From Bacteroidales bacterium (GTDB lineage: Bacteria; Bacteroidota; Bacteroidia; Bacteroidales; Muribaculaceae): a stretch of DNA of 64,000 bases. Under the pieces are notes generated by a model. That model was not told the origin of the DNA and ran no database searches. It was given only the letters and a program-made list of their open reading frames with translations. A program made the position numbers and the translations under genes. Location: positions 1-64,000 of the forward strand of contig CAJTFH010000022.1 of assembly GCA_910575545.1 (NCBI GenBank), read 5' to 3'. Below, one piece after another: positions 1 to 64,000 of this stretch. How positions within the stretch are numbered: position 1 is the stretch's first letter; every line of letters starts with the position of its first letter.

Positions 1-43
1 CCTCCTTGACGCCCGCCCCAGGGGGCTGCGGCGAAAAACGTTG

Positions 44-75
44 CAAAGTTACGGATTGTTTTCCATTCCGCCAAA
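44..75 (-). promoter_or_regulatory. Bacteroidetes-type promoter, downstream of a tandem pair
   Basis: On the minus strand the sequence reads TTTG (75-72), 20 bases, then TAACTTTG (51-44), an exact match to the Bacteroidetes sigma-ABfr consensus TTTG/TAnnTTTG. Transcription would leave the window on the left. A tandem arrangement with a second full match upstream is typical of strongly expressed units such as rRNA operons, but the target gene is not visible. Confidence 0.6.
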
Positions 76-189
76 TTTTCAGGCAACTTTTTTTTCAAGG
101 CCTCCCGGCCGGTCAAGGCCGGGGCGCTTCCGGCGCGGCACCCCAAACAGGAGCCGCAGCTGAGGGACCTCCGTCCCCGAAAGCGAGTG

Positions 190-221
190 CAAAATTACAC
201 CTTTCCCCGACAACCTCCAAA
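190..221 (-). promoter_or_regulatory. Bacteroidetes-type promoter, upstream of a tandem pair
   Basis: The minus strand reads TTTG (221-218), 20 bases, then TAATTTTG (197-190). Spacing and both boxes match the consensus, and the geometry is identical to the second promoter 146 bp further on. Between the two lies a GC-rich transcribed spacer. Confidence 0.55.
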
Positions 222-489
222 TTTTCCGGCAAAAATATTCCGAAAAACCATGCCCTATGACAGCTTTTTAACATCCATTCACTAAAAACACCCCGAAATC
301 ACCCCTTATTCACTCTATCAGGACAACATATAAGCCGACATGTCCGAATGCCGCCCAAACGCAATCAGATTCATAAAATGAGCCGGAAAACAGACAATCT
401 TCAAAGTCCATCCCCGACATGCAGCCATATTTTTTTGTAACTTCGCATCAAAATCCACCACCCAAGTATCTCTTATGTACAAAAAATCT

Positions 490-1266
490 ATGGAAAAATC
501 GCAAAACGCCATATTCAACCGGACGGAATTACTTATCGGAAACGAAGCAATGAACCTCTTGACTCAAAAAAAAGTCATAATATTCGGAATCGGTGGCGTT
601 GGAAGTTGGACTGCAGAGGCCCTCATACGCACCGGCATCACCAACCTGACCTTAGTCGATGCCGATAAGATTGCGCAATCCAACATCAACCGGCAGGTTC
701 CTGCAACCACCCTCACCATCGGAGCCCCCAAAGCAGAGGCGATGCGCAACCACCTCCTTACAATCAATCCTAATGCAAACATAACCACCATCAACACTCT
801 CTACACCGCTTCGACTGCAGAACAGTTCAACCTCGGCAACTACGACTATATTATAGACGCTATCGACTCATTAGCCGACAAACATCTGCTTATCATTAAT
901 GCTACGCGCACGCGAGGAGCCAAATTTTATTCCTCTATGGGAGCTGCCCTCAAAATAGACCCCACGCGCATACACACCGGTGGGTTCCATTCTGTCACAG
1001 GATGCAGACTTGCCGCAGCGCTGCGGCGACGTTTCAAAAAAACAGGATTGCACCCATCCCGCAAATTCCAATGTGTATATTCCGATGAACTGCTTCCAAA
1101 CCGCGGCACAGCAGTCACCGAAACAGCCTCCGAGTCTCCAATGACGTTCAACAAGGTATCGACCAACGGTTCTCTATGCCACATAACCGCCATATTCGGC
1201 ATGACGCTGGCCGGCATGGTCATAAAAGACATCTACATGAATGCCACTAATCCTAATGACATCTAA
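490..1266 (+). CDS. tcdA: ThiF/MoeB-family tRNA threonylcarbamoyladenosine dehydratase
   Basis: An E1-like ATP-dependent enzyme that cyclises the t6A base at position 37 of tRNA. The N-terminal half holds a Rossmann ATP-binding site (FGIGGVGSW, about residues 35-43), followed by VDADKI and INRQ, the adenylation residues of the ThiF fold, and DAIDSLADK further on. The C-terminal region with YSDELLP fits TcdA rather than ThiF or MoeB. An in-frame ATG lies 15 bases upstream at 475, but family members start as MEKSQ does here, so 490 is preferred. It stands alone, convergent with the rubrerythrin gene. The family is clear; the tRNA-specific role is inferred from length and the C-terminal motif. 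Confidence 0.85.
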   Translation: MEKSQNAIFNRTELLIGNEAMNLLTQKKVIIFGIGGVGSWTAEALIRTGITNLTLVDADKIAQSNINRQVPATTLTIGAPKAEAMRNHLLTINPNANITTINTLYTASTAEQFNLGNYDYIIDAIDSLADKHLLIINATRTRGAKFYSSMGAALKIDPTRIHTGGFHSVTGCRLAAALRRRFKKTGLHPSRKFQCVYSDELLPNRGTAVTETASESPMTFNKVSTNGSLCHITAIFGMTLAGMVIKDIYMNATNPNDI

Positions 1267-1400
1267 AAACACAACATCTGCAACAACCATAATTAACCGG
1301 GCTTCATGTCATAGAAAAAATCATGGTAGCACTCATCGGAAACCTCCATAGCACGAACCTTCACATAAGACAACTGGCAGACAGAGGCGTAGTCCAGACA

Positions 1401-1440
1401 CAAAAAGGCGCTGTGTCGAAATTCGACCAACGCCTTTTTG
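1401..1440. terminator. Hairpin between convergent tcdA and rubrerythrin genes
   Basis: A perfect 10-bp inverted repeat (1401-1410 with 1431-1440, CAAAAAGGCG/CGCCTTTTTG) encloses a partly paired GTGTCG/CGAC core. The U-rich arm after G+C pairs suits a terminator acting in both directions. Its core resembles the GTGTCA hairpins at 16086-16122 and 45395-45429. Confidence 0.55.
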
Positions 1441-1452
1441 GCATCCGGATGG

Positions 1453-1581
1453 AGAGGGTGCTGTCAGAATGGTTCAGATGGTAGGAGCCTGAGGGTGAGG
1501 GTGAAGGGAGTTGACTAAGGTCAATGACCGAACCCGAAGCCCTCGGGCGACGACCCAGATGAGCCATTATGACACACCCTC
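1453..1581. ncRNA. Nested-hairpin element of unknown role
   Basis: Three nested inverted repeats are visible. The outer arms (about 1453-1479 with 1551-1581) match over roughly 25 bases with few mismatches. A middle pair (1487-1495 with 1540-1548) is fully paired if one G-U is allowed. The inner pair is TTGAC/GTCAA (1511-1515 with 1520-1524) with a 4-base loop. The whole folds into one rod on either strand. It sits downstream of both convergent genes and encodes nothing plausible. It could be a small RNA, a 3' UTR structure of the rubrerythrin mRNA, or a miniature inverted-repeat element. The strand is undecided. Confidence 0.35.
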
Positions 1582-1605
1582 TTTTAATCTTAAAGCATAC
1601 TTATA

Positions 1606-2157
1606 TTACTTGCCGAAGTAACGGTCGAAGAGTCCTTTGAAGCCGCGCCCATGACGAGCCTCGTCTTTTGCCATTTCGTGCACAGTATCATGAATAGCGT
1701 CGAGATTGGCTTTCTTTGCATTAGCGGCAATACGCATTTTGTCTGCGTTAGCACCAGCCTCTGCCATCATGCGCTTTTCGAGGTTAGTTTTTGTATCCCA
1801 GACGCAGTCACCAAGAAGTTCGGCGAACTTAGAAGCATGTTCTGCCTCTTCCCAAGCATAACGTTTGAATGCTTCTGCAATCTCAGGATAACCCTCACGG
1901 TCAGCCTGACGCGACATTGCAAGATACATACCAACCTCGGTGCATTCTCCGATGAAGTGTGTATTGAGATCCTTGATCATCTCCTCATCGCAACCTTTGG
2001 CAACACCGATTTCATGCTCGGTCACAAATTTCAAGGCCTCTGCCTCATCGAGTTCTTTGAACTTGCTGCGGGGGGCACCGCACATAGGGCACTTTTCAGG
2101 AGCTTCATCACCTTCGTGCACATAGCCACACACGGTGCAGATAAATTTCTTTTTCAT
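1606..2157 (-). CDS. rbr: Reverse-type rubrerythrin
   Basis: A cytoplasmic non-haem iron peroxidase that reduces hydrogen peroxide and protects an anaerobe during air exposure. The order of domains is reversed relative to classical rubrerythrin. An N-terminal rubredoxin-like iron site (CTVCGY and CPMCGAP, residues about 8-28) comes first. A ferritin-like four-helix domain with the di-iron ligands follows ([26 protein letters not shown]). Length, 183 residues, is normal for this type. It is monocistronic with a full consensus promoter immediately upstream (2229-2260). Confidence 0.93.
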
Positions 2158-2228
2158 AATTTTATGTCTATTCTGTTACTAATTTTTGGCACTGATCGGA
2201 ATTTTCATTCCTGTCAATTTCATCCTTA

Positions 2229-2260
2229 CAAAGGTAACTCTATCTGCCGTTAAATCCAAA
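2229..2260 (-). promoter_or_regulatory. Promoter of the rubrerythrin gene
   Basis: The minus strand reads TTTG (2260-2257), 20 bases, TACCTTTG (2236-2229), a perfect match to the Bacteroidetes consensus. It lies about 70 bases ahead of the ATG. Confidence 0.7.
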
Positions 2261-2315
2261 TTTCCAAAGCCCTTTTAAGGATTATTTGACTACAGATACA
2301 AATCGCAATTTTTCA

Positions 2316-3572
2316 TCACAGTTTTTCACCTCTCAGCCATATTTCCGATATGAGAGGGGTTGCATAAGCATAGTAGAAGTAAGCCAGGTTCGGAATGGGT
2401 TCTGTCACAAAAAAGTCAGCCTTCTTACCGACCGTAATGCTACCTGCCACATCCCCCAACCCCATAGCATATGCTCCATTGATGGTAGTCGCATTCACAA
2501 CCTGTTCAGGCGTCAGCTTCATCTTGATACATCCAAGAGACCCCACAAAACGCATATCGCCGGATGGAGAAGATCCCGGATTGTAATCCGAAGCCAATGC
2601 CAACGGCAGACCGGCTGAAATCATACCTTTGGCATTACCATATGGCATACCAAGGAAAAACGACGCACCCGGCAACATGGTGGGGATTGTCGACGACGAT
2701 TTGAGAGCCTCAATTTCCGCCTCCCCGGTGCGCTCAAGATGGTCAACCGACACAGCCCCCATCTCGACACCTACCTGCACGCCGCCAGACACAGCCAATT
2801 CATTGGCATGTATCTTTGGTTTCATGCCCCAGATTGCAGCGGCCTCAAGTATCTTACCGGTCTCGACAGGGGTGAAGAAACCCTCATCACAAAACACATC
2901 AACAAAATCAGCCAAGCCCTGGCACCCAACTTCCGGAATCATTTCCGTGCAAACCATTTCGACATAATCGCCCTGACGTCCTTGATATGCCCGCCCAACA
3001 GCATGTGCACCCAAAAAAGTTGTTTTAACCTCCATCGGCACAGACTCCTTAATACGCCGCGCAACACGTAGCATCTTCAATTCGCCTTCCAGTGTCAGAC
3101 CATAACCGCTTTTGATTTCAAGGCTGCCGGTCCCTTTGGCAATCATCTCTCCGACACGCTCCATCGCCTGACGGTAAAGCTCATCTTCATCTGTTCTGTT
3201 GAGCAGATCGGCCGAATTCAGTATACCACCTCCACGGCGCGCGATTTCCTCATAACTCAGACCGTTGATCTTGTCGAGAAATTCACCAGCCCTGTTTCCG
3301 GCATATATGATATGGGTATGCGAATCGCAAAACGACGGGAAAACCCATCCCCCCTTCATATCTATCCGTTCCTCAATAACGGCATCTCCTAAACAACCGT
3401 TTAGGGCAGAATCAAGCGATGCCATCGAACCGAAAGCGGCAAACTTCTGGCCGTCAATCAAAAGCCACGCATCGTCAAGACGATTGAGGCAATTCATATC
3501 ATCCCCCCGCTTGCAACCGGCAGGCTTATCTTCCAAACCGGCCAGACAGCCGATATTGGTCAGCAATTTCAT
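2316..3572 (-). CDS. hutI: Imidazolonepropionase
   Basis: The third step of histidine degradation: it hydrolyses 4-imidazolone-5-propanoate to N-formimino-L-glutamate. It is an amidohydrolase-superfamily TIM barrel of 418 residues. The metal motif HTH appears in the segment CDSHTHIIYAGNR, with later barrel motifs LGAHAVG, IHANEL and the SVDHLE segment carrying further ligands. It is the last gene of the minus-strand hut operon. Its ATG overlaps the hutH stop in an ATGA arrangement, so translation is probably coupled. Confidence 0.95.
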   Translation of the reverse strand: MKLLTNIGCLAGLEDKPAGCKRGDDMNCLNRLDDAWLLIDGQKFAAFGSMASLDSALNGCLGDAVIEERIDMKGGWVFPSFCDSHTHIIYAGNRAGEFLDKINGLSYEEIARRGGGILNSADLLNRTDEDELYRQAMERVGEMIAKGTGSLEIKSGYGLTLEGELKMLRVARRIKESVPMEVKTTFLGAHAVGRAYQGRQGDYVEMVCTEMIPEVGCQGLADFVDVFCDEGFFTPVETGKILEAAAIWGMKPKIHANELAVSGGVQVGVEMGAVSVDHLERTGEAEIEALKSSSTIPTMLPGASFFLGMPYGNAKGMISAGLPLALASDYNPGSSPSGDMRFVGSLGCIKMKLTPEQVVNATTINGAYAMGLGDVAGSITVGKKADFFVTEPIPNLAYFYYAYATPLISEIWLRGEKL

Positions 3573-5056
3573 ATCTTCTGGGTTTTAATAAATTCAACCG
3601 ATGCATTGATATAGGGATACATAACCGTGTCATTCTCAACAAACGGCACTATCTTACGGTACTCGGCAACCATATCCTCAATCTGTTCCGACGACTTCAT
3701 CGGACGACGGAACTCAAGCGCCTGGGCAGCGTTAAACAGCTCTATCGCCAGCACACGTCGGGTATTTTCTACAACCCTGTAGAGTTTCGTGGCGGCATTC
3801 GACCCCATCGACACATGGTCTTCCTGACCCTGCGACGATGGAATGGAATCACACGATGCCGGCCAGCACAGCCCTTTGTTCTGGCTGACAACCGATGCCG
3901 CAGCATACTGTGGAATCATAAAACCACTGTTAACCCCCGGCTTAGCCACAAGGAACGACGGCAGTCCCCTCACCCCTGCAATCAGTTTAAATGTCCTGCG
4001 CTCCGAGATGTTAGCCAGCTCCGACAAAGCAACTGCAAGAAAATCCATCGGCAAAGCAATCGGTTCGCCATGGAAATTCCCCGCCGAAATAACCAGGTCA
4101 TCATCAACAAAAACGGTGGGATTGTCAGTCACGCTGTTAATCTCCGTTTCCAACACTTTCCCAACATAATCGAGCGTATCTTTAGCTGCCCCGTGCACTT
4201 GCGGAATGCATCGGAACGAATATGGATCCTGCACATGTTTCTTCGGTTGTGCAAGGATTTCACTTCCATCGAGATAGTCCATCACGGCTTTACCCGTGAG
4301 TTTCTGTCCCATATGCGGTCTCACGTCCTGAATCTGAGGCATGAACGGTTCAATACGTCCGTCAAATGCATCAAGCGACAGCGCTCCGATTTTGTCGGCC
4401 CACCGGCTGAGTTTCCTAGCCTGGATTACGCACCACACACCATAGCTCGACATGAACTGGGTGCCGTTGAGCAATGCCAGTCCCTCTTTCGACTGCAAGG
4501 TTATAGGCTCATGACCAAGCTTCTCAAGCATACGCGCAGATGACATTATCTCTCCGTTCCACTCAACCTCACCAAGCCCCAGAAGCGGCAACGACAGATT
4601 GGCCAAAGGAGCAAGGTCGCCTGAAGCCCCAAGCGAGCCCTGCTGATACACCAGCGGAAGAATCCCCTCATTATAGAATTCCACAAGCCGCTCAACCGTT
4701 TCAAGCTGCACCCCGGAATAACCATAACTAAGCGACTGTATTTTTGTCAGCAACATCAATCTGACAATCTCGGCAGGCACTCTTTCCCCTATGCTGCATG
4801 AATGCGACATAACCAGGTTCTTCTGCAACTGCGACAGCTGGTCGGCATCAATCGAGATATTGCATAACGACCCGAATCCGGTAGTAATGCCATAGATTGG
4901 TTCCTTTTGGGTGGCCATTTTTTTATCAAGATACTCACGGCATACCGTAATCCTCTGGCGTGCATCATTGCTGAGAGCAAGGCGCATCCCCCTTTCCAAT
5001 ATTTCTTCAACCCGGCTGATGCTCAACCATTCAGAACTTATATGATGGATTTCCAT
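3569..5056 (-). CDS. hutH: Histidine ammonia-lyase
   Basis: The first step of histidine degradation: non-oxidative removal of ammonia from L-histidine to give trans-urocanate. The Ala-Ser-Gly triad that self-cyclises into the MIO electrophile is present in GSLGASGDLAPLA (about residue 142), and the family signatures YGITTGFGSL and SAGNFHGEP are intact. At 495 residues it has normal length. It overlaps hutI by 4 bases and follows hutU after 52 bases, so it belongs to the ftcD-hutU-hutH-hutI operon. Confidence 0.96.
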   Translation of the reverse strand: MEIHHISSEWLSISRVEEILERGMRLALSNDARQRITVCREYLDKKMATQKEPIYGITTGFGSLCNISIDADQLSQLQKNLVMSHSCSIGERVPAEIVRLMLLTKIQSLSYGYSGVQLETVERLVEFYNEGILPLVYQQGSLGASGDLAPLANLSLPLLGLGEVEWNGEIMSSARMLEKLGHEPITLQSKEGLALLNGTQFMSSYGVWCVIQARKLSRWADKIGALSLDAFDGRIEPFMPQIQDVRPHMGQKLTGKAVMDYLDGSEILAQPKKHVQDPYSFRCIPQVHGAAKDTLDYVGKVLETEINSVTDNPTVFVDDDLVISAGNFHGEPIALPMDFLAVALSELANISERRTFKLIAGVRGLPSFLVAKPGVNSGFMIPQYAAASVVSQNKGLCWPASCDSIPSSQGQEDHVSMGSNAATKLYRVVENTRRVLAIELFNAAQALEFRRPMKSSEQIEDMVAEYRKIVPFVENDTVMYPYINASVEFIKTQKI

Positions 5057-5108
5057 ATCTTTTTTTGATTCTTATATTATTGTAAAATATCCGGTATAGG
5101 ATTCGGAT

Positions 5109-7121
5109 TCAACCGATGGCATCCTTAACCAGCGCCTCATCGGCAAAATTGGGCAATGTAACCTTCAGCCCCGGAGTACGCTCCATTTCCCGTTTAATAG
5201 CGTCGATGGCACCATTGTTGCGTGCCCACGAGCGGCGGGCGATACCGTTGTTAACATCCCACAGCAACATACTTTCAATAGCCTTGGTCGACTGTTCGCT
5301 TCCATCTATGACCATGCCGAACCCACCGTTTATAACCTCTCCCCAGCCGACTCCGCCGCCATTATGGATTGACACCCAGGTAGCTCCACGGAAAGAATCT
5401 CCAATAACGTTTTGCACGGCCATATCTGCAGTGAAACTCGATCCGTCATAAATATTCGATGTTTCACGATATGGAGAATCCGTACCCGACACATCGTGGT
5501 GGTCACGTCCGAGCACAACGGGTGCGGAAATCTCACCTCTTGCAATAGCATCATTAAAAGCCTTCGCAATCTTGGTGCGCCCCTCGCTGTCGGCATACAG
5601 GATTCGCGCCTGCGAACCCACAACAAGCTTGTTTTCTTCAGCTTTCCTTATCCAATGCAGGTTATCCTCAAGCTGCCCTTTTATATCATCAGGAGCATCT
5701 TTGAGCATCTCCTCCAGAACCTCTGCCGCCAGACGGTCGGTCACAGCCAGGTCGTCAGGATTACCCGACGTGCACACCCACCGGAACGGCCCGAAACCGT
5801 AATCGAAAAACAGCGGCCCCATAATATCCTGAACATACGAAGGATAACAGAACGTACCATCCGTCTTCATAACATCTGCACCAGCCCTTGATGCTTCCAG
5901 AAGGAAAGCATTCCCATAATCGAAGAAATACATCCCTTTTGAAGTCAACTTATTTATAGCAGCCACCTGACGTCGTAGCGATTCCTGGACTTTCTCTTTA
6001 AACAGTTCCGGATGGTCGGCCATCATCTTCTGAGACTCCTCATAGGTAAGTCCCACAGGATAATAGCCACCAGCCCACGGATTATGAAGCGACGTCTGGT
6101 CACTTCCAAGGTCTACGGCCACATCCTCAGCCGCAAGGCGCTCCCACAAATCAACAACATTGCCTTGATATGCCATCGAAACCGTCTCACCGTTTTTCAT
6201 CGCCTTGAGTGCACGTGGAATCAGCTCATCAAGGTCATTGTGGACTTCATCAACCCACCCCTGGGCATGACGTTTCGCAACCGCTTTCGGATTGATTTCC
6301 GCAGTGATGCTCACCACTCCGGCAATATTTCCGGCCTTAGGTTGAGCGCCGGACATGCCACCGAGCCCCGCCGTAACAAACAGCATCCCGTGGATACTGT
6401 CGCGCCCAGAGCCGAGACGTTTGCGGGCCGCATTCAAAACTGTAATCGTTGTTCCATGCACAATCCCCTGCGGCCCTATATACATGTATGATCCAGCCGT
6501 CATCTGACCATACTGGCTCACACCCATGGCATTCATCCGCTCCCAGTCATCAGCCTTTGAATAATTCGGAATCACCATACCGTTGGTCACAACAACCCTC
6601 GGCGCCTTTTCATGCGAAGGGAACAGCCCCAGAGGATGCCCCGAATACATCACCAGCGTCTGCTCGTCGGTCATCTGCGACAGATATTGCATCACCAGCC
6701 TGTATTGCGCCCAGTTCTGGAAAACAGCCCCGTTCCCCCCATAGGTTATCAATTCATGGGGATGCTGCGCCACACGCGGATCGAGATTATTCTGGATCAT
6801 CATCATAATGGCGGCAGCCTTACGGCTTCTGGCAGGATATTCGTCGATATGGCGGGCCTTCATCTCATATGTCGGACGGAACCGGTACATATATATCCTT
6901 CCGTACCTCTTCAGCTCATCAGCAAACTCCTTAGCCAGCACCTTGTGGTGACGCGGTTCAAAATAGCGTAATGCGTTTTTCAACGCCAGCTCTTTTTCCG
7001 CCCGCGTCAGAATCTCTTTGCGCCGCGGGGCATGGTTAACCTCCTGATCATATGGTTGCGGCTGAGGCAGCTCTGCCGGTATACCGTTGATAATATCTTG
7101 TTTAAACTCTTCAGGTGTCAT
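5109..7121 (-). CDS. hutU: Urocanate hydratase, long form
   Basis: The second step of histidine degradation: it adds water to urocanate to make 4-imidazolone-5-propanoate, using tightly bound NAD+ as an electrophile. Visible motifs are YIGPQGIVHGT, the glycine-rich GLGGMSGAQPKAGNIAG of the NAD site, and the conserved Cys in FRWVCTSGNPDD. At 670 residues it is over 100 longer than the proteobacterial form of about 555 and corresponds to the long class that also occurs in animals. Only 11 bases separate it from ftcD upstream. Confidence 0.95.
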   Translation of the reverse strand: MTPEEFKQDIINGIPAELPQPQPYDQEVNHAPRRKEILTRAEKELALKNALRYFEPRHHKVLAKEFADELKRYGRIYMYRFRPTYEMKARHIDEYPARSRKAAAIMMMIQNNLDPRVAQHPHELITYGGNGAVFQNWAQYRLVMQYLSQMTDEQTLVMYSGHPLGLFPSHEKAPRVVVTNGMVIPNYSKADDWERMNAMGVSQYGQMTAGSYMYIGPQGIVHGTTITVLNAARKRLGSGRDSIHGMLFVTAGLGGMSGAQPKAGNIAGVVSITAEINPKAVAKRHAQGWVDEVHNDLDELIPRALKAMKNGETVSMAYQGNVVDLWERLAAEDVAVDLGSDQTSLHNPWAGGYYPVGLTYEESQKMMADHPELFKEKVQESLRRQVAAINKLTSKGMYFFDYGNAFLLEASRAGADVMKTDGTFCYPSYVQDIMGPLFFDYGFGPFRWVCTSGNPDDLAVTDRLAAEVLEEMLKDAPDDIKGQLEDNLHWIRKAEENKLVVGSQARILYADSEGRTKIAKAFNDAIARGEISAPVVLGRDHHDVSGTDSPYRETSNIYDGSSFTADMAVQNVIGDSFRGATWVSIHNGGGVGWGEVINGGFGMVIDGSEQSTKAIESMLLWDVNNGIARRSWARNNGAIDAIKREMERTPGLKVTLPNFADEALVKDAIG

Positions 7122-7132
7122 ATCTTGTCAGA

Positions 7133-8830
7133 TTATCCGTTAATCACTTTTTCAACCGTTTCAAGCACATCATTCTCTTCGGCCTGTGCTTTCGCGGCAA
7201 TCCCCGCAGCTTCTGCCAGTATCCCATCCGCCAATGAACGGTCTTTAAGACCTGCAGCATTGATTTTCACATTGAGATACGCACCCAGAACAGCACTGCG
7301 TGCCGCCAAAGCTCCCACTCCGGCATCACTCACCGAATTCGGATTCCCCTTTTCAGCCATGGCTTTCACAAGCGGCATAACAGCAGCTGCCGCTTTCATG
7401 GTGCGAAGAGGCACCTGTGTGGCATAAAGGGTGGCCGCCTGGATTGCTTCGCTCCGCGCCGCCTTCTCTTCCGGAGTACCCTTCGGCAGCTTGAACGCAT
7501 CCATAATGCGATTGAAAGCCGCCGTATCCTCATCAACCAGCGCCAATAGCTCCTTCACATGCCTCTGCCCTTCTTCAGCATAGTCACTGAATTCCTCCCA
7601 GCGGTCATCCCATCCGGGCTTATGCGACGAAAGGTTGCCCACCATCGTGCCCAAAGCTGCCGCCAAAGCACCCATATAGGCAGAAATAGAGCCTCCTCCG
7701 GGAGCTGGCGACTCACTTGCCGTCTCCAGCGCGAAACCTCGGCATGTCATGTCAACCAGCCGTTTGTCATGTTTCGGCGCAACAAGGTCTTCAATAACCT
7801 TTTCCTCAACCACAAACGGCTTCAATTCATCAAGCCCCATGGTGCGCACTGCCATTGCGATAATTTCTTCATCACTCAGGCCAGTCGACCGTTGCTGCTT
7901 TTTCAGAAAATATTTACCGGCCTCAAGTAATGTGCGTCGCGGCACAAGTCCAACAATCTCAGTACCTGTAACCCTGACGCCCCTATCATTGGCGGCGCGG
8001 CAGACTTCATCGAATGCCCTATGCAGAGGTGTCGCATTTATATCCGTAATATTCATCGACACCTGCGCAATACCATATTCGTCGATAAACCAACCGATAG
8101 CCTTCGTACCCTTCAACGTGCCCGGAATCATCACCTGTTTGCCATTTTCATCAATCACAGGCTTGTCAGTCACCTTAGGCCCCTGGCGCATCGGGCGCCC
8201 CTTCTCCCTGACATCAAATGCAATCGCATTCGCACGGCGGGTAGAAGTCGTATTCAGATTAAAATTCACAGCAATAAGGAAATCGCGGGCGCCTACCACC
8301 GTAGCCCCGCTGCGGGCCATCGCCTCATCAAACGGACGAGCCCCGAAATCTGGAGCTTCACCCTCCTTGTCAGCCCTCTCGGCAAGCCCCTCATACTCCC
8401 CCTTCCGGCAAACGGCCAGATTCTTCCGCTCCGGCTTGAATGCTGCCGCCTCATAGCAATATGTCGGCACACCATGTTCCTCTGCAATCCTTTCAGCCAG
8501 CGTCCGCGCCATCGCGGCACATTCTTCCAATGTAACGCCCGACACCGGAATAAGCGGCAGCACATCCGTGGCACCGATGCGCGGATGAGCACCCGTGTGA
8601 TGGCGCATGTCAATCAGCTCAGCCGCCTTGCCAACGCATCTGAAAGCAGCTTCAACCACCGCCTCAGGAGCACCGACAAAGGTCACAACCGTGCGGTTGG
8701 TCGCTTCCCCGGGATCAACATCAAGCACCTTGACCCCCTCGACCCCTTTTATTGAATCTACTATACGGTCAATCACGCTCATATCGCGCCCCTCGCTGAA
8801 ATTGGGCACACACTCAATCATTCTCTCCAT
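7133..8830 (-). CDS. ftcD: Bifunctional glutamate formimidoyltransferase / formimidoyl-THF cyclodeaminase
   Basis: It transfers the formimino group of formiminoglutamate to tetrahydrofolate, releasing glutamate, then cyclises the product to 5,10-methenyl-THF and ammonia. The N-terminal transferase domain begins IECVPNFSEGRD and includes HTGAHPRIGATD. The C-terminal cyclodeaminase domain starts near residue 365 with the glycine-rich SPAPGGGSISAYMGAL. This fusion is the architecture of vertebrate FTCD and is common in Bacteroidetes. A longer frame begins at 8875, but the Met at 8830 sits right before the conserved start of the family. It leads the hut operon, so the four genes convert histidine fully to glutamate, ammonia and a one-carbon folate. 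Confidence 0.95.
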   Translation of the reverse strand: MERMIECVPNFSEGRDMSVIDRIVDSIKGVEGVKVLDVDPGEATNRTVVTFVGAPEAVVEAAFRCVGKAAELIDMRHHTGAHPRIGATDVLPLIPVSGVTLEECAAMARTLAERIAEEHGVPTYCYEAAAFKPERKNLAVCRKGEYEGLAERADKEGEAPDFGARPFDEAMARSGATVVGARDFLIAVNFNLNTTSTRRANAIAFDVREKGRPMRQGPKVTDKPVIDENGKQVMIPGTLKGTKAIGWFIDEYGIAQVSMNITDINATPLHRAFDEVCRAANDRGVRVTGTEIVGLVPRRTLLEAGKYFLKKQQRSTGLSDEEIIAMAVRTMGLDELKPFVVEEKVIEDLVAPKHDKRLVDMTCRGFALETASESPAPGGGSISAYMGALAAALGTMVGNLSSHKPGWDDRWEEFSDYAEEGQRHVKELLALVDEDTAAFNRIMDAFKLPKGTPEEKAARSEAIQAATLYATQVPLRTMKAAAAVMPLVKAMAEKGNPNSVSDAGVGALAARSAVLGAYLNVKINAAGLKDRSLADGILAEAAGIAAKAQAEENDVLETVEKVING

Positions 8831-8925
8831 GGATTCAGATTTAAATTCTTGCAAATATGTTTTATCCTCATGCAAATACTACACATAATGCAATATTTGC
8901 AATTAACGCACAGGTTTGTTTTCCG

Positions 8926-8933
8926 CAAATATA
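8926..8933 (-). promoter_or_regulatory. Probable -7 box of the hut operon
   Basis: The minus strand reads TATATTTG about 95 bases ahead of the ftcD start. No TTTG is present at the usual distance upstream, so this may be an activator-dependent or weak promoter. It is the best -7 match before the hut operon. Confidence 0.4.
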
Positions 8934-8975
8934 GCAAGAAAATCCGACGAAAAAAATAGCCCATAGCATCTAGCC

Positions 8976-9011
8976 CATGAATTATCAGCACGAAACCTTT
9001 ATTAATTCATG
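8976..9011. promoter_or_regulatory. Dyad between the divergent hut operon and aspS
   Basis: A perfect 9-bp inverted repeat (CATGAATTA at 8976-8984, TAATTCATG at 9003-9011) with an 18-base spacer lies between ftcD and aspS. Arm centres are 27 bp apart. Beside it TAGCCCAT occurs twice in direct orientation (8957-8964 and 8971-8978). The symmetry and position suggest an operator for a dimeric regulator, possibly of the hut operon, but no cognate regulator is present in the window. Confidence 0.35.
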
Positions 9012-9064
9012 CATCACCCCTTATACGTGCCACTTTAATTCACCTAAGTCTCGGAAAAAAATTC

Positions 9065-9072
9065 TAACTTTG
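9065..9072 (+). promoter_or_regulatory. -7 box of aspS
   Basis: TAACTTTG matches the Bacteroidetes -7 consensus about 32 bases before the aspS ATG. A clear TTTG upstream is missing; only TTTA (9034-9037) is nearby. Confidence 0.5.
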
Positions 9073-9104
9073 CATCCAGAAAATAAAACAACCTTATAAC
9101 AGCG

Positions 9105-10862
9105 ATGTATAGAACCAACACATGCGGTGAGCTCCGTTTGGCCGACAGTGGCAAAGAGGTCACCTTGGCAGGATGGGTGCAACGGGTGCGCAAAATGGGA
9201 GGCATGACCTTCCTCGACCTGCGCGACCGATATGGAATCACCCAAATAGTTTTCAATAACGACACCGACGCCGCCCTCTGCGAGCAGGCCAACCACCTCG
9301 GCCGCGAATTTGTGGCGCAAGTCACAGGCACAGTAGCCGAGCGCTCGGCGAAAAACGCCAACCTCCCCACAGGCGACATTGAAATAATCGCTTCCGGCCT
9401 GACAGTGCTCAACCCCTCGGAAGTGCCGCCATTCACAATCGAAGACGACACCGACGGAGGCGACGACTTGCGCATGAAATTCCGTTATCTCGACCTGCGC
9501 CGCAACCCCGTGCGCCGCAACCTCGAGCTGCGCCACCGCATGACAATGGAGACACGCCGCTATCTCGATTCAAAAGGATTCCTCGAAATCGAGACCCCCA
9601 TGCTGGTCGGATCCACGCCCGAAGGCGCCCGCGACTTCGTTGTGCCATCGCGCATGAACCCAGGATGCTTCTATGCCCTGCCACAATCGCCCCAGACCCT
9701 CAAGCAGCTCTTGATGGTTTCAGGCATGGATCGCTACTTCCAGATTGTGAAATGTTTCCGCGACGAAGACCTCCGCGCCGACCGCCAGCCCGAATTCACA
9801 CAAATCGACTGTGAAATGAGCTTCGTTGACCAGGACGACGTCATAAACCTCTTCGAAGGTATGGCCAGGCACCTGTTCAAAGAGCTGCGTGGAGTTGAAC
9901 TGACCGAACCGTTCCAACGTATGCCTTGGGCCGACGCAATGAAATATTACGGCTCCGACAAACCCGACCTGCGCTTCGACATGAAATTTGTCGAACTGAT
10001 GGATATAATGAAAGGCTCAGGCTTCACCGTATTCGACAACGCCGCCTACATCGGAGGCATCTGTGCGAAAGGCGCAGCCAACTACACCCGCAAACAGCTC
10101 GACCAGCTCACCGAATTCGTAAAACGCCCGCAGATAGGCGCCAAAGGAATGGTATATGCCCGCGTTGAAGCCGACGGAACTGTCAAATCATCTGTCGACA
10201 AATTCTATTCCCAGGAGACCCTGCAGAAAATGAAGGAAGCATTCGGCGCACAGCCCGGCGACCTAATCCTCATCCTCAGCGGCGACGACGCGATGAAAAC
10301 ACGCAAACAACTCTGCGAACTACGCCTTGAAATGGGTTCCCGCCTGGGCCTGCGCGACAAAAACAAATTCGCATGCCTGTGGGTGGTCGACTTCCCAATG
10401 TTCGAATGGAGCGACGAAGAGCAGCGCCTCATGGCCATGCACCATCCCTTCACACACCCCAAAGATGAAGACATCCCACTTCTCGACACAAAGCCCGAAG
10501 AAGTGCGTGCCGACGCCTACGACATGGTTGTCAATGGCGTAGAGGTCGGTGGCGGTTCAATCCGTATCCACGATGCAGCCCTTCAGGCCAAGATGTTTGA
10601 AATCCTCGGCTTCACCCCCGAAAAAGCACAGGAACAATTCGGATTCCTGATGAATGCATTCAAATATGGAGCCCCCCCCCACGGAGGCCTCGCCTACGGC
10701 CTCGACCGATGGGTATCGCTATTCGCCGGCCTCGACTCAATCCGCGACTGCATCGCATTCCCCAAAAACAACTCTGGCCGCGACGTCATGCTCGAAGCCC
10801 CGGCGCCGCTCGACCCCAGACAACTCGACGAACTGTCGCTATCCCTCGACCTCAAAGATTGA
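9105..10862 (+). CDS. aspS: Aspartyl-tRNA synthetase
   Basis: It charges tRNA-Asp with aspartate. An N-terminal OB-fold anticodon domain ([23 protein letters not shown], split around residues 18-40) precedes a class II catalytic core with motif 1 (RYLDLRR, then EIETPML), motif 2 ([18 protein letters not shown]) and motif 3 ([10 protein letters not shown]). A GAD insertion domain fits the length of 585 residues. The conserved GAPPHGG segment is encoded across a run of nine C (10672-10680). The gene is followed by a strong hairpin at 10874-10904. Confidence 0.97.
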
Positions 10863-10873
10863 TTTCTATAATC

Positions 10874-10904
10874 ACCGCCCCTCAGCCCTGACCCGAGGGG
10901 CGGT
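10874..10904 (+). terminator. Rho-independent terminator of aspS
   Basis: A perfect 10-bp stem (ACCGCCCCTC with GAGGGGCGGT) and an 11-base loop, followed by TACTTTT. It lies 11 bases after the aspS stop codon. Confidence 0.75.
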
Positions 10905-10925
10905 TACTTTTCCTACTTACCACAC

Positions 10926-11711
10926 ATGAAAATACGCGATATCATCTCCGCCATAGAAGCCTTCGCCCCGCCCAGTCTCCAGGAAAGCTACGACAACACC
11001 GGCTACCAGGTCGGCAATCCCGATGCCAAAGCCACCGGAGCGCTGCTATGCGTCGATGTCACTGAAGAAATAATCGATGAAGCAGCCGACAAAGGATACA
11101 ACCTGATTATCTCACACCACCCACTGCTGTTCCGCGGGCTGAAAAGCGTAACAGGGTCAAACCGTCCGGAACGGGTTCTTATACGCGCCATACTTAAAGG
11201 AATCACCATCTATTCATCACACACCGCCACAGATTCCACCACCGGAGGCGTATCTTGGCGCATGGCTGAAAAACTCGGACTAAAAGACACAACCGTGCTC
11301 GTGCCATCAGCTCCAGGAGCACACACCGGCTTGGGAGTCATAGGCGACCTCCCCACACCGATAACACCCGAAACATTCGCAACAAACGTAAAAGAGGCAT
11401 TCCAATGCCCATGTCTGCGCATGTCGCGCCCCGCCACAGGAATCATGATTTCACGCGTGGCCCTCTGCGGAGGAGCGGCGGGCGAATTCGTGCCGCAGGC
11501 CATAGCCGCCGGAGCGCAGGCCTACGTCACAGCAGATTGCAAGCTAAACCAGTTTCTCGACCATGCAAATTCAATCCTGCTCATCGACGCCGGTCATTTT
11601 GAAACCGAGCAATGCACAAAACAGATTTTTTTCGACGTTATAACAGAAAAATTTCCTAACTTTGCACTCTGTTACTCCGACAAAGAAAAAAATCCTATAA
11701 TTTATTTGTAA
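10926..11711 (+). CDS. Nif3-like dinuclear metal-center protein (YbgI family)
   Basis: A member of the Nif3/YbgI/DUF34 family, toroidal hexamers with two metals per subunit and no settled reaction, despite old database names as GTP cyclohydrolase type 2. Metal-binding segments are visible: ISHHPLLF near residue 63, SSHTATDST near 96, and DAGHFETEQ near 220. At 261 residues this is the short form; many Bacteroidetes homologues carry a PII-like insertion in the middle and are about 100 residues longer. Only 6 bases separate it from the zinc-ribbon gene, and its 3' end contains a promoter-like box for that gene (11657-11664). Confidence 0.85.
   Translation: MKIRDIISAIEAFAPPSLQESYDNTGYQVGNPDAKATGALLCVDVTEEIIDEAADKGYNLIISHHPLLFRGLKSVTGSNRPERVLIRAILKGITIYSSHTATDSTTGGVSWRMAEKLGLKDTTVLVPSAPGAHTGLGVIGDLPTPITPETFATNVKEAFQCPCLRMSRPATGIMISRVALCGGAAGEFVPQAIAAGAQAYVTADCKLNQFLDHANSILLIDAGHFETEQCTKQIFFDVITEKFPNFALCYSDKEKNPIIYL
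11657..11664 (+). promoter_or_regulatory. Promoter -7 box inside the 3' end of the Nif3-like gene
   Basis: TAACTTTG falls within the codons for PNFAL near the end of the Nif3-like protein and 53 bases before the next ATG. The T-rich stretch upstream holds TTTC rather than a perfect TTTG. It could give the zinc-ribbon gene independent transcription. Confidence 0.35.
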
Positions 11712-11717
11712 GCACAA

Positions 11718-12479
11718 ATGGCTAACGATAAAACCAAAACCGAAAATCTCTCTGTCGAGAGCCGCCTTCGGTCGCTTTACGAACTTCAGACAGTTCTGTC
11801 TGAAATCGACCGCATAAAAACCATACGCGGCGAACTTCCTTTGGAAGTGAAAGACCTTGAAGACAATCTCGAAGGGCTCCGCACTCGAATCGCTAACTTC
11901 ACCGCCGAAATCGAGGAGCTGAAAGTCAGGCTTTCGCAAGAAAAAGAGAAGATTTCCGACTCGCAAAATAAAATCGCCCGCTACAAAGAACAGCTCGACA
12001 ACGTGCGCAACAACCGCGAATTCGACCTCCTGACAAAAGAAGTGGAATTCCAGACACTCGAAATCGAGTTGGCCGAAAAACACCTTGTTGACTTTTCACG
12101 ACAGATTGAAAACAAGACCGCCGAGATAAAATCCACAGAAGAAAAAATTTCCGACAACGAGCACGTGCTTGGCGAAAAGAAAGCCGAGCTTGAAGAAATC
12201 GTTTCTGAAACACGCCAGGATGAAGAGCGCCTCCGCCAACAGGCCAAAGACCTCGAACCCAAAATCGACGCATACACCCTCAACGCCTTCAAACGCATCC
12301 GTAAAAACGCCCGCAACGGCCTCGGCGTGGTTTACATCCAGCGTAACGCCTGCGGAGGATGCTTCAACCGCATCCCGCCCCAGAAGCAGCTCGAAATCAA
12401 ACTTCGCAAAAAAATCATCGTGTGTGAATACTGCGGACGCATCATAATCGACCCCGAAATCGCAGGTGTAGCCGAATAA
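11718..12479 (+). CDS. Coiled-coil protein with C-terminal C4 zinc ribbon
   Basis: A cytoplasmic protein of 253 residues, long alpha-helical coiled coil over about residues 10-185 with heptad-like Leu/Ile spacing and many Glu/Lys. It ends in a zinc ribbon with two Cys pairs (CGGC near residue 212 and CEYCGR near 237). This is the family annotated as C4-type zinc-ribbon domain protein (CT398/FlgZ-like fold), with no fixed function; tethering roles around RNA polymerase or secretion have been proposed for relatives. Its constant linkage to the Nif3-like gene is common in Bacteroidetes. A very strong terminator follows. Confidence 0.85.
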   Translation: MANDKTKTENLSVESRLRSLYELQTVLSEIDRIKTIRGELPLEVKDLEDNLEGLRTRIANFTAEIEELKVRLSQEKEKISDSQNKIARYKEQLDNVRNNREFDLLTKEVEFQTLEIELAEKHLVDFSRQIENKTAEIKSTEEKISDNEHVLGEKKAELEEIVSETRQDEERLRQQAKDLEPKIDAYTLNAFKRIRKNARNGLGVVYIQRNACGGCFNRIPPQKQLEIKLRKKIIVCEYCGRIIIDPEIAGVAE

Positions 12480-12500
12480 CCCGACGACATAATACATACG

Positions 12501-12528
12501 AAAACGCCCGGATTCTTCCGGGCGTTTT
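12501..12528 (+). terminator. Rho-independent terminator
   Basis: A perfect 12-bp stem (AAAACGCCCGGA with TCCGGGCGTTTT), TTCT loop, then further T residues. It closes the Nif3/zinc-ribbon unit. Confidence 0.88.
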
Positions 12529-12572
12529 TTTACACATTACAACTGCATAAAAGCGGAAAAACGAACAAACAT

Positions 12573-12614
12573 GCATCGTTTTGGCACAAATGCCACCACA
12601 ATAGCATCGTTTTG
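12573..12614. repeat. Direct repeat upstream of the gdhA promoter
   Basis: GCATCGTTTTG occurs at 12573-12583 and again at 12604-12614, 31 bp apart, close to three helical turns. It lies about 60-90 bp ahead of the gdhA -7 box. Spacing and position suggest sites for an activator or repressor that binds one DNA face; the protein is unknown. Confidence 0.35.
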
Positions 12615-12666
12615 CCCAACAATGCTCTGCGCGTATGATTTACGACATAAAAAATAATCCGATTTT

Positions 12667-12700
12667 TTTGGCTTTTATTGAAACTATTATATTACATTTG
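12667..12700 (+). promoter_or_regulatory. Promoter of gdhA
   Basis: TTTG (12667-12670), 22 bases, then TACATTTG (12693-12700), slightly wider than the usual 19-20 spacing. The 5' leader would be about 55 bases. Confidence 0.55.
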
Positions 12701-12758
12701 CAAGGTCATCATTACGATGGCATGAAATCCGCAACCTAATTCATACAATTTTAAAGCT

Positions 12759-14096
12759 ATGGATGTAAATAATATCATGAGCGCCCTGGAGGCTAAGCAT
12801 CCGGGTGAGAAAGAATACTTGCAGGCAGTCCGCGAAGTATTGCTTTCTGTGGGTGACGTCTACAACCAGCACCCCGAATTTGAGAAAAACCGCATTATCG
12901 AGCGCATGGTCGAACCCGACCGCATCGTAACCTTCCGCGTCACATGGATTGACGACAAAGGTGAAGTGCAAAACAATATCGGCTACCGCGTGCAGTTCAA
13001 CAATGCCATAGGCCCGTATAAAGGCGGCATCCGTTTCCACGCATCTGTCAACCTCTCGATCCTGAAATTCCTCGGCTTCGAGCAGACCTTTAAAAACGCC
13101 CTCACAACCCTTCCCATGGGTGGCGGAAAAGGCGGCAGCGACTTCTCACCCCGCGGAAAGAGCGACCGTGAAATCATGCGCTTCTGCCAGGCCTTCATCC
13201 TCGGCCTTTGGAAAAATCTCGGCCCCGACCGCGATGTACCAGCCGGTGATATCGGTGTAGGCGGCCGCGAAGTCGGCTACATGTATGGCATGTATAAAAA
13301 ACTCGTCGACGAACACACCGGCACATTCACCGGCAAAGGATTCGATTTCGGCGGTTCTCGCCTCCGTCCCGAAGCAACAGGTTTCGGCGCCCTCTACTTC
13401 GTTGAAAACATGCTTGCCCGCATCAACGACACAATTAAAGGCAAAACAGTGGCGATCTCAGGCTTCGGCAACGTTGCATGGGGGGCTACCATCAAAGCCA
13501 ACGAACTCGGCGCCAAAGTTGTCACAATTTCCGGCCCCGACGGCTACATCTACGATCCCGACGGCGTAAGCGGTGAAAAAATCAACTACATGCTCGAACT
13601 CCGCGCTTCCGGCGAAGACATCGTTGCACCCTACGCGAAGAAATACCCCAACGCAACATTCTATCCCGGCCGCAAACCCTGGGAGCAGAAAGTCGACATC
13701 GCACTTCCCTGCGCAACCCAAAACGAAGTCAACGGCGACGACGCCCGTCAGCTCGTGGCAAACGGAGTGAAACTCGTTGCCGAAGTTTCAAACATGGGAT
13801 GCACCCCCGAAGCAATCGACTGCTTTATCGAGAATAAAATCAACTATGCACCCGGCAAAGCCGTAAACGCAGGCGGTGTGGCATGCTCAGGCCTTGAAAT
13901 GACCCAGGATGCAGAACACCTCCAGTGGAGCGCAGAAGAAGTCGACGCAAAACTCCATCAGATTATGGCATCAATCCATGAGCAGTGCGTAGCCTACGGC
14001 ATGGAAGCCGACGGATACCTCAACTACATGAAAGGCGCCAACATCGCCGGCTTCATGAAAGTTGCCAACGCAATGATGCAACAGGGTGTAATCTGA
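12759..14096 (+). CDS. gdhA: NADP-type glutamate dehydrogenase
   Basis: It interconverts 2-oxoglutarate plus ammonia and glutamate; the hexameric 445-residue form is normally NADP-dependent and assimilatory. The catalytic Lys motif LPMGGGKGGSDF, the PAGDIGVGGREVGYM segment, and the nucleotide-binding ISGFGNVAWGA are intact. It has its own promoter and terminator. Together with the hut operon nearby, it links ammonia and glutamate pools. The coenzyme preference is inferred from length and class, not seen directly. Confidence 0.95.
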   Translation: MDVNNIMSALEAKHPGEKEYLQAVREVLLSVGDVYNQHPEFEKNRIIERMVEPDRIVTFRVTWIDDKGEVQNNIGYRVQFNNAIGPYKGGIRFHASVNLSILKFLGFEQTFKNALTTLPMGGGKGGSDFSPRGKSDREIMRFCQAFILGLWKNLGPDRDVPAGDIGVGGREVGYMYGMYKKLVDEHTGTFTGKGFDFGGSRLRPEATGFGALYFVENMLARINDTIKGKTVAISGFGNVAWGATIKANELGAKVVTISGPDGYIYDPDGVSGEKINYMLELRASGEDIVAPYAKKYPNATFYPGRKPWEQKVDIALPCATQNEVNGDDARQLVANGVKLVAEVSNMGCTPEAIDCFIENKINYAPGKAVNAGGVACSGLEMTQDAEHLQWSAEEVDAKLHQIMASIHEQCVAYGMEADGYLNYMKGANIAGFMKVANAMMQQGVI

Positions 14097-14118
14097 TTCC
14101 ACCAGACCCGATAACCAC

Positions 14119-14148
14119 AAAACGGCGCTGCGACTGCAGCGCCGTTTT
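14119..14148 (+). terminator. Rho-independent terminator of gdhA
   Basis: A perfect 13-bp stem (AAAACGGCGCTGC with GCAGCGCCGTTTT), GACT loop and a T tail, 22 bases after the gdhA stop. Confidence 0.88.
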
Positions 14149-14196
14149 TATATCCGGATATAGAGTATTTCAACGTCTATGATAACCATCATCTTA

Positions 14197-14228
14197 TTTG
14201 CGAAGCCCGATGATATTACGTATCTTTG
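14197..14228 (+). promoter_or_regulatory. Promoter of fur-purA, almost abutting the start codon
   Basis: TTTG (14197-14200), 20 bases, TATCTTTG (14221-14228): an exact consensus promoter. Its -7 box ends only 8 bases before the ATG at 14237, so the mRNA would be nearly leaderless. It also rules out the in-frame ATG at 14198 as the start. Confidence 0.7.
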
Positions 14229-14236
14229 CACACGGA

Positions 14237-14761
14237 ATGGCGATGAAAGACGACAAACTCTACACTCCGGCCCGTGTGGCGCTTACAGCCTATCTTAAAG
14301 GCAAAAAAATGCGCCGAACCCCCGAGCGTTATGCCATCCTGGAAAAGATTTTCTCCACGGATGCGCATTTTCATGTCGACGACCTTCACAGGAAACTTGA
14401 AGCTGAAGGCTACCATGTGAGCCTGTCAACAGTCTATGCCACCATCCAACTGTTCGTAGAGGCAGGCCTTGTCCGCCGCCACCAGTTCGGGAACCAGCCC
14501 GCGCAATATGAGCGGGTGCCTCAAGGGGTAAACGAGAGCCACCATCACTTGGTGTGCAACGTCTGCGGCCGCGTGCGCGCCGTAAAAGACCCCACCCTCA
14601 TAGAATTGATCGGCAATCTGCGCTATCCCACTTTTAAAACAGACTTTTTCTCTCTCTACGTCTATGGCATATGTTCACGCTGCCAAAAGAAATTGAAAAA
14701 GGAGAAAGAAAGCAAAGCTGCCACTTCAACAGCAAAGAAAAAGAAAACACAGAATCACTGA
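14237..14761 (+). CDS. fur: Fur-family metal-responsive regulator
   Basis: A DNA-binding repressor of the Fur superfamily (Fur, PerR or Zur cannot be told apart here). The winged helix with the SLSTVYATIQLFVEAGLV recognition region is followed by the HHHLVCNVCG segment that supplies regulatory and structural metal ligands and a second Cys pair GICSRC. The C-terminus is a Lys-rich tail. I place the start at 14237 or 14243 (ATG GCG ATG) because a perfect promoter covers 14197-14228, so the longer frame from 14198 cannot be fully transcribed. It is 30 bases ahead of purA and probably cotranscribed. Confidence 0.88.
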   Translation: MAMKDDKLYTPARVALTAYLKGKKMRRTPERYAILEKIFSTDAHFHVDDLHRKLEAEGYHVSLSTVYATIQLFVEAGLVRRHQFGNQPAQYERVPQGVNESHHHLVCNVCGRVRAVKDPTLIELIGNLRYPTFKTDFFSLYVYGICSRCQKKLKKEKESKAATSTAKKKKTQNH

Positions 14762-14791
14762 CCAATAGGAAACAAACCACAGAAAACTGAC

Positions 14792-16063
14792 ATGAAAGTT
14801 GATGTTTTGCTCGGCCTGCAATGGGGCGATGAAGGAAAAGGAAAAGTAGTTGACGTGCTGACCCCGCGCTACGATGTTGTAGCCCGATTCCAAGGAGGCC
14901 CCAACGCCGGACACACCCTCGAATTCGACGGCAAGAAATACGTGCTCCGCTCAATCCCTTCGGGAGTATTCCAAAACGAGAAAATGAACCTCATCGGCAA
15001 CGGCGTAGTGCTCGACCCTGTGCTATTCATGGAAGAAGCAGAAGCATTGTGCCAAGGGGGCATAGACCTTAAACACTCCCTGAAACTTTCACGTAAAGCC
15101 CACCTGATCCTTCCCACCCACCGCCTGCTCGATGCCGCCAACGAACAAGCCAAAGGCGCGGCCAAGATAGGCACCACCGGAAAAGGTATCGGCCCGACAT
15201 ACACCGATAAAACCTCACGCAACGGCATCCGCCTCGGCGACATAACCGAAAACTTCAGCGAAAAATACACTACAGCCCGCAATCGCCACTTAACCCGTCT
15301 GGCCGCACTCGGAGCAACACCGGATTCAGAACAACTCGCCCAGCTCGAAGAGCGATGGATGAAAGCAATCGAGTATCTGAAAGAATATGAAATCGTTGAC
15401 GGAGAATACGCCGTAAACGATGCTCTCGCCCAAGGCAAAAGCGTGCTGTGTGAAGGCGCGCAAGGCACAATGCTCGACGTAGACTTCGGATCCTATCCTT
15501 TTGTAACCTCGTCGAACACCGTCTGTGCAGGAGCCTGCACAGGCCTCGGCATCGCCCCCAACAAAATCGGCGACGTTTTCGGCATATTCAAAGCATATTG
15601 CACCCGCGTAGGCAGCGGCCCCTTCCCCACAGAACTATTCGATGAGACCGGCAAGCAGATTCGTGATCTCGGCCACGAATACGGAGCCGTGACCGGACGT
15701 GAACGCCGTTGCGGATGGATTGACCTGGTTGCCCTTCGCTACGCCATAATGATTAACGGTGTCACCAAACTCATAATGATGAAGAGCGACGTTCTCGACG
15801 GCTTCCCGACAATCAAAGCCTGCGTGGCATATAAAATCAACGGCAAAGAAACCGACCGTTTCCCCTACTCTATAGATTCCGACAAAATAGAGCCGGTTTA
15901 TGTTGAGTTGCCCGGATGGCAGACCCCCATGTCGGCAATGACCTCTGAAAGCCAGTTCCCCAAGGAATTCAACGACTACATCGCATTCCTCGAAAAGCAA
16001 CTCGCCACCCCAATCGCCATCGTCTCAGTCGGCCCCGACCGCACCCAGACCATAGAGCGCTAA
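14792..16063 (+). CDS. purA: Adenylosuccinate synthetase
   Basis: The first committed step from IMP to AMP: IMP, aspartate and GTP give adenylosuccinate. The GTP-binding loop QWGDEGKGK lies at residues 10-18; GGPNAGHT, STGKGIGPTYTDK-like (TTGKGIGPTYTDK) and the late TRVGSGPFPTE and TGRERRCGW segments are all typical. At 423 residues it is complete. It sits downstream of fur in the same unit and is closed by a 16-bp hairpin. Confidence 0.97.
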   Translation: MKVDVLLGLQWGDEGKGKVVDVLTPRYDVVARFQGGPNAGHTLEFDGKKYVLRSIPSGVFQNEKMNLIGNGVVLDPVLFMEEAEALCQGGIDLKHSLKLSRKAHLILPTHRLLDAANEQAKGAAKIGTTGKGIGPTYTDKTSRNGIRLGDITENFSEKYTTARNRHLTRLAALGATPDSEQLAQLEERWMKAIEYLKEYEIVDGEYAVNDALAQGKSVLCEGAQGTMLDVDFGSYPFVTSSNTVCAGACTGLGIAPNKIGDVFGIFKAYCTRVGSGPFPTELFDETGKQIRDLGHEYGAVTGRERRCGWIDLVALRYAIMINGVTKLIMMKSDVLDGFPTIKACVAYKINGKETDRFPYSIDSDKIEPVYVELPGWQTPMSAMTSESQFPKEFNDYIAFLEKQLATPIAIVSVGPDRTQTIER

Positions 16064-16085
16064 TCCCCCCTCACAACCTATAGTA

Positions 16086-16122
16086 GGCGGTGTGTCAAAA
16101 TATTGCATTTTGACACACCGCC
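16086..16122 (+). terminator. Perfect 16-bp hairpin after purA, GTGTCA repeat family
   Basis: GGCGGTGTGTCAAAAT (16086-16101) pairs perfectly with 16107-16122 around a 5-base loop, followed by TTTTC. It is likely the purA terminator. The same core recurs at 45395-45429 (GGCGGTGTGCCG), partly at 32731-32749 (GGCTGTGTCAAAAT), and loosely at 1401-1440, so it belongs to a dispersed intergenic palindrome family. Confidence 0.75.
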
Positions 16123-16263
16123 TTTTCATTTACACCCTTCTCTACTGGAGTGAGGCTTATTATAAGGTTATACGTGGGGCCTATTATAGTCGGGTTTTAC
16201 GAAAAAGCAAGCCGGATGCTGAATAACATCACCCGGCACAGCCCCACCAATAACATTTTTTCG

Positions 16264-16271
16264 TAAATTTG
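16264..16271 (+). promoter_or_regulatory. -7 box ahead of the 6S-like RNA
   Basis: TAAATTTG fits the Bacteroidetes -7 consensus. A 9-bp hairpin (16275-16283 with 16303-16311) would lie at the very 5' end of its transcript. It is the only good plus-strand box before the rod-shaped RNA at 16341. Confidence 0.4.
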
Positions 16272-16340
16272 CACTTGATTCCGGTGTCATAGAGTTGGCC
16301 GACGGAATCAACAACTTTATAAAAAGGTGTTATTGAAATT

Positions 16341-16518
16341 TTATCTTCTAAAGTCAAACTTCGCAACTTTGATATTCAGCATGAAGATGAGATTGGCAAT
16401 AGCACCTGCATCGGTTGCTTATATCCTGTCGTGAAAGGCAGATTATATAGCAATATCGGTGTGGGGCTATTGTTTTATCCATGCTGAAAGGTAATGCGAA
16501 GACCTGACTTTAGGATAA
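16341..16518 (+). ncRNA. ssrS: Probable 6S RNA (long rod with central bubble)
   Basis: The stretch folds end to end. Closing pairs: 16341-16345 with 16514-16518; 16348-16356 with 16505-16513 (9 bp, CTAAAGTCA/TGACTTTAG); 16359-16365 with 16495-16501 (7 bp); and 16375-16383 with 16480-16488 (9 bp, TTCAGCATG). Then 16397-16403 with 16466-16472 precedes a large asymmetric bubble. An apical arm (16415-16424 with 16445-16453, and 16426-16430 with 16437-16441) closes a GUGAAA loop. Total length, about 178 bases, and the closing stem/bubble/terminal arm layout are those of 6S RNA, which binds and sequesters sigma-containing RNA polymerase. No open frame fits. Strand is chosen from the box at 16264. 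Identity is inferred from shape, not from a sequence match. Confidence 0.55.
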
Positions 16519-16604
16519 GACAAGATACAATCCTCACACCTTTTCTATGTATAATAATACGAACCGTTTCAATGGAGGATGAGAAACACAATAAATCAAC
16601 AAAA

Positions 16605-16985
16605 ATGAAGAAATTAAAATTTCTTGCATTCGCAATCATTGCAGCAATTGCGTGTGTCGGCTTCGCGTCATGCAGCGACGACGACAAAGACGAGCCCCAA
16701 AAAACCGAAGACCTCATCGGCTCAGTATGGGAAGGGATAAATCCCCACACAGACTATTTCACCAAGGTGGAAATTAAAAACGATTCCAAGTGTGCAGTGA
16801 CGGTCTATCCGTCTAATTCACCCGCCAACTCCTATAGCGAGGTATGCACATATGTTTACGATTCATCAACGGGCAATTTCAACGTAAAATTCGATGGTTA
16901 CAATATCACAGGTTTCATTAAAGGTGACACAATGACCTTGACAGACAGTGGAAACGGCTCGTATGACTTGAAAAGAGTCAAATAA
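16605..16985 (+). CDS. Small lipoprotein
   Basis: A 126-residue exported lipoprotein. A signal peptide (MKKLKFLAFAIIAAIACVG) ends in the lipobox FASC, and the mature N-terminus CSDDDKDE is the acidic lipoprotein export signal that sends Bacteroidetes lipoproteins to the cell surface. The rest reads as a small beta-rich domain (IGSVWEG, FTKVEIKND, GNFNVKFDG, TMTLTDSG), resembling lipocalin-like or META-like folds; no family is certain. The frame is open back to 16494, but that part overlaps the 6S-like RNA and has no signal, so the Met at 16605 is used. A hairpin terminator follows. Confidence 0.7.
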   Translation: MKKLKFLAFAIIAAIACVGFASCSDDDKDEPQKTEDLIGSVWEGINPHTDYFTKVEIKNDSKCAVTVYPSNSPANSYSEVCTYVYDSSTGNFNVKFDGYNITGFIKGDTMTLTDSGNGSYDLKRVK

Positions 16986-17007
16986 AAACGCCTTTCAACC
17001 AACCGTT

Positions 17008-17039
17008 ACAGCACCCTTGCACATCCGCATCGGTGCTGT
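17008..17039. terminator. Hairpin between the small lipoprotein and rpoZ
   Basis: An 8-bp stem (ACAGCACC with GGTGCTGT), a 16-base loop and a following TATTTTT on the plus strand. It ends the lipoprotein transcript. The remaining 140 bases up to rpoZ show nothing further. Confidence 0.55.
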
Positions 17040-17182
17040 TATTTTTCATAAACTTTCTCAATATGGCATAATACCGGGAAAGCCCTTCATCCAAAGCCAC
17101 ACAACAACAGCCGCATCTGAACCATATGATTCAGATGCGGCGGCGTTACGTATCGATACGGTCAAAGATGCCCTACAGGCAA

Positions 17183-17521
17183 TCAGTCGTCGAGACCCAT
17201 TTTGTCTTTGGCAGGATTGCGGAAATGGATTTTCCCCTCAACATACTCCTGGGCTGCAATCAACGTAGGCTTCGGGAGCTTCTCATAATAGCGTGAGATT
17301 TCAATCTGCTCACGGTTCTCCGAAATCTCCTCAAGGTTATCATTGAGCGAAGCGAATTCCTGCAGCTTCTTGTCAAGGTCGTGTTTCATCTCGCCGGCAA
17401 TCTGATTGGCTCGCTTGGCAATGATGCTCACCGTTTCATAGACGTTGCCTGTATCTTTGCAGAGATCCATCATGTCGCGTGTGACGGTATTCAGCGGGGC
17501 ATTAGTCTTTTTGTAGTCCAT
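17183..17521 (-). CDS. rpoZ: RNA polymerase omega subunit, Bacteroidetes type
   Basis: A small subunit that binds the beta-prime C-terminus and helps RNA polymerase assembly. The 112-residue protein has the omega/Rpb6 signature helix (NVYETVSIIAKRANQIA, residues 26-42) followed by a charged helical region and an unusual C-terminal extension YVEGKIHFRNPAK typical of Bacteroidetes homologues. It lies 43 bases downstream of bamD, a conserved pairing in the phylum; coaBC, which often follows, is absent here and a terminator-containing gap comes instead. Confidence 0.8.
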   Translation of the reverse strand: MDYKKTNAPLNTVTRDMMDLCKDTGNVYETVSIIAKRANQIAGEMKHDLDKKLQEFASLNDNLEEISENREQIEISRYYEKLPKPTLIAAQEYVEGKIHFRNPAKDKMGLDD

Positions 17522-17564
17522 AATCTTCTGATGTCTTATTATGTCGTTATTTTTTTCGCATTAC

Positions 17565-18380
17565 TCACTCCCCGGCATAACGCTGGGCTATTTTAAAGAT
17601 GTTATCGGCCTCCTGGCGGCGGGGAGAGTCGGGATAGTTGTTGATGAAGCTGTAATATTCATCGATAACATCGCGGAAACGCTCTGCCTTACGCTCATCA
17701 ACCGAAAGATTAGCCTCTTGATAACGCGATTTCAACACAAGCATTTCCAATTCCTCTTTATATTTTGAATAGGGATACTCCTTGATAGCATTTCTTGCTG
17801 TGATAATGGCGCTCTCATAGTTATTACCCATATAAGTCCCCAGATTGTAATACAACTGGGCATTCTGCAATTCCTTGAGCGTCAACTTATCCTGAAGCTC
17901 AAAAATAGCATTCTGCGCCAAAGTGACTTTGTCGGAGCGAGGAAAGTAGTCCAAAAAACCTTGCAGCTCCTCAATCGCCTTCACAGTCTCCGACTGGTCA
18001 AGCTGCGCCTCCGGAGAATCAAGATAATAGGCATATCCGGCATAATAACGGGCAAGTTCGGCATATTTCCCTTTAGGATAACGCTGGTAATACGCCTTGA
18101 AATATGCCGCCGCATCAGGATACTCTTTATTCTCATAATGGCTAAGACCGAGAAGATACATAGATTCCTCAGCCTTATCCGACCCCTTTAGCTGGGTCAC
18201 AACATCCTTCAGAAGAGTGTAAGCCTGAACATAGCGTTTCTGTTCAAACGCCCGCTTGGCAAAATCAAACTTATAATTGGGGTCGGGACTCTTCAATGCT
18301 TTCTGATACTCTCCGCATGAAGCAAACAGAACCAGACATGCCACCATCATAAGCACCCGACTTAAAATATTGCTACGCAT
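17565..18380 (-). CDS. bamD: Outer-membrane assembly lipoprotein BamD
   Basis: A periplasm-facing lipoprotein of the BAM complex that folds beta-barrels into the outer membrane. The signal MRSNILSRVLMMVACLVLF ends in lipobox FASC with the mature protein starting CGEYQK. TPR-like helical repeats follow (YVQAYTLLKDV, YPDAAAYFKAYYQRYPKG, AIEELQGFLDYFPRS, YESAIITARNAIKEYPYSKY). The frame is open 31 codons further upstream, but only the Met at 18380 gives a lipoprotein signal and it lies downstream of the promoter box at 18471. It is cotranscribed with rpoZ. Confidence 0.92.
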   Translation of the reverse strand: MRSNILSRVLMMVACLVLFASCGEYQKALKSPDPNYKFDFAKRAFEQKRYVQAYTLLKDVVTQLKGSDKAEESMYLLGLSHYENKEYPDAAAYFKAYYQRYPKGKYAELARYYAGYAYYLDSPEAQLDQSETVKAIEELQGFLDYFPRSDKVTLAQNAIFELQDKLTLKELQNAQLYYNLGTYMGNNYESAIITARNAIKEYPYSKYKEELEMLVLKSRYQEANLSVDERKAERFRDVIDEYYSFINNYPDSPRRQEADNIFKIAQRYAGE

Positions 18381-18470
18381 AGTCTTGAATTGAAAACACC
18401 CTCTGAAACTCCGGAAGAATGTCAACGACGAACCACCGATGCCCCAATCAGGCCATTTGATTTCAAGCCA

Positions 18471-18478
18471 CAAAGTTA
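18471..18478 (-). promoter_or_regulatory. -7 box of bamD-rpoZ
   Basis: The minus strand reads TAACTTTG about 90 bases before the bamD ATG. No TTTG occurs at the standard spacing. It supports the shorter bamD start. Confidence 0.45.
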
Positions 18479-18605
18479 ATAAAAATCCTCCAAACCCCTC
18501 CCCGCCACCACCAAATATTTGTTAAAACCAGCATCGTAGCCCATTTAGAGACAGTCGCGACAAAGCGCCTATGCCCCAACACACAGCCACTCCAGGATGC
18601 GGTTC

Positions 18606-18636
18606 TTTCGCAATTGACAGAAAAGTTGTATTTTTG
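18606..18636 (+). promoter_or_regulatory. Promoter of the PASTA-rluD unit
   Basis: TTTC (18606-18609, one mismatch to TTTG), 19 bases, then TATTTTTG (18629-18636). The leader would be about 30 bases. Confidence 0.5.
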
Positions 18637-18671
18637 CAGCTACAACGCTTCTCAAAACGGGAACCACCAGG

Positions 18672-19694
18672 ATGAAAGATTACGACGATTACGATTATAA
18701 CGACACCCCTCGGGGCAACCGCCGTAGGCCTCAACACGGATATGAATCAGGCTTCAGCGATGATTTCGACGATTACGACCGCCGCGACGATTACGATTAC
18801 GGGCATAACGACCCATATGATTATGACGAACGGTATGACGGAGAGTACGACGATGAGTACGATGCCGGCTACGGTGATTACACCGATTATGACAACTCCG
18901 GCTACTCACAACCAACCCGACCCGCTCCCCGTCCCGGCACAACGGCACAACGGCCGGCAGAACCGCCATCCCGCCAACACCGCGCAGCCCAACGACCCGC
19001 CAAACTACGTCAACAGCCAGACTATGAGGAATACGACGCACCCTCACCACGCCCCTACAATGCATCCACAATGGAAAAAGCCTCCAACTTCCGTCGGCGC
19101 CATCCGGTGCTGATGAACCTTATCTATATCATTCTCGCATCCACTTTGCTAATATGGATGATGCTGTGGTTCCTCGATTTCTGGACATTCCACGGACAGG
19201 AGCGCGTCGTTCCCGATGTAAAAGGACAAGCATACGCAAGCGCCGAAGGCAATGTAGACCTCGCAGGACTACGCGCCGTTATTTCCGACTCGGTTTTCGA
19301 CAACTACAGCCGTCCGGGCACCGTGGTGGAGCAGACTCCCATTGCAGGTGCGAGGATAAAAAAAGGAGGCACGGTCTACCTCACAATCGTCGCATTCTCT
19401 CCAAAACTCATAACTGTTCCTGATTTCTACAACGTGTCAGTCCGCCAGGCCCGATCCATGTTTGAAGGCGCAGGCATAAAAGAAATTCGCGAGGTTTCGG
19501 TCATATCCGAATACCGTGGACTTGTACTGGGTGCCAAATTCAACGGGGTGGCACTCCAGCCCGGCGCCCGGATCCCAATCTCCGCCATAGTGACACTCGA
19601 AGTAGGCTCAGGGCTTGAGGAAGCAGTGGAGACAGGCATTGTAACCGACACACTAGCTATCGACGAAACCATCGACGAGCTAAACATTGAATGA
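18672..19694 (+). CDS. Membrane-anchored PASTA-domain protein with Asp/Tyr-rich cytoplasmic tail
   Basis: Three parts are visible in 340 residues. Residues 1-130 are disordered: 1-75 are dominated by Asp, Tyr, Gly and Arg in DYD-type repeats, 80-130 by Pro, Arg and Gln. One membrane helix follows (about 146-168, LMNLIYIILASTLLIWMML). The exterior part has two PASTA domains (about 178-247 and 250-318), modules that recognise peptidoglycan stem or penicillin in kinases and penicillin-binding proteins. Bacteroidetes PASTA proteins of this kind usually begin almost directly with the membrane helix, so the acidic tail is extra. The rluD gene starts 3 bases after the stop. Function is unknown; cell-wall sensing is a guess from PASTA. 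Confidence 0.8.
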   Translation: MKDYDDYDYNDTPRGNRRRPQHGYESGFSDDFDDYDRRDDYDYGHNDPYDYDERYDGEYDDEYDAGYGDYTDYDNSGYSQPTRPAPRPGTTAQRPAEPPSRQHRAAQRPAKLRQQPDYEEYDAPSPRPYNASTMEKASNFRRRHPVLMNLIYIILASTLLIWMMLWFLDFWTFHGQERVVPDVKGQAYASAEGNVDLAGLRAVISDSVFDNYSRPGTVVEQTPIAGARIKKGGTVYLTIVAFSPKLITVPDFYNVSVRQARSMFEGAGIKEIREVSVISEYRGLVLGAKFNGVALQPGARIPISAIVTLEVGSGLEEAVETGIVTDTLAIDETIDELNIE

Positions 19695-19697
19695 CGC

Positions 19698-20822
19698 ATG
19701 ACCGAAAACATAACAGGAAACAGCTCCGGCAACCACCATCTGCAAGAAAACGCAGCCGCTTTCGATGACGACGAACTCTACGACTGCGACACCTACGACG
19801 AGGGCGACGACCAGAGCCCATTGTCAGATGGAATGTATGAGCACTTCAGGTTCGTTGCCGACAAAGGCCAGCAACTGTTGAGAGTCGACAAATTCCTCGT
19901 CGACCATATGCAACGCGCCTCACGCAACCGCATACAGCAGGCTGCAGAGGCTGGTTGCATCCTTGCCAACGGGCGACCCGTCAAATCTAACTACCGCGTA
20001 AAGCCCGACGACATAATCTCCGTAGTGATGGATCGCCCTCGCTACGAGCATGAAGTCATAGCCGAAGATATTCCGCTCGACATCGTTTACGAAGACGACA
20101 CCCTTCTGGTGGTAAACAAACCGGCTGGTCTCGTGGTGCATCCGGGACACGGCAATTACACCGGCACCCTGGTCAACGCCCTGGCCTGGCATTTCCGCAA
20201 CAACACCGATTACGATGTCAACGACCCGCGCATGGGGCTGGTGCACCGTATCGACAAAGACACCTCCGGACTTCTTGTGGTAGCCAAGACACCCGATGCA
20301 AAAACAGACCTTGGCAAGCAATTCTTCAACAAAACAACCAAACGCGAATACATAGCGGTGGTATGGGGAATACCCTCGCCCGACACCGGCACAATCGTTG
20401 GCAACATAGCCCGCAATCCCAAAGACCGGTTGCAGATGGCGGTTTTCCCCGCCGGTGGCGAAATCGGCAAACATGCAGTGACCCACTATGAAGTGGTGGA
20501 AAAACTCAACTACGTGTCGGTGGTGAAATGCGTGCTCGAAACCGGTCGCACCCATCAGATACGCGTCCATATGATGCATTCGGGACACCCCCTGCTCAAC
20601 GACGCCAGATACGGAGGCGACGAAATCCTACGTGGCACCACATCGGCCAAATACCGCCAGTTCGTCAAAAACTGTTTCGACACCTGCCCGCGCCAGGCTC
20701 TTCATGCCCGCACCCTCGGGTTCGTCCACCCCGCAACGCGCCGGGAAATGTTTTTCACATCGCCGATTCCAGCCGACATGGAAGCCATGATTGACCGTTG
20801 GCGCAAAGCATCATTCACATAA
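19698..20822 (+). CDS. rluD: 23S rRNA pseudouridine synthase, RluD type
   Basis: It converts specific uridines of helix 69 of 23S rRNA to pseudouridine. An S4 RNA-binding domain (about 58-120, LRVDKFLVDHM and ILANGRPVKSNYRVKPGD-like) precedes the RluA-family catalytic core with the nucleophilic Asp in HRIDKDTSGLLVVAK and the later TGRTHQIRVH. At 374 residues it is a little long because of an acidic N-terminal 45 residues (DDDELYDCDTYDEGDD), echoing the Asp/Tyr tail of the preceding gene. It is translationally close to that gene, a pairing common in Bacteroidetes. Confidence 0.9.
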   Translation: MTENITGNSSGNHHLQENAAAFDDDELYDCDTYDEGDDQSPLSDGMYEHFRFVADKGQQLLRVDKFLVDHMQRASRNRIQQAAEAGCILANGRPVKSNYRVKPDDIISVVMDRPRYEHEVIAEDIPLDIVYEDDTLLVVNKPAGLVVHPGHGNYTGTLVNALAWHFRNNTDYDVNDPRMGLVHRIDKDTSGLLVVAKTPDAKTDLGKQFFNKTTKREYIAVVWGIPSPDTGTIVGNIARNPKDRLQMAVFPAGGEIGKHAVTHYEVVEKLNYVSVVKCVLETGRTHQIRVHMMHSGHPLLNDARYGGDEILRGTTSAKYRQFVKNCFDTCPRQALHARTLGFVHPATRREMFFTSPIPADMEAMIDRWRKASFT

Positions 20823-20851
20823 AGAGCACCCATTAACACAAACGGACGGAA

Positions 20852-21997
20852 TCACTCCTGGTCAAAAGGTGTATCAGTCATCTCTTTAATCTCCTTCACC
20901 TCTTCAAGCCGTTGCGTAGGTGTCTCGTCGTCATTACGCATAATCACATACTGCTCATAATACGACAGCAGCAACGTGGTCAGAGGCAAAGCGATAATCA
21001 AGCCTATAAAACCGAAAAGCGACCCCCAGATCGACAACGACAAAAGGATAATCGCCGGATTCAGCCCCATGGCTTTACCCATTATGCGCGGCGTCAGAAT
21101 CAAATCCCCGACAACCTGCACCGTGGCGAACACAGCCATGCATTCCCACCACATACGCCAGAAACTCCCTCCGCTGTTGGCCGTATCAACCAGACAGAGT
21201 ATCGTAACAGGGATTATGGAAATATACTGGCAATAAGGAATCATGAAAAGCACAGCCGTACCCAGGCCTACGACAACCGCCAGCGGCAAACCGCACAAAG
21301 CGAACCCTACGCAATAAACCACCGCCACACAACACGAAATCAGCGCCTGGCCACGGAAATAATGGTTCATCGAATCCTTTATATCACCACCAAGCTTATA
21401 AGCTATTTTGCGGAACCTCGGCGGCACCATAAGCCTGAAACCGCGCATCAGCCGGTCATAGTCCAGCATTATGAAAATAACATACAGAAACACAATCAGC
21501 CACCCGATAATGCCAAGAACAACATTAAGGCCGCCATGAATCACAGCCATCGCCTTGTCAACAAGCACATCGGCATTCTGGCTCGTCAGTTTCTGCGACA
21601 GCAGGTCGAAATCTATGTTGCGTTTTATGAAATCATGCAGCCATGGAGGGAAATACTCTATCGTCATATCCGAAGTCTTGTATTTGCCAAGCATGTCGGC
21701 CATATGGTGCATCTCCCCGATAATCGACGGCACAAAGAAATAACCTAACAACCCAAACAGCAATACCGCCTCGAACAACGTTATCAATATCGCCACAAAA
21801 CGCCCCTTAAGCCTTAAAAGCGACCTGTTATATTGAACAAACGGCTCAAACAGATAGGCTATCAGGCAAGCCACCAGAAAAGGAAGCAACACATCTTTCA
21901 ACGCATCAATCAGCCACAAAACCGCTCCGGCAATGACCACTCCGATGAGCAACCGCACCACACGGTCGAATGTATAAGGTCGAGTTTCCGTATTCAT
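20852..21997 (-). CDS. AI-2E family (PerM/YdiK-like) permease
   Basis: An inner-membrane protein of 381 residues with about eight hydrophobic segments, the first two close together at residues 10-60 and the family signature region late (GLNPAIILLSLSIWGSLFGFIGLIIALPLTTLL). Members have been tied to autoinducer-2 export (TqsA) or Na+/H+ exchange; the substrate cannot be read from sequence. The cytoplasmic C-terminus is charged. It converges with rluD, 29 bases apart, and diverges from the MFS gene. A TATTTTTG box lies only 4 bases before the ATG. Confidence 0.85.
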   Translation of the reverse strand: MNTETRPYTFDRVVRLLIGVVIAGAVLWLIDALKDVLLPFLVACLIAYLFEPFVQYNRSLLRLKGRFVAILITLFEAVLLFGLLGYFFVPSIIGEMHHMADMLGKYKTSDMTIEYFPPWLHDFIKRNIDFDLLSQKLTSQNADVLVDKAMAVIHGGLNVVLGIIGWLIVFLYVIFIMLDYDRLMRGFRLMVPPRFRKIAYKLGGDIKDSMNHYFRGQALISCCVAVVYCVGFALCGLPLAVVVGLGTAVLFMIPYCQYISIIPVTILCLVDTANSGGSFWRMWWECMAVFATVQVVGDLILTPRIMGKAMGLNPAIILLSLSIWGSLFGFIGLIIALPLTTLLLSYYEQYVIMRNDDETPTQRLEEVKEIKEMTDTPFDQE

Positions 21998-22001
21998 GCC
22001 G

Positions 22002-22009
22002 CAAAAATA
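22002..22009 (-). promoter_or_regulatory. -7 box abutting the AI-2E permease start
   Basis: The minus strand reads TATTTTTG, then four bases, then the ATG. If used, the transcript would be leaderless. There is no TTTG at 19-20 bases upstream, so it may be chance. Confidence 0.3.
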
Positions 22010-22042
22010 GGCATTATATTTTCAAATTGTGCCATTTTTAGC

Positions 22043-22050
22043 TACTTTTG
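22043..22050 (+). promoter_or_regulatory. -7 box of the MFS transporter gene
   Basis: TACTTTTG fits TAnnTTTG about 50 bases before the ATG; the region 20 bases upstream is TTTT rather than TTTG. Confidence 0.45.
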
Positions 22051-22099
22051 TTGACCCATTGACTATTAATATCACCAATAATATCTCATAATTCAAGCA

Positions 22100-23803
22100 A
22101 TGACACAAACATTGAAAGGCAACCTAAACGACAAAGCCTGGGCACGGTGGACTGCCCTGGGGCTGCTGGCCTTCGCCATGTTCTGCTCCTACATCTTCAT
22201 GGACATCCTCTCCCCGATCAAAGACCTTCTGCAATCGACCCGCGGCTGGGACTCGACTGCATTCGGCACCATGCAGGGATCGGAGACATTCCTCAACGTG
22301 TTCATATTCTTCCTGATATTCGCCGGAATCATCCTCGACAAAATGGGGGTGCGCTTCACCGCCATCCTTTCAGGTGCGGTGATGCTCGTCGGCGCAACCA
22401 TAAACTGGTATGCCCTCACCGACACATTCCTCGGAAGCTCACTCGATGTGTGGTTCACCAACCATCTCAACTACATACCGGTCTTCGACGAACTCGGCAT
22501 CTCCCCTTTCTATGAAGGAATGCCCTCATCGGCCAAATTCTCTGCCGTAGGCTTCATGATTTTCGGATGCGGTGTTGAAATGGCCGGCATAACCGTAAGC
22601 CGTGGAATCGTAAAATGGTTCAAAGGCCGCGAAATGGCCCTGGCAATGGGTTCGGAAATGGCGCTCGCACGTCTGGGCGTGGCAACATGTATGATTTTCT
22701 CACCCATGTTCGCCGAACTTGGCGGCCATGTGAGCGTTGCCCGCTCGGTAGCTTTCGGAGTAGTCCTCCTGATGATTGCCTTGATAATGTTTATCGTCTA
22801 CTTCTTCATGGATAAGAAACTCGATGAACAGACCCACATGGAAGAAGAAAAAGATGACCCATTCCAAATCAAAGACCTCGGAAAAATCCTGACAAGCAGC
22901 GGGTTCTGGCTCGTGGCCCTTCTATGCGTGCTCTACTACTCCGCCATATTCCCGTTCCAGAAATATGCTGTCAACATGCTCCAGTGCAACATCTCGTTCA
23001 CAGCCCCCGACGAAGGCTCTTTCTGGGCTTCAGATTCAGTGACTGTGATTCAATATGCCATAATGATTATTGTCGCTGCCGCAGCCTTCGCCAGCAACTT
23101 CTCCAAAAATAAAGCAATACGCTACATCACTCTTGCCATCGCCGTAATCGCACTCGTGGCATACTGCTTCATGGGCTATAAACGCCAGTCTGCGGCTGCA
23201 GTCTTCGCCGTGTTCCCCCTACTGGCTGTTGGAATCACACCCATACTCGGAAAATATGTCGACTATAAAGGCAAAGCGGCCTCAATGCTCGTGCTCGGCT
23301 CACTGCTCCTCATAGCCTGCCACCTCACATTCGCCTTCATCCTGCCAATGTTCAAAGGCAACGACATCGCCGGGGTATGCGTGGCATATATGACCATACT
23401 GGTTCTCGGTGCTTCCTTCTCGCTCGTACCTGCATCACTTTGGCCAAGCGTACCCAAACTTGTCGACGCCAAAATCATCGGTTCTGCCTATGCATTGATT
23501 TTCTGGATTCAGAACATCGGCCTGTGGCTATTCCCGCTCCTCATCGGTAAAGTGCTCGACGGCACAAACCCTCAGATTGCGCAAGACCTCGCCAACGGCA
23601 CCATGACCCCGGAAGTCGCCGCCATAAGCTACAACTACACATGGCCGCTGGTGATGCTCGCATGTCTCGGAGTTGCAGCCCTGATACTCGGACTCATCCT
23701 CAAAGTAATCGACCGCCGCAAAGGTCTCGGCCTCGAAGAGCCCAACATCAAAGAGCCTCAGACCGAAATCCTGCAATCAGAAGCAGTCTCAGCCGAAGAA
23801 TAA
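22100..23803 (+). CDS. Major facilitator superfamily transporter (MFSD1-like)
   Basis: A 567-residue inner-membrane carrier with about twelve helices and a charged central cytoplasmic loop (DKKLDEQTHMEEEKDDPFQIKD split near residues 236-260). N-terminal motifs (YIFMDILSPIKDLL, GWDSTAFGTMQG) and the MFS loop after helix 2 (LDKMGVRF) are visible. Overall layout resembles the family of lysosomal MFSD1 and its bacterial relatives, for which di- and tripeptide uptake is known in the animal protein; the substrate here is not evident. Own promoter and a 15-bp terminator enclose it. Confidence 0.85.
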   Translation: MTQTLKGNLNDKAWARWTALGLLAFAMFCSYIFMDILSPIKDLLQSTRGWDSTAFGTMQGSETFLNVFIFFLIFAGIILDKMGVRFTAILSGAVMLVGATINWYALTDTFLGSSLDVWFTNHLNYIPVFDELGISPFYEGMPSSAKFSAVGFMIFGCGVEMAGITVSRGIVKWFKGREMALAMGSEMALARLGVATCMIFSPMFAELGGHVSVARSVAFGVVLLMIALIMFIVYFFMDKKLDEQTHMEEEKDDPFQIKDLGKILTSSGFWLVALLCVLYYSAIFPFQKYAVNMLQCNISFTAPDEGSFWASDSVTVIQYAIMIIVAAAAFASNFSKNKAIRYITLAIAVIALVAYCFMGYKRQSAAAVFAVFPLLAVGITPILGKYVDYKGKAASMLVLGSLLLIACHLTFAFILPMFKGNDIAGVCVAYMTILVLGASFSLVPASLWPSVPKLVDAKIIGSAYALIFWIQNIGLWLFPLLIGKVLDGTNPQIAQDLANGTMTPEVAAISYNYTWPLVMLACLGVAALILGLILKVIDRRKGLGLEEPNIKEPQTEILQSEAVSAEE

Positions 23804-23824
23804 ACGGCTCCTGGCCCCAATACA

Positions 23825-23860
23825 ACGCAACCCCGCCGTAATCCAACGGCGGGGTTGCGT
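23825..23860. terminator. Terminator between convergent MFS and DUF1015 genes
   Basis: A perfect 15-bp stem (23825-23839 with 23846-23860, ACGCAACCCCGCCGT) and a 6-base loop. It probably serves both convergent genes. Confidence 0.75.
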
Positions 23861-23874
23861 ATTTCATAATAAGC

Positions 23875-23913
23875 GGCTATAGAAGCTATAGAAGCTATAA
23901 AAGCTATAAAAGC
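23875..23913. repeat. 9-bp tandem repeat abutting the DUF1015 stop codon
   Basis: Four imperfect copies of a 9-bp unit, AGAAGCTAT changing to AAAAGCTAT, run up to within a few bases of the TAG stop of the DUF1015 gene. The unit is a multiple of three, but lies outside the frame. It may vary in copy number. Confidence 0.6.
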
Positions 23914-23916
23914 CCC

Positions 23917-25161
23917 CTACACTAACTCATGAATCACCAGGCCGGAGCGCAGCTTAGGCTCGAACCACGTTGTTTTCGGAGGCATTATATTACCTGTATC
24001 GGCAATATCCATCAGCTGTTTCATCGACACCGGATAAAGCGCCAGCGCCACCTTCATCTCTCCCGAATCAACACGCGCCTTCAACTCTCCCAGACCACGG
24101 ATGCCGCCAACGAAATCAATCCGCTTGTCAGACCGCAAGTCTGTGATACCGAGAATATCGCGCAGAATCAGATCCGATGAAATCGTTACATCCAGCACAC
24201 CTATCGGGTCAGCATCATTATAACGGCCTTCAAGCGGTGTCAGTGAATACCATCGTCCGCCAAGATAAAGCGAGAAGTTATGAAGCCTATCCGGGCGGTA
24301 GATTTCCGTCCCCTTATCCTCAACGGCGAAATCATTCTCAAGCCGTTTCAGAAACTCCTCTTCCGACAATCCGTTGAGATCTCTCACAACTCTGTTGTAA
24401 TCGATAATCCTCAGATGCGAAGCCGGGAAAGCCACTGCAAGGAAATAATTATATTCCTCCTCGCCGGTATGGCCGGCATCAGATTCAGCCTTTTCAAGCC
24501 CTACACGCGCAGCGGCCGCAGAGCGGTGGTGACCGTCGGCAATATAAAGATGCGGCATCTTGGCAAATTCTTCTGTGATTGTGGCGGTCAGCTCATCATC
24601 ATCGACAACCCAGAAATGGTGGCCGAATCCGTCAGGAGCCACAAAATCATATTCCGGCTCCCCGGCAGCAACCTTTCTGATCACACCCTCAAGCACCTCA
24701 TTGTCGGGGAAAGCAAAAAACACCGGTTCGATATTGGCATTATTCACCTTCACATGCTTCATGCGGTCATCCTCCTTGTCGCGGCGGGTCAGCTCATGCT
24801 TCTTGATAACTCCGTTTACGTAATCCTTCACATCAGCGGCAATCACAATACCATACTGCGTGCGACCGTCCATGGTCTGGGCATAGATATAATAGTGGTC
24901 TTCATCATCCTGAACAAGCCACCCGTTGCTGCGGAACGCGCGGAAATTCTCCACAGCCTTGTCATACACCTTTGGGTCATGCTCGTCAGTGCCCGGCTCG
25001 AAATCGATTTCCGGCTTGATTATATGATAAAGCGACTTCGGATTCCCCTCGGCTTCCTTACGGGCTTCTTCCGAATTTAGCACGTCATAAGGCCGTGAAG
25101 CCACCTCTTCGATAAACTGTTTCGGCGGACGAATCCCCCTGAAAGGTTTTACTTTTGCCAT
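23917..25161 (-). CDS. DUF1015 family protein
   Basis: A cytoplasmic protein of 414 residues of the DUF1015 (COG4198) family, beginning with the conserved KPFRGIRPPKQ and SRPYDVLNSEEAR. Other family marks are SLYHIIKPE, the YIADGHHRSAAA segment near residue 207, and a histidine/aspartate-rich middle. The family resembles uncharacterised phosphatase- or hydrolase-like proteins; no reaction is established. In many Bacteroidetes it follows serC-serA, which are absent here; instead it has its own promoter (25242-25272) and stands alone. Confidence 0.85.
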   Translation of the reverse strand: MAKVKPFRGIRPPKQFIEEVASRPYDVLNSEEARKEAEGNPKSLYHIIKPEIDFEPGTDEHDPKVYDKAVENFRAFRSNGWLVQDDEDHYYIYAQTMDGRTQYGIVIAADVKDYVNGVIKKHELTRRDKEDDRMKHVKVNNANIEPVFFAFPDNEVLEGVIRKVAAGEPEYDFVAPDGFGHHFWVVDDDELTATITEEFAKMPHLYIADGHHRSAAAARVGLEKAESDAGHTGEEEYNYFLAVAFPASHLRIIDYNRVVRDLNGLSEEEFLKRLENDFAVEDKGTEIYRPDRLHNFSLYLGGRWYSLTPLEGRYNDADPIGVLDVTISSDLILRDILGITDLRSDKRIDFVGGIRGLGELKARVDSGEMKVALALYPVSMKQLMDIADTGNIMPPKTTWFEPKLRSGLVIHELV

Positions 25162-25241
25162 CTCTTCTTTTGATTGTAGTTTTTTATGGTGTTAATTTTA
25201 CGGTTATCCATCACTGCGGCAAGCATGGAAGCCGCCTGTCG

Positions 25242-25272
25242 CAAAGTTAGAAAAACACAATAAAACCACAAA
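25242..25272 (-). promoter_or_regulatory. Promoter of the DUF1015 gene
   Basis: The minus strand reads TTTG (25272-25269), 19 bases, TAACTTTG (25249-25242), a full consensus match about 80 bases before the ATG. Confidence 0.65.
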
Positions 25273-25307
25273 ATAAAAGCAACCGCTTTATCTCAAAAAA
25301 CGCTTAC

Positions 25308-25345
25308 GATTGTCTGAAAAGTTTTCAAAAGATTTTCAGACAACC
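25308..25345. repeat. Palindromic repeat, copy A
   Basis: TTGTCTGAAAA (25310-25320) and TTTTCAGACAA (25333-25343) form a perfect 11-bp inverted repeat with a 12-base loop. The arms are the same as those at 26019-26064 and 60772-60943. It lies between the DUF1015 promoter and the tRNA promoter. Confidence 0.6.
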
Positions 25346-25425
25346 TATTGACACGACCAGAAAGCCGCAAAAACCGCAAAAACAACCATCAAACACTCAT
25401 CTTCCGAAAAAAATCGCCCAAAAGC

Positions 25426-25456
25426 ATTGCCAATTCAAAAATAATGCCTACCTTTG
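25426..25456 (+). promoter_or_regulatory. Promoter of the tRNA cluster
   Basis: ATTG (25426-25429), 19 bases, TACCTTTG (25449-25456), 65 bases before the first tRNA-Gly. Confidence 0.6.
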
Positions 25457-25521
25457 CATCGCAAACGACAAAACGGGGTGTCAGGCGAGGCATTTCAACG
25501 TTTGCAGATATAGAAAATCTT

Positions 25522-25594
<73 letters not shown>

Positions 25595-25691
25595 CTCAGA
25601 ATAGCTCTTTTAAATTTTGACGAATCAAACCTCTGATATTTGTGACCGGTCTGATAGCCGCAGTCCATTCAGGCTTGTTGAGACATCACAT

Positions 25692-25764
<73 letters not shown>

Positions 25765-25822
25765 CATAAAATCATCTCCACTCTCAATAGCCTACATAAC
25801 AAAAGAGGCAAGATTCATTAAT

Positions 25823-25906
25823 GTCCGGATGGCGGAATTGGTAGACGCGCTACTTTGAGGGGGTAGTGACCGTTGGGTCGTGTGAGTTCGAGTCTCATTT
25901 CGGACA
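25823..25906 (+). tRNA. tRNA-Leu (GAG)
   Basis: A class II tRNA with long variable arm. Acceptor GTCCGGA pairs with TTCGGAC (one G-T), anticodon stem CTACT/GGTAG with loop TTGAGGG (anticodon GAG), T loop TTCGAGT, discriminator A. It is third in the cluster and directly followed by a strong terminator. Confidence 0.95.
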
Positions 25907-25911
25907 CTTTG

Positions 25912-25952
25912 AAAAATCCCGGGTATTTGTATTACAAATACCCGGGATTTTT
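25912..25952 (+). terminator. Terminator of the tRNA cluster
   Basis: A 19-bp perfect stem (25912-25930 with 25934-25952) with CCCGGG in the arms, a 3-base nominal loop, and a T-rich tail. It starts 5 bases after tRNA-Leu. Confidence 0.9.
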
Positions 25953-26001
25953 CTTTTTTATTTTTGTACCCAAATTTTATCTCTACGAATTTTGGCACAT
26001 T

Positions 26002-26064
26002 AGAGATTGTTTGAATTTAAGAGATCGTCTAAAATTTTTTCCAAAAGATTTTAGACAATCTCTT
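26002..26064. repeat. Palindromic repeat, copy B
   Basis: Arms 26019-26035 and 26048-26064 (AAGAGATcGTCTAAAAT and its complement) match over 17 bases with one mismatch. An extra left arm (AGAGATTGTTTGAA, from 26003) precedes it, giving a partial duplication. The right arm ends exactly where the AraC-like remnant begins. Confidence 0.6.
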
Positions 26065-26222
26065 AATTATTGCCTACGTTTCTATAACAGGCAGTTCACA
26101 ACGAGAAGATATGAAAATGCGGATATTATTACCCGACTTGAGCATATTATCATTTCACACGTCTGCTTAAAAAAGAAGTGGAATGCACACCACGAGAGTT
26201 TCTGATACAGCTAAAACGCTAA
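26065..26222 (+). pseudogene. Remnant of an AraC-family regulator
   Basis: One frame from 26065 reads FYNRQFTTRRYENADIITRLEH, split here as FYNRQF-TTRRYENADIITRLE, a segment typical of the helix before the DNA-binding domain of Bacteroidetes AraC regulators. After a shift near 26142 another frame reads AYYHFTRLLKKEVECTPREF and a few more residues to a stop at 26222, like the second helix-turn-helix end (YFTRLFKKE-G-TP-EF). The core of the domain between them is missing. There is no start, and copy B of the palindromic repeat abuts the 5' end. I read it as a decayed and internally deleted gene; the call rests on short motif resemblance. Confidence 0.4.
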
Positions 26223-26253
26223 TGAATATTTGCAACGGAAGAACACACACCCA

Positions 26254-26281
26254 CTGCATTTCGGCTTGAGCCGAAATGCAG
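26254..26281. terminator. Hairpin after the GH97 gene
   Basis: CTGCATTTCGGC pairs perfectly with GCCGAAATGCAG (12 bp) around TTGA, 12 bases beyond the GH97 stop. No long T run follows on the minus strand, so termination may be weak. Confidence 0.5.
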
Positions 26282-26292
26282 CCCGGCTGTCT

Positions 26293-28278
26293 TTATCGGG
26301 CGATGCGGGCGGCGAAACCTCCACCAGGAGCCATATGCACCCTCAAAGTTTCACCGGGTTGCACGCCGCGCGAAGTCCGTTTATAATCAGTGGCATTGCG
26401 ATGGGCGTTGACCCCGTCGGTAAATAGCGTCATAACCGCACCGGCGGCCAATTTCAGAGGAGTCAAATCAACCTCGACATCGCGCGGTGTCCAGTCAGTG
26501 ACCCCTCCGAGATACCACACATCACCGCTGCGGCGCGCTGTCACGATATATTTGCCCATCTCTCCGGCCAGAACCATGCTCTCATCCCAGACCGTCGGTA
26601 TACCGGCAATAAAATCGGTCGATTCCTTTTCGCGGCGGTAATTCGACGGGGAATCGCACAACATGTTCAGCGGCGCCTCAAGCACAGTGTATAATGCAAG
26701 CTGGTGGCAACGTGTGCCCTGGCTCATCGGCTCTTCATTGCAAGGATGGAAACTGCCCCGGGTTGCATTCCTCATAGCCCCCTGCGTGTAATCCATCGGG
26801 CCGGCAACCTGCCTGATGAAAGGGATTGTAACATCATATGCCATCTGGTCAATCTCAATCGGGTCCCATTTCATCTGCTCCAGCCCATGCACACCCTCAA
26901 AATTCAGCACATTAGGCCATGTGCGGTTCTGCCCTGCCGGCTTATATGTGCCGTGCATGTCAAGTACCAGCCGGTGTTTAGCAGCCTCGGCCGCCGCACG
27001 ATGGCTGAACCGCGTCATCAGCTGATCGTCGCGGTCAAGGAAATCGACCTTGAAACCCTTGATACCCATATCAGCATAATGTCGGCATACATTCTCCATA
27101 TCGCGGTTGAAGGCATCATAACCCGCCCAAAGGATAATATCCACATTTTTGCCGTTAGCATATGCCACAAGCTCTTTCAAGTCAATATCAGGATTGATTT
27201 TCATCAGATCCTCACCTTTGCCCGCCGCCCAGCCGTCGTCGATAATTACATATTCAATCCCGTTCTCGGCAGCGAAACCGATATAATGTTTATATGTTTC
27301 AGTATTTATACCGGCCTCGAAATCCACTCCTGTGATATTCCAATGGTTCCACCAGTCCCATGCCACCTTACCGGGCTTGATCCAGCTCACATCTGAAATC
27401 TTCGACGGTTCTGCCAGGAGCCAGCTCAAATCGCTCATCGCAATCTCTTTATCGGAACCAACCACGGCAACACGCCATGGAAAACTTCTCGCACCGTCGA
27501 CTTTGGCAATATAGGATGCCCGCTCTTTCACAACACCCTGTATATTGTTATATCCCCCTTTTTCAACCTTAAGCGGATATGGGGCGAACACACCTTTCAT
27601 CCCATTCGCACTTTTAGTCAGATAAAGACCCGGATAATCATTGAGATCAGTCTCGGTAAGGCAGACCTTAACGCCATTTCCCCCATCGGCAACCAAAGGC
27701 AGGAAAGAGAGCCTCCCGTCTTTAAGCCGGGAAAGGGATGCTGTTGTATAGGTGTTCTCAAACGAATTGAAAAACTGCGAGTTAAAATCTCCGTCATTCC
27801 CGACGGCGACATATGGCACCGTCATCGTGGCATCGCCGGGGAATGCATATTCAACCTCTTCATTGACAACCTCAAAAGGCCGCGATGAGGTCGAAACGAA
27901 CCGGTATGCAAATCCGTCATCATAAGCGCGGAACTGCACCTCCCAACCTTTTTCTAACTTCAATGTGAGGGCATTATAATTATCCCTCACCTCTGAGCGG
28001 CGGTAAAGCGGTGATGAAACTGTTTCATCAACACTCTTGCGAACAGCCTTTCTGACTTTACCATCCCCCACCACATGTCCGTCACTCAATGTCATCGACA
28101 GTGCGGATGGGGCTATCACATTTTTACCGTCAAAACTAACATAATAGCTAATTCCATCCCCGGCCGAGATATTGGCAACGAGCTGTCCCGACGGAGAACC
28201 GAGTGCATAATCCTTAGCCGACACTGCGGCTCCCATAACGCCGATGCATAACGCTGCCGTTACTATTCTTTGAAACAT
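26293..28278 (-). CDS. Glycoside hydrolase family 97, probably retaining alpha-galactosidase type
   Basis: A secreted or periplasmic glycosidase of 661 residues with a signal peptide (residues 1-20, ending VSA). N-terminal beta-sandwich (about 25-290), (beta/alpha)8 barrel (about 300-570) with WDWWNHWNITG, IIDDGWAAGKG and GFKVDFLDRDDQ, and C-terminal beta domain. In GH97 the retaining branch, such as the Bacteroides alpha-galactosidase BtGH97b, has an Asp nucleophile in the VDF motif; that Asp is present here at residue 412, whereas inverting SusB-type alpha-glucosidases lack it. So alpha-galactosidase-like retaining chemistry is inferred. It follows the GH3 gene after 24 bases in one operon. 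Confidence 0.9.
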   Translation of the reverse strand: MFQRIVTAALCIGVMGAAVSAKDYALGSPSGQLVANISAGDGISYYVSFDGKNVIAPSALSMTLSDGHVVGDGKVRKAVRKSVDETVSSPLYRRSEVRDNYNALTLKLEKGWEVQFRAYDDGFAYRFVSTSSRPFEVVNEEVEYAFPGDATMTVPYVAVGNDGDFNSQFFNSFENTYTTASLSRLKDGRLSFLPLVADGGNGVKVCLTETDLNDYPGLYLTKSANGMKGVFAPYPLKVEKGGYNNIQGVVKERASYIAKVDGARSFPWRVAVVGSDKEIAMSDLSWLLAEPSKISDVSWIKPGKVAWDWWNHWNITGVDFEAGINTETYKHYIGFAAENGIEYVIIDDGWAAGKGEDLMKINPDIDLKELVAYANGKNVDIILWAGYDAFNRDMENVCRHYADMGIKGFKVDFLDRDDQLMTRFSHRAAAEAAKHRLVLDMHGTYKPAGQNRTWPNVLNFEGVHGLEQMKWDPIEIDQMAYDVTIPFIRQVAGPMDYTQGAMRNATRGSFHPCNEEPMSQGTRCHQLALYTVLEAPLNMLCDSPSNYRREKESTDFIAGIPTVWDESMVLAGEMGKYIVTARRSGDVWYLGGVTDWTPRDVEVDLTPLKLAAGAVMTLFTDGVNAHRNATDYKRTSRGVQPGETLRVHMAPGGGFAARIAR

Positions 28279-28302
28279 ACTACGAAAATATATGAGTGTT
28301 AA

Positions 28303-30546
28303 TTACTTCAATTCAAACGGCACAATACCTTTAATATCTCGCGACGATGCCCCTATAATGGCCTCGAATTTACCCGGTTCGGCAATCCATTCATGCTTGT
28401 TATCGTCGAAATAGCTAAGTGCATCGCGCCCTATGGTGATGCTAACCTGCTTCTCTTCTCCCGGGGCCAGTTTCACTTTCTTGAAACCTTTCAGTTCTTT
28501 GACCGGACGCGGAAGACTCGATTTCTTGTCAGTAACATAGAGCTGCACAATCTCCTGCCCTTCGCGGTCGCCGGTGTTGCGCACATTAACAGTGAAAGTA
28601 ATGGTGTCATCGGCAGTCAAAGACTTCTTGTCGGCCGACGGTTTGCCATATTCAAACGACGTATAGCTCAACCCATGGCCGAAAGGGAACAGCGGGGTGG
28701 TCTTTTCTTTGTCAGCCCAGCGGTATCCCACGAAAATATCCTCATTGTAATATTCCGGAATCGTGTCGCCCCACTCTTTCGAGGCCGCAAGAGCATCTTT
28801 GTTGCCGGGATATTCCCCACGGGCATGCGCTCCCACATCTTCAAGTTTAACGGGGAAAGTAAACGGAAGTTTCCCCGAAGGATTCACATCACCTGCAAGC
28901 ACATCGGCTATGGCATTCCCGGCCTCCGAACCTATGAACCAGCCTTGCACCACAGCGGGCACACTCTTAATCCACGGCATAGCAACCGCATTGCCAGAAA
29001 TATTGACCACAACAAGGTTCTTGTTAACCTTGGCAAGCTCCTCTATCAGACGGTCTTGGCCATAAGGCAGACCGAGCCCTTCACGGTCGGCATCCTCGCA
29101 GTCCTGATGCGGAGCCTTGTTCAGACCTCCTACAAAAACCACATAATCGGCATCTTTCGCCGCAGCCACGGCTTCGGCAAGCATTTCCTCAGCACTGCGG
29201 TTATCGGAAATATCCTGCACTTTCATGCCGTCCTGCTGTGCAACCGGATCCCCCACATAACCACGCGCATAAACAATCTCCACACCATCGCCTGCTCGAT
29301 GCTTCAGCCCCTCAAGCGGCGAAACCTCCCGGCGGGCTTTCAGCGAAGAACTTCCGCCCCCCACGGTCATCATCTTTATCGCATTCTCACCAACAACAGC
29401 GATTTTCTTCTTCCCGTCGAGTTTCAGCGGCAGCAGATTCCCCTCATTTTTCAAAAGCACAATCCCTTCGCCGGCAATCTGCCGCGCAGCAGCCAAATGC
29501 TCCGGTGAATTCAGCGAACCGAAAGGCTTCTCAGGATTCATTGCCGTGCGGAATATCAGGCGCAGAACATTGGCCGCTTTCTTGTCAAGCTCTTTCGTGT
29601 CAACCTTCCCCTCCGAAATCAGTTTGAGATAAGGATAAGCCATATAATAGCTGTCATAGGCATTCTTCATCCCTTCCGACAATCCGTTAGTCCATGAGCC
29701 GAACTCCAGATCGAGTCCGCCGTCAATCACCTGCTCGGTGTTATGCACACCACCCCAGTCAGAAATCACAACTCCGTCAAATCCCCATTCGTCGCGCAAT
29801 ATCTCTTTGAGCAGCCGTTGGTTCTGGCACACATGCCTCCCTTTATAGAGATTATATGAGCTCATAATCGACCATGTGCCACCATCCATCACAGCCGCTT
29901 TGAATGCCGGCAGATATATTTCATAGAGCGCGCGGTCGCTCAAATCAACATCGGTGGTATGGCGGCGCTGCTCCTGGTTGTTGAGCGCATAATGCTTCAC
30001 GCAGGTCGCCACTCCGTTTGCCTGCACTCCTTTGATGTAGGGCACAACCATGGCCGACGCCAGATAGGGGTCTTCTCCCATATACTCGAAGTTGCGGCCA
30101 TTCAACGGAGTGCGGTAAATGTTCACACCGGGACCTAACAGCACATCCTTCTCGCGGTAGCGTGCCTCCTCGCCGATGCTTTTTCCGTAAAGCTGCGCCA
30201 TCTCCGTATTCCAGGTTGCCGCCAGGCAGGTCAGTGCCGGAAATGCCGTGCAGGAGTCATTAGTCCATCCGGCCTGATCCCATTCGTCCCAGAAAACTTC
30301 CGGACGGATGCCGTGCGGACCGTCGGTACACCACAGTTCAGGAATCCCGAGCCTGGGCACTCCCGCCGAACTGAATTTCGACTGGGCATGGATAATCGCC
30401 ACCTTCTCCTCAGTGGTCATGCGCCCCAGGGCATCATTAACTCTCTCTTCAAGAGGTTTGGTGGTGTCGAGATACACCGGTGTTTCACCTGCCGCATTCA
30501 GAGCGACACCGATTGCCACCGCAGCGGCAATAATCTGTAACTTCAT
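28303..30546 (-). CDS. Glycoside hydrolase family 3 beta-glycosidase
   Basis: An exported exo-beta-glycosidase (beta-glucosidase or beta-xylosidase class) of 747 residues. Signal peptide at 1-20; GH3 N-terminal TIM-barrel domain with TDGPHGIRPE, GPGVNIYRTPLNGRNFEYMGEDP, KHYALNNQE and the nucleophile Asp263 in VVISDWGG; GH3 C-terminal alpha/beta sandwich with VVGENA and SGKLPFTFP; and a terminal fibronectin III-like domain (PFGHGLSYTSFEY onward). First gene of a two-gene operon with GH97. No SusC/SusD pair or regulator accompanies it in the window. Confidence 0.92.
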   Translation of the reverse strand: MKLQIIAAAVAIGVALNAAGETPVYLDTTKPLEERVNDALGRMTTEEKVAIIHAQSKFSSAGVPRLGIPELWCTDGPHGIRPEVFWDEWDQAGWTNDSCTAFPALTCLAATWNTEMAQLYGKSIGEEARYREKDVLLGPGVNIYRTPLNGRNFEYMGEDPYLASAMVVPYIKGVQANGVATCVKHYALNNQEQRRHTTDVDLSDRALYEIYLPAFKAAVMDGGTWSIMSSYNLYKGRHVCQNQRLLKEILRDEWGFDGVVISDWGGVHNTEQVIDGGLDLEFGSWTNGLSEGMKNAYDSYYMAYPYLKLISEGKVDTKELDKKAANVLRLIFRTAMNPEKPFGSLNSPEHLAAARQIAGEGIVLLKNEGNLLPLKLDGKKKIAVVGENAIKMMTVGGGSSSLKARREVSPLEGLKHRAGDGVEIVYARGYVGDPVAQQDGMKVQDISDNRSAEEMLAEAVAAAKDADYVVFVGGLNKAPHQDCEDADREGLGLPYGQDRLIEELAKVNKNLVVVNISGNAVAMPWIKSVPAVVQGWFIGSEAGNAIADVLAGDVNPSGKLPFTFPVKLEDVGAHARGEYPGNKDALAASKEWGDTIPEYYNEDIFVGYRWADKEKTTPLFPFGHGLSYTSFEYGKPSADKKSLTADDTITFTVNVRNTGDREGQEIVQLYVTDKKSSLPRPVKELKGFKKVKLAPGEEKQVSITIGRDALSYFDDNKHEWIAEPGKFEAIIGASSRDIKGIVPFELK

Positions 30547-30647
30547 GATATTATCGTTTGTGTTTTGATTTATTATCTTTCTTATCGGTATGGCATCTTG
30601 TGACCAGACGATTTCATGGGTAGTCGATCAAGAGGGAAATTTATTCT

Positions 30648-30676
30648 CAAAGATACGAAATTTACTCGTAACTTTG
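30648..30676. promoter_or_regulatory. Back-to-back promoters of GH3-GH97 and MATE genes
   Basis: The minus strand has TATCTTTG (30655-30648) and the plus strand TAACTTTG (30669-30676), only 13 bases apart and almost an inverted repeat of one another. The plus-strand start would be near 30682 and supports the MATE start at 30709; the minus-strand leader to GH3 is about 95 bases. Neither has a clear TTTG at normal spacing, so the two may compete or need an activator. Confidence 0.45.
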
Positions 30677-30708
30677 CACAGTTAAAATCCGTGCAGGAAG
30701 TAGAAAAG

Positions 30709-32076
30709 ATGATTAAAAGCGGAAATACGGTGCGCGTGGATATGCTCCACGGGCCTCTGCTGGGGAAGATAATGGTTTTCGCCCTGCCGTTGATTGCCAG
30801 CGGCATCTTGCAGCAATCGTTCAATGCCGTCGACGTGGCGGTTGTTGGCCGGTTCTGTTCAAGCCATGCCCTTGCCGCCGTCGGGAGCAACGGTGCACTG
30901 ATCAACATCATGGTCAACCTGTTTCTGGGCATTTCTGTCGGCGCAAATGTTGTAATCGCCAACTACATCGGCCGCCGCAACGACAGCGGCATACGGCGCG
31001 CTGTCAGCACCGCCACCTTCATCGCCCTTGCCAGCGGACTGTTGCTGATGCTCATCGGGTTGCTGTTTGCACGCCCGATTCTTGAAATGATGAACACCCC
31101 CGCTGATGTCATAGAACTGGCATCGCTCTATCTGCGCATCTATTTCCTGGGGATGCCCTTTATGATGGTCTACAACTTCGGAGCCGCCATCATGCGCAGC
31201 ATGGGCGACACGCGCCGCCCTTTCTATGCCCTCGTAATAGCCGGAATTGTCAACACCTGCCTCAACCTGTTGCTCGTCATAGTGCTCGGCATGGGGGTCG
31301 AAGGTGTTGCCATAGCCACTGTGATAGCCAACGGGGTCAACGCAGCCATCATTGTGTGGCTCCTCTGCCGCGAGCCGGAGCCGTTCTGTCTAAACCTCAG
31401 GAACATAAAGATTGAACAGTCTGAGCTGAAAAAAATACTCCAAATCGGTGTTCCCGCCGGAGTGCAGGGAATGGTGTTCTCTTTTGCCAATATCTTCATC
31501 CAGTCTACTGTCAACACCTTCGGCGCCGCAGCAATCGCCGGTTCGGCCGCAGCGCTCAACTACGAAAGCTACTGCTACTTCATCATCAGCGCCTTCGCCC
31601 AGTCAACCGTGGCCTTCGTCAGCCAGAACTACGGCGCCGGCGAGCATCAGCGCTGCCGGCGCGTGGTGCGCCTGTGCATGATGCTCAGTATGGGCATAAG
31701 CCTGGTGTTGAACCTGCTGATTGTGTGGCAAAGCCGACTGTGCGCCGGCATATTCTCCACAAGCCCTGAAGTGATAGATTTCGCGGCAAGGCGCATCCAT
31801 GTGGCTCTTATGTTCCAATGGATTGCCTGCAGCTATGAAATAAGCGGAGCCGCCCTACGTGGTCTCGGCCATTCAATGACACCCACGGTTATCACAATCT
31901 TCGGCACATGCGTCTTGCGACTGCTATGGGTCTATTTCGTCAGCCCCATCTACCACAGCTTTGAAGTGCTGCTCATCGTCTACCCCATCTCTTGGCTCGT
32001 TACAGGCATCGCCATGCTTCTGACCTACCGCGCCATCGAGCGCCGCATGTTCGCCACACGCCTCCGCTCCGTCTGA
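30709..32076 (+). CDS. MATE family efflux transporter
   Basis: A cation-coupled drug or metabolite exporter in the inner membrane, 455 residues, twelve predicted helices in two homologous halves. The N-terminal half has LPLIASGILQQSFNAVDVAVVGRF and VGANVVIANYIGRRN; the second half has GVPAGVQGMVFSFANIFIQ and FVSQNYGAGEHQR, the repeat counterparts. The frame opens at 30616, but the first 31 codons overlap the promoter and lack the motif-bearing start; the Met at 30709 gives the usual length. Substrate is not predictable. Confidence 0.9.
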   Translation: MIKSGNTVRVDMLHGPLLGKIMVFALPLIASGILQQSFNAVDVAVVGRFCSSHALAAVGSNGALINIMVNLFLGISVGANVVIANYIGRRNDSGIRRAVSTATFIALASGLLLMLIGLLFARPILEMMNTPADVIELASLYLRIYFLGMPFMMVYNFGAAIMRSMGDTRRPFYALVIAGIVNTCLNLLLVIVLGMGVEGVAIATVIANGVNAAIIVWLLCREPEPFCLNLRNIKIEQSELKKILQIGVPAGVQGMVFSFANIFIQSTVNTFGAAAIAGSAAALNYESYCYFIISAFAQSTVAFVSQNYGAGEHQRCRRVVRLCMMLSMGISLVLNLLIVWQSRLCAGIFSTSPEVIDFAARRIHVALMFQWIACSYEISGAALRGLGHSMTPTVITIFGTCVLRLLWVYFVSPIYHSFEVLLIVYPISWLVTGIAMLLTYRAIERRMFATRLRSV

Positions 32077-32127
32077 TATCTTAATAGTCGTTAACCACAT
32101 CAACACTTGAAAAACCAAACGCGTTAT

Positions 32128-32145
32128 TATCGTTATAAAACGATA
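32128..32145. promoter_or_regulatory. Palindrome upstream of the LEA-like gene
   Basis: TATCGTT (32128-32134) and AACGATA (32139-32145) form a 7-bp dyad with a 4-base centre, about 70 bases before the ATG. No TAnnTTTG box is found between it and the gene, so a different sigma factor or regulator is possible. Confidence 0.3.
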
Positions 32146-32211
32146 TATGACAGAATGCCGACGCATTCTACCCAACTATAATTTAATACTAACACATAGA
32201 AACCTACAACT

Positions 32212-32706
32212 ATGAACACCACAAAAGACATGGCGGCAAAAGCTGCCGCAACCGTATCAGAACAGGCGGCGAAAGTCAGCGCAGCTGCCGCTAAAGTCGC
32301 AGCAAAAGAGAAAGCCGAAGCAGTGAAAGAAAAAGCTGCCGATGCCGTTGATGCCGTAAAGGAAAAAGCTGCGGAAACCGTGGCCAAAGCAAAAGAAAAA
32401 AGCGCTCAAGCTGTCGACAATGCCAAAGAGGCTCTTTCCGATGCCAAGGATAAAGCTGCCGACACAGTGGCAAATGCCAAAGAGAAAGCCGCCGATGCCA
32501 TGGCTTGCGCAAAAGAAAAAGCTGCCGCAGCTGCCAAGACCGTAGCCGACAAAGCCGGAGACCTCAAAGACAAAGCGGGCGACATTAAAGACAAAGCCGC
32601 CGGAGAAGGCTCGTCGATATTCGACAAAGTGAAAGATTTCGCCGCCGACGCCCTTGATGCCGGAGCCAAAGCCGCCCACAACATCGCCGACAAACTCAAA
32701 GGCTGA
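32212..32706 (+). CDS. Ala/Lys-rich LEA-like helical repeat protein
   Basis: A 164-residue protein made almost wholly of Ala, Lys, Glu, Asp and Val in repeats like KEKAADAV, AKEKAAD and DKAGDLKDKAGD. It has no signal peptide and, until a short C-terminal segment (SSIFDKVKDFAADALDAGAKAAHNIADKL), no aromatic residues. The period is near 11, as in late-embryogenesis-abundant group 3 proteins and apolipoprotein-like amphipathic helices. Such proteins are disordered in solution and fold on drying or at membranes. Stress protection or membrane/DNA coating is possible; sequence composition alone cannot decide. It is monocistronic. Confidence 0.7.
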   Translation: MNTTKDMAAKAAATVSEQAAKVSAAAAKVAAKEKAEAVKEKAADAVDAVKEKAAETVAKAKEKSAQAVDNAKEALSDAKDKAADTVANAKEKAADAMACAKEKAAAAAKTVADKAGDLKDKAGDIKDKAAGEGSSIFDKVKDFAADALDAGAKAAHNIADKLKG

Positions 32707-32730
32707 CCCATAGCCACGTCTTCCCAACGT

Positions 32731-32749
32731 GAGGCTGTGTCAAAATAGG
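32731..32749 (+). repeat. Partial GTGTCAAAAT repeat
   Basis: The stretch carries GGCTGTGTCAAAAT, one arm of the hairpin family seen complete at 16086-16122, without its partner arm nearby. It appears to be a decayed copy. Confidence 0.35.
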
Positions 32750-32811
32750 CGAAACCTCACCATAACATACAGACAAATCGTGTGTCAGCAATCGCCTTTC
32801 CGACATAATAA

Positions 32812-32845
32812 AAATGTGCTGAGCCAAAACCGGCTCAGCACATTT
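32812..32845. terminator. Terminator between convergent LEA-like and T9SS-type genes
   Basis: A perfect 14-bp stem (AAATGTGCTGAGCC with GGCTCAGCACATTT) and a 6-base loop with A-rich and T-rich flanks, suited to both directions. Confidence 0.8.
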
Positions 32846-32875
32846 CATATGGGTTAATATTATATAGGGAATCTG

Positions 32876-33568
32876 TTACTTAACAACGATTTTGCCGGAG
32901 ATGCGGCCTGCGCGGTAGATGTAGACACCGCGGCCGAGGCCATTGAGGTCAACCGAACCGTGGCCGCTGATTGCGCGGTCAACCAGGCGTGTTCCCAAAA
33001 TTGAATAAACCTCAAGGTGCTCCTTGCCGTTAACACTGTAGCTCAACGAGTTGCCGCCTTCCAATCGCACAAACTCCCCGTTGACAGCCACATTGTCAAC
33101 ACCACCAACCTCTTCAGCGCTACGATTTGAGAAATTAATCGTCAAAACAATCTTATTAGATGGATTTCCATTCTCATAAGCAGTCAAAACTCCAACTAAA
33201 TCCTTAGTATCATCCGTCAACTTCGTAGCACTCCGATGTATGCCAAGATGTTTGGGCGTATTGGCATCCAAGGTGTAAGTTGTTTTAAAGGGAGCGGGAA
33301 CACAGTTCTCAGTGCAATCCTGAAATGATGGAGCAAGCGACTCATCATCACAAGTCCCCTCTAAAGTAATCTGAGTATCTGACGAAGATACAATTTCCAA
33401 TGAAGGCTCCCATGCTACTAACGAAATTGCCGGAACTTGCATAACATACCCAACCTCAATAGAGGTATCGGTTTTTATTTCCTTACCATCATAGATAAAA
33501 TGGAAGCCATCAGCATATGCCATTGAGGCACATGCCAAGGCAAGAATTGATGTAAAAATTTTATTCAT
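32876..33568 (-). CDS. Secreted protein with T9SS-like C-terminal sorting domain
   Basis: A 230-residue exported protein: signal peptide (MNKIFTSILALACASMAYA), a beta-rich body with four Cys (GTCDD, FQDCTENC), and a C-terminal sorting tail (LEVYSILGTRLVDRAISG, then GVYIYRAGRISGKIVVK) typical of type IX secretion cargo that is attached at the cell surface. The body matches no family I know; a recurring pattern in the operon is a partner for Omp28. It is last of the TlpA-DUF6029-Omp28 unit, 31 bases after Omp28. Confidence 0.7.
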   Translation of the reverse strand: MNKIFTSILALACASMAYADGFHFIYDGKEIKTDTSIEVGYVMQVPAISLVAWEPSLEIVSSSDTQITLEGTCDDESLAPSFQDCTENCVPAPFKTTYTLDANTPKHLGIHRSATKLTDDTKDLVGVLTAYENGNPSNKIVLTINFSNRSAEEVGGVDNVAVNGEFVRLEGGNSLSYSVNGKEHLEVYSILGTRLVDRAISGHGSVDLNGLGRGVYIYRAGRISGKIVVK

Positions 33569-33599
33569 AAGCTAATATTTATTTTTTGATTAATCAAAA

Positions 33600-34466
33600 T
33601 CATTCTTCGGGTTCATCAGAACCCGAAGAAACTTTTGCCTCTACAGCCTGAAGCACACCGCTGCCGTTATAGACAAATCCTACAACCGACAGATTTTCAG
33701 GATTCCATTTGGCATCTAAATCAATTTCATGCTCGATGGTGGTCGGGGTGCCATGCACAATGCTCACCGCTTCTCCATTGAACCCGTTGACAGCAGCACG
33801 AAACACATGGTCATGTTTGTAATCGAAGTTGAAACTATTGTTCAACCCATACTGCAACGCGGTTATATCACTCTCCAAAATCCAAAGCTGGAGGTTGCAA
33901 GAGACCTTATCCGTCGATATCTTCAAATCAGCCGTGATTTTCAGTTTGGTCGGTTCACCTGATGCATCATTAACCAATTCAGGTTGCAAATCAATGTCAA
34001 CAATAGGCTCTTTCTGAATCTCGTTACGTATAATGTCTGACCATGCATTTCTGCCGACAAGCCCCGAAGTACGATTGATAGCACCGATTGGCAAACCTAC
34101 ACCTGAAACTACCCCTGCTTTCTTTGCATACTCTTCACCGTCTGGAACCCTAAGGCACTGTGTGATACCTCCCCAAACAGCATCACCATCCCCTATTGAA
34201 AAGGCATCACCACCTGAATGGATTCCGACTACAATGAGCTGGTCGCCATATTGCTCTTTCAACCCCTTGATGATATCGTGGGCTTCAGGGCAGTTAACAC
34301 ACTTCTGGCCGGTGAACTCTTCAAGAAGCACCCCGCGTTTGGCATCGATGGGGGGCAACTCCTTGTAGCGGTCACCGGGTTCTATGTCATTGCAAGCGGA
34401 GAGGGCTGCTCCTGCAGTGAGGATTGCCAAGGCCGCGAGCTTGAAGTTTGTCTTTTTGATGTTCAT
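33600..34466 (-). CDS. Omp28-related outer-membrane lipoprotein
   Basis: A lipoprotein of 288 residues with signal and lipobox LSAC (Cys25). The Omp28 domain starts with a thioredoxin-like redox site GVLLEEFTGQKCVNCPEAH (Cys56 and Cys59) followed by IVVGIHSGGD and LPIGAINR, a thioredoxin-like fold, and then a beta-sandwich-like half. Omp28 was first described as a Porphyromonas gingivalis surface protein; its reaction is not settled. It has its own -7 box (34598-34605) and lies in a run of CxxC envelope genes. Confidence 0.85.
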   Translation of the reverse strand: MNIKKTNFKLAALAILTAGAALSACNDIEPGDRYKELPPIDAKRGVLLEEFTGQKCVNCPEAHDIIKGLKEQYGDQLIVVGIHSGGDAFSIGDGDAVWGGITQCLRVPDGEEYAKKAGVVSGVGLPIGAINRTSGLVGRNAWSDIIRNEIQKEPIVDIDLQPELVNDASGEPTKLKITADLKISTDKVSCNLQLWILESDITALQYGLNNSFNFDYKHDHVFRAAVNGFNGEAVSIVHGTPTTIEHEIDLDAKWNPENLSVVGFVYNGSGVLQAVEAKVSSGSDEPEE

Positions 34467-34597
34467 TTGCTGAAAAAGTTTAGTTCGATGAGAAATTACT
34501 GTTTCCCGGAGAGGGAGCTGTTTTTATGTTGTTTGTTTTCAGCTGTCAGTTGTTGGTATTGTTTCGGAGAGAAGGGATTTCAGAAGAATGGTTCTTT

Positions 34598-34605
34598 CAA
34601 AGGTA
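34598..34605 (-). promoter_or_regulatory. -7 box ahead of the Omp28 gene
   Basis: The minus strand reads TACCTTTG in the 154-base gap between the DUF6029 and Omp28 genes, giving a leader of about 125 bases. No TTTG is correctly spaced. It suggests Omp28 and its follower can be expressed apart from TlpA. Confidence 0.4.
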
Positions 34606-34620
34606 GAGCCAAACCGGCTT

Positions 34621-36264
34621 TTAGAAGTTGTAGCTGTAGGCTAACTGGAAGCCGCGCGAAGCGGGAACATAGCGGCAGACACCGCCTGAGCAGTTGTAAC
34701 CGGCGCGTGTGCGGCCATATCCTACCATCAGGCGGTTGCGGCGGTAGTTGCCGGTGACGGTGGCCATGTAGTAGTGAAGGTTGGTTTCACCGCAGTTCCA
34801 CTGGTCGCTGACGCTCACCATCAGATAAGGCAGAATCGACAGTTCGAGCAGCCCGTAGGCCCAGTCGCCTTTATCCTGTTTGGTGAAGAGATACTGGAAT
34901 TCTCCGCGCAAGGTCAGTTTGTTCGACATCTTCCACTTCGGTTCAAGCACCAGGATGTTGGAGTTTATCATGCCGCCATGCCCTTCAACCACCGTCTGGT
35001 TATAGCGCTGGTTCATATACATGAAGTTCAGATGGAACTCCTTGGTGATTTTCTTGTCGAGCTGCAGATTTATATCCTGGTAGTTCAGCTCACCCATTTT
35101 GAAAAACGAAGTGTGGCCGCCGTCTGTGCCGTAGAGCGAGTTGTGGAACTTTTCACCTCCCGTGTGGTGCAACCCGCGGATATAGCTCACGTTTAGTTTC
35201 AGCTTTGTGCCGTATTTGCCTCCAAGAGCTGTTTTGCGCTTGAATGTATAGGCGAATGCCCCCTGGAAAGCCCACTCGCCGGGCGCGGCCTGGGTGGCAT
35301 ATGGATAGAGAGCTGCCAGCGAATAGGTGTGCTGGTAGGCGAAAGCGGGCATGTTGTTGAGGAATGCCGAGGTGAGACTCATCGACCGCTGGCTGCGGAA
35401 CGACATATCCTCGCTGCGCTTCACCTGCAGCAATGCGCTCCATCCGGTTTTTGAATATGCAGCCGAAAGCATCAGGGCGTTGCCGTGGCGGTAGGTGTAG
35501 TTGTTGTCAAACGACGGATCCTGCCCTTTCCATGCAAATTCACCCAACAGGCTCAGGCCGCCGCGATAGAAATGGGTGCGCACATCGAATGCGTTCACAT
35601 TTTTCGGAAGGTTGAGCTTGAAGTTGGTGCCGGGCACTATGATGTCTTCCTTCTCTTCATTTTTCAGCACATACGATGCCCCGAATGTCCAGATTATACC
35701 TTTGTTGGAAAACGACTTCACATAATCGTTGAGGTCGAACTCGACATCGGCACCGAAAACACGCGACTCCTTGCTCCAGTCCCAAAACCGGCGCTGGATG
35801 CCGCCAAGGGCAGTGAAACGGAAACCTTTCAATGCATTGACCTTCAACCGGCCGCCACGGATTGAGTTATCGATTCCGAGGCTGCGCTCCTCATAAGTGC
35901 GGAGGATGAAACCGCTGCCGAACTGCTCGTAGAAGTCTCCGGCTGTCAACTCAAACCCTTTATACTTACCTTTCACATAAATGTTGGGCACACCCCACCC
36001 CTTGAAATCAGGCTCAAAACCCGGAAGCGGATGCTCAAGATATTCAACCCGCAGACCGGCATCTACGAACTGGCTGTATAAGCCCACATCGGCATAGGTG
36101 TTTGTGAGCACTTTATCCTTATAATCCTCGGTACCTATCTTGTAATCCTTTTCAGGAAACAATATGTCTGACTGCACACTGCCATGAACAGTCACTCCTT
36201 TAGCACCTGCGGCTAAAGGCGCAACGGCCACGCATATTGCAATCGCTGTCTTGCTGAGGTTCAT
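34621..36264 (-). CDS. DUF6029 family outer-membrane protein
   Basis: A 547-residue protein with a signal peptide (MNLSKTAIAICVAVAPLAAGA) and a body of alternating hydrophobic/aromatic beta strands ending in Phe (YNF), all marks of an outer-membrane beta-barrel. The sequence GSVQSDILFPE, YAEVGL-like (YADVGLYSQF) and GWGVPNIYVKG near the start place it in the Bacteroidetes DUF6029 family, which has no assigned function. It sits between TlpA (47 bases upstream) and Omp28, an order that suggests a barrel partner for surface redox proteins. Confidence 0.8.
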   Translation of the reverse strand: MNLSKTAIAICVAVAPLAAGAKGVTVHGSVQSDILFPEKDYKIGTEDYKDKVLTNTYADVGLYSQFVDAGLRVEYLEHPLPGFEPDFKGWGVPNIYVKGKYKGFELTAGDFYEQFGSGFILRTYEERSLGIDNSIRGGRLKVNALKGFRFTALGGIQRRFWDWSKESRVFGADVEFDLNDYVKSFSNKGIIWTFGASYVLKNEEKEDIIVPGTNFKLNLPKNVNAFDVRTHFYRGGLSLLGEFAWKGQDPSFDNNYTYRHGNALMLSAAYSKTGWSALLQVKRSEDMSFRSQRSMSLTSAFLNNMPAFAYQHTYSLAALYPYATQAAPGEWAFQGAFAYTFKRKTALGGKYGTKLKLNVSYIRGLHHTGGEKFHNSLYGTDGGHTSFFKMGELNYQDINLQLDKKITKEFHLNFMYMNQRYNQTVVEGHGGMINSNILVLEPKWKMSNKLTLRGEFQYLFTKQDKGDWAYGLLELSILPYLMVSVSDQWNCGETNLHYYMATVTGNYRRNRLMVGYGRTRAGYNCSGGVCRYVPASRGFQLAYSYNF

Positions 36265-36311
36265 GTGTTATATCTCCGGGGTAATGATTGGCGGTCTGGA
36301 CGCAGAGAGAT

Positions 36312-36806
36312 TTATTTGCTCTGCAATTCGCGTATTTTCTCAATTATATGGCTCTCGGAACCGTCGATATATCCGCTGCGGCTGTCGGCGATATTGCCGT
36401 TGCCGTCGATAATCAGCACGTGGGGAATCATCTGTATGCCGAGCGCGCGCAGGAAATCGCTGTTGGTATCCAGCAGCACCTCATATTCCCACCCTTCGGC
36501 ATCAACCAGAGGTTTCACTTTGCTGACGTTCTGGGCCTCGTCGGTAGAGATGGCGATGAGCTTCATGCCCGTTTCATCCTGCCAGTCGGGATAAACCTCA
36601 TGGATAGCCTTCAGCTCGCGGTTGCAAGGCTTGCACCATGTTGCAAAGAAGCTGATAACAAAAGGTTTGCCGTCATTCGACAGGGTTGCCGTGTCAACGG
36701 TTTTGCCGTCGATGGTTTTCAGGTTGACCGAGGGGAGCTGGGCGCTTGCGCCAGACACCGCAAATATGGCTAAAGCTACGGTAATCAGTGATTTTAAGAG
36801 TTTCAT
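36312..36806 (-). CDS. TlpA-family thioredoxin-like protein
   Basis: A periplasmic or surface thiol-disulfide oxidoreductase of 164 residues: signal peptide (1-22, ending ASA) and one thioredoxin domain with the active site WCKPC (Cys58, Cys61) and cis-Pro in MIPHVLIID. Family members reduce or exchange disulfides in exported proteins. It heads the minus-strand unit TlpA-DUF6029-Omp28-T9SS cargo and is divergent from the 1267-residue fusion that also carries an Omp28 redox motif. Confidence 0.9.
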   Translation of the reverse strand: MKLLKSLITVALAIFAVSGASAQLPSVNLKTIDGKTVDTATLSNDGKPFVISFFATWCKPCNRELKAIHEVYPDWQDETGMKLIAISTDEAQNVSKVKPLVDAEGWEYEVLLDTNSDFLRALGIQMIPHVLIIDGNGNIADSRSGYIDGSESHIIEKIRELQSK

Positions 36807-36870
36807 CAGATTTTCGTTTTTATATTCACACTATGTGGTGCCATCTGCCAATGACACGGTTTAATCTGCG

Positions 36871-36878
36871 CAAAGATA
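36871..36878 (-). promoter_or_regulatory. -7 box of the TlpA unit
   Basis: The minus strand reads TATCTTTG about 65 bases before the TlpA ATG. No TTTG occurs at standard spacing. The 300 bases to the right, as far as the divergent promoter at 37186, show nothing else that I can support. Confidence 0.5.
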
Positions 36879-37185
36879 ATCAGAATTTCCGGAATCGCCA
36901 TACACCGGAGTTTTTTTCGTCACATCTGAACCGCGATTTAACAACCCTTAAATCCACTTCGGGAAACCCTCTCCACAACCGATATGCAGATTGTATGCAG
37001 CCCCGGTATTTTGCGCATAACCGGATTCCGCCACAAAGCCGCTGCAAAGCCCACGTCAAACGGCATCTGCGCAAAACAACCGAATATGTATATCCTATTC
37101 ATTAACGGCATGATTGCAAACCTGTTCCCACAACAATCCGACGCATAAAACACGTGTTAAAAATAGTTCACAACCATTATCGGCT

Positions 37186-37217
37186 GTTGGTATGAACCAA
37201 AATAATACCTACATTTG
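37186..37217 (+). promoter_or_regulatory. Promoter of the 1267-residue surface protein gene
   Basis: GTTG (37186-37189), 20 bases, TACATTTG (37210-37217), one mismatch from consensus. The leader of about 118 bases begins with a 7-bp palindrome (GCGTTAT-TAC-ATAACGC, 37234-37250). Confidence 0.6.
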
Positions 37218-37340
37218 CATCCCACAATAATGCGCGTTATTACATAACGCCTCTGCATGGACAACGAAACAAAACAGAACCGAGACCTGATCATCACTAC
37301 AACGACATAAAAATCATTAACACAATTCAATATTAAACCT

Positions 37341-40300
37341 ATGAACCAAATGAAGAGACAGTTCCTGATGGCAGGAGCGTTGGTTGCCGGCATCTCCGTG
37401 TCTGCAAACGCCCAAGCCAACATGGCACCGGAATTCATCAACCCCATGCCGGGCACCGACATCGTCATCACCGACATGTCGCCCAACGGGAAATGGATGA
37501 TTTCCGAGACCGCAAGCACCAACGACGGCGACATACGTCCGAAAGGAGGCGTGCTCATCAACCTTGAAAACATCACCGACAAGTACACAATATCCCACTC
37601 AAGCGGCCTGGCCGGTGTGGGAGGCGTGACAGACGATGGCTCAATCGTGGTAGGTGAATGCCAGACAAAACCGGCCATATGGTCGAAAGCGACACAGGAA
37701 TGGACCATGCTCCCTCTTCCCGAAGGTTATACGACCGGGCGTCTGAATGCCGTGACTCCCGACGGACACTACGCTGTCGGAATCGTCGGCCAGGATAACA
37801 TCTACGAATTCAATGCCGTATGCTATGACCTCACGACCAAAACAATCGTAGAGCTACCAAACCTGCCGCATATTGACATGACGAATGAAGACCAGAAGCA
37901 GAATTCGCTCAACGCCATTTCTCCCGACGGCCGCTACATTCTCGGCGTATTATCTTATAGCTATATATCACCGATGGCAACCTGCACATATGTGTATGAC
38001 CGGCAGACATCGACCCATAAATTCATCGGATTCAACGAGCCATCCACCCCAGGCGGGAAATGGGTAGGCAAGGTAGACGGCATCCATGCTGTGGAAGGCG
38101 GCTTTATGAGCCCCAACGGCGAATGGGTCGGAGGCGCTGCCTACATGGTGAAAGATATGGACGGCAATTCTTTCGGACGCGAATACTGGGTAGGATACCG
38201 CTACAACATCGCCCAAGACAAATTCGAAGTTTACGACGGGCAATACGACACCGATGTCAGCGGTTTCTCAATCACAAACGACGGCACACTGCTGGCAGCC
38301 ACACCCGCCGTCAATCCTTATTCGTCGATGCTTGTCCGCAGCGGCAACTACTACTATAACCTCAGCCAGATTCTAAAACAGGTCTACGACATCGACTTTG
38401 AAGCAAAAACCGGATACAGCGTCACCGGCAAGCCCGTTGAGGTATCTGCCGACGGACTCACCATCGCCATGCTGCCGTCGACTGCCGAGACCTACATACT
38501 GCGCCTGAAAGAGCCTCTCACAAGCGTGTGCTCCCAGATCGACCTTCTGGGCGACTACACGGTAACCCCGAAACAGGAAAGCGTTTTCTCGGCCCTGACA
38601 ACCCTGAGCATCAATTTCGGCCAACCGGTGTCGGTTGTAGGAAACCAAAACCGCATCGCCCTTCTTGACGAATCAGGCAAAACCGTCAGAAACGCCCTGA
38701 AAGCCTCGGCCGAAGCCTCGACTATTACAATCGGATTCCGCACCACCACCCTCGAACCGGGGAAAAAATACACTGTCCGCATCCCTGCAGGAATGATATG
38801 CCTCCAGGGCGACGAGCAGGTGAAATCACGCGAAATCAACATCACATATCAAGGCCGCGCCAACGGCCCAGTGAAAGCCATCAGCGCATATCCCGCCGAC
38901 GGACATGCTTTCGCACGCCTCGACATGAGCACCAACCCGCTTATGGTGACTTTCGACGCCGAACTCAAAGCTGCCGAGAACGCCAAAGGTTATTTCTACC
39001 GCACCGACAACGACGAGCCCGAGCTGATATGCGAGCTCAACATCGCCTGCGGCTCAAACCAGATGATGGCCTATCCCACTGCCGGACAATATCTCTACAA
39101 AGACCTCGGCTACCGCATCGTTATTCCCGCCGAATCGGTTACCGACCTCAGCGGACAGGGGGGGAATGACGAACTCGTGTTCAACTACACCGGCACCTAC
39201 GTGCGCGAAATCCCCACCGACACCCGCTATATATTCAATGAAGACGGCAACATAACCTCCAACTGGATGTTCCACGAAGGCGACCACAACCAGCCTATCC
39301 AGAAGATGATTGATTGGGGATTCGCCAACGGCGACGGATATCCATGGTTTGCCGTGCGCGACCAGGAATCGTCTGACAACTGGGCGCTGGTGTCACACTC
39401 GATGTATTCGCCAGCAGGACAGTCTGACGACTGGATGTGCACCACCCAGCTGTTCCTTCCCGATGAAAAATGTGTGCTCACATTCGACTCACAGAGCTAT
39501 CTCAAGAGCAAGAAGGATTATCTGAAAATCTATCTTCTCGCAACCGACGACATCTTCACCTCAATCAACGAAACCACTGCCGCCCGTTTCCGCAAAGACG
39601 GGGATGTTATCTACAACGAGCTGCAGAGCCCGGGTGAAAACGAAGAGTTGCTTGCCGGAGAATGGAAACACAACGTAATCGACCTCGCCAAATATGCAGG
39701 CAAGAACGTCTACATCGCGTTTGTCAATGAGAACAACGACCAGAGCGCCGTATTCGTCGACAACGTAACAGTTGTGCGCGACGTCAAATATGCCGCATCG
39801 TTTGAAAACCCCACGCGTGTAATCAACAAAGACGCGCTCAATGTGAAAGGCGCAATCGCGATAACATCGGAACTTGACACATACTCGTCAATCTCGCTCA
39901 CCCTCAAAGACGGCCAGGGCAACACCCTCGACCAGATAAGCGAAACAGGCCTTAACCTTAAGAACAAAGATGTCTATCCATTCAACTTCGCCAAAGAACT
40001 GCCTTTGGCAAAAGGTGTGGAAAACAAGTTCTCGGTTGACCTGAAACTCGGCGACGAGGATGTGGAGACCCTCGCCTCTTCAGTGAAGAACCTCACTTTC
40101 GAACCCCAACAGAGCATCGTGCTTGAGGAGTTCACCGGCCAAGGGTGTAACAACTGCCCACGCGGCATAGTGGCAATTGACAACCTCCACCGCATCTATG
40201 GCGACAAATTCATACCCATCGCCCTGCATTGCTACACCGGCGACGAGCTCGGAGCGGGCCTCCATGCATATGCATCGTTCCTGAGCCTGAAGGGCGCCCC

Positions 40301-41144
40301 GTCAGGCCGCATCAACCGTGGCGACATAACCTCTCCGATGTTGGTAGTCGACGGGAACTATCGTTTTTCAGCCGGCGAGACCGGTGACAATGCCGAAAAC
40401 CTGTCGTGGCTCGACATGGCACAGCGCGAATTCGAGAAACAGGCAGATGCCCAGATTTCGATAGTTTCAGCATACGATGAAGATTCAAAAGGGTTCACAG
40501 TTGACTGCACAGTGAAGAGCGCACTGAGCATGACCGGGCAGAACATCAACCTATTCGCCGTTGTCACGGAAGACAACGTTCTGACCTACCAGTCAAACAA
40601 CAACCACACATACGAGAACCCCGACCTCGGCGAATGGGGTAAAGGTGGAAAATACGGGCAATCTACCGTATATCCCTATTATGCATCACATGTAGCACGC
40701 AACGCCTACGGAACCACCTACAACGGCACCGGCGGCTATATCCCACAGAACATTGAAAGCGACAAAGAATACAAAGCCACAATCACAGGTGTGCTTCCTT
40801 CAACTGTGAATGTTCCCGACAACTGCCATATGGTGGTAATGATGATCGACGGCAACACCAACCGCATTATCAATGCCGACCAGGTTTCGTTGACCGGACG
40901 CTCCGGAGTTGAATCTGTCAAGACTGAGAATACCGATATAACCGTCACAGCCGTTCCATCCGCAGTGCATGTCATTGCAACCGGCGATTTCGTTGCTGAA
41001 ATCTACAGCCTCACAGGACGCCTTATTGCAAGCGGTTCTGGCAACGACATGATGGAGCTCCACACCAACGGCTTCCAAGGCCCTGCCATCATCAGAGTCA
41101 CCTCTGGTAATGCATCGTCGGTTGTCAAAATGATATTGAAATAA
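37341..41144 (+). CDS. Large secreted protein: HAF-type propeller, Ig-like and adhesin-like domains, Omp28 redox domain, T9SS tail
   Basis: A 1267-residue exported mosaic. Signal peptide (1-26, ending ANA). Residues about 30-390 carry repeats like SPNGKWMISE, TPDGHYAVGI and SPDGRYILGV, as in HAF extracellular propellers. About 400-510 and 520-620 look like SbsA/Ig-like domains. About 625-820 resembles a cleaved-adhesin jelly roll (SSDNWALVSHSMYSP, DNVTVVRD). About 925-1180 is an Omp28 thioredoxin-like domain with IVLEEFTGQGCNNCPRG (Cys936, Cys939). The end is a T9SS sorting domain (AEIYSLTGRLIASG to VVKMILK). It diverges from the TlpA unit. Domain limits are estimates. Confidence 0.8.
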   Translation: MNQMKRQFLMAGALVAGISVSANAQANMAPEFINPMPGTDIVITDMSPNGKWMISETASTNDGDIRPKGGVLINLENITDKYTISHSSGLAGVGGVTDDGSIVVGECQTKPAIWSKATQEWTMLPLPEGYTTGRLNAVTPDGHYAVGIVGQDNIYEFNAVCYDLTTKTIVELPNLPHIDMTNEDQKQNSLNAISPDGRYILGVLSYSYISPMATCTYVYDRQTSTHKFIGFNEPSTPGGKWVGKVDGIHAVEGGFMSPNGEWVGGAAYMVKDMDGNSFGREYWVGYRYNIAQDKFEVYDGQYDTDVSGFSITNDGTLLAATPAVNPYSSMLVRSGNYYYNLSQILKQVYDIDFEAKTGYSVTGKPVEVSADGLTIAMLPSTAETYILRLKEPLTSVCSQIDLLGDYTVTPKQESVFSALTTLSINFGQPVSVVGNQNRIALLDESGKTVRNALKASAEASTITIGFRTTTLEPGKKYTVRIPAGMICLQGDEQVKSREINITYQGRANGPVKAISAYPADGHAFARLDMSTNPLMVTFDAELKAAENAKGYFYRTDNDEPELICELNIACGSNQMMAYPTAGQYLYKDLGYRIVIPAESVTDLSGQGGNDELVFNYTGTYVREIPTDTRYIFNEDGNITSNWMFHEGDHNQPIQKMIDWGFANGDGYPWFAVRDQESSDNWALVSHSMYSPAGQSDDWMCTTQLFLPDEKCVLTFDSQSYLKSKKDYLKIYLLATDDIFTSINETTAARFRKDGDVIYNELQSPGENEELLAGEWKHNVIDLAKYAGKNVYIAFVNENNDQSAVFVDNVTVVRDVKYAASFENPTRVINKDALNVKGAIAITSELDTYSSISLTLKDGQGNTLDQISETGLNLKNKDVYPFNFAKELPLAKGVENKFSVDLKLGDEDVETLASSVKNLTFEPQQSIVLEEFTGQGCNNCPRGIVAIDNLHRIYGDKFIPIALHCYTGDELGAGLHAYASFLSLKGAPSGRINRGDITSPMLVVDGNYRFSAGETGDNAENLSWLDMAQREFEKQADAQISIVSAYDEDSKGFTVDCTVKSALSMTGQNINLFAVVTEDNVLTYQSNNNHTYENPDLGEWGKGGKYGQSTVYPYYASHVARNAYGTTYNGTGGYIPQNIESDKEYKATITGVLPSTVNVPDNCHMVVMMIDGNTNRIINADQVSLTGRSGVESVKTENTDITVTAVPSAVHVIATGDFVAEIYSLTGRLIASGSGNDMMELHTNGFQGPAIIRVTSGNASSVVKMILK

Positions 41145-41184
41145 CCCCTCCGGCAGGAAATCACACTGCCGCAAACACAATAAG

Positions 41185-41220
41185 CCTGCGGTCGCCTGCC
41201 AAAGGGTATGCGACCGCAGG
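41185..41220 (+). terminator. Hairpin between the two large secreted-protein genes
   Basis: A perfect 11-bp stem (CCTGCGGTCGC with GCGACCGCAGG), 14-base loop, then TTTTAA. The downstream gene has no visible promoter, so read-through may occur. Confidence 0.65.
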
Positions 41221-41263
41221 TTTTAACTAAACCAAATTTTTCATACAATAAACACAACCTGCA

Positions 41264-43567
41264 ATGAGGAAACTTTTTACCACCTACGCAGCAAACTGCG
41301 CCAGAGTATTGGCCTTGGCAGTCGTGACATGCTTCGGCATACAAGCGGCCAACGCCACAGACCTTGGCGAAATCGAACTCGGAAAAACCTACGAGATTGA
41401 AAAATACCAGCCATTGACCGGGCATTTCACAGCCTCTGAAGGCGGGAAAGTACTTATCGAGGGTGAAAACATCGGAATCTTCTCCGATGCAGACTACACC
41501 AACGAAATCGCCACCACCTGCACCGGCTATGCATCGCTGGGCATCACATACACATTCGATGCCGAAAGCGGAACAACCTATTATTTATACACAAAATTCC
41601 CGATGGCCTCAAAAATCCGCATTTCGATGAAACAGGAATTGGATTTCGTGAATGTGGAACCGGCAGCGGGAAGCTCATTCTCAGTGTCAGGAACCGGAAC
41701 CGTGAATATCCAGTTCAACCTACCTGTCACAGTGGGCAAAGCATCGATAACAGCTAACGGCACCACAGCACGCGTCGGCGTATCCTCCTCCGGTTCATAC
41801 ATCTCTGTCGACCTTGCAACAGCTCTGACCAGATGGCTTGAAAACAGCACCATAAAAAAAGGTGACGAATTCACACTCACTATCAATGACATCAAATCGA
41901 CAGCCGATGAATCACTTTATAACGGCGACGGCATCTACACTGTCAAATACATAGCAGCCGGACAACCGGCACAACTGCTGAAATATGATTTCCCGAAAAT
42001 CTTCAAATCATATTTTGCACCAGGCGACCCTGATGGAATTGCCACCCTTACATTCGACAGAGACCTGCAGACTGAAGGCGCTGAAGCACGAATCAGCTAC
42101 GGTGACATCGAAGCTGCCGACGGTCAATTCTACATGGAACGTCTGCCGGTAGCAATCAACGGGGCTGTAGCCACAGTTGATTTAACCGGCAAATCGCGCC
42201 GCGTGGCTGAAATGATTGGCTCGGCAGCCCCCCAGGAACTGATCAACATTCAGATTACCGGGCTTCGCGACACCGAAGGTAATTTCGTTCAGACAACCGC
42301 TACCGGGGCAGCAGGCTCTTTCTCATTCAACTGCAACTATCTCGAACTGCCACGTATCGACGTAATGGCCGACTTCTTCCCTGCACACGGAAGCTCACTG
42401 GCCGATGTCGACAAGTTGGAAATATGGATATCCGGCCTAAACGGCATCCGCTTCAACGGGTTCAAATTTGAATATGCCGACGGCTCTGAAACCAAATCTG
42501 CCGTAGTAAACAAAAACGACTGCGAATTCACCCCTGAAGAGGAGAACAGCGGCACATATATCGTTGCCATACCCGCAGAGGTAAAAGGGAAACAGGACAT
42601 AACCGTAACGCTCCACGAACTTGTATCAACCGACGGCATCGACCACTCAAACGATGTGAGAGCGAAATATGATACATTTGTAATAACATATTCAAGCCCT
42701 GACTACGGCGCGGAACTGGCCCGTCTGAACAACGGCGACGAAATCCTCATTGAGACGAACTATCTGGAGAAATACCCCGAAATGTTCATTACCTATCAGA
42801 TATTCGACCTCGACGCAGCCGAAGGCGAAAATTCCCTGATCAAACCTGCCGCCCCACTCGCGCTCAACGACGACAACTATCACAAGGCAATTGTTGAAGG
42901 CAGCTACCGCCTGGTGCGCGGCCACCGTTACAATATGGAATTCACAGCTTGGGAGAATGAAGCCGCCAAAAACAACGGCGCAGCAGAAATCGGGAAAGCA
43001 ACCATTCTTTTGCTCGGCACATCAGAACCCTTCCAAACCAGCGAAACAAGATTTGTAAGCATCACACCATCGGTATCGACAGTTCTGAAACCGACCGACA
43101 ACGTGTTTACTCTCGAATTCGACGGCATGGTCAACATAATGGCAGCCGATGCCAAAATCCTGTCAGGCGATGCCGCCCCCATCAGCTTCGCCACCCTCGA
43201 ACCTGAGGAAGCTGTTGTAGACGAAAATTCCGGCGAGAAATACAGCAACACATGGGTGCTCACCGCCGACAAAGACTATATGCAGAACATCGGGCCCAAA
43301 ATGCAAATATCGATAAGGGCCACCGACATGAACGGCAACCTGGTTGTTGACGAGAACGAAACAAATCCCGAAGAGTCATTTGTGTTCATCTTCAACTATG
43401 ACACAACGCAGAGCGGACTCGACAGCGTGATTGCCCCTGAAAACGGCAGTTACATTGTCTACAACCTACAAGGCATCCATGTCGCCACAGTTGAATCGCC
43501 GGCAGAACTGGAAAATCTCCCTGCAGGTCTCTACATCGTTAACGGTGTCAAGACCGTCATCAAGTAA
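41264..43567 (+). CDS. Large secreted beta-rich protein with T9SS-like tail
   Basis: A 767-residue exported protein with signal peptide (1-31, ending NATDLG region) and repeated beta-sandwich segments whose pattern (VEPAAGSSFSVSGTGTVNIQFNLPV, split; ITPSVSTVLKPTDNVFTLEFDGMV, split) matches bacterial Ig-like domains at about 125-215, 370-480 and 590-715. The C-terminus YIVYNLQGIHVATVESPAEL, then LPAGLYIVNGVKTVIK, is the common Muribaculaceae/Prevotella form of the T9SS sorting tail. No enzyme motif is visible. It follows the Omp28 fusion in the same direction, so a shared surface role is inferred. Confidence 0.7.
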   Translation: MRKLFTTYAANCARVLALAVVTCFGIQAANATDLGEIELGKTYEIEKYQPLTGHFTASEGGKVLIEGENIGIFSDADYTNEIATTCTGYASLGITYTFDAESGTTYYLYTKFPMASKIRISMKQELDFVNVEPAAGSSFSVSGTGTVNIQFNLPVTVGKASITANGTTARVGVSSSGSYISVDLATALTRWLENSTIKKGDEFTLTINDIKSTADESLYNGDGIYTVKYIAAGQPAQLLKYDFPKIFKSYFAPGDPDGIATLTFDRDLQTEGAEARISYGDIEAADGQFYMERLPVAINGAVATVDLTGKSRRVAEMIGSAAPQELINIQITGLRDTEGNFVQTTATGAAGSFSFNCNYLELPRIDVMADFFPAHGSSLADVDKLEIWISGLNGIRFNGFKFEYADGSETKSAVVNKNDCEFTPEEENSGTYIVAIPAEVKGKQDITVTLHELVSTDGIDHSNDVRAKYDTFVITYSSPDYGAELARLNNGDEILIETNYLEKYPEMFITYQIFDLDAAEGENSLIKPAAPLALNDDNYHKAIVEGSYRLVRGHRYNMEFTAWENEAAKNNGAAEIGKATILLLGTSEPFQTSETRFVSITPSVSTVLKPTDNVFTLEFDGMVNIMAADAKILSGDAAPISFATLEPEEAVVDENSGEKYSNTWVLTADKDYMQNIGPKMQISIRATDMNGNLVVDENETNPEESFVFIFNYDTTQSGLDSVIAPENGSYIVYNLQGIHVATVESPAELENLPAGLYIVNGVKTVIK

Positions 43568-43576
43568 CCTCATCCT

Positions 43577-43828
43577 TCAATACAACAAAAGCCGCCGGGT
43601 CTCATTTCCCGACGGCTTTTGTTGTATCCCCACGTACAGAATGCAGAATGCCAGCCTAAGCTCTTTCTGACGGTTTTCTTTCTTCGAAAGATACTTATCA
43701 CGATTCTTAATAGTCTGAAGAAGCTCTGACATCAGACAGTCTGTTTGTGCATGTGCCGATTCGTTGCAGCCGGTCATCGCCAACAGCAAAAGCAATTCAA
43801 TCCATTCCGTTAACAGCCGTTTCCTCAT
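43577..43828 (-). pseudogene. Truncated DUF6377-type regulator gene
   Basis: A minus-strand frame from Met 43828 reads MRKRLLTEWIELLLLLAMTG, a signal-like start, then SELLQTIKNRDKYLSKKENR, which matches the opening of DUF6377 proteins (a signal, then a helix with NRDKY-KKE). Those proteins are some 500 residues with TPR repeats, a membrane helix and a DNA-binding end. Here the resemblance stops after about 58 residues and the frame runs into the terminator at 43581-43626. It looks like the 5' stub of a lost gene. The call depends on short similarity. Confidence 0.35.
43581..43626 (+). terminator. Terminator after the 767-residue protein gene
   Basis: A 14-bp perfect stem, one mismatch and 4 more pairs (43581-43599 with 43608-43626), loop TCTCATTT, ending in TTTTGTTG. 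It starts 14 bases after the stop codon. Confidence 0.8.
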
Positions 43829-44046
43829 CATACATAAAGTTAATAAAAAAACACCCATTATGTAAAAGTCACCCGAAACGGGCTTCAGCAAATCAGTGGT
43901 TTCATATGGATAACGTTCCTGGAAACCATATTGGCAACACTACAGATTGCCACAACCCACCAACAGCTATATCATTGAAATAAAACATCTTATCTCTAAT
44001 TTAAATCTAAACCGACTACTTATTTGCTACCAATATGCCATGACGC

Positions 44047-44077
44047 TTTTAGAATAGGCAGACTGCTTATAATTTTG
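44047..44077 (+). promoter_or_regulatory. Promoter of the SusE/F-like secreted protein gene
   Basis: TTTT (44047-44050, one mismatch), 19 bases, TAATTTTG (44070-44077). The leader is about 70 bases. Apart from it, the gene-free stretch 43829-44150 shows nothing I can support. Confidence 0.45.
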
Positions 44078-44150
44078 TAGTACGGATTTCTTATGCGCAA
44101 TTAAATCTAAAACCGGTTAAACATCTTAAATCAACCCTAAAATAATTCCT

Positions 44151-45041
44151 ATGATTAATTTTACAAAAGTAACGGCTACGGGCCTTCTTATGATGACTGT
44201 AGCTTTTGAATCGATGGCAGTGGATCATTTGGCCTTAATCGGCGGTGCTACCCCCGGCGGCTGGGAGATTGGAGACGGTCTCCTTATGTTGCCGGATTCC
44301 GAGAATCCTGACGTATTTAATTTCACAGGCTATCTCAAAGCCGAAGAAGAGTTTAAATTCACCGCAGGAAGAGACTTCTCAGACCCCACCCTGGAATATC
44401 GCAACGAGTCTTCCGACCCATACGACGTATCCAAGCTCGTTCAGGGAGGAGGCGCCACCGACAACAAGTTCAAAGTCAAGGAGAGCGCCAACTACAATGT
44501 GGTATGCAATCTTGCCGACATGACCGTTTCTGTGACCAAAGCCGAATACCAGGAGAATCCAATCCGCTTCAATGCGCTATTCCTTGTAGGCAATGCCACA
44601 GACGGCGGATGGGAAATCGCGGATGGCACTCTTATGACATGGGCCGGAGGAACAGATCCTTTCAAGTTCACTTATTCAGGCGATTTGAAAGAGGGCGAAT
44701 TCAAAATCACTTCAAACCGATATAACGGTTCTTGGGACGGCCCGTGGTTCTTCGCCGGAGTCGACGAAGCTGGCAACATCGACTATTCCAAGATATCACC
44801 CGATGGAAACGGCGACCGCAAATGGCAGGTAGCTGCAGCAGGTCGATACAACATTGAAACCGACCTCCTCAACGGTTCATTTGCAATTACCAATGCGCCT
44901 CAGAATGCCATCGAGGCAGTCGATGCAGATATCGCCGGAACTCCGGTCTACTATAACCTGCAAGGCATGATTGTTTCAAATCCGTCAAACGGTATCTTCA
45001 TTCAGCAGATTGGAGACAAAATCACAAAAGTGATATTATAA
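44151..45041 (+). CDS. Secreted SusE/SusF-like two-repeat protein with T9SS-like tail
   Basis: A 296-residue exported protein. After the signal (1-24) come two tandem homologous domains: LALIGGATPGGWEIGDGLLM (from about 27) and LFLVGNATDGGWEIADGTLM (from about 145). Each is followed by F-F-GYL/GDLK-EFKFTA/EFKITS, the starch-binding SusE/SusF fold. SusE and SusF are normally surface lipoproteins with three or more such domains; here there is no lipobox, and the end VYYNLQGMIVSNPSNGIFI to KVIL is a sorting tail. So it seems to be a T9SS-delivered carbohydrate-binding protein. No SusC/SusD is nearby. Confidence 0.75.
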   Translation: MINFTKVTATGLLMMTVAFESMAVDHLALIGGATPGGWEIGDGLLMLPDSENPDVFNFTGYLKAEEEFKFTAGRDFSDPTLEYRNESSDPYDVSKLVQGGGATDNKFKVKESANYNVVCNLADMTVSVTKAEYQENPIRFNALFLVGNATDGGWEIADGTLMTWAGGTDPFKFTYSGDLKEGEFKITSNRYNGSWDGPWFFAGVDEAGNIDYSKISPDGNGDRKWQVAAAGRYNIETDLLNGSFAITNAPQNAIEAVDADIAGTPVYYNLQGMIVSNPSNGIFIQQIGDKITKVIL

Positions 45042-45052
45042 CTCATTCAAAA

Positions 45053-45085
45053 CCATCCCGGATAGACTAACCCTGTCCGGGATGG
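45053..45085 (+). terminator. Hairpin after the SusE/F-like gene
   Basis: A perfect 10-bp stem (CCATCCCGGA with TCCGGGATGG) beginning 12 bases past the stop codon. No T run follows, so efficiency is uncertain. Confidence 0.5.
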
Positions 45086-45249
45086 ATACATATCCATTAA
45101 TAACATGCCATGAAAACCAGATTCAGCATTTTTCTTCTCTTACCGGCCTTGAATCGCCGGAATTCTTCACCGCTATAATACCCCCGGCATCCCTCGGCCA
45201 TAAGCCGCATAATCCAACAAGGGATTCAACTCCCCCATTGTAAAACTTC

Positions 45250-45306
45250 AGGGTCGCGACCGCGAAATCAGCCATCTCCAACCGGCGGATTTGCAGTCGC
45301 GACCCT
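45250..45306. other. Isolated inverted repeat in a gene-free stretch
   Basis: AGGGTCGCGAC (45250-45260) pairs perfectly with GTCGCGACCCT (45296-45306), continuing inward through a GCG-AAATC/GATTTGC pair with one bulge. It stands alone in the 45086-45394 stretch between the SusE/F-like gene and the dsbD terminator, where I find no gene. It may be a small RNA, a repeat unit or a binding site. Confidence 0.4.
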
Positions 45307-45394
45307 TCTCGTTCTGTGAATACCCGGCGGATGTGTTTATCTGGTGAATAATAGGAGGTGAAAACAAGTCAGTTATTAACTGTATCCAAAACAA

Positions 45395-45429
45395 GGCGGT
45401 GTGCCGCTCGAAAGTCGGCACACCGCCTA
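45395..45429. terminator. GTGTGCC hairpin after dsbD
   Basis: A perfect 13-bp stem (AGGCGGTGTGCCG with its complement) and a 9-base loop, 36 bases beyond the dsbD stop. The arm shares GGCGGTGTG with the purA hairpin at 16086. Confidence 0.55.
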
Positions 45430-45464
45430 TGGATGCTACGTAACAGCAAACGGTGGAACTGCTG

Positions 45465-47507
45465 TTATTTCTTGAAATCCTTTATGCCTTTTTCAAGGAA
45501 ACGGGTGAATGCCGGGATATTCTCGTCATATGAGAACGGCCCTGAAAGCAGCTCACCTTTGCCGTTGAGAACAACATAATATGGCTGGGCGTTTGCCTGG
45601 AATTTATAACGCTGCAGGTAGCTCCACTTGTCACCATAAGTGTCGAGGGTGATTTTTTTGCCATATTCCTCAACAGTGATAGGCTCCGGAAGCGACTTCT
45701 TTTCGTCGACCATCAGTTTGATGACAACAAAATTGTCTTCGATCATGGTGTGCACACCGGCATCATCGAGCACCGCACCTTCCATTTTGCGGCAGTTCAC
45801 GCATCCATATCCCGAGAAATCGATCAAGACAGGTTTCCCCTCCTGGGCTGCCACGCGCATCCCCTCTTCATAGTCGTCATATTCAGTGAAACCGCCGCCA
45901 TAAAGGTTGAAATCCTGGGTAAACAACGGAGGCACGAAAGCGCTGACGCTCTTAAGCGGCGCACCCCACAAACCGGGTACGAGATAAATGGTGAAAGCAA
46001 ACGACACCATTGCAAGGAAGAACCTTCCGGTGCCGATACTGCTGTCGGCAGGGCCGTAGTGCTTGAAATTGAAGGTGCCGAGCAGATAGAGACCCATAAG
46101 GCCGAAAATCACAATCCACAGAGCCAGGAACGCCTCACGGTCGAGGATATGCCAGCCATATGCCAGGTCGGCCACAGACAGGAATTTAAGCGACAAGGCC
46201 AGTTCTATGAAACCGAGCACAACCTTGACGGTGTTCATCCATGAACCCGATTTCGGTGCGCTCTGCAACCACGATGGGAACATCGCAAACAGGCAGAACG
46301 GAATGGCCAGCGCCAAAGAGAATCCGAACATACCGACCGCAGGGCCGAAACTGTCGCCGGTGCTGGCTGCCTCTACGAGCAGAGTACCTATGATAGGGCC
46401 GGTGCATGAGAATGACACCAGCGTCAGCGTGAATGCCATGAAGAATATGCTCAACAAACCGGTGGTACGCTCGGCTGTCGAATCAATTTTATTACTCCAC
46501 GACGAAGGGAGCTGGATATTGAACGCGCCGAAAAACGACACAGCAAACACAACCAGCAACAGGAAGAAAATGATGTTACATACCGCGCTGGTCGACAATG
46601 CATTGAGGGCGCTGGCCCCGAACAGGGCTGAAATAATCAGACCGAGGGCGAGATATATCACTATGATTGATACCCCGTAGATGCAGGCGTCGCCAACTGA
46701 TTTGGCACGTGATTTACCTTTTTTCAGGAAGAAGCTGACAGTCATCGGAATCATAGGCCACACACACGGTGTGAGCAGAGCCACGAATCCTCCAAGGAAA
46801 CATGTGATGAAGATATACCACAATGAAGAACTGTCGGTTGAATCGTTGCCTGTGCTTTCGAAATCAACAGGTTCCCAGAGTGTATCGGATGTAACCGCAT
46901 TCTCCGCAGCTGCGCCCTGCGCCTGTGTATCCGCCACACTATCAACCGGAACAGCGGCGGCAGAAGCCTCTGCGGCGCCACCATTCTCTACAGGCTCTTC
47001 CACCAATTCTTTGGCAGGGGTATCGGCAACCTTAGCCGCAGCAATTTTAGCAGTGCCTTTGAGATTGAAAGTCTCTTTTGTCGGCGGAATGCAGTTCTGG
47101 TCGTTACATGCCGAATAGCGCAATGTCAAATCAATGGCAAAATCCGGGGCAGTGGCCTCAAACGGCTGTTTCAATGTAACCGTGCCGGTCCACCAGCTCA
47201 GTTCCGCCTCAAACATGCTGTCAAACTCCTTGTGCGGAGTTTTGTCAGCTTTAAGTTTGCCTGTCAGTTTCACCCCTTGCAGCGAAGTCCAGTTCAGTTC
47301 CAAAGGTGTAGGCCCTATCTCAGGGTCAACATCATAGCTGTAGACATGCCAACCTGGCTCCACGGTGGCAGTCATCACCACCTCACCTTTGGCATCGCCT
47401 GTCATGGCGGTGGTCACGTTCCACTTCACAGGATTCATGAGCTGGGCATTTACCGCAGAAAATGAAGCGGCAAGCACCAGCATCAACATCGTGATTGCTT
47501 TTCTCAT
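45465..47507 (-). CDS. dsbD: Thiol:disulfide interchange protein DsbD
   Basis: It carries electrons from cytoplasmic thioredoxin across the inner membrane to envelope reductases. Signal peptide (1-21), N-terminal immunoglobulin-like domain with a Cys pair (SACNDQNC, near residue 133), a low-complexity Ala/Glu linker, the membrane core with TPCVWPMIPMTVSFF and SFSCTGPIIG, each with its redox Cys, and a C-terminal thioredoxin-like domain with FSGYGCVNCRKME (Cys569, Cys572). Length is 680 residues. It lies next to the TlpA/Omp28 genes and is the obvious electron source for them; that link is inferred from position and function. Confidence 0.93.
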   Translation of the reverse strand: MRKAITMLMLVLAASFSAVNAQLMNPVKWNVTTAMTGDAKGEVVMTATVEPGWHVYSYDVDPEIGPTPLELNWTSLQGVKLTGKLKADKTPHKEFDSMFEAELSWWTGTVTLKQPFEATAPDFAIDLTLRYSACNDQNCIPPTKETFNLKGTAKIAAAKVADTPAKELVEEPVENGGAAEASAAAVPVDSVADTQAQGAAAENAVTSDTLWEPVDFESTGNDSTDSSSLWYIFITCFLGGFVALLTPCVWPMIPMTVSFFLKKGKSRAKSVGDACIYGVSIIVIYLALGLIISALFGASALNALSTSAVCNIIFFLLLVVFAVSFFGAFNIQLPSSWSNKIDSTAERTTGLLSIFFMAFTLTLVSFSCTGPIIGTLLVEAASTGDSFGPAVGMFGFSLALAIPFCLFAMFPSWLQSAPKSGSWMNTVKVVLGFIELALSLKFLSVADLAYGWHILDREAFLALWIVIFGLMGLYLLGTFNFKHYGPADSSIGTGRFFLAMVSFAFTIYLVPGLWGAPLKSVSAFVPPLFTQDFNLYGGGFTEYDDYEEGMRVAAQEGKPVLIDFSGYGCVNCRKMEGAVLDDAGVHTMIEDNFVVIKLMVDEKKSLPEPITVEEYGKKITLDTYGDKWSYLQRYKFQANAQPYYVVLNGKGELLSGPFSYDENIPAFTRFLEKGIKDFKK

Positions 47508-47596
47508 CGTCGTGATTGGTTTAAATATTGATAAGTTGATTTTATGTTATTCAACAGAAAGAATCAATCATACTGCCCTATTAATCAGAGGCTCTG

Positions 47597-47604
47597 CAAA
47601 TATA
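47597..47604 (-). promoter_or_regulatory. -7 box of dsbD
   Basis: The minus strand reads TATATTTG about 90 bases before the dsbD ATG; the upstream box is not clear. Confidence 0.45.
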
Positions 47605-47723
47605 GCGATTTTTTTGCCAACCACCCCACTCCTGCATCGACAAATTACGCCCCACATGATTAATTTCAAGAAATTCAGGATGAACCATCCACGCCGGGCC
47701 GATGTTTTTCCTTTGTGAAAGAG

Positions 47724-48206
47724 ATGGAATATAACATAAGGATTGCAAATGTGCGCGAAGTTCCGTCCGTCTGCCATATCAGCCGGTGGGAGAGAATGCG
47801 TTATGCCGGAGGTGAAATAGCTGTCACCCTGGCCTCGAAATTCATTCCCCATCCGGAAATCCACACAGTTTCTCTAAGGCTGACCACCACCTACTGCCAC
47901 ATGCGTTCCATGATGCGCCACACTATTTTGCGCTACTGCATCGAGATGGATTTTGAACTGGAGCCGGAGGGAATGCCCCGATTCGACAACAGAAAAGGCA
48001 TCGACCTGCCTCCACGCCTTATGATGCTGATGTATGGCCCTGCAGTGGGCGCATTGCGCGGCATGCTGGCCATCCGGACCGCCAATACATTCCTACAGGA
48101 ATATCCCCTGCCGCTGATAAACATCTCGGCATTGGTGAGCGCCCACGTCAACGGCAGCCAGGTTCCTGACGGAATCGTGCCACTCACAGATTTCCACTAC
48201 AGCTAA
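47724..48206 (+). CDS. SecB-like protein
   Basis: A cytoplasmic protein of 160 residues. The final third, GALRGMLAIRTANTFLQEYPLPLINISALV, split here as GALRGMLAIRTAN and TFLQEYPLPLINISALV, follows the pattern of SecB and its relatives (LRG-x-AKT-x-T-x-x-YPLPLIN). The first part is beta-like. SecB is a tetrameric chaperone that holds preproteins for SecA. This copy is divergent, so it may serve only the two DUF3108 proteins directly after it (13 bases to the first). A GTG lies in frame at 47715, but the ATG at 47724 is preferred. Family assignment is tentative. Confidence 0.5.
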   Translation: MEYNIRIANVREVPSVCHISRWERMRYAGGEIAVTLASKFIPHPEIHTVSLRLTTTYCHMRSMMRHTILRYCIEMDFELEPEGMPRFDNRKGIDLPPRLMMLMYGPAVGALRGMLAIRTANTFLQEYPLPLINISALVSAHVNGSQVPDGIVPLTDFHYS

Positions 48207-48219
48207 ACCTCAATCAGAC

Positions 48220-49008
48220 ATGACACTCTCACTCAAATCAATCTTACTGTCGGTGGTAATGACTGCCGGTACGGCCGTTATGGCATGTGCATGGGAAGTT
48301 CCCGATGAAACCCTCCATTACAGCGTGCGGTTCAAATGGGGGCTAATTGATGCCAACGTAGGCATTGCAACAGTATCCACACGAAACATTCCGGGCACAG
48401 ATAGTTTCGAAGCCACTCTGTCGGGGAAATCAATCGACCTGTTAGGGCATTATTACGTGGCATCAGACGACATAACCGGCACCATACTTGCCCATCCCGA
48501 CATCCAATGCAACAAAGCAGCCCTTACAAGCCAGCATGGGGAATTTTCAATAGAAACGATAACCGGAAACGCTGAAGGCCCTTCAAAAAACGGGCCTGTC
48601 ACAGGCCATCTGCCCGACGGTAAGGTGATACGTTCCCGCGAAAGCAATTATGCATCGGGGCTATCAACCGACCTTCTCAGCGTGTTCTACTACATGCGTC
48701 AGATTGACTATGCCATTCAGCAACCGGGCAGCACTTTCAACATAAGCCTTTCCAACGGGAATCAAATCGACAGGCTGCAGATTATCTACATAGGGACTGA
48801 CGACATAACCGTAAACGGCTCAGTCAATTCATGCCGGCACATCTCATTAAACTTCACCGCAGGCTCCAAAAGCGATTCTTTGGAAGTATGGATTGGCAAT
48901 GACGAGGCACGCACCCCGCTGTTCATCAAAGGGTCGCTATCCGTAGGCCATATGGAATGCACGATTGTTGACCAACAGACCATCGACTCGCTGCCTCTGG
49001 CCGATTGA
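48220..49008 (+). CDS. Exported DUF3108 protein, first paralogue
   Basis: A 262-residue periplasmic protein with a signal peptide (MTLSLKSILLSVVMTAGTAV, cleavage near ACA-W). The DUF3108 pattern is EVPDETLHYSVRFKWGLIDANVG at the mature start, split as EVPDETLHY and RFKWGLIDANVG, then LSTDLLSVFYYMRQIDY midway. The family has a lipocalin-like beta-barrel prediction and no known activity. It lies 13 bases after the SecB-like gene and about 100 before a paralogue with the same layout. Confidence 0.8.
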   Translation: MTLSLKSILLSVVMTAGTAVMACAWEVPDETLHYSVRFKWGLIDANVGIATVSTRNIPGTDSFEATLSGKSIDLLGHYYVASDDITGTILAHPDIQCNKAALTSQHGEFSIETITGNAEGPSKNGPVTGHLPDGKVIRSRESNYASGLSTDLLSVFYYMRQIDYAIQQPGSTFNISLSNGNQIDRLQIIYIGTDDITVNGSVNSCRHISLNFTAGSKSDSLEVWIGNDEARTPLFIKGSLSVGHMECTIVDQQTIDSLPLAD

Positions 49009-49107
49009 CACCTCCACTCCACACTTAACCTGTTTACACCCAAGCCTCTGCAATTGAAAAACAGTCCATGTCTAAACCTTGCCGAGGAAAGCCTGTCTAA
49101 TGGCATT

Positions 49108-49878
49108 ATGAAAACAAAATTAATCTCGTTGCTGCTCACCCTGGCCATTCCTGCCATGGCATCGGCCTGGAATGTGCCCAAAGAGCGGGTCACCTACGAC
49201 ATCATGTATAAATGGGGGCTTATCAATAAAAAAGCCGGATCGGTGGCTTTGGAAACCCATCCCGACAGTGCCACATCCCAGTTTAGAGCACGGCTCACCG
49301 CCGCCACCGCTCCGTGGGCCGACAAATTCTACCATGTGCGCGACACCCTCAAAGGTTCAATAGATTCAAAAACGTTTTTTCCGACATACTACGAAAAAAT
49401 CGCCCATGAAGGTGGCGATTACAACCGCGACCTGCTCTATTTCACACGCACAGGCAACACCGTGCGTGCAGATGCCACACGCTGGCGGCTACACAAGAAA
49501 GACACCGCCATGATTAAAAGCATGAAGGTGCACCAGGCCGAAGGACTGACAATGGATATGTTGAGCTCATATTATTATATGCGCCAGCTCAACTACCCCG
49601 ACATGAAAAAAGGGGAATCTGTGAAACTGAACATATTCTCAGGAAGCAAGAAAGAGATTCTTACCATACATTTCAAAGGGGTCGAGATGGTTGAGGTTCA
49701 GAACAAACGTCTGCCGGCCTACCACATCACGTTCACCTTCACCACCGACGGCGGCAAAATCAGTTCCGACAATATGGATGCCTGGATTTCCACAACAAGC
49801 AACCGCATACCCCTGCTTCTCGAAGGGAAACTGCCTGTGGGGAAAGTGCGTGGAGTTTATTCCGGGCCGTTGCCCTGA
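49108..49878 (+). CDS. Exported DUF3108 protein, second paralogue
   Basis: A 256-residue periplasmic protein. The Met at 49108 starts a clean signal peptide (MKTKLISLLLTLAIPAMASA); the in-frame Met at 49054 only adds a polar extension. The mature start NVPKERVTYDIMYKWGLINK and the middle GLTMDMLSSYYYMRQLNYPD parallel the preceding gene, so the pair arose by tandem duplication. Its last 22 bases overlap the convergent tdk gene. Confidence 0.82.
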   Translation: MKTKLISLLLTLAIPAMASAWNVPKERVTYDIMYKWGLINKKAGSVALETHPDSATSQFRARLTAATAPWADKFYHVRDTLKGSIDSKTFFPTYYEKIAHEGGDYNRDLLYFTRTGNTVRADATRWRLHKKDTAMIKSMKVHQAEGLTMDMLSSYYYMRQLNYPDMKKGESVKLNIFSGSKKEILTIHFKGVEMVEVQNKRLPAYHITFTFTTDGGKISSDNMDAWISTTSNRIPLLLEGKLPVGKVRGVYSGPLP

Positions 49879-50516
49879 CAGGAGCCTTCCAACTCCGGAA
49901 ACGGAAGCGCATAACGCACCGATTGCGCTATCCGCTTGTTGCGCCAGCATTTGCGGCAGACGGCGATATAACGGTCATCACCTCCGATTTCAACCTGGGC
50001 ACCCTCACTGACGAAATCGCCGTTGGCATCGATGCGGGCATTGACGATAGTCTTATGTCCGCACGTGCATGTCGATTTGATTTCATCTATCGTATCGGCA
50101 ATCTCAAACAGCCGCTTTGAGCCCTCGAACAATTTTGTCTGGAAATCGGTGCGCAGACCGTAGCATATCACGTTTGACCCGAAATCATCAACCACCCTCG
50201 ACAACTGGTCGACCTGCGCGGCTGTCAGGAACTGGGCTTCGTCAACAAGAAACCACTCCACAACAGCCCCTATGGCCTTAAAATACTCTTTGGCGAACTC
50301 ATAGAGGTCGGTATCGGGATAAATCCACCGGCACTCCCTTTCAATGCCTATTCGCGATTTTATGACATTCTCGCTTTCGCGGGTGTCGATAACCGGCTTC
50401 ATACACAGATAGCGCATCTTGCGCTCCTCGAAATTATAGGCCGTGGTGAGCAACAGCGCTGTTTTTGCCGAGCCCATCGTGCCATAGCGGAAATATAGTT
50501 TGCCTATGCGGTTCAC
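49857..50516 (-). CDS. tdk: Thymidine kinase, type II
   Basis: It phosphorylates thymidine to dTMP in the salvage pathway. The P-loop is GTMGSAKT (residues 12-19; many homologues have GSGKS), followed by the Walker B-like FLVDEAQF and lid region with structural zinc Cys (STCTCGH, CRKCW). At 219 residues it is complete. It converges on and overlaps the second DUF3108 gene by 22 bases. A TATCTTCG box lies about 40 bases upstream. Confidence 0.95.
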   Translation of the reverse strand: MNRIGKLYFRYGTMGSAKTALLLTTAYNFEERKMRYLCMKPVIDTRESENVIKSRIGIERECRWIYPDTDLYEFAKEYFKAIGAVVEWFLVDEAQFLTAAQVDQLSRVVDDFGSNVICYGLRTDFQTKLFEGSKRLFEIADTIDEIKSTCTCGHKTIVNARIDANGDFVSEGAQVEIGGDDRYIAVCRKCWRNKRIAQSVRYALPFPELEGSCQGNGPE

Positions 50517-50625
50517 AGTTTCAGACGTTCAAAAAGATTAATCTGTCTGCGAAGATAGATATTAAAAACCGCACTTCCCACTCCTGCCGTCAAAACTTAT
50601 CAACACCCTCCAATTAAAAATTTCA

Positions 50626-50657
50626 TTTCCGCATAATCCGATTTCTTCGTATCTTTG
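50626..50657 (+). promoter_or_regulatory. Promoter of the biotin operon, abutting the start codon
   Basis: TTTC (50626-50629, one mismatch), 20 bases, TATCTTTG (50650-50657). Only 6 bases separate the -7 box from the ATG at 50664, or 18 from the ATG at 50676, so the mRNA is leaderless or nearly so. No BirA-like operator is recognised. Confidence 0.6.
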
Positions 50658-50663
50658 CATTAG

Positions 50664-51989
50664 ATGACAGACACAATGGAGAAAGCTACCAATATAGATT
50701 TCGATGCGCTGTGCGACGGCTGGGACCGCGAGCACCTGTGGCATCCATACACTTCGGCCACAGAACCGCTACCCACCTATATGGTGGAATCGGCCAAAGG
50801 ATGCCGCATAAAACTGGCCGGCGGCAGAGAACTCATTGACGGAATGTCGTCGTGGTGGTGCGTAATCCACGGCTACAACAATCCCGTCATTAATCAAGCG
50901 GCCATAGACCAGATTCAGGCCATGAGCCATGTGATGTTCGGGGGGCTTACCCACCGCCCGGCAGTTGAACTCGGCAAACGCCTGTTGCGCATGGCGCCAC
51001 CATCAATGCATAATATTTTTTATGCCGATTCCGGCTCAGTGGCGGTGGAAGTGGCAATGAAAATGGCAGTCCAGGCAGCCATCAGCCGCAGCGGCTCCCA
51101 TAACAAAACAAATTTCGCCACCATCCGCGCGGGCTACCACGGTGACACATGGAACGCCATGAGCGTATGCGACCCCGTCACAGGTATGCACGGCGCTTTC
51201 GGGCCGGCCCTGCCGGTGAGGTTTTTCGTGCCCCAACCCTGCTCTCGTTTCCACGGAGAGTGGAATCCCGATGACATACGCCCGTTGCGCGAACTATTCG
51301 AGGCGAAGGCTGATGAAATAGCCGCAGTGATTCTCGAACCCATAGTTCAGGGCGCTGGTGGCATGTGGTTCTACCATCCCCAATATCTGAGGGAAGCCCG
51401 CAAACTGTGCGACGAATTCGGCATATACCTCATCTTCGATGAAATTGCAACCGGCTTCTGGCGCACCGGACGGCTTTTCGCCTGGGAACATGCCGGAGTA
51501 GAACCCGACATTATGTGTGTGGGCAAAGGATTGACTGCCGGCTACATGACGCTAAGCGCCGTGTTGACAACATCCGAAGTGGCCCGCACCATCTCCGAAG
51601 GTGAAGCGGGAGTGATGATGCACGGGCCGACATTCATGGCCAACCCCCTGGCATGTGCCGTGGCAAACGCTTCGCTGCAACTGCTTGAGGAGAGTGAGAT
51701 GCAACAGATTGTAGCACATATGGAATCTGTTCTCAACGAGGAGCTCTCACCGGCGCGGAGGCTTCACTGCGTGGCCGATGTGCGGGTTCTCGGCTCAATA
51801 GGGGTGGTAGAAACCAAACAACCCGTCGACGTAGGACGTTTTCAAAAAGAGTGCGTACGACGGGGGGTATGGATCCGGCCTTTCGGCACACGGGTCTACG
51901 TGATGCCTCCCTATATTACCCCCGACGAAGACCTGCGCACACTATGCCGCGAAATGCTTAACATTCTCCAGAACTATCAATGGACATAA
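50664..51989 (+). CDS. bioA: Adenosylmethionine-8-amino-7-oxononanoate aminotransferase
   Basis: A PLP enzyme that makes 7,8-diaminopelargonate from KAPA with S-adenosylmethionine as amino donor. The class III aminotransferase marks [15 protein letters not shown], the [19 protein letters not shown] segment and the PLP Lys in [11 protein letters not shown] are present, and 441 residues is normal. First gene of bioA-bioF-bioGC-bioD. Start may be 50664 or 50676 (MTDTMEK). It overlaps bioF by 10 bases. Confidence 0.95.
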
Positions 51990-53122
51990 GAGAACACCTC
52001 GACAGACTGCACGCCGAAGGCAACTACCGTGAAATTCCAACGGTGTCGCCCCTGACAATAACAGATTATTCCACAAACGACTATATGGGACTGGCGGCTC
52101 AGCCGGAATTACAGGCGAAATTTTTTGCCGATCCGATTTCGTCTACTGTGCCGATGACCTCATCGGCAGCCCGTCTGCTTGCACCACGGCAGATTGAATA
52201 CACCAACCTTGAGGTGTTTCTCAACCTGCTCTACCGCAAACGCCGTGGCGCAGACACGCAGACACTCCTGTTCAACAGCGGTTACCACGCCAACAGCGGC
52301 CTCATCCCTGCAATAGCGGCTAAAGACACCCTGATTGTCGCCGACAAACTCGTGCACGCCTCTATCATCGACGGCATCGTGCTTTCGCGCGCGCCGTTTA
52401 TCCGCTTCCGCCACAACGACATAGACCATCTCGAAAAAATCCTCAAAGAGAAAGCCGCCGGCCACAAGCATGTGCTCGTGATTGTTGAAAGCGTCTACAG
52501 CATGGATGGCGACAAAGCCCCTATCGAGCACCTTACCGAGCTGAAACGGATGCACCCCAATGTGATGCTTTATGTGGATGAGGCACATGCATTCGGAGTA
52601 CTCGGCCCAAAAGGGCTGGGGGTTGCAGCGGGTGCTTCAGCACCGCAAGAAATTGACGTGATTGTGGGCACATTCGGCAAAGCCGCCGCCTCGATGGGCG
52701 CATTCGCAGTGACAAGCCGCGACATGCACGACTATCTTGTAAACACCGCCCGCAGTTTCATCTTCTCAACCGCCCTGCCACCGATAAGTGCTGCCTGGAC
52801 CCGTTTCACCCTCGGCCAACTGATTGCCAAAGACAACCGCCGCGAACATCTTCAGCGCATGGGAGTGCTGCTGAAAGGTGTTTTGGAGAAATACACCGAC
52901 AATCCTATTGAAGCATCACATATACAGCCGCTGATTGTAGGCGATGCCCACAAAGCGGTGGAACTGTCGCGCCAACTCCTGTCGCGCTACGGCATTAAAG
53001 CACTTCCTATCCGGCGCCCCACTGTGCCTCCGGGCACAGAGCGGTTGCGTTTCAGCCTCTCGGCCAACATGATGCCCCGCGACATAGAGTCTCTTGACAG
53101 CGCCCTCTACGAGCTAATGTAA
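51980..53122 (+). CDS. bioF: 8-amino-7-oxononanoate synthase
   Basis: It condenses pimeloyl-ACP (or -CoA) with alanine to KAPA, using PLP. Fold-type I aminotransferase of the alpha-oxoamine synthase family, 380 residues. The PLP Lys lies in [14 protein letters not shown], with the earlier [17 protein letters not shown] carrying the Asp and His that contact the cofactor. Translational overlap with bioA ties them together. Confidence 0.95.
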
Positions 53123-53141
53123 TTTTCCACGCTACGCCACG

Positions 53142-54569
53142 ATGAACCAATCATTTGCCACACCTCCATCTAACCAACGCCTTATCCTCATCTTTCTTGG
53201 CTGGGGAATGGATGCCGCGCCATTTTCATCGTTGTCAAAGCCCGGCTACGACATAATGCTTTTGAGCGATTACTCCGGTTTCAGGCCTGATGAAGACACA
53301 GACCTCCTGGCCGCCAGTATCTGCAACTATCAGGAAATCGTGGTTATGGCGTGGTCTTTCGGCGTAAGGATTGCCGCTGATTTTCTTGCCGGATGGCGTA
53401 GGAAGCTACCGATTACAAGAGCCGTAGCCATAAACGGCACTACGGAACATATCAGCGACAGCTGTGGCATACCACTCCGCATTTTCCAGGGAACATTGGA
53501 AAACCTGTCGCCTCAATCGGTCAGGAAATTCAACCGGCGCATGTTCAACACAGCATCAGAATTCCAGGCATTCATTGAATCAGACGGTTGCAGACGCCCG
53601 TTTGAAAGCCTCCGAAAGGAATTAGAAACATTTGCTGAAATGAATGCCATAGAAGCAGACACGTCGATGTGGGATATGGCAATCATAGGCCTTAACGACG
53701 CCATCATACCGGCCTCAAACCAGCAACTGGCATGGAGAAGCGTCAGCACCAGGCTGCTTGCCGGTGCGCCTCATTTCCCCGACCTGCAACACATAATCGA
53801 CTGCGAAATCATCGATAAACAGCTCGTGGCCCGCAGATTCGCCGGTGCTGCCACCTCATATGGCCAACACGCTTCAGCACAGGAAACCGTGGCAGCAAAG
53901 CTATGGAATCTTGCAAAACCTTTTATCTATGCCAGGATTTCCAACAACACTGGGGACAAAAAACTCGCGGTGCTCGAGGTCGGATGCGGATGCGGCACTC
54001 TGACCCGACATTTCTCACCTCTGTTGGCTAACCATCGAATCGAATTGTGCGACATTGCACCAGCCGCGCCCAGACATATACACCCGGGTGCAACATTCCA
54101 TTGCTGCGACGCGGAGACCGACATGAGCAGTCGCGGGGAATCGACCCTCGACATCGTACTGTCATCATCCACCCTGCAATGGTTCAACTCCCCGCAAACA
54201 TTCCTCCGCAACACCCTGCGGACGCTCCGTCCCGGCGGCATAGCCGCCATATCACTCTTCGGGCCTGAAACTTACAGGGAAATATCCTCCATAACAGGCA
54301 TATCGCTAAACTATCCCGATCTGTCTTCATTGACATCAGCTATCAACAACTGCGCCGAAATGCTCCATTGTGAGGAAACCATACTGACGGAACGCTTCGA
54401 CAATCCCAGGTCGCTGTTACGCCATATGAAGTTAACGGGAGTTAACGCCCTGACTCCACACTCACCGGCTTCAGCCCTCAAACTGTTGCGCAACTACCCC
54501 TTGGCGCCATCAGGCGAAGCACCACTGACCTATCACCCTATCTATCTGATTTTCTCAAAACCGAAATAA
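53142..54569 (+). CDS. bioGC: Fused pimeloyl-ACP methyl ester esterase (BioG) and malonyl-ACP methyltransferase (BioC)
   Basis: Two biotin steps in one 475-residue chain. Residues 1-220 are BioG (DUF452): alpha/beta hydrolase with the nucleophile Ser72 in VMAWSFGVRI, probable Asp186 (GLNDAIIP) and His211 (GAPHFPD). It cleaves the methyl ester of pimeloyl-ACP. From about 225 comes BioC, whose SAM motif is VLEVGCGCGTLTRHF (about 277-291), with SSTLQWF later. BioC methylates malonyl-ACP to disguise it for fatty-acid elongation. Thus the first and last enzymes of pimeloyl synthesis are joined, a fusion known in Bacteroides. Confidence 0.92.
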   Translation: MNQSFATPPSNQRLILIFLGWGMDAAPFSSLSKPGYDIMLLSDYSGFRPDEDTDLLAASICNYQEIVVMAWSFGVRIAADFLAGWRRKLPITRAVAINGTTEHISDSCGIPLRIFQGTLENLSPQSVRKFNRRMFNTASEFQAFIESDGCRRPFESLRKELETFAEMNAIEADTSMWDMAIIGLNDAIIPASNQQLAWRSVSTRLLAGAPHFPDLQHIIDCEIIDKQLVARRFAGAATSYGQHASAQETVAAKLWNLAKPFIYARISNNTGDKKLAVLEVGCGCGTLTRHFSPLLANHRIELCDIAPAAPRHIHPGATFHCCDAETDMSSRGESTLDIVLSSSTLQWFNSPQTFLRNTLRTLRPGGIAAISLFGPETYREISSITGISLNYPDLSSLTSAINNCAEMLHCEETILTERFDNPRSLLRHMKLTGVNALTPHSPASALKLLRNYPLAPSGEAPLTYHPIYLIFSKPK

Positions 54570-54585
54570 ACGCATCTCAACCAAA

Positions 54586-55227
54586 ATGGAAAAAGTATAT
54601 TTCATCAGCGGAATCGACACCGACGCCGGTAAAAGCTATTGCGCAGCATGGTGGGCGCGCCGTATCATGGATGAAGGCCACAGTGTAATCACCCAGAAAT
54701 TCATCCAGACAGGCAACAACGGCTTCTCTGAAGACATCGACGTTCACCGCCGCATCATGGGAACAGGCATGTTTCCCGAAGACATTGACCACACCACTGC
54801 CCCGGTGATTTTCTCTTACCCATGCTCACCGCAACTCGCCGCCCGGCTCGACAACCGCGAAATAGACCTCAGCATAATCGACAAAGCCACCGCCACGCTT
54901 GCCGCCCGCTACGACACCGTTCTCATCGAAGGCGCAGGCGGCTTGATGGTACCGCTGACAGACACGATGTTCACCATCGATTACATCGCATCGCGGCAAC
55001 TCCCCCTGGCACTCACCGTCCACGGCAAACTCGGGTCAATAAACCACATTATACTCTCTCTGGAAGCCATAAAATCACGTGGCATAAACCTGACCAACAT
55101 CCTCTACAATACCCACTTCGACACAGACCCGGTCATAGCCGCCGACACCCGCGCCTTCCTTGGCCGCTACATCAACCACCACTTCCCCACCGCGGAGATT
55201 CTCGACATCCCCACCATAAAATCCTAA
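54586..55227 (+). CDS. bioD: Dethiobiotin synthetase
   Basis: It closes the ureido ring of dethiobiotin from diaminopelargonate, CO2 and ATP. The P-loop is SGIDTDAGKS (residues 7-16; most homologues have GTDT-GKT), and IEGAGGLMVPL is the second nucleotide motif. 213 residues. It is last of the visible bio operon; bioB, needed for the final sulfur insertion, is not in the window. Confidence 0.94.
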   Translation: MEKVYFISGIDTDAGKSYCAAWWARRIMDEGHSVITQKFIQTGNNGFSEDIDVHRRIMGTGMFPEDIDHTTAPVIFSYPCSPQLAARLDNREIDLSIIDKATATLAARYDTVLIEGAGGLMVPLTDTMFTIDYIASRQLPLALTVHGKLGSINHIILSLEAIKSRGINLTNILYNTHFDTDPVIAADTRAFLGRYINHHFPTAEILDIPTIKS

Positions 55228-55295
55228 AAATCAGGGATTTTCGCTACATGCCACAATAAATTTATAACCAATTAGATATCACCTTATAACACATC

Positions 55296-56477
55296 ATGAA
55301 ACTACTACAATTTATAACCGCCATGTTCTGCATGGCCACAGCCGTTACCTACGCCCAAAGCAATTATCCGTTTAACGGCCTTGACATGAACATGGGAACT
55401 CTGTCGAAATTATCAGATGCAAAAACCCGTTCCATAAGCCCTGAAAACTTCACCGGCGAAAAAGGGAAGGGAGGAATGGCCGATCCAGTGCGCGACAAAG
55501 ACAAACGTAATGTTGCAAACGCTTCTCCGGCAGCACGTGATTTAGGCAAAGGATGGAAAGTTAATCCATTCATAATCGTCAAACCGGGAGAGACAATCAC
55601 CATAGCAGAAATCGAAGGTCCGGGCGCCATCCAGCAGATATGGATGACCCCCACAGGCAACTGGAGGTTCTCTATATTGAGAATGTATTGGGACGACGAA
55701 AAAAATCCGTCAGTAGAATGCCCCGTAGGCGACTTCTTCTGTAGCGCTTACAACGAATACGCCCAGCTGTCATCCCTCGCCGTCTGCGTCAATCCCGGCA
55801 GCGCGTTCAATTGCTATTGGAAAATGCCGTTCCGCAAGAAAGCCCGTATCACCCTTGAAAACATCAACACCGCCGAAGAGATGCGTCTCTACTATCAGAT
55901 TAACTATACTCTGACCGACATACCCGACGACGAGGCATACTTTCACGCACAGTTCCGCCGCTCAAATCCCACGCAGAATTCGCTACACACCCTTATCGAC
56001 GGAGTAAAAGGCAAAGGGCAATATGTGGGCACATATCTCGCATGGCGCGTCAATGACAACTGCTGGTGGGGTGAGGGGGAAATCAAATTCTATATGGATG
56101 GCGACAAAGAATATCCCACCATCTGCGGCACAGGAGCCGAGGACTATTTCTGCGGTTCCTATAACTTCGAGAACCCCAAGACGCGCCAATATCAGGAATT
56201 CACCACCCCATATGCCGGTATGCATCAGGTCATCCGCCCCGACGGGCTATACCGCGCTGTAACAGCATTCGGGCTATACCGTTGGCATATCCTCGACCCG
56301 ATCCGGTTCGACAAAGACCTCAGGGTCACCATACAGGATCTCGGCTGGCGTCACGACGGACGATACAATAACCAAAAATCCGACATCTCCTCCACAACCT
56401 TCTGGTATCAGGCCGAACCACATGCCAAATTCCCCCCGCTCCCCTCTAAAGACGACCTCGAAATCCCCCGTTGGTAA
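55296..56477 (+). CDS. GH172 family glycoside hydrolase (DUF2961)
   Basis: A secreted or periplasmic enzyme of 393 residues with a signal peptide (1-20, ending TYA). DUF2961 is now GH172, with characterised difructose-dianhydride I synthase/hydrolases and D-arabinofuranosidases, all acting on furanosides. The two expected acids lie about 21 residues apart: Glu260 or Glu262 (CWWGEGEIKFYMDGD) and Glu282 (CGTGAEDYFCGSYNF). Substrate is not predictable beyond a furanose. It follows bioD after 68 bases and has no clear promoter, so it may be in part cotranscribed with the bio operon although unrelated in function. Confidence 0.88.
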   Translation: MKLLQFITAMFCMATAVTYAQSNYPFNGLDMNMGTLSKLSDAKTRSISPENFTGEKGKGGMADPVRDKDKRNVANASPAARDLGKGWKVNPFIIVKPGETITIAEIEGPGAIQQIWMTPTGNWRFSILRMYWDDEKNPSVECPVGDFFCSAYNEYAQLSSLAVCVNPGSAFNCYWKMPFRKKARITLENINTAEEMRLYYQINYTLTDIPDDEAYFHAQFRRSNPTQNSLHTLIDGVKGKGQYVGTYLAWRVNDNCWWGEGEIKFYMDGDKEYPTICGTGAEDYFCGSYNFENPKTRQYQEFTTPYAGMHQVIRPDGLYRAVTAFGLYRWHILDPIRFDKDLRVTIQDLGWRHDGRYNNQKSDISSTTFWYQAEPHAKFPPLPSKDDLEIPRW

Positions 56478-56647
56478 CCCCCTAAAGAAATTCAACCAAC
56501 AAACTTCAACATAACAGAAACCAGCTCAATGATATGACTAAACCCTAACCAGTTATACTGTTTTAATCATAGCTAACGACAATCCCCTCCATTGAAAATT
56601 AACTGATTTTAAGCGGAGAGGATGGGGAAAATGCAGGAGAAATTTGC

Positions 56648-56697
56648 TAACTTTGCAACGGATTCAACAACGGTGGGGGAGATTGCTTCCCCACCGT
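56648..56697 (+). promoter_or_regulatory. -7 box and leader hairpin of the exonuclease gene
   Basis: TAACTTTG (56648-56655) predicts a start near 56660. A 9-bp hairpin (ACGGTGGGG at 56670-56678 with CCCCACCGT at 56689-56697) then begins the leader, which is about 120 bases long. No T run follows, so it is not a plain terminator. Upstream, 56583-56624 has a weak hairpin that may end the GH172 transcript; the rest of 56478-56783 holds nothing else clear. Confidence 0.45.
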
Positions 56698-56783
56698 CGT
56701 GATATTGACACCGGCACAAGCCAAAGTGTCTGAATATATCTATAATATCTGAATTATCATCAGCGACACCAATCCGACCAACA

Positions 56784-57407
56784 ATGCTGAGCATAACTAA
56801 AGAACAACTGACGGAACTTCCCGAGGTGAAATATCCAGGGAAAGTAATCCTTGTTGATTCGGCTGCAAAAAGCCGGAGCGCTCTGGCATATCTAAACCGG
56901 GTTGAACAGGTGGGATTCGACACGGAAACACGCCCGTCGTTCCAGAAATTCAGGCACTACAACGTGTCGCTGGCACAAATTTCATGTGAAGACGAATGCT
57001 TTCTGTTCCGGTTGAAGCAGATCGGCTCAATCGACAACTTCATGCGTTTCCTCGAAAACGGCAGCGTGCAGAAAATAGGCCTTTCGTTAAAAGACGACTT
57101 CCATTCGCTGGCCAAACTCTCCGAATTCCAGCCCCAAGGCTTCGTCGAGCTCCAGTCGTTTGTGAAAGACTACGAGATTGCCGACAACAGCCTTCAGAAA
57201 ATCTATGGCATCATCTTCCGGCACCGCATATCGAAAAACCAGCGTCTCACCAACTGGGAGGCGCAAGAGCTAACTGAAAGCCAGCAAAATTATGCCGCCA
57301 TCGACGCATGGGCATGTCAACGCATCTACAACCACCTACGCGCCGGAAATTTCCACCCTGAAGAATGCCCGTTCATAAACATAGAGGAAGCAGCGGCGCA
57401 CCCATGA
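56784..57407 (+). CDS. DEDDy-type 3'-5' exonuclease
   Basis: A stand-alone 3'-5' exonuclease domain of the RNase D/WRN type, 207 residues. All acids are visible: Asp46 and Glu48 in GFDTETRP (Exo I), Asp104/105 in LSLKDDFHS (Exo II), and Tyr170 with Asp174 in NYAAIDAWACQRIY (Exo III, the Y-x3-D form). No HRDC or helicase domain is attached. Such short proteins are common in Bacteroidetes and their natural RNA or DNA substrate is not known. It may be cotranscribed with the small membrane protein 42 bases downstream. Confidence 0.9.
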   Translation: MLSITKEQLTELPEVKYPGKVILVDSAAKSRSALAYLNRVEQVGFDTETRPSFQKFRHYNVSLAQISCEDECFLFRLKQIGSIDNFMRFLENGSVQKIGLSLKDDFHSLAKLSEFQPQGFVELQSFVKDYEIADNSLQKIYGIIFRHRISKNQRLTNWEAQELTESQQNYAAIDAWACQRIYNHLRAGNFHPEECPFINIEEAAAHP

Positions 57408-57449
57408 CCGGCCGACATCCTTTTTATAAAAATCCAAGACCATAAACAT

Positions 57450-57638
57450 ATGAAACCCATAATCATACCGGCCCTGCTTCTCATCTATCTTATTGTTATG
57501 ATGGTGTTGGGCTGGCCGTCTTATTGCCAAGGGCAGACCTCTCCCACCCTATATTTCGGAGGTTCGGCGCTTTGCGTGGCATGTATCGTGTTGCTGCATT
57601 TCCATCTGAAACGCACGGCCAAACGTCGTAAATCATAA
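57450..57638 (+). CDS. Small two-helix membrane protein
   Basis: A 62-residue protein with two hydrophobic helices (PIIIPALLLIYLIVMMVLGW at 3-22 and FGGSALCVACIVLLHFHL at 36-53) and a basic tail KRTAKRRKS, giving an inside C-terminus. No family is recognised. It sits between the exonuclease and the prolyl oligopeptidase on the same strand with 42-base gaps on each side, consistent with an operon. Confidence 0.6.
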   Translation: MKPIIIPALLLIYLIVMMVLGWPSYCQGQTSPTLYFGGSALCVACIVLLHFHLKRTAKRRKS

Positions 57639-57680
57639 CACCCTCATATTAACCAGTCACCGACCAGCATTATCATCCAT

Positions 57681-59813
57681 ATGAAAACCAGGAACCTAAT
57701 TCTCCCAGCTATTGCAATCATGGCATCAGCCACATCATGCTCCACCGGAATGAAATATCCGGCAGCGCCGTCAGACAATACCGTCGATGAATATTTTGGA
57801 ATGAAGGTCGCCGACCCATACCGCCCCCTTGAAAACGATACCGCCGATGCAACAACAGCATGGGTAAACGAAGAAAACGCTCTAACCCAAGATTATCTGT
57901 CGGAAATACCTTTCCGCGAAGCATTGCGCAAACGCATCTCATCATTCAACAACTATGTGAAACAGGGCACACCGTGGAAAGATTCCGACAACCGCTACTA
58001 TTTCTACCGGAACGACGGCCTGAAAAACCAGGCTGTCCTTTACCGCACGGCATCGCTTGACCAAGATCCGGAAGTGTTCCTCGACCCCAACACCTTGTCT
58101 GACGACGGCACTGTAGCCCTCACAGGCACATACATGTCAGACGACGGCCGCTACACCGCCTACACCATCTCGAGAAACGGATCAGACTGGACTGAAATCT
58201 ACACCATCGACACGGCCACCGGAAAACAGCTATCCGACCATATCGAATGGGCCAAATTCTCCGGCGCGGCCTGGTGGAAAGACGGCTTCTTCTATAGCGC
58301 CTACGACCGCCCGGAAGAAGGGAAGGAATTTTCAAATGCCAACGAGAACCATCGCATCTACTACCACAAAATGGGCACACCCCAAAGCGACGACCGGCTC
58401 GTGTTTGAAGACAAGAGCAACCCTCTGCATTTCCATTCCGCCGGAGTGTCGACCGACGGCAAGTGGCTGTTTGTCTACACCTCAGGTCAAGGCTTCGGCA
58501 ATGGCCTGATGATGAAAGACCTCACCAATCCCGCAGCCGACTGGGTAATGATAGAACCTTCGCAAGACAATGAAATCAGTGTAATCGATGTCATTGGCAA
58601 CGACCTCTATATGCTCACCTCCGCAGATGCTCCGCGCAAACAGGTAGTGAAAGCACCGGTCGCCAATCCCAAACGCGGAAATTGGACAACCGTAATCCCG
58701 CAGCAGCCGGGAGTGATAGCCTCCGCCGGCTTCTCGGGCAAAGACCTTGTGCTTGACATTGAAAGCGACGCATCGTCGCATCCGGCGATATTCAGAACCG
58801 ACGGCACAAAAGTGCGCGGAATTGAACTGCCCACCCTCGGCACAGTCGACATATCGGCATCTCCGAAAAACGATGAGTTATTCTACAGCTTCACATCATT
58901 CCTCTATCCCTCAACGGCATACAGATATGACAAAACCAGCGGGGAGAGCACACCTGTCACATCGCCGGAAGTCGCCGGATTCAATCCTGATGATTACATC
59001 ACCGAACAGGTGTTCTACACCTCAGCCGACGGAACAAGAATTCCAATGTTCCTCACCTACCGGAAAGATATTATCCGCGACGGCTCAAACCCCGTCTACC
59101 TCTACGGCTACGGCGGTTTCAATGTGTCGTTACCCCCCTCGTTCTCTCCCAACCGCCTCGTATGGCTCGAAAACGGAGGCATCTACGCACAGGCAAACCT
59201 GCGCGGAGGCGCCGAATATGGCGAAGAATGGCATCAGGCCGGAACCAAGCTCAACAAGCAGAACGTGTTCAACGACTTCATTGCGGCAGCCGAATATCTC
59301 ATCACCGAAAACTGGACAACATCAGATAACCTGGTAATCGAAGGTGGAAGCAACGGAGGTCTGCTGGTCGGGGCTGTCACCAACATGCGTCCCGAGCTTT
59401 TCCGCGTAGCCATCCCCCGCGTGGGTGTTATGGATATGATGCGATATCATCTTTTCACCATCGGCTGGAACTGGGCGCCCGATTACGGCACAAGCGCCGA
59501 CTCTCCTGAAATGGCATCCTACCTGCTTGAGTATTCCCCCTTGCATAACATCAAAAACGACGGCACTCCATACCCGGCAATACTCGTCACCACCGCCGAC
59601 CACGATGACCGCGTGGTGCCTGCCCACTCATTCAAATATGCGGCTGCCCTGCAGGCAGCCAACACCGGCGACAGTCCCAAACTTATCCGCATCGACAGCA
59701 AAGCGGGTCATGGTGGAGGGAAACCCGTCAGCAAGGTTATCGACGAATACACCGACATTTATTCATTCATATTCCACAACCTGGGCATAGAACCCGCCTC
59801 GGTTGACAATTAA
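57681..59813 (+). CDS. Prolyl oligopeptidase family serine peptidase, lipoprotein
   Basis: An S9A peptidase that cleaves short peptides after proline, 710 residues. The signal ends in lipobox TSC (about residue 20), so it is envelope-bound. N-terminal linker with EYFGMKVADPYRPLEND, seven-bladed propeller (about 75-430), C-terminal alpha/beta hydrolase with triad Ser557 (EGGSNGGLLVG), Asp in TADHDDRVVP, and His677 (SKAGHGGG). All are intact. The following lipoprotein gene begins within 8 bases of its stop, suggesting a functional pair. Confidence 0.93.
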   Translation: MKTRNLILPAIAIMASATSCSTGMKYPAAPSDNTVDEYFGMKVADPYRPLENDTADATTAWVNEENALTQDYLSEIPFREALRKRISSFNNYVKQGTPWKDSDNRYYFYRNDGLKNQAVLYRTASLDQDPEVFLDPNTLSDDGTVALTGTYMSDDGRYTAYTISRNGSDWTEIYTIDTATGKQLSDHIEWAKFSGAAWWKDGFFYSAYDRPEEGKEFSNANENHRIYYHKMGTPQSDDRLVFEDKSNPLHFHSAGVSTDGKWLFVYTSGQGFGNGLMMKDLTNPAADWVMIEPSQDNEISVIDVIGNDLYMLTSADAPRKQVVKAPVANPKRGNWTTVIPQQPGVIASAGFSGKDLVLDIESDASSHPAIFRTDGTKVRGIELPTLGTVDISASPKNDELFYSFTSFLYPSTAYRYDKTSGESTPVTSPEVAGFNPDDYITEQVFYTSADGTRIPMFLTYRKDIIRDGSNPVYLYGYGGFNVSLPPSFSPNRLVWLENGGIYAQANLRGGAEYGEEWHQAGTKLNKQNVFNDFIAAAEYLITENWTTSDNLVIEGGSNGGLLVGAVTNMRPELFRVAIPRVGVMDMMRYHLFTIGWNWAPDYGTSADSPEMASYLLEYSPLHNIKNDGTPYPAILVTTADHDDRVVPAHSFKYAAALQAANTGDSPKLIRIDSKAGHGGGKPVSKVIDEYTDIYSFIFHNLGIEPASVDN

Positions 59814-59820
59814 TGACGAT

Positions 59821-60762
59821 TTGAGACCGAAACACCTGATATTACGCACACTACTCCTCACCACATCCCTGCCGGTAATGCAATCATGCTTCACCGGAGT
59901 GGAATCCACCCCTAAAATCGACTATAAAGAAGATAAAGGGCAGAAAAACAGCACCTCGGCTGAAGAGGAGATGGCAGCCACATTCAAAGTCGAGCCGTTT
60001 TCCCGATGGGAGAACGGCAAGGCTTTTTATGTTACATCCCCGCGCATATCTCTAGCCCTGACAGGAATATCCCCTCAGACCGTCATGCCGGCATCAGGCG
60101 ACACTATCGTCTACACAGGACGGCGAACCGTTACAGACCTGACCGGCGACGAAATCGTGGAGCTACAGTTCACAATGCCCCGCACCGGATCGGAACTGGC
60201 CTACCGCACCAACTCAACCGTTTCGACATTGACCGGCAGGAATCTTCTCGAGGTGCCGTTCACAATCGACCTGGCATTGGTCGATAACGTGCGCCAGACG
60301 CTGAAAGGAAAAGAACTGTTTGTAAAGACCAACCTGTGGTTCACCCCGGCGGGCAATTCAGTCAACGGACGCAAGTTTGTGAAAGTGGCAGTCACAGATG
60401 TAATCCCCGGCAATGAAGTCTATCCGCTCAAAGTGATATTCACCGACGACAAGGATGTAAGCCGGGCACTGTATATGTCAGCGGCAACAGGTTCACGCTG
60501 GACACCGCGTGAATTCCAGTCGTTGTTCAGCTTCACCAATCCAAGGCAGAACTACCCTCAGATAACAGATGCCATATGGCATAACATCATCAACTCTAAA
60601 GTAGCCAAAGGGATGACAAAACTCGAAGCCACACTCGCCATAGGCTCCCCTTCAAGTATCGACCGGGGGCATGACCATTCGTCGGCATATGAGCGTTGGG
60701 GCTATTCCGACGGAATCTATCTCATATTTGAAGACGGGTTGCTGACACGCCATAACCAATAG
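59821..60762 (+). CDS. Lipoprotein of unknown function
   Basis: A protein of about 313 residues. I chose the TTG at 59821 because it yields a proper lipoprotein signal (RPKHLILRTLLLTTSLPV, lipobox MQSC); the frame also opens with TTG at 59803, inside the preceding stop region. The body has a beta-rich middle (FKVEPFSRWENGKAFYVTSP, TGDEIVELQFTMP) and a C-terminal region with KGMTKLEATLAIGSPSSIDRG and a final WGYSDGIYLIFEDGLL, which resembles the SmpA/BamE-like pattern of outer-membrane lipoproteins. No family is certain. It is translationally coupled to the prolyl oligopeptidase. Confidence 0.6.
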   Translation: MRPKHLILRTLLLTTSLPVMQSCFTGVESTPKIDYKEDKGQKNSTSAEEEMAATFKVEPFSRWENGKAFYVTSPRISLALTGISPQTVMPASGDTIVYTGRRTVTDLTGDEIVELQFTMPRTGSELAYRTNSTVSTLTGRNLLEVPFTIDLALVDNVRQTLKGKELFVKTNLWFTPAGNSVNGRKFVKVAVTDVIPGNEVYPLKVIFTDDKDVSRALYMSAATGSRWTPREFQSLFSFTNPRQNYPQITDAIWHNIINSKVAKGMTKLEATLAIGSPSSIDRGHDHSSAYERWGYSDGIYLIFEDGLLTRHNQ

Positions 60763-60771
60763 CATCACCCA

Positions 60772-60943
60772 AGAGATTGTCTGAAAATTTTTTCCAGCAG
60801 ATTTTTAGAGCTGTTTTTGAGGGAATCTTGAAGGTGGAAGAGGGGGCGATGCGGGCATCGTGACCGATGACAAGCTTGAAATTCGCAAAAAGAGCCTAAA
60901 AACCAACAGACAATCTCATTGAAAAATTTGTAGACAATCTCTA
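60772..60943. mobile_element. 172-bp element with inverted terminal repeats, copy C
   Basis: AGAGATTGTCTGAAAATTTT begins the left end (60772) and its near-complement, ending GTAGACAATCTCT, closes the right (to 60942). About 21 bases pair with two mismatches. A second right-type arm ACAGACAATCTC lies inside at 60906-60917. The interior has no frame. The ends are the same as the short palindromes at 25308-25345 and 26002-26064, so this looks like the full form of a non-autonomous element (MITE) of which those are loop-deleted forms. Confidence 0.5.
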
Positions 60944-60948
60944 AGCAC

Positions 60949-61725
60949 ATGCCCGAAATGCGACTGACTTTCCTTGGAACAGGCACTTCGACCGGAGTGC
61001 CGCAACTACGGTGCGACTGCCCCGTTTGCCATTCAACCGACCCATGCGACCATCGTCTGCGGTGCTCGGCTCTACTTGAATCAGAAGGCAAGAACCTGCT
61101 CATCGACTGCGGCCCTGATTTCAGGCAGCAGATGCTGCGTTTCCACCGTCATGGCGACCTTGATGCCCTCCTAATAACCCACCACCATTACGACCATGTT
61201 GGAGGCACAGACGACCTGCGCCCATACTGCAAAGGGAAAGAGGCATTCCCGGTTTATTGCCAGCCGGTTGTTGCCGACGACATGCGCCGCCGGATGCCTT
61301 ATTGTTTTGAAGAACATCCATATCCGGGTGTTCCCCGCTATGACATCCATCTCATATCACCGCTACATCCGTTCCATGCCGCCGGCATAGAGGTGATGCC
61401 ACTTCCGGTCAACCATTACAAACTCGACATCGTTGGTTTCCGCTTCGGCAGACTGGCCTACATCACCGATGCCAAAACCGTGCCGCAAATCACAATCGAC
61501 ACCCTCCGTGGAATCGATACCCTTGTAATAAACGCCCTCAGAATTGAAGAGCACATATCGCATCTGTCGCTCAAAGAGAGCCTTGCCATAATAGAAGAGA
61601 TATCACCACGCATGGCCTACCTGACCCACATGAGCCATGGCATCGGATTTGAAGCCGACCTGATTCCACGCCTGCCTGAAAACGTTTTACCCGCCCACGA
61701 CGGCATGACAATCACCATTGCATGA
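60949..61725 (+). CDS. PhnP-like metallo-beta-lactamase-fold hydrolase
   Basis: A cytoplasmic metal-dependent hydrolase of 258 residues. The two-metal motif HxHxDH is THHHYDHVGG (His78, His80, Asp82, His83), with later ligands at PVNHYKLD, YITDAKT and LTHMSHG. The N-terminal CDCPVC (residues 22-27) and Cys33 match the extra structural zinc site of PhnP, a cyclic phosphodiesterase. No phosphonate genes are near, so the substrate is open. Its stop overlaps the antiporter start by 4 bases (ATGA). Confidence 0.85.
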   Translation: MPEMRLTFLGTGTSTGVPQLRCDCPVCHSTDPCDHRLRCSALLESEGKNLLIDCGPDFRQQMLRFHRHGDLDALLITHHHYDHVGGTDDLRPYCKGKEAFPVYCQPVVADDMRRRMPYCFEEHPYPGVPRYDIHLISPLHPFHAAGIEVMPLPVNHYKLDIVGFRFGRLAYITDAKTVPQITIDTLRGIDTLVINALRIEEHISHLSLKESLAIIEEISPRMAYLTHMSHGIGFEADLIPRLPENVLPAHDGMTITIA

Positions 61726-63224
61726 GCCATATCACATCTGAAAACATACTCCTGATCGGCTCAACACTTCTGATTGCAGGAGTGCTGATCGGGAAAACAA
61801 GCTACCGCATCGGTCTCCCACTGTTGTTGATATTCCTTCTTGTCGGCATGGGGTTCGGAACCGACGGCTTAGGCATCCAGTTCAGCGACATGCACACGGC
61901 CCAGTTCATAGGCATGATTGCATTGTGCATCATCCTCTTCTCCGGCGGCATGAGCACAAAGGTGAAAGAAATAAGGCCGGTGTTGCTGCCAGGCCTGGTG
62001 CTGTCTACAGCCGGTGTGCTGCTGACAGCATTGCTGACAGGATTGTTCGTGTGGTGGCTGTCCGGAATGTCGTGGACCAACATCCACTTCGCTTTTCTCC
62101 CCTCACTGCTTTTGGCGGCCACAATGTCGTCGACCGACTCCGCCTCGGTGTTCGGCATATTAGGCAGCCAGAAAGTCGGCCTCCGAAACCGTCTGCGCCC
62201 TATGCTCGAGCTTGAGAGCGGCTCAAACGACCCGATGGCCTATATGCTCACAATCATCCTCATAGAAACCATAACGATGGGAGCACAACTGTCGGCCGGA
62301 ACCCTCCTGCTCCAGCTTCTGCTCCAGTTCGGTGTAGGCGCGGGGATGGGTCTGCTGATGAGCCGCATAACACGGCGCCTGGTACACCTCTACCGACACA
62401 TAGGCTCTTCAGGCAACGCTGCCCGCGAAGACGCCGACCAGGCCTCGTCAATGACTTCGATTCTGATTCTCGCCTCTGTTTTCCTGACTTTCACTGCCAC
62501 ATCGGCAATGCAAGGCAACGGCTACCTGGCGGTCTACATCCTGGGCATATATCTAGGCAATATCGAACTGCCGGCCAAAAGGGGCATCACCAAGTTTATG
62601 AGCAGCCTCACATGGCTGGCGCAGATTGTGGTGTTCCTGATGCTCGGGCTGCTGGTCAACCCCCACGAAATGCTTTCGGTTGCTCCGGTATCTTTATTGA
62701 CAGGGGCATTCATGATTCTGCTCGGACGCCCGCTGAGTGTGTTTCTATGCCTGGCGCCCATGCGCAAAATCACCATGCGGTCGAAAATGTTCGTGTCGTG
62801 GGTGGGACTCAGAGGAGCCGTGCCGATTATCTTTGCCACCTATCCCATAGTTGCCGGAGTGGAGGGAGCTTCGCAGATTTTCAACATAGTGTTCTTTGTC
62901 ACACTGTTGTCGCTGCTAATCCAGGGAACATCGGTAATCGGCTGCGCCAGAATGCTGAAACTGACCGATCCTGATGCAACCGAAGAGGAGGAGTTCGGGG
63001 TGGAAATCGATGAGCAGCTGCCAACTTCGCTTGAAACCATAAAACTGACCGACAGCGATCTGGCTGCAGGCGACACCCTGCGCGACCTTAATCTGCCGCA
63101 AGGTTCGCTGGTTATGATGATTAAACGCGGGGGTAAATATATAATCCCTAACGGCAAACTCACTCTGAAACGCCACGACCTTCTGCTTATAATCAAAGAA
63201 GATAACAGACACGCACAGACATAA
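61722..63224 (+). CDS. K+/H+ antiporter, CPA1 family (CvrA/NhaP2 type)
   Basis: An inner-membrane cation/proton antiporter of 500 residues. About twelve helices form the CPA1 core with the conserved STDSASVFGILGSQ, ELESGSNDPMAYMLT (the ND pair of the ion site) and WVGLRGAVPI motifs. The C-terminal cytoplasmic part (about 415-495) is a TrkA-C-like domain (LRDLNLPQGSLVMMIKRGGK, split; PNGKLTLKRHDLLLII), which in NhaP2 relatives binds nucleotide or regulates flux. It overlaps the PhnP-like gene by 4 bases. Confidence 0.92.
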   Translation: MSHITSENILLIGSTLLIAGVLIGKTSYRIGLPLLLIFLLVGMGFGTDGLGIQFSDMHTAQFIGMIALCIILFSGGMSTKVKEIRPVLLPGLVLSTAGVLLTALLTGLFVWWLSGMSWTNIHFAFLPSLLLAATMSSTDSASVFGILGSQKVGLRNRLRPMLELESGSNDPMAYMLTIILIETITMGAQLSAGTLLLQLLLQFGVGAGMGLLMSRITRRLVHLYRHIGSSGNAAREDADQASSMTSILILASVFLTFTATSAMQGNGYLAVYILGIYLGNIELPAKRGITKFMSSLTWLAQIVVFLMLGLLVNPHEMLSVAPVSLLTGAFMILLGRPLSVFLCLAPMRKITMRSKMFVSWVGLRGAVPIIFATYPIVAGVEGASQIFNIVFFVTLLSLLIQGTSVIGCARMLKLTDPDATEEEEFGVEIDEQLPTSLETIKLTDSDLAAGDTLRDLNLPQGSLVMMIKRGGKYIIPNGKLTLKRHDLLLIIKEDNRHAQT

Positions 63225-63252
63225 ATCCGTTTTTCAACATAAACATATGTTT

Positions 63253-63278
63253 AGAAATGAGCCTGACGGCTCATTTCT
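63253..63278 (+). terminator. Terminator after the antiporter
   Basis: A perfect 11-bp stem (AGAAATGAGCC with GGCTCATTTCT), TGAC loop, then TCTTATTTATT. Confidence 0.75.
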
Positions 63279-63313
63279 TCTTATTTATTCCTATACATTT
63301 GTCGCCCATTCAT

Positions 63314-63321
63314 TATCTTTG
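63314..63321 (+). promoter_or_regulatory. -7 box of the terminal lipoprotein gene
   Basis: TATCTTTG lies about 65 bases before the ATG at 63387. No TTTG stands at the standard distance. Confidence 0.45.
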
Positions 63322-63386
63322 CTAAAAAGGTGCCCCACAATATCGGGCATACCAATCATTCCAATCACATTTTAGCAACAGCGATA

Positions 63387-64000
63387 ATGAATAGGCAGCT
63401 ACTCAATTTCATATTATTTTTCCTGACCCTTCTGCTCCTGTGCGGATGCAGCGCCTTCACCCCGGAAGCGGAACCAACCCCCGAACCGCCCGAACCTGAC
63501 GTGGTGGAATTAGTGGAAGGAACGTTGCCTACACTCCAGGCAAAAGCCGAAGGTGAACCGATCAGAATCCGATTCAATGCATCGAAAGAATGGGAAATGG
63601 CCATACCCGACTCCCGTCACTGGGGCAACGGCCACGCATCCTTATATAAAGGGGCGAAAGGCCTGAACGAGGTAATCTTCACAGCCCTTCCGAACTCTAC
63701 CGCATCCGAGCGGCAGACAACATTGAAGATAACCGCCGGCAAAGCGTCGGCCGAGGTAACGGTTGTGCAACCCAGGCTCGAGGTGGAACTTCCGCCCGAA
63801 GAGGAGGTTCGCCGGTTTCTCGTGCGTCTTTACCACGCCACCGACGGCCCGCACTGGCGCTTCAAAGAGCGCTGGCTCACCGACCTGCCAATCAACGAAT
63901 GGGGCTCTTCAGTTAAATATGAAGGGGGACGCCTCGAACTCCGCCTGGCTGAAAACAACCTCAAAGGGGAACTCGACATGTCGGGATGCAAAGCTCTGAC
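63387..64000 (+). CDS. Partial BACON/leucine-rich-repeat lipoprotein (runs off the right edge)
   Basis: The frame is open from the ATG at 63387 to the end of the window, about 204 codons, so the C-terminus is missing. The signal MNRQLLNFILFFLTLLLLCG ends with lipobox LCGC, followed by a Pro/Glu-rich linker. Residues about 48-130 form a BACON-type Ig-like domain (RIRFNASKEWEMAIPDS, ERQTTLKITAGKAS, VTVVQP). From about 140 the pattern VRRFLVRLYHATDGPHWR, LTDLPINEWG and LELRLAENNLKGELDMSG is that of bacterial leucine-rich repeats next to a DGPHW cap. A surface-exposed binding protein is likely. Confidence 0.75.
   Translation, partial: MNRQLLNFILFFLTLLLLCGCSAFTPEAEPTPEPPEPDVVELVEGTLPTLQAKAEGEPIRIRFNASKEWEMAIPDSRHWGNGHASLYKGAKGLNEVIFTALPNSTASERQTTLKITAGKASAEVTVVQPRLEVELPPEEEVRRFLVRLYHATDGPHWRFKERWLTDLPINEWGSSVKYEGGRLELRLAENNLKGELDMSGCKAL

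What the first reader, a model, noticed from the sequence alone, without database searches (positions are those of the whole stretch)
32876..47507. Cluster of CxxC envelope proteins around Omp28: a possible surface thiol-redox system tied to type IX secretion
Within 15 kb lie TlpA (WCKPC), a DUF6029 barrel, an Omp28 lipoprotein (KCVNC), a T9SS-tailed protein with four Cys, a 1267-residue fusion with a second Omp28 redox motif (GCNNC), two further T9SS-tailed proteins, and DsbD (GCVNC). Motifs and gene order are seen directly. DsbD to TlpA electron flow is established for those families. That TlpA then feeds Omp28 proteins at the outer membrane, perhaps through the DUF6029 barrel, is inference. 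It would be a disulfide-reducing or -shuffling route extending past the periplasm.
Basis: partly seen in the sequence, partly recalled or inferred. Interest (0 to 1): 0.75.

Follow-up and report, generated by a model that had tools for sequence, protein, structure and literature searches.

The report
Possible thiol relay across outer membrane
A conserved gene cluster in Bacteroidota joins a periplasmic thioredoxin, an outer-membrane barrel with a fixed cysteine pair, a surface thioredoxin-like lipoprotein and a relative of the secretion regulator PorA, and may carry thiol chemistry to the cell surface.

The parts
36312..36806 (-). TlpA/ResA-like exported thioredoxin, WCKPC
   Evidence: AhpC-TSA 77.4 bits, cut-off 26; CxxC in 136 of 136 aligned relatives; nearest PDB sequence 2m72, E 2.8e-59
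34621..36264 (-). DUF6029 outer-membrane barrel, 24 strands by my count of the model, with C525-SGGV-C530 between the last two strands
   Evidence: PF19494 582 bits; model pLDDT 86, pTM 0.79; C525 in 137 of 137 and C530 in 136 of 137
33600..34466 (-). Omp28 lipoprotein: thioredoxin-like domain (CVNC, conserved P126) plus beta-sandwich
32876..33568 (-). PorA-like 230-aa protein with T9SS tail and conserved pair C85/C89
   Evidence: TIGR04183 23.0 bits at a cut-off of 23; family profile finds PorA
32811..32846 (-). terminator-like hairpin after the four genes
   Evidence: 16-pair stem, loop of 4, T-rich tail
37341..41144 (+). 1267-aa exported protein with Ig-like, choice-of-anchor J and Omp28 (GCNNC) domains; divergent neighbour, possible further surface member
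   Evidence: Big_5, Omp28, NF038128; strong relatives (over 500 bits) beside the trio in 14 of 80 named loci
45465..47507 (-). DsbD-type inner-membrane reductase (GCVNC), probable electron source
   Evidence: DsbD_TM 101.6 bits; directly after Omp28 in 18 of 80 named loci

Best explanation
The core is a tlpA-DUF6029-omp28-porA gene run. Shown by sequence: linkage across many families, a conserved cysteine pair in each of the four proteins, a TlpA-DUF6029 fusion, an Omp28-PorA-like-Omp28 fusion, and another surface-type thioredoxin in the place of Omp28 in one family. Inferred: a DsbD-type reductase loads periplasmic TlpA; TlpA docks in or under the wide DUF6029 barrel and exchanges thiol/disulfide with its C-x4-C loop; the surface thioredoxin takes this over and sets the redox state of surface targets, first of all the cysteine pair of PorA. 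It would be laid out like the porin-cytochrome conduit MtrCAB, with thiols in place of haems. Direction is open; reducing outward is preferred because of DsbD beside the trio.
For: TlpA beside or fused to 162 of 174 distinct barrels; 75 of 76 testable named loci; background 2 in 1.22 Mb. C-x4-C at the barrel's end in 173 of 174; CxxC of TlpA 136 of 136, of Omp28 128 of 128, PorA-like pair 60 of 60 and 59 of 60. TlpA-DUF6029 single proteins in G292 and G314, both Pfam domains over cut-off. Omp28-PorA-like-Omp28 protein in G230. T9SS-tailed ResA-like thioredoxin after the barrel in family f24. Omp28 model matches HBP35, a surface thioredoxin that reduces insulin (PMC2907840). DsbD directly after Omp28 in 18 of 80 named loci.
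Against: No biochemistry. No coordinates could be inspected, so whether TlpA reaches the loop is unknown; the loop block has mean pLDDT 67. An invariant disulfide can be purely structural. TlpA is not near in 12 of 174 barrels, among them all four f33 genomes and the one f34 genome. No Omp28 or ResA-like gene lies within 1.7 kb in 21 of 174, a few at contig ends but also a group of f4 genomes with only TlpA next door. DsbD within 4 kb in 0 of 40 wide phylum loci. The own genome also has a VKOR-type oxidase.
Confidence: 0.5

Rival explanations
1. DUF6029 is a dedicated outer-membrane export pore for PorA (and perhaps for the surface thioredoxin). TlpA keeps the client's cysteine pair in the right state in the periplasm; Omp28 receives it outside.
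Confidence: 0.2
2. The C-x4-C of DUF6029 is a structural disulfide. TlpA is its dedicated folding helper, and Omp28 and PorA are separate surface proteins that share the operon.
For: Extracellular loops can be stapled by disulfides (general knowledge); TlpA is the most constant partner.
Against: Does not explain the repeated joining of a surface thioredoxin, or its replacement by a different thioredoxin with a T9SS tail, nor a permanent TlpA-barrel fusion.
Confidence: 0.2
3. DUF6029 is a polysaccharide export porin and the thioredoxins are incidental.
For: HHpred similarity between Wzi-type barrels near OPX genes and DUF6029 was reported (PMC9603273, passages).
Against: Near-constant TlpA linkage, fusions and the invariant cysteine loop.
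Confidence: 0.05

Closest known systems
HBP35 of Porphyromonas gingivalis (surface thioredoxin, T9SS cargo)
   Different: Omp28 is a lipoprotein, in an operon with TlpA and a barrel; HBP35 binds haemin and uses a T9SS tail.
PorA (PGN_0123/PG2172) of P. gingivalis
   Same: Fourth gene after TlpA, DUF6029 and Omp28 in both; profile of the window's family finds PorA, cysteine pair aligned.
   Different: Pairwise match covers the C-terminal part only; regulation not tested in the window's organism. The passages and sections read say nothing on PorA's own cysteines.
MtrCAB porin-cytochrome conduit
   Same: Layout: periplasmic carrier, wide barrel, surface carrier. MtrB is among the Foldseek matches of the barrel (rank 22).
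   Different: Thioredoxin-like partners with one CxxC each instead of multihaem cytochromes; layout only, no shared family shown.
DsbD/ScsB-type inner-membrane thiol transporters with TlpA/DsbC partners
   Same: Thiol-disulfide relay through a membrane protein with partners on both sides (recalled).
   Different: Inner membrane and helical; here the outer membrane and a barrel.
FimD/PapC pilus ushers
   Different: No usher Pfam hit; no chaperone or pilin genes in the run.

Membership tests
DUF6029 (PF19494) | full-length match to the Pfam model | tested here: met
   582 bits, residues 8-547 to model 6-538
Omp28 outer-membrane lipoprotein (NF033782) | score over the curated cut-off | tested here: met
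   238.1 bits, cut-off 150
Omp28 outer-membrane lipoprotein (NF033782) | exposed on the cell surface | tested here: inconclusive
   Lipobox found in 101 of 128 aligned relatives, 81 of these with two or more acidic residues in the six after the cysteine, like published export signals (PMC5080379, passages); no control set was run
TlpA/ResA-like thiol-disulfide oxidoreductase | thioredoxin-family domain with CxxC | tested here: met
   CxxC 136 of 136. ResA model NF002854 70.3 bits, under its cut-off of 170
PorA | same gene order as in a P. gingivalis-like genome | tested here: met
   L237: TlpA, DUF6029, Omp28, then a 246-aa protein with the published PG2172 cleavage-site peptide
PorA | homologous N-terminal domain | tested here: met
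   Profile of the window family's N-part finds PorA with 34.9 bits, E 3.5e-9 for 4000 sequences; signal peptide is part of the alignment. PorA-N crystal not found by profile
PorA | needed for T9SS expression through PorXY-SigP | not testable with these tools
   Own genome has SprA and a 527-aa receiver-PglZ protein that reads like PorX by eye
DsbD | DsbD N-domain, transmembrane domain and thioredoxin domain with CxxC | tested here: met
   DsbD_N 36.8, DsbD_TM 101.6, Thioredoxin_7 45.6 bits
MtrCAB porin-cytochrome conduit | multihaem cytochromes inside and outside the barrel | tested here: not met
   TlpA and Omp28 have one CxxC each, not followed by H; no cytochrome hit among the eight proteins
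Chaperone-usher porin | usher sequence family | tested here: not met
   Pfam up to E 1 gives only DUF6029 and a sub-threshold DUF6505; fold match alone

The most novel reading that the evidence does not exclude
Bacteroidota have a thiol-disulfide conduit through the outer membrane: TlpA feeds a cysteine loop of a 24-stranded barrel, a surface thioredoxin takes over, and PorA is its redox-sensing end point, so that expression of type IX secretion follows the redox state of the cell surface.
Probability: 0.3. Interest if true: 0.95.

Novelty: categorically new. Interest (0 to 1): 0.8.

Why it matters
I know of no thiol-based electron or disulfide route across an outer membrane (recalled, not searched exhaustively). 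The role of the thioredoxin domain of the surface protein HBP35 is stated to be unknown (PMC2907840, passages). The PorA paper says that what activates PorY remains to be determined and that other factors should mediate between surface PorA and inner-membrane PorY (PMC7712824). A conserved gene run that joins PorA to a barrel and two thioredoxin-like proteins makes both questions directly testable in strains that can be grown, and gives a function to test for DUF6029.

Tried and rejected
Tried without result: the published PorA-N crystal structure as a PDB hit for the PorA-like family, by profile (the significant hits are T9SS C-terminal domains and tail regions) and by single members (nothing significant). 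The genome behind PDB 2m72 was sought in family f28 (best 50% identity) and in an order sample (best 72%) before the genus of G749 gave 99%. G651 looked like a third TlpA-barrel fusion (open frame 715 with one stop); it is two adjacent genes. Distance correlation between the families (barrel-TlpA 0.95, barrel-Omp28 0.79) is not used as evidence, since shared descent alone gives it. Atomic coordinates of the models were not available, so the position of the cysteine loop rests on strand order.

Rejected: that all eight proteins form one system. Rejected: that T9SS secretion needs the module; SprA is in 227 of 296 sampled genomes, DUF6029 in 80.

Limits of my counts: the Omp28, TlpA and PorA-like sets were chosen by profile score (at least 30, 40 and 20 bits), which favours kept cysteines; the DUF6029 set (at least 30 bits, 480-680 aa) left out the divergent f24 barrels, which were then checked separately (10 of 10 with the motif, chosen partly by having it; independently, 15 of 15 f24 genomes). 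One search counted only barrels of 440-720 aa; with shorter ones allowed found the motif in 73 of 75 genomes, the two misses being a frame-broken (G023) and a shortened (G226) barrel, described only. Named and unnamed loci may include the same species. For Omp28 the script found 71 of 74 testable named loci; the other three (L061, L072, L083) are adjacent in the listing. In one search the ResA-like profile contains a T9SS tail and also picks up T9SS-tailed Omp28 proteins; the surface-thioredoxin column was inflated by TlpA cross-hits and is replaced. The SprA contrast is confounded by descent. The match of SprA and DUF6029 lists was made by eye.
Full report
What is there. Four genes run together on the minus strand: TlpA (36806-36312), DUF6029 (36264-34621), Omp28 lipoprotein (34466-33600) and a 230-aa T9SS-tailed protein (33568-32876), with gaps of 47, 154 and 31 bp and a 16-pair terminator-like hairpin just after. 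Divergent from TlpA lies a 1267-aa protein with Ig-like, choice-of-anchor J and Omp28 domains. DsbD lies at 47507-45465. Between them are a 767-aa protein without a significant Pfam hit and a 296-aa SusF_SusE-type protein. The window lies in a 3.27-Mb genome of 73 contigs; the closest DUF6029 relative in the scan (88% identity) comes from an uncultured Muribaculaceae.

Linkage. 80 named loci that encode DUF6029 relatives were fetched, the best 80 of 122 confirmed. TlpA is immediately upstream on the same strand in 75 of 76 loci with enough flank, and Omp28 directly downstream in 71 of 74 by script, the other three being adjacent in the gene listing. Two TlpA hits over 60 bits occur in 1,218,675 bp of the remaining flank. 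In a sample of 296 genomes of the phylum, DUF6029 is in 80 and the Omp28 lipoprotein model hits 84, both in 61; outside one family (f24, 19 of the 80) 59 of 61 DUF6029 genomes have Omp28. Of the 79 other DUF6029 genomes the region was examined in 75: TlpA is near in 67, in 22 of 24 families; f33 (0 of 4) and f34 (0 of 1) lack it. A CxxC-bearing Omp28-like or ResA-like gene is within 2.5 kb in 67 of 75. Pooling all loci: 174 distinct barrels, 162 with TlpA within 1.7 kb or fused, 134 with Omp28 within 1.7 kb, 153 with Omp28 or a ResA-like gene, 151 of those 153 with a CxxC. Of the 21 with neither, some sit at contig ends and several are f4 genomes in which TlpA is divergent and no surface thioredoxin is next door. 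SprA, a marker of type IX secretion, is in 79 of 80 DUF6029 genomes and in 148 of the other 216.

The cysteines. The barrel has an invariant pair: C525 in 137 of 137 and C530 in 136 of 137 aligned sequences, most often CSGGVC (80 of 137), also CVGGVC, CVGGIC, CIGGVC and others. In the pooled set 173 of 174 have C-x4-C in the last 60 residues; the exception is a frame-broken copy. The pair lies between the last two strands of the model. The barrel ends in F in 147 of 174, and by the usual rule that both ends of such barrels are periplasmic (recalled) this loop is extracellular. TlpA keeps its CxxC in 136 of 136, Omp28 its CxxC and the likely cis-proline P126 in 128 of 128, and the PorA-like family C85 in 60 of 60 and C89 in 59 of 60.

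Fusions and replacements. In two genomes of one genus (G292, G314) TlpA and DUF6029 are one open frame, with both domains over Pfam cut-off in the 667- and 671-aa readings and the C-terminal CVGGVC kept. In G230, the one DUF6029 genome of the sample without a SprA hit, a 689-aa lipoprotein reads Omp28 - PorA-like domain (ICAGGQC) - Omp28; the N-part profile matches that middle domain with 37.6 bits. G651 has similar parts as separate genes, the PorA-like match there being weak (16 bits). In family f24, TlpA and the barrel (CTSGIC) are followed not by Omp28 but by ResA-like proteins: one of about 175 aa, a lipoprotein by eye in the four f24 examples printed, and often one of about 270 aa with a clear T9SS sorting domain (46.7-51.2 bits, cut-off 23, in 5 of 5 such proteins scanned; a sixth by Pfam). 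So what is conserved is a kind, periplasmic thioredoxin plus cysteine-loop barrel plus surface-type thioredoxin, rather than one particular surface protein.

The PorA link. In papers PG2173 is Omp28 and PG2172 is PorA (PMC9722745, passages); PG2174 is an uncharacterised vesicle protein (PMC4335976, passage). The PDB relative of the window's TlpA is 2m72 (I recall that it is PG_2175). In one of them (L237) the order is TlpA, DUF6029 (CSGGVC), Omp28, and a 246-aa protein with Q at position 28 and the published cleavage-site peptide of PG2172: this is PorA. A profile of the window's 230-aa family finds it with 49.2 bits, its N-part alone with 34.9 bits and the cysteine pair aligned; the pairwise match with the window's protein covers the C-terminal part only. 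DUF6029 is 48%, Omp28 29% and TlpA 56% identical between window and L237. PorA is on the cell surface, its loss lowers SigP and T9SS components, and the authors write that other factors should mediate between it and PorY (PMC7712824; abstract, section 11, first of two parts of section 12 and passages). The window's genome has SprA and a 527-aa protein with a PglZ domain that reads like PorX.

Mechanism. The most likely reading, I think, is a thiol-disulfide relay from periplasm to surface: DsbD-type reductase to TlpA, TlpA to the barrel loop, the loop to the surface thioredoxin, and on to PorA and other surface proteins. DsbD lies within 4 kb of the barrel in 22 of 80 named loci, in 18 of them directly after Omp28; in the wide phylum loci it does so in 0 of 40 and in the short ones in 1 of 29, and in the window it is about 9 kb away. 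Shown: linkage, conserved cysteines, fusions, replacement. Inferred: surface position of Omp28, contact of TlpA with the loop, electron flow, signalling. The direction could be the reverse: the own genome has two DsbD_TM proteins and one VKOR. The strongest rival is that the barrel exports PorA, which is reported on the surface of T9SS mutants (PMC7712824).

Novelty. Searches for DUF6029 (1 paper), Omp28 with thioredoxin and Bacteroid- (1 paper), a six-term search on thiol transfer at the outer membrane (0 papers with all terms), a five-of-six-term search (47 papers, 15 listed), PG2172-PG2175 (7 papers) and PGN_0120, 0121, 0122, 0124, 0125 (1 paper) showed no description of this module in what I saw. 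The library holds only openly licensed papers. A preprint links surface thioredoxins of Muribaculaceae to high-fat diet, not to a barrel in the passages seen (PMC13404670). I rate the proposed system as categorically new, on the condition that the relay or the export reading proves right; the families themselves are known.

Noticed in passing
window 37341-41144: 1267-aa exported protein with Ig-like, choice-of-anchor J and Omp28-type thioredoxin (GCNNC) domains; strong relatives lie divergent from TlpA in 14 of 80 named loci.
   Followed up: partly
window 32212-32706: 164-aa Ala/Lys-rich repetitive protein right after the gene run on the other strand; a relative sits beside the run in L036.
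   Followed up: no
window 48220-49008 and 49054-49878: Two adjacent exported proteins that look like tandem paralogues by eye (shared 'YKWGLI' and 'YYYMRQ' stretches).
   Followed up: no
L169:3390-5459 and L243:1-2570: PorA-like domain fused between two Omp28 domains in one genome, and weakly recognisable as a separate gene between two Omp28 genes in another: a hint at how PorA stays at the surface where SprA was not found.
   Followed up: partly
L203-L214 (f4 genomes): TlpA divergent from the DUF6029 barrel and no Omp28 next door in several genomes, yet the CTGGVC loop is kept in the four printed.
   Followed up: partly
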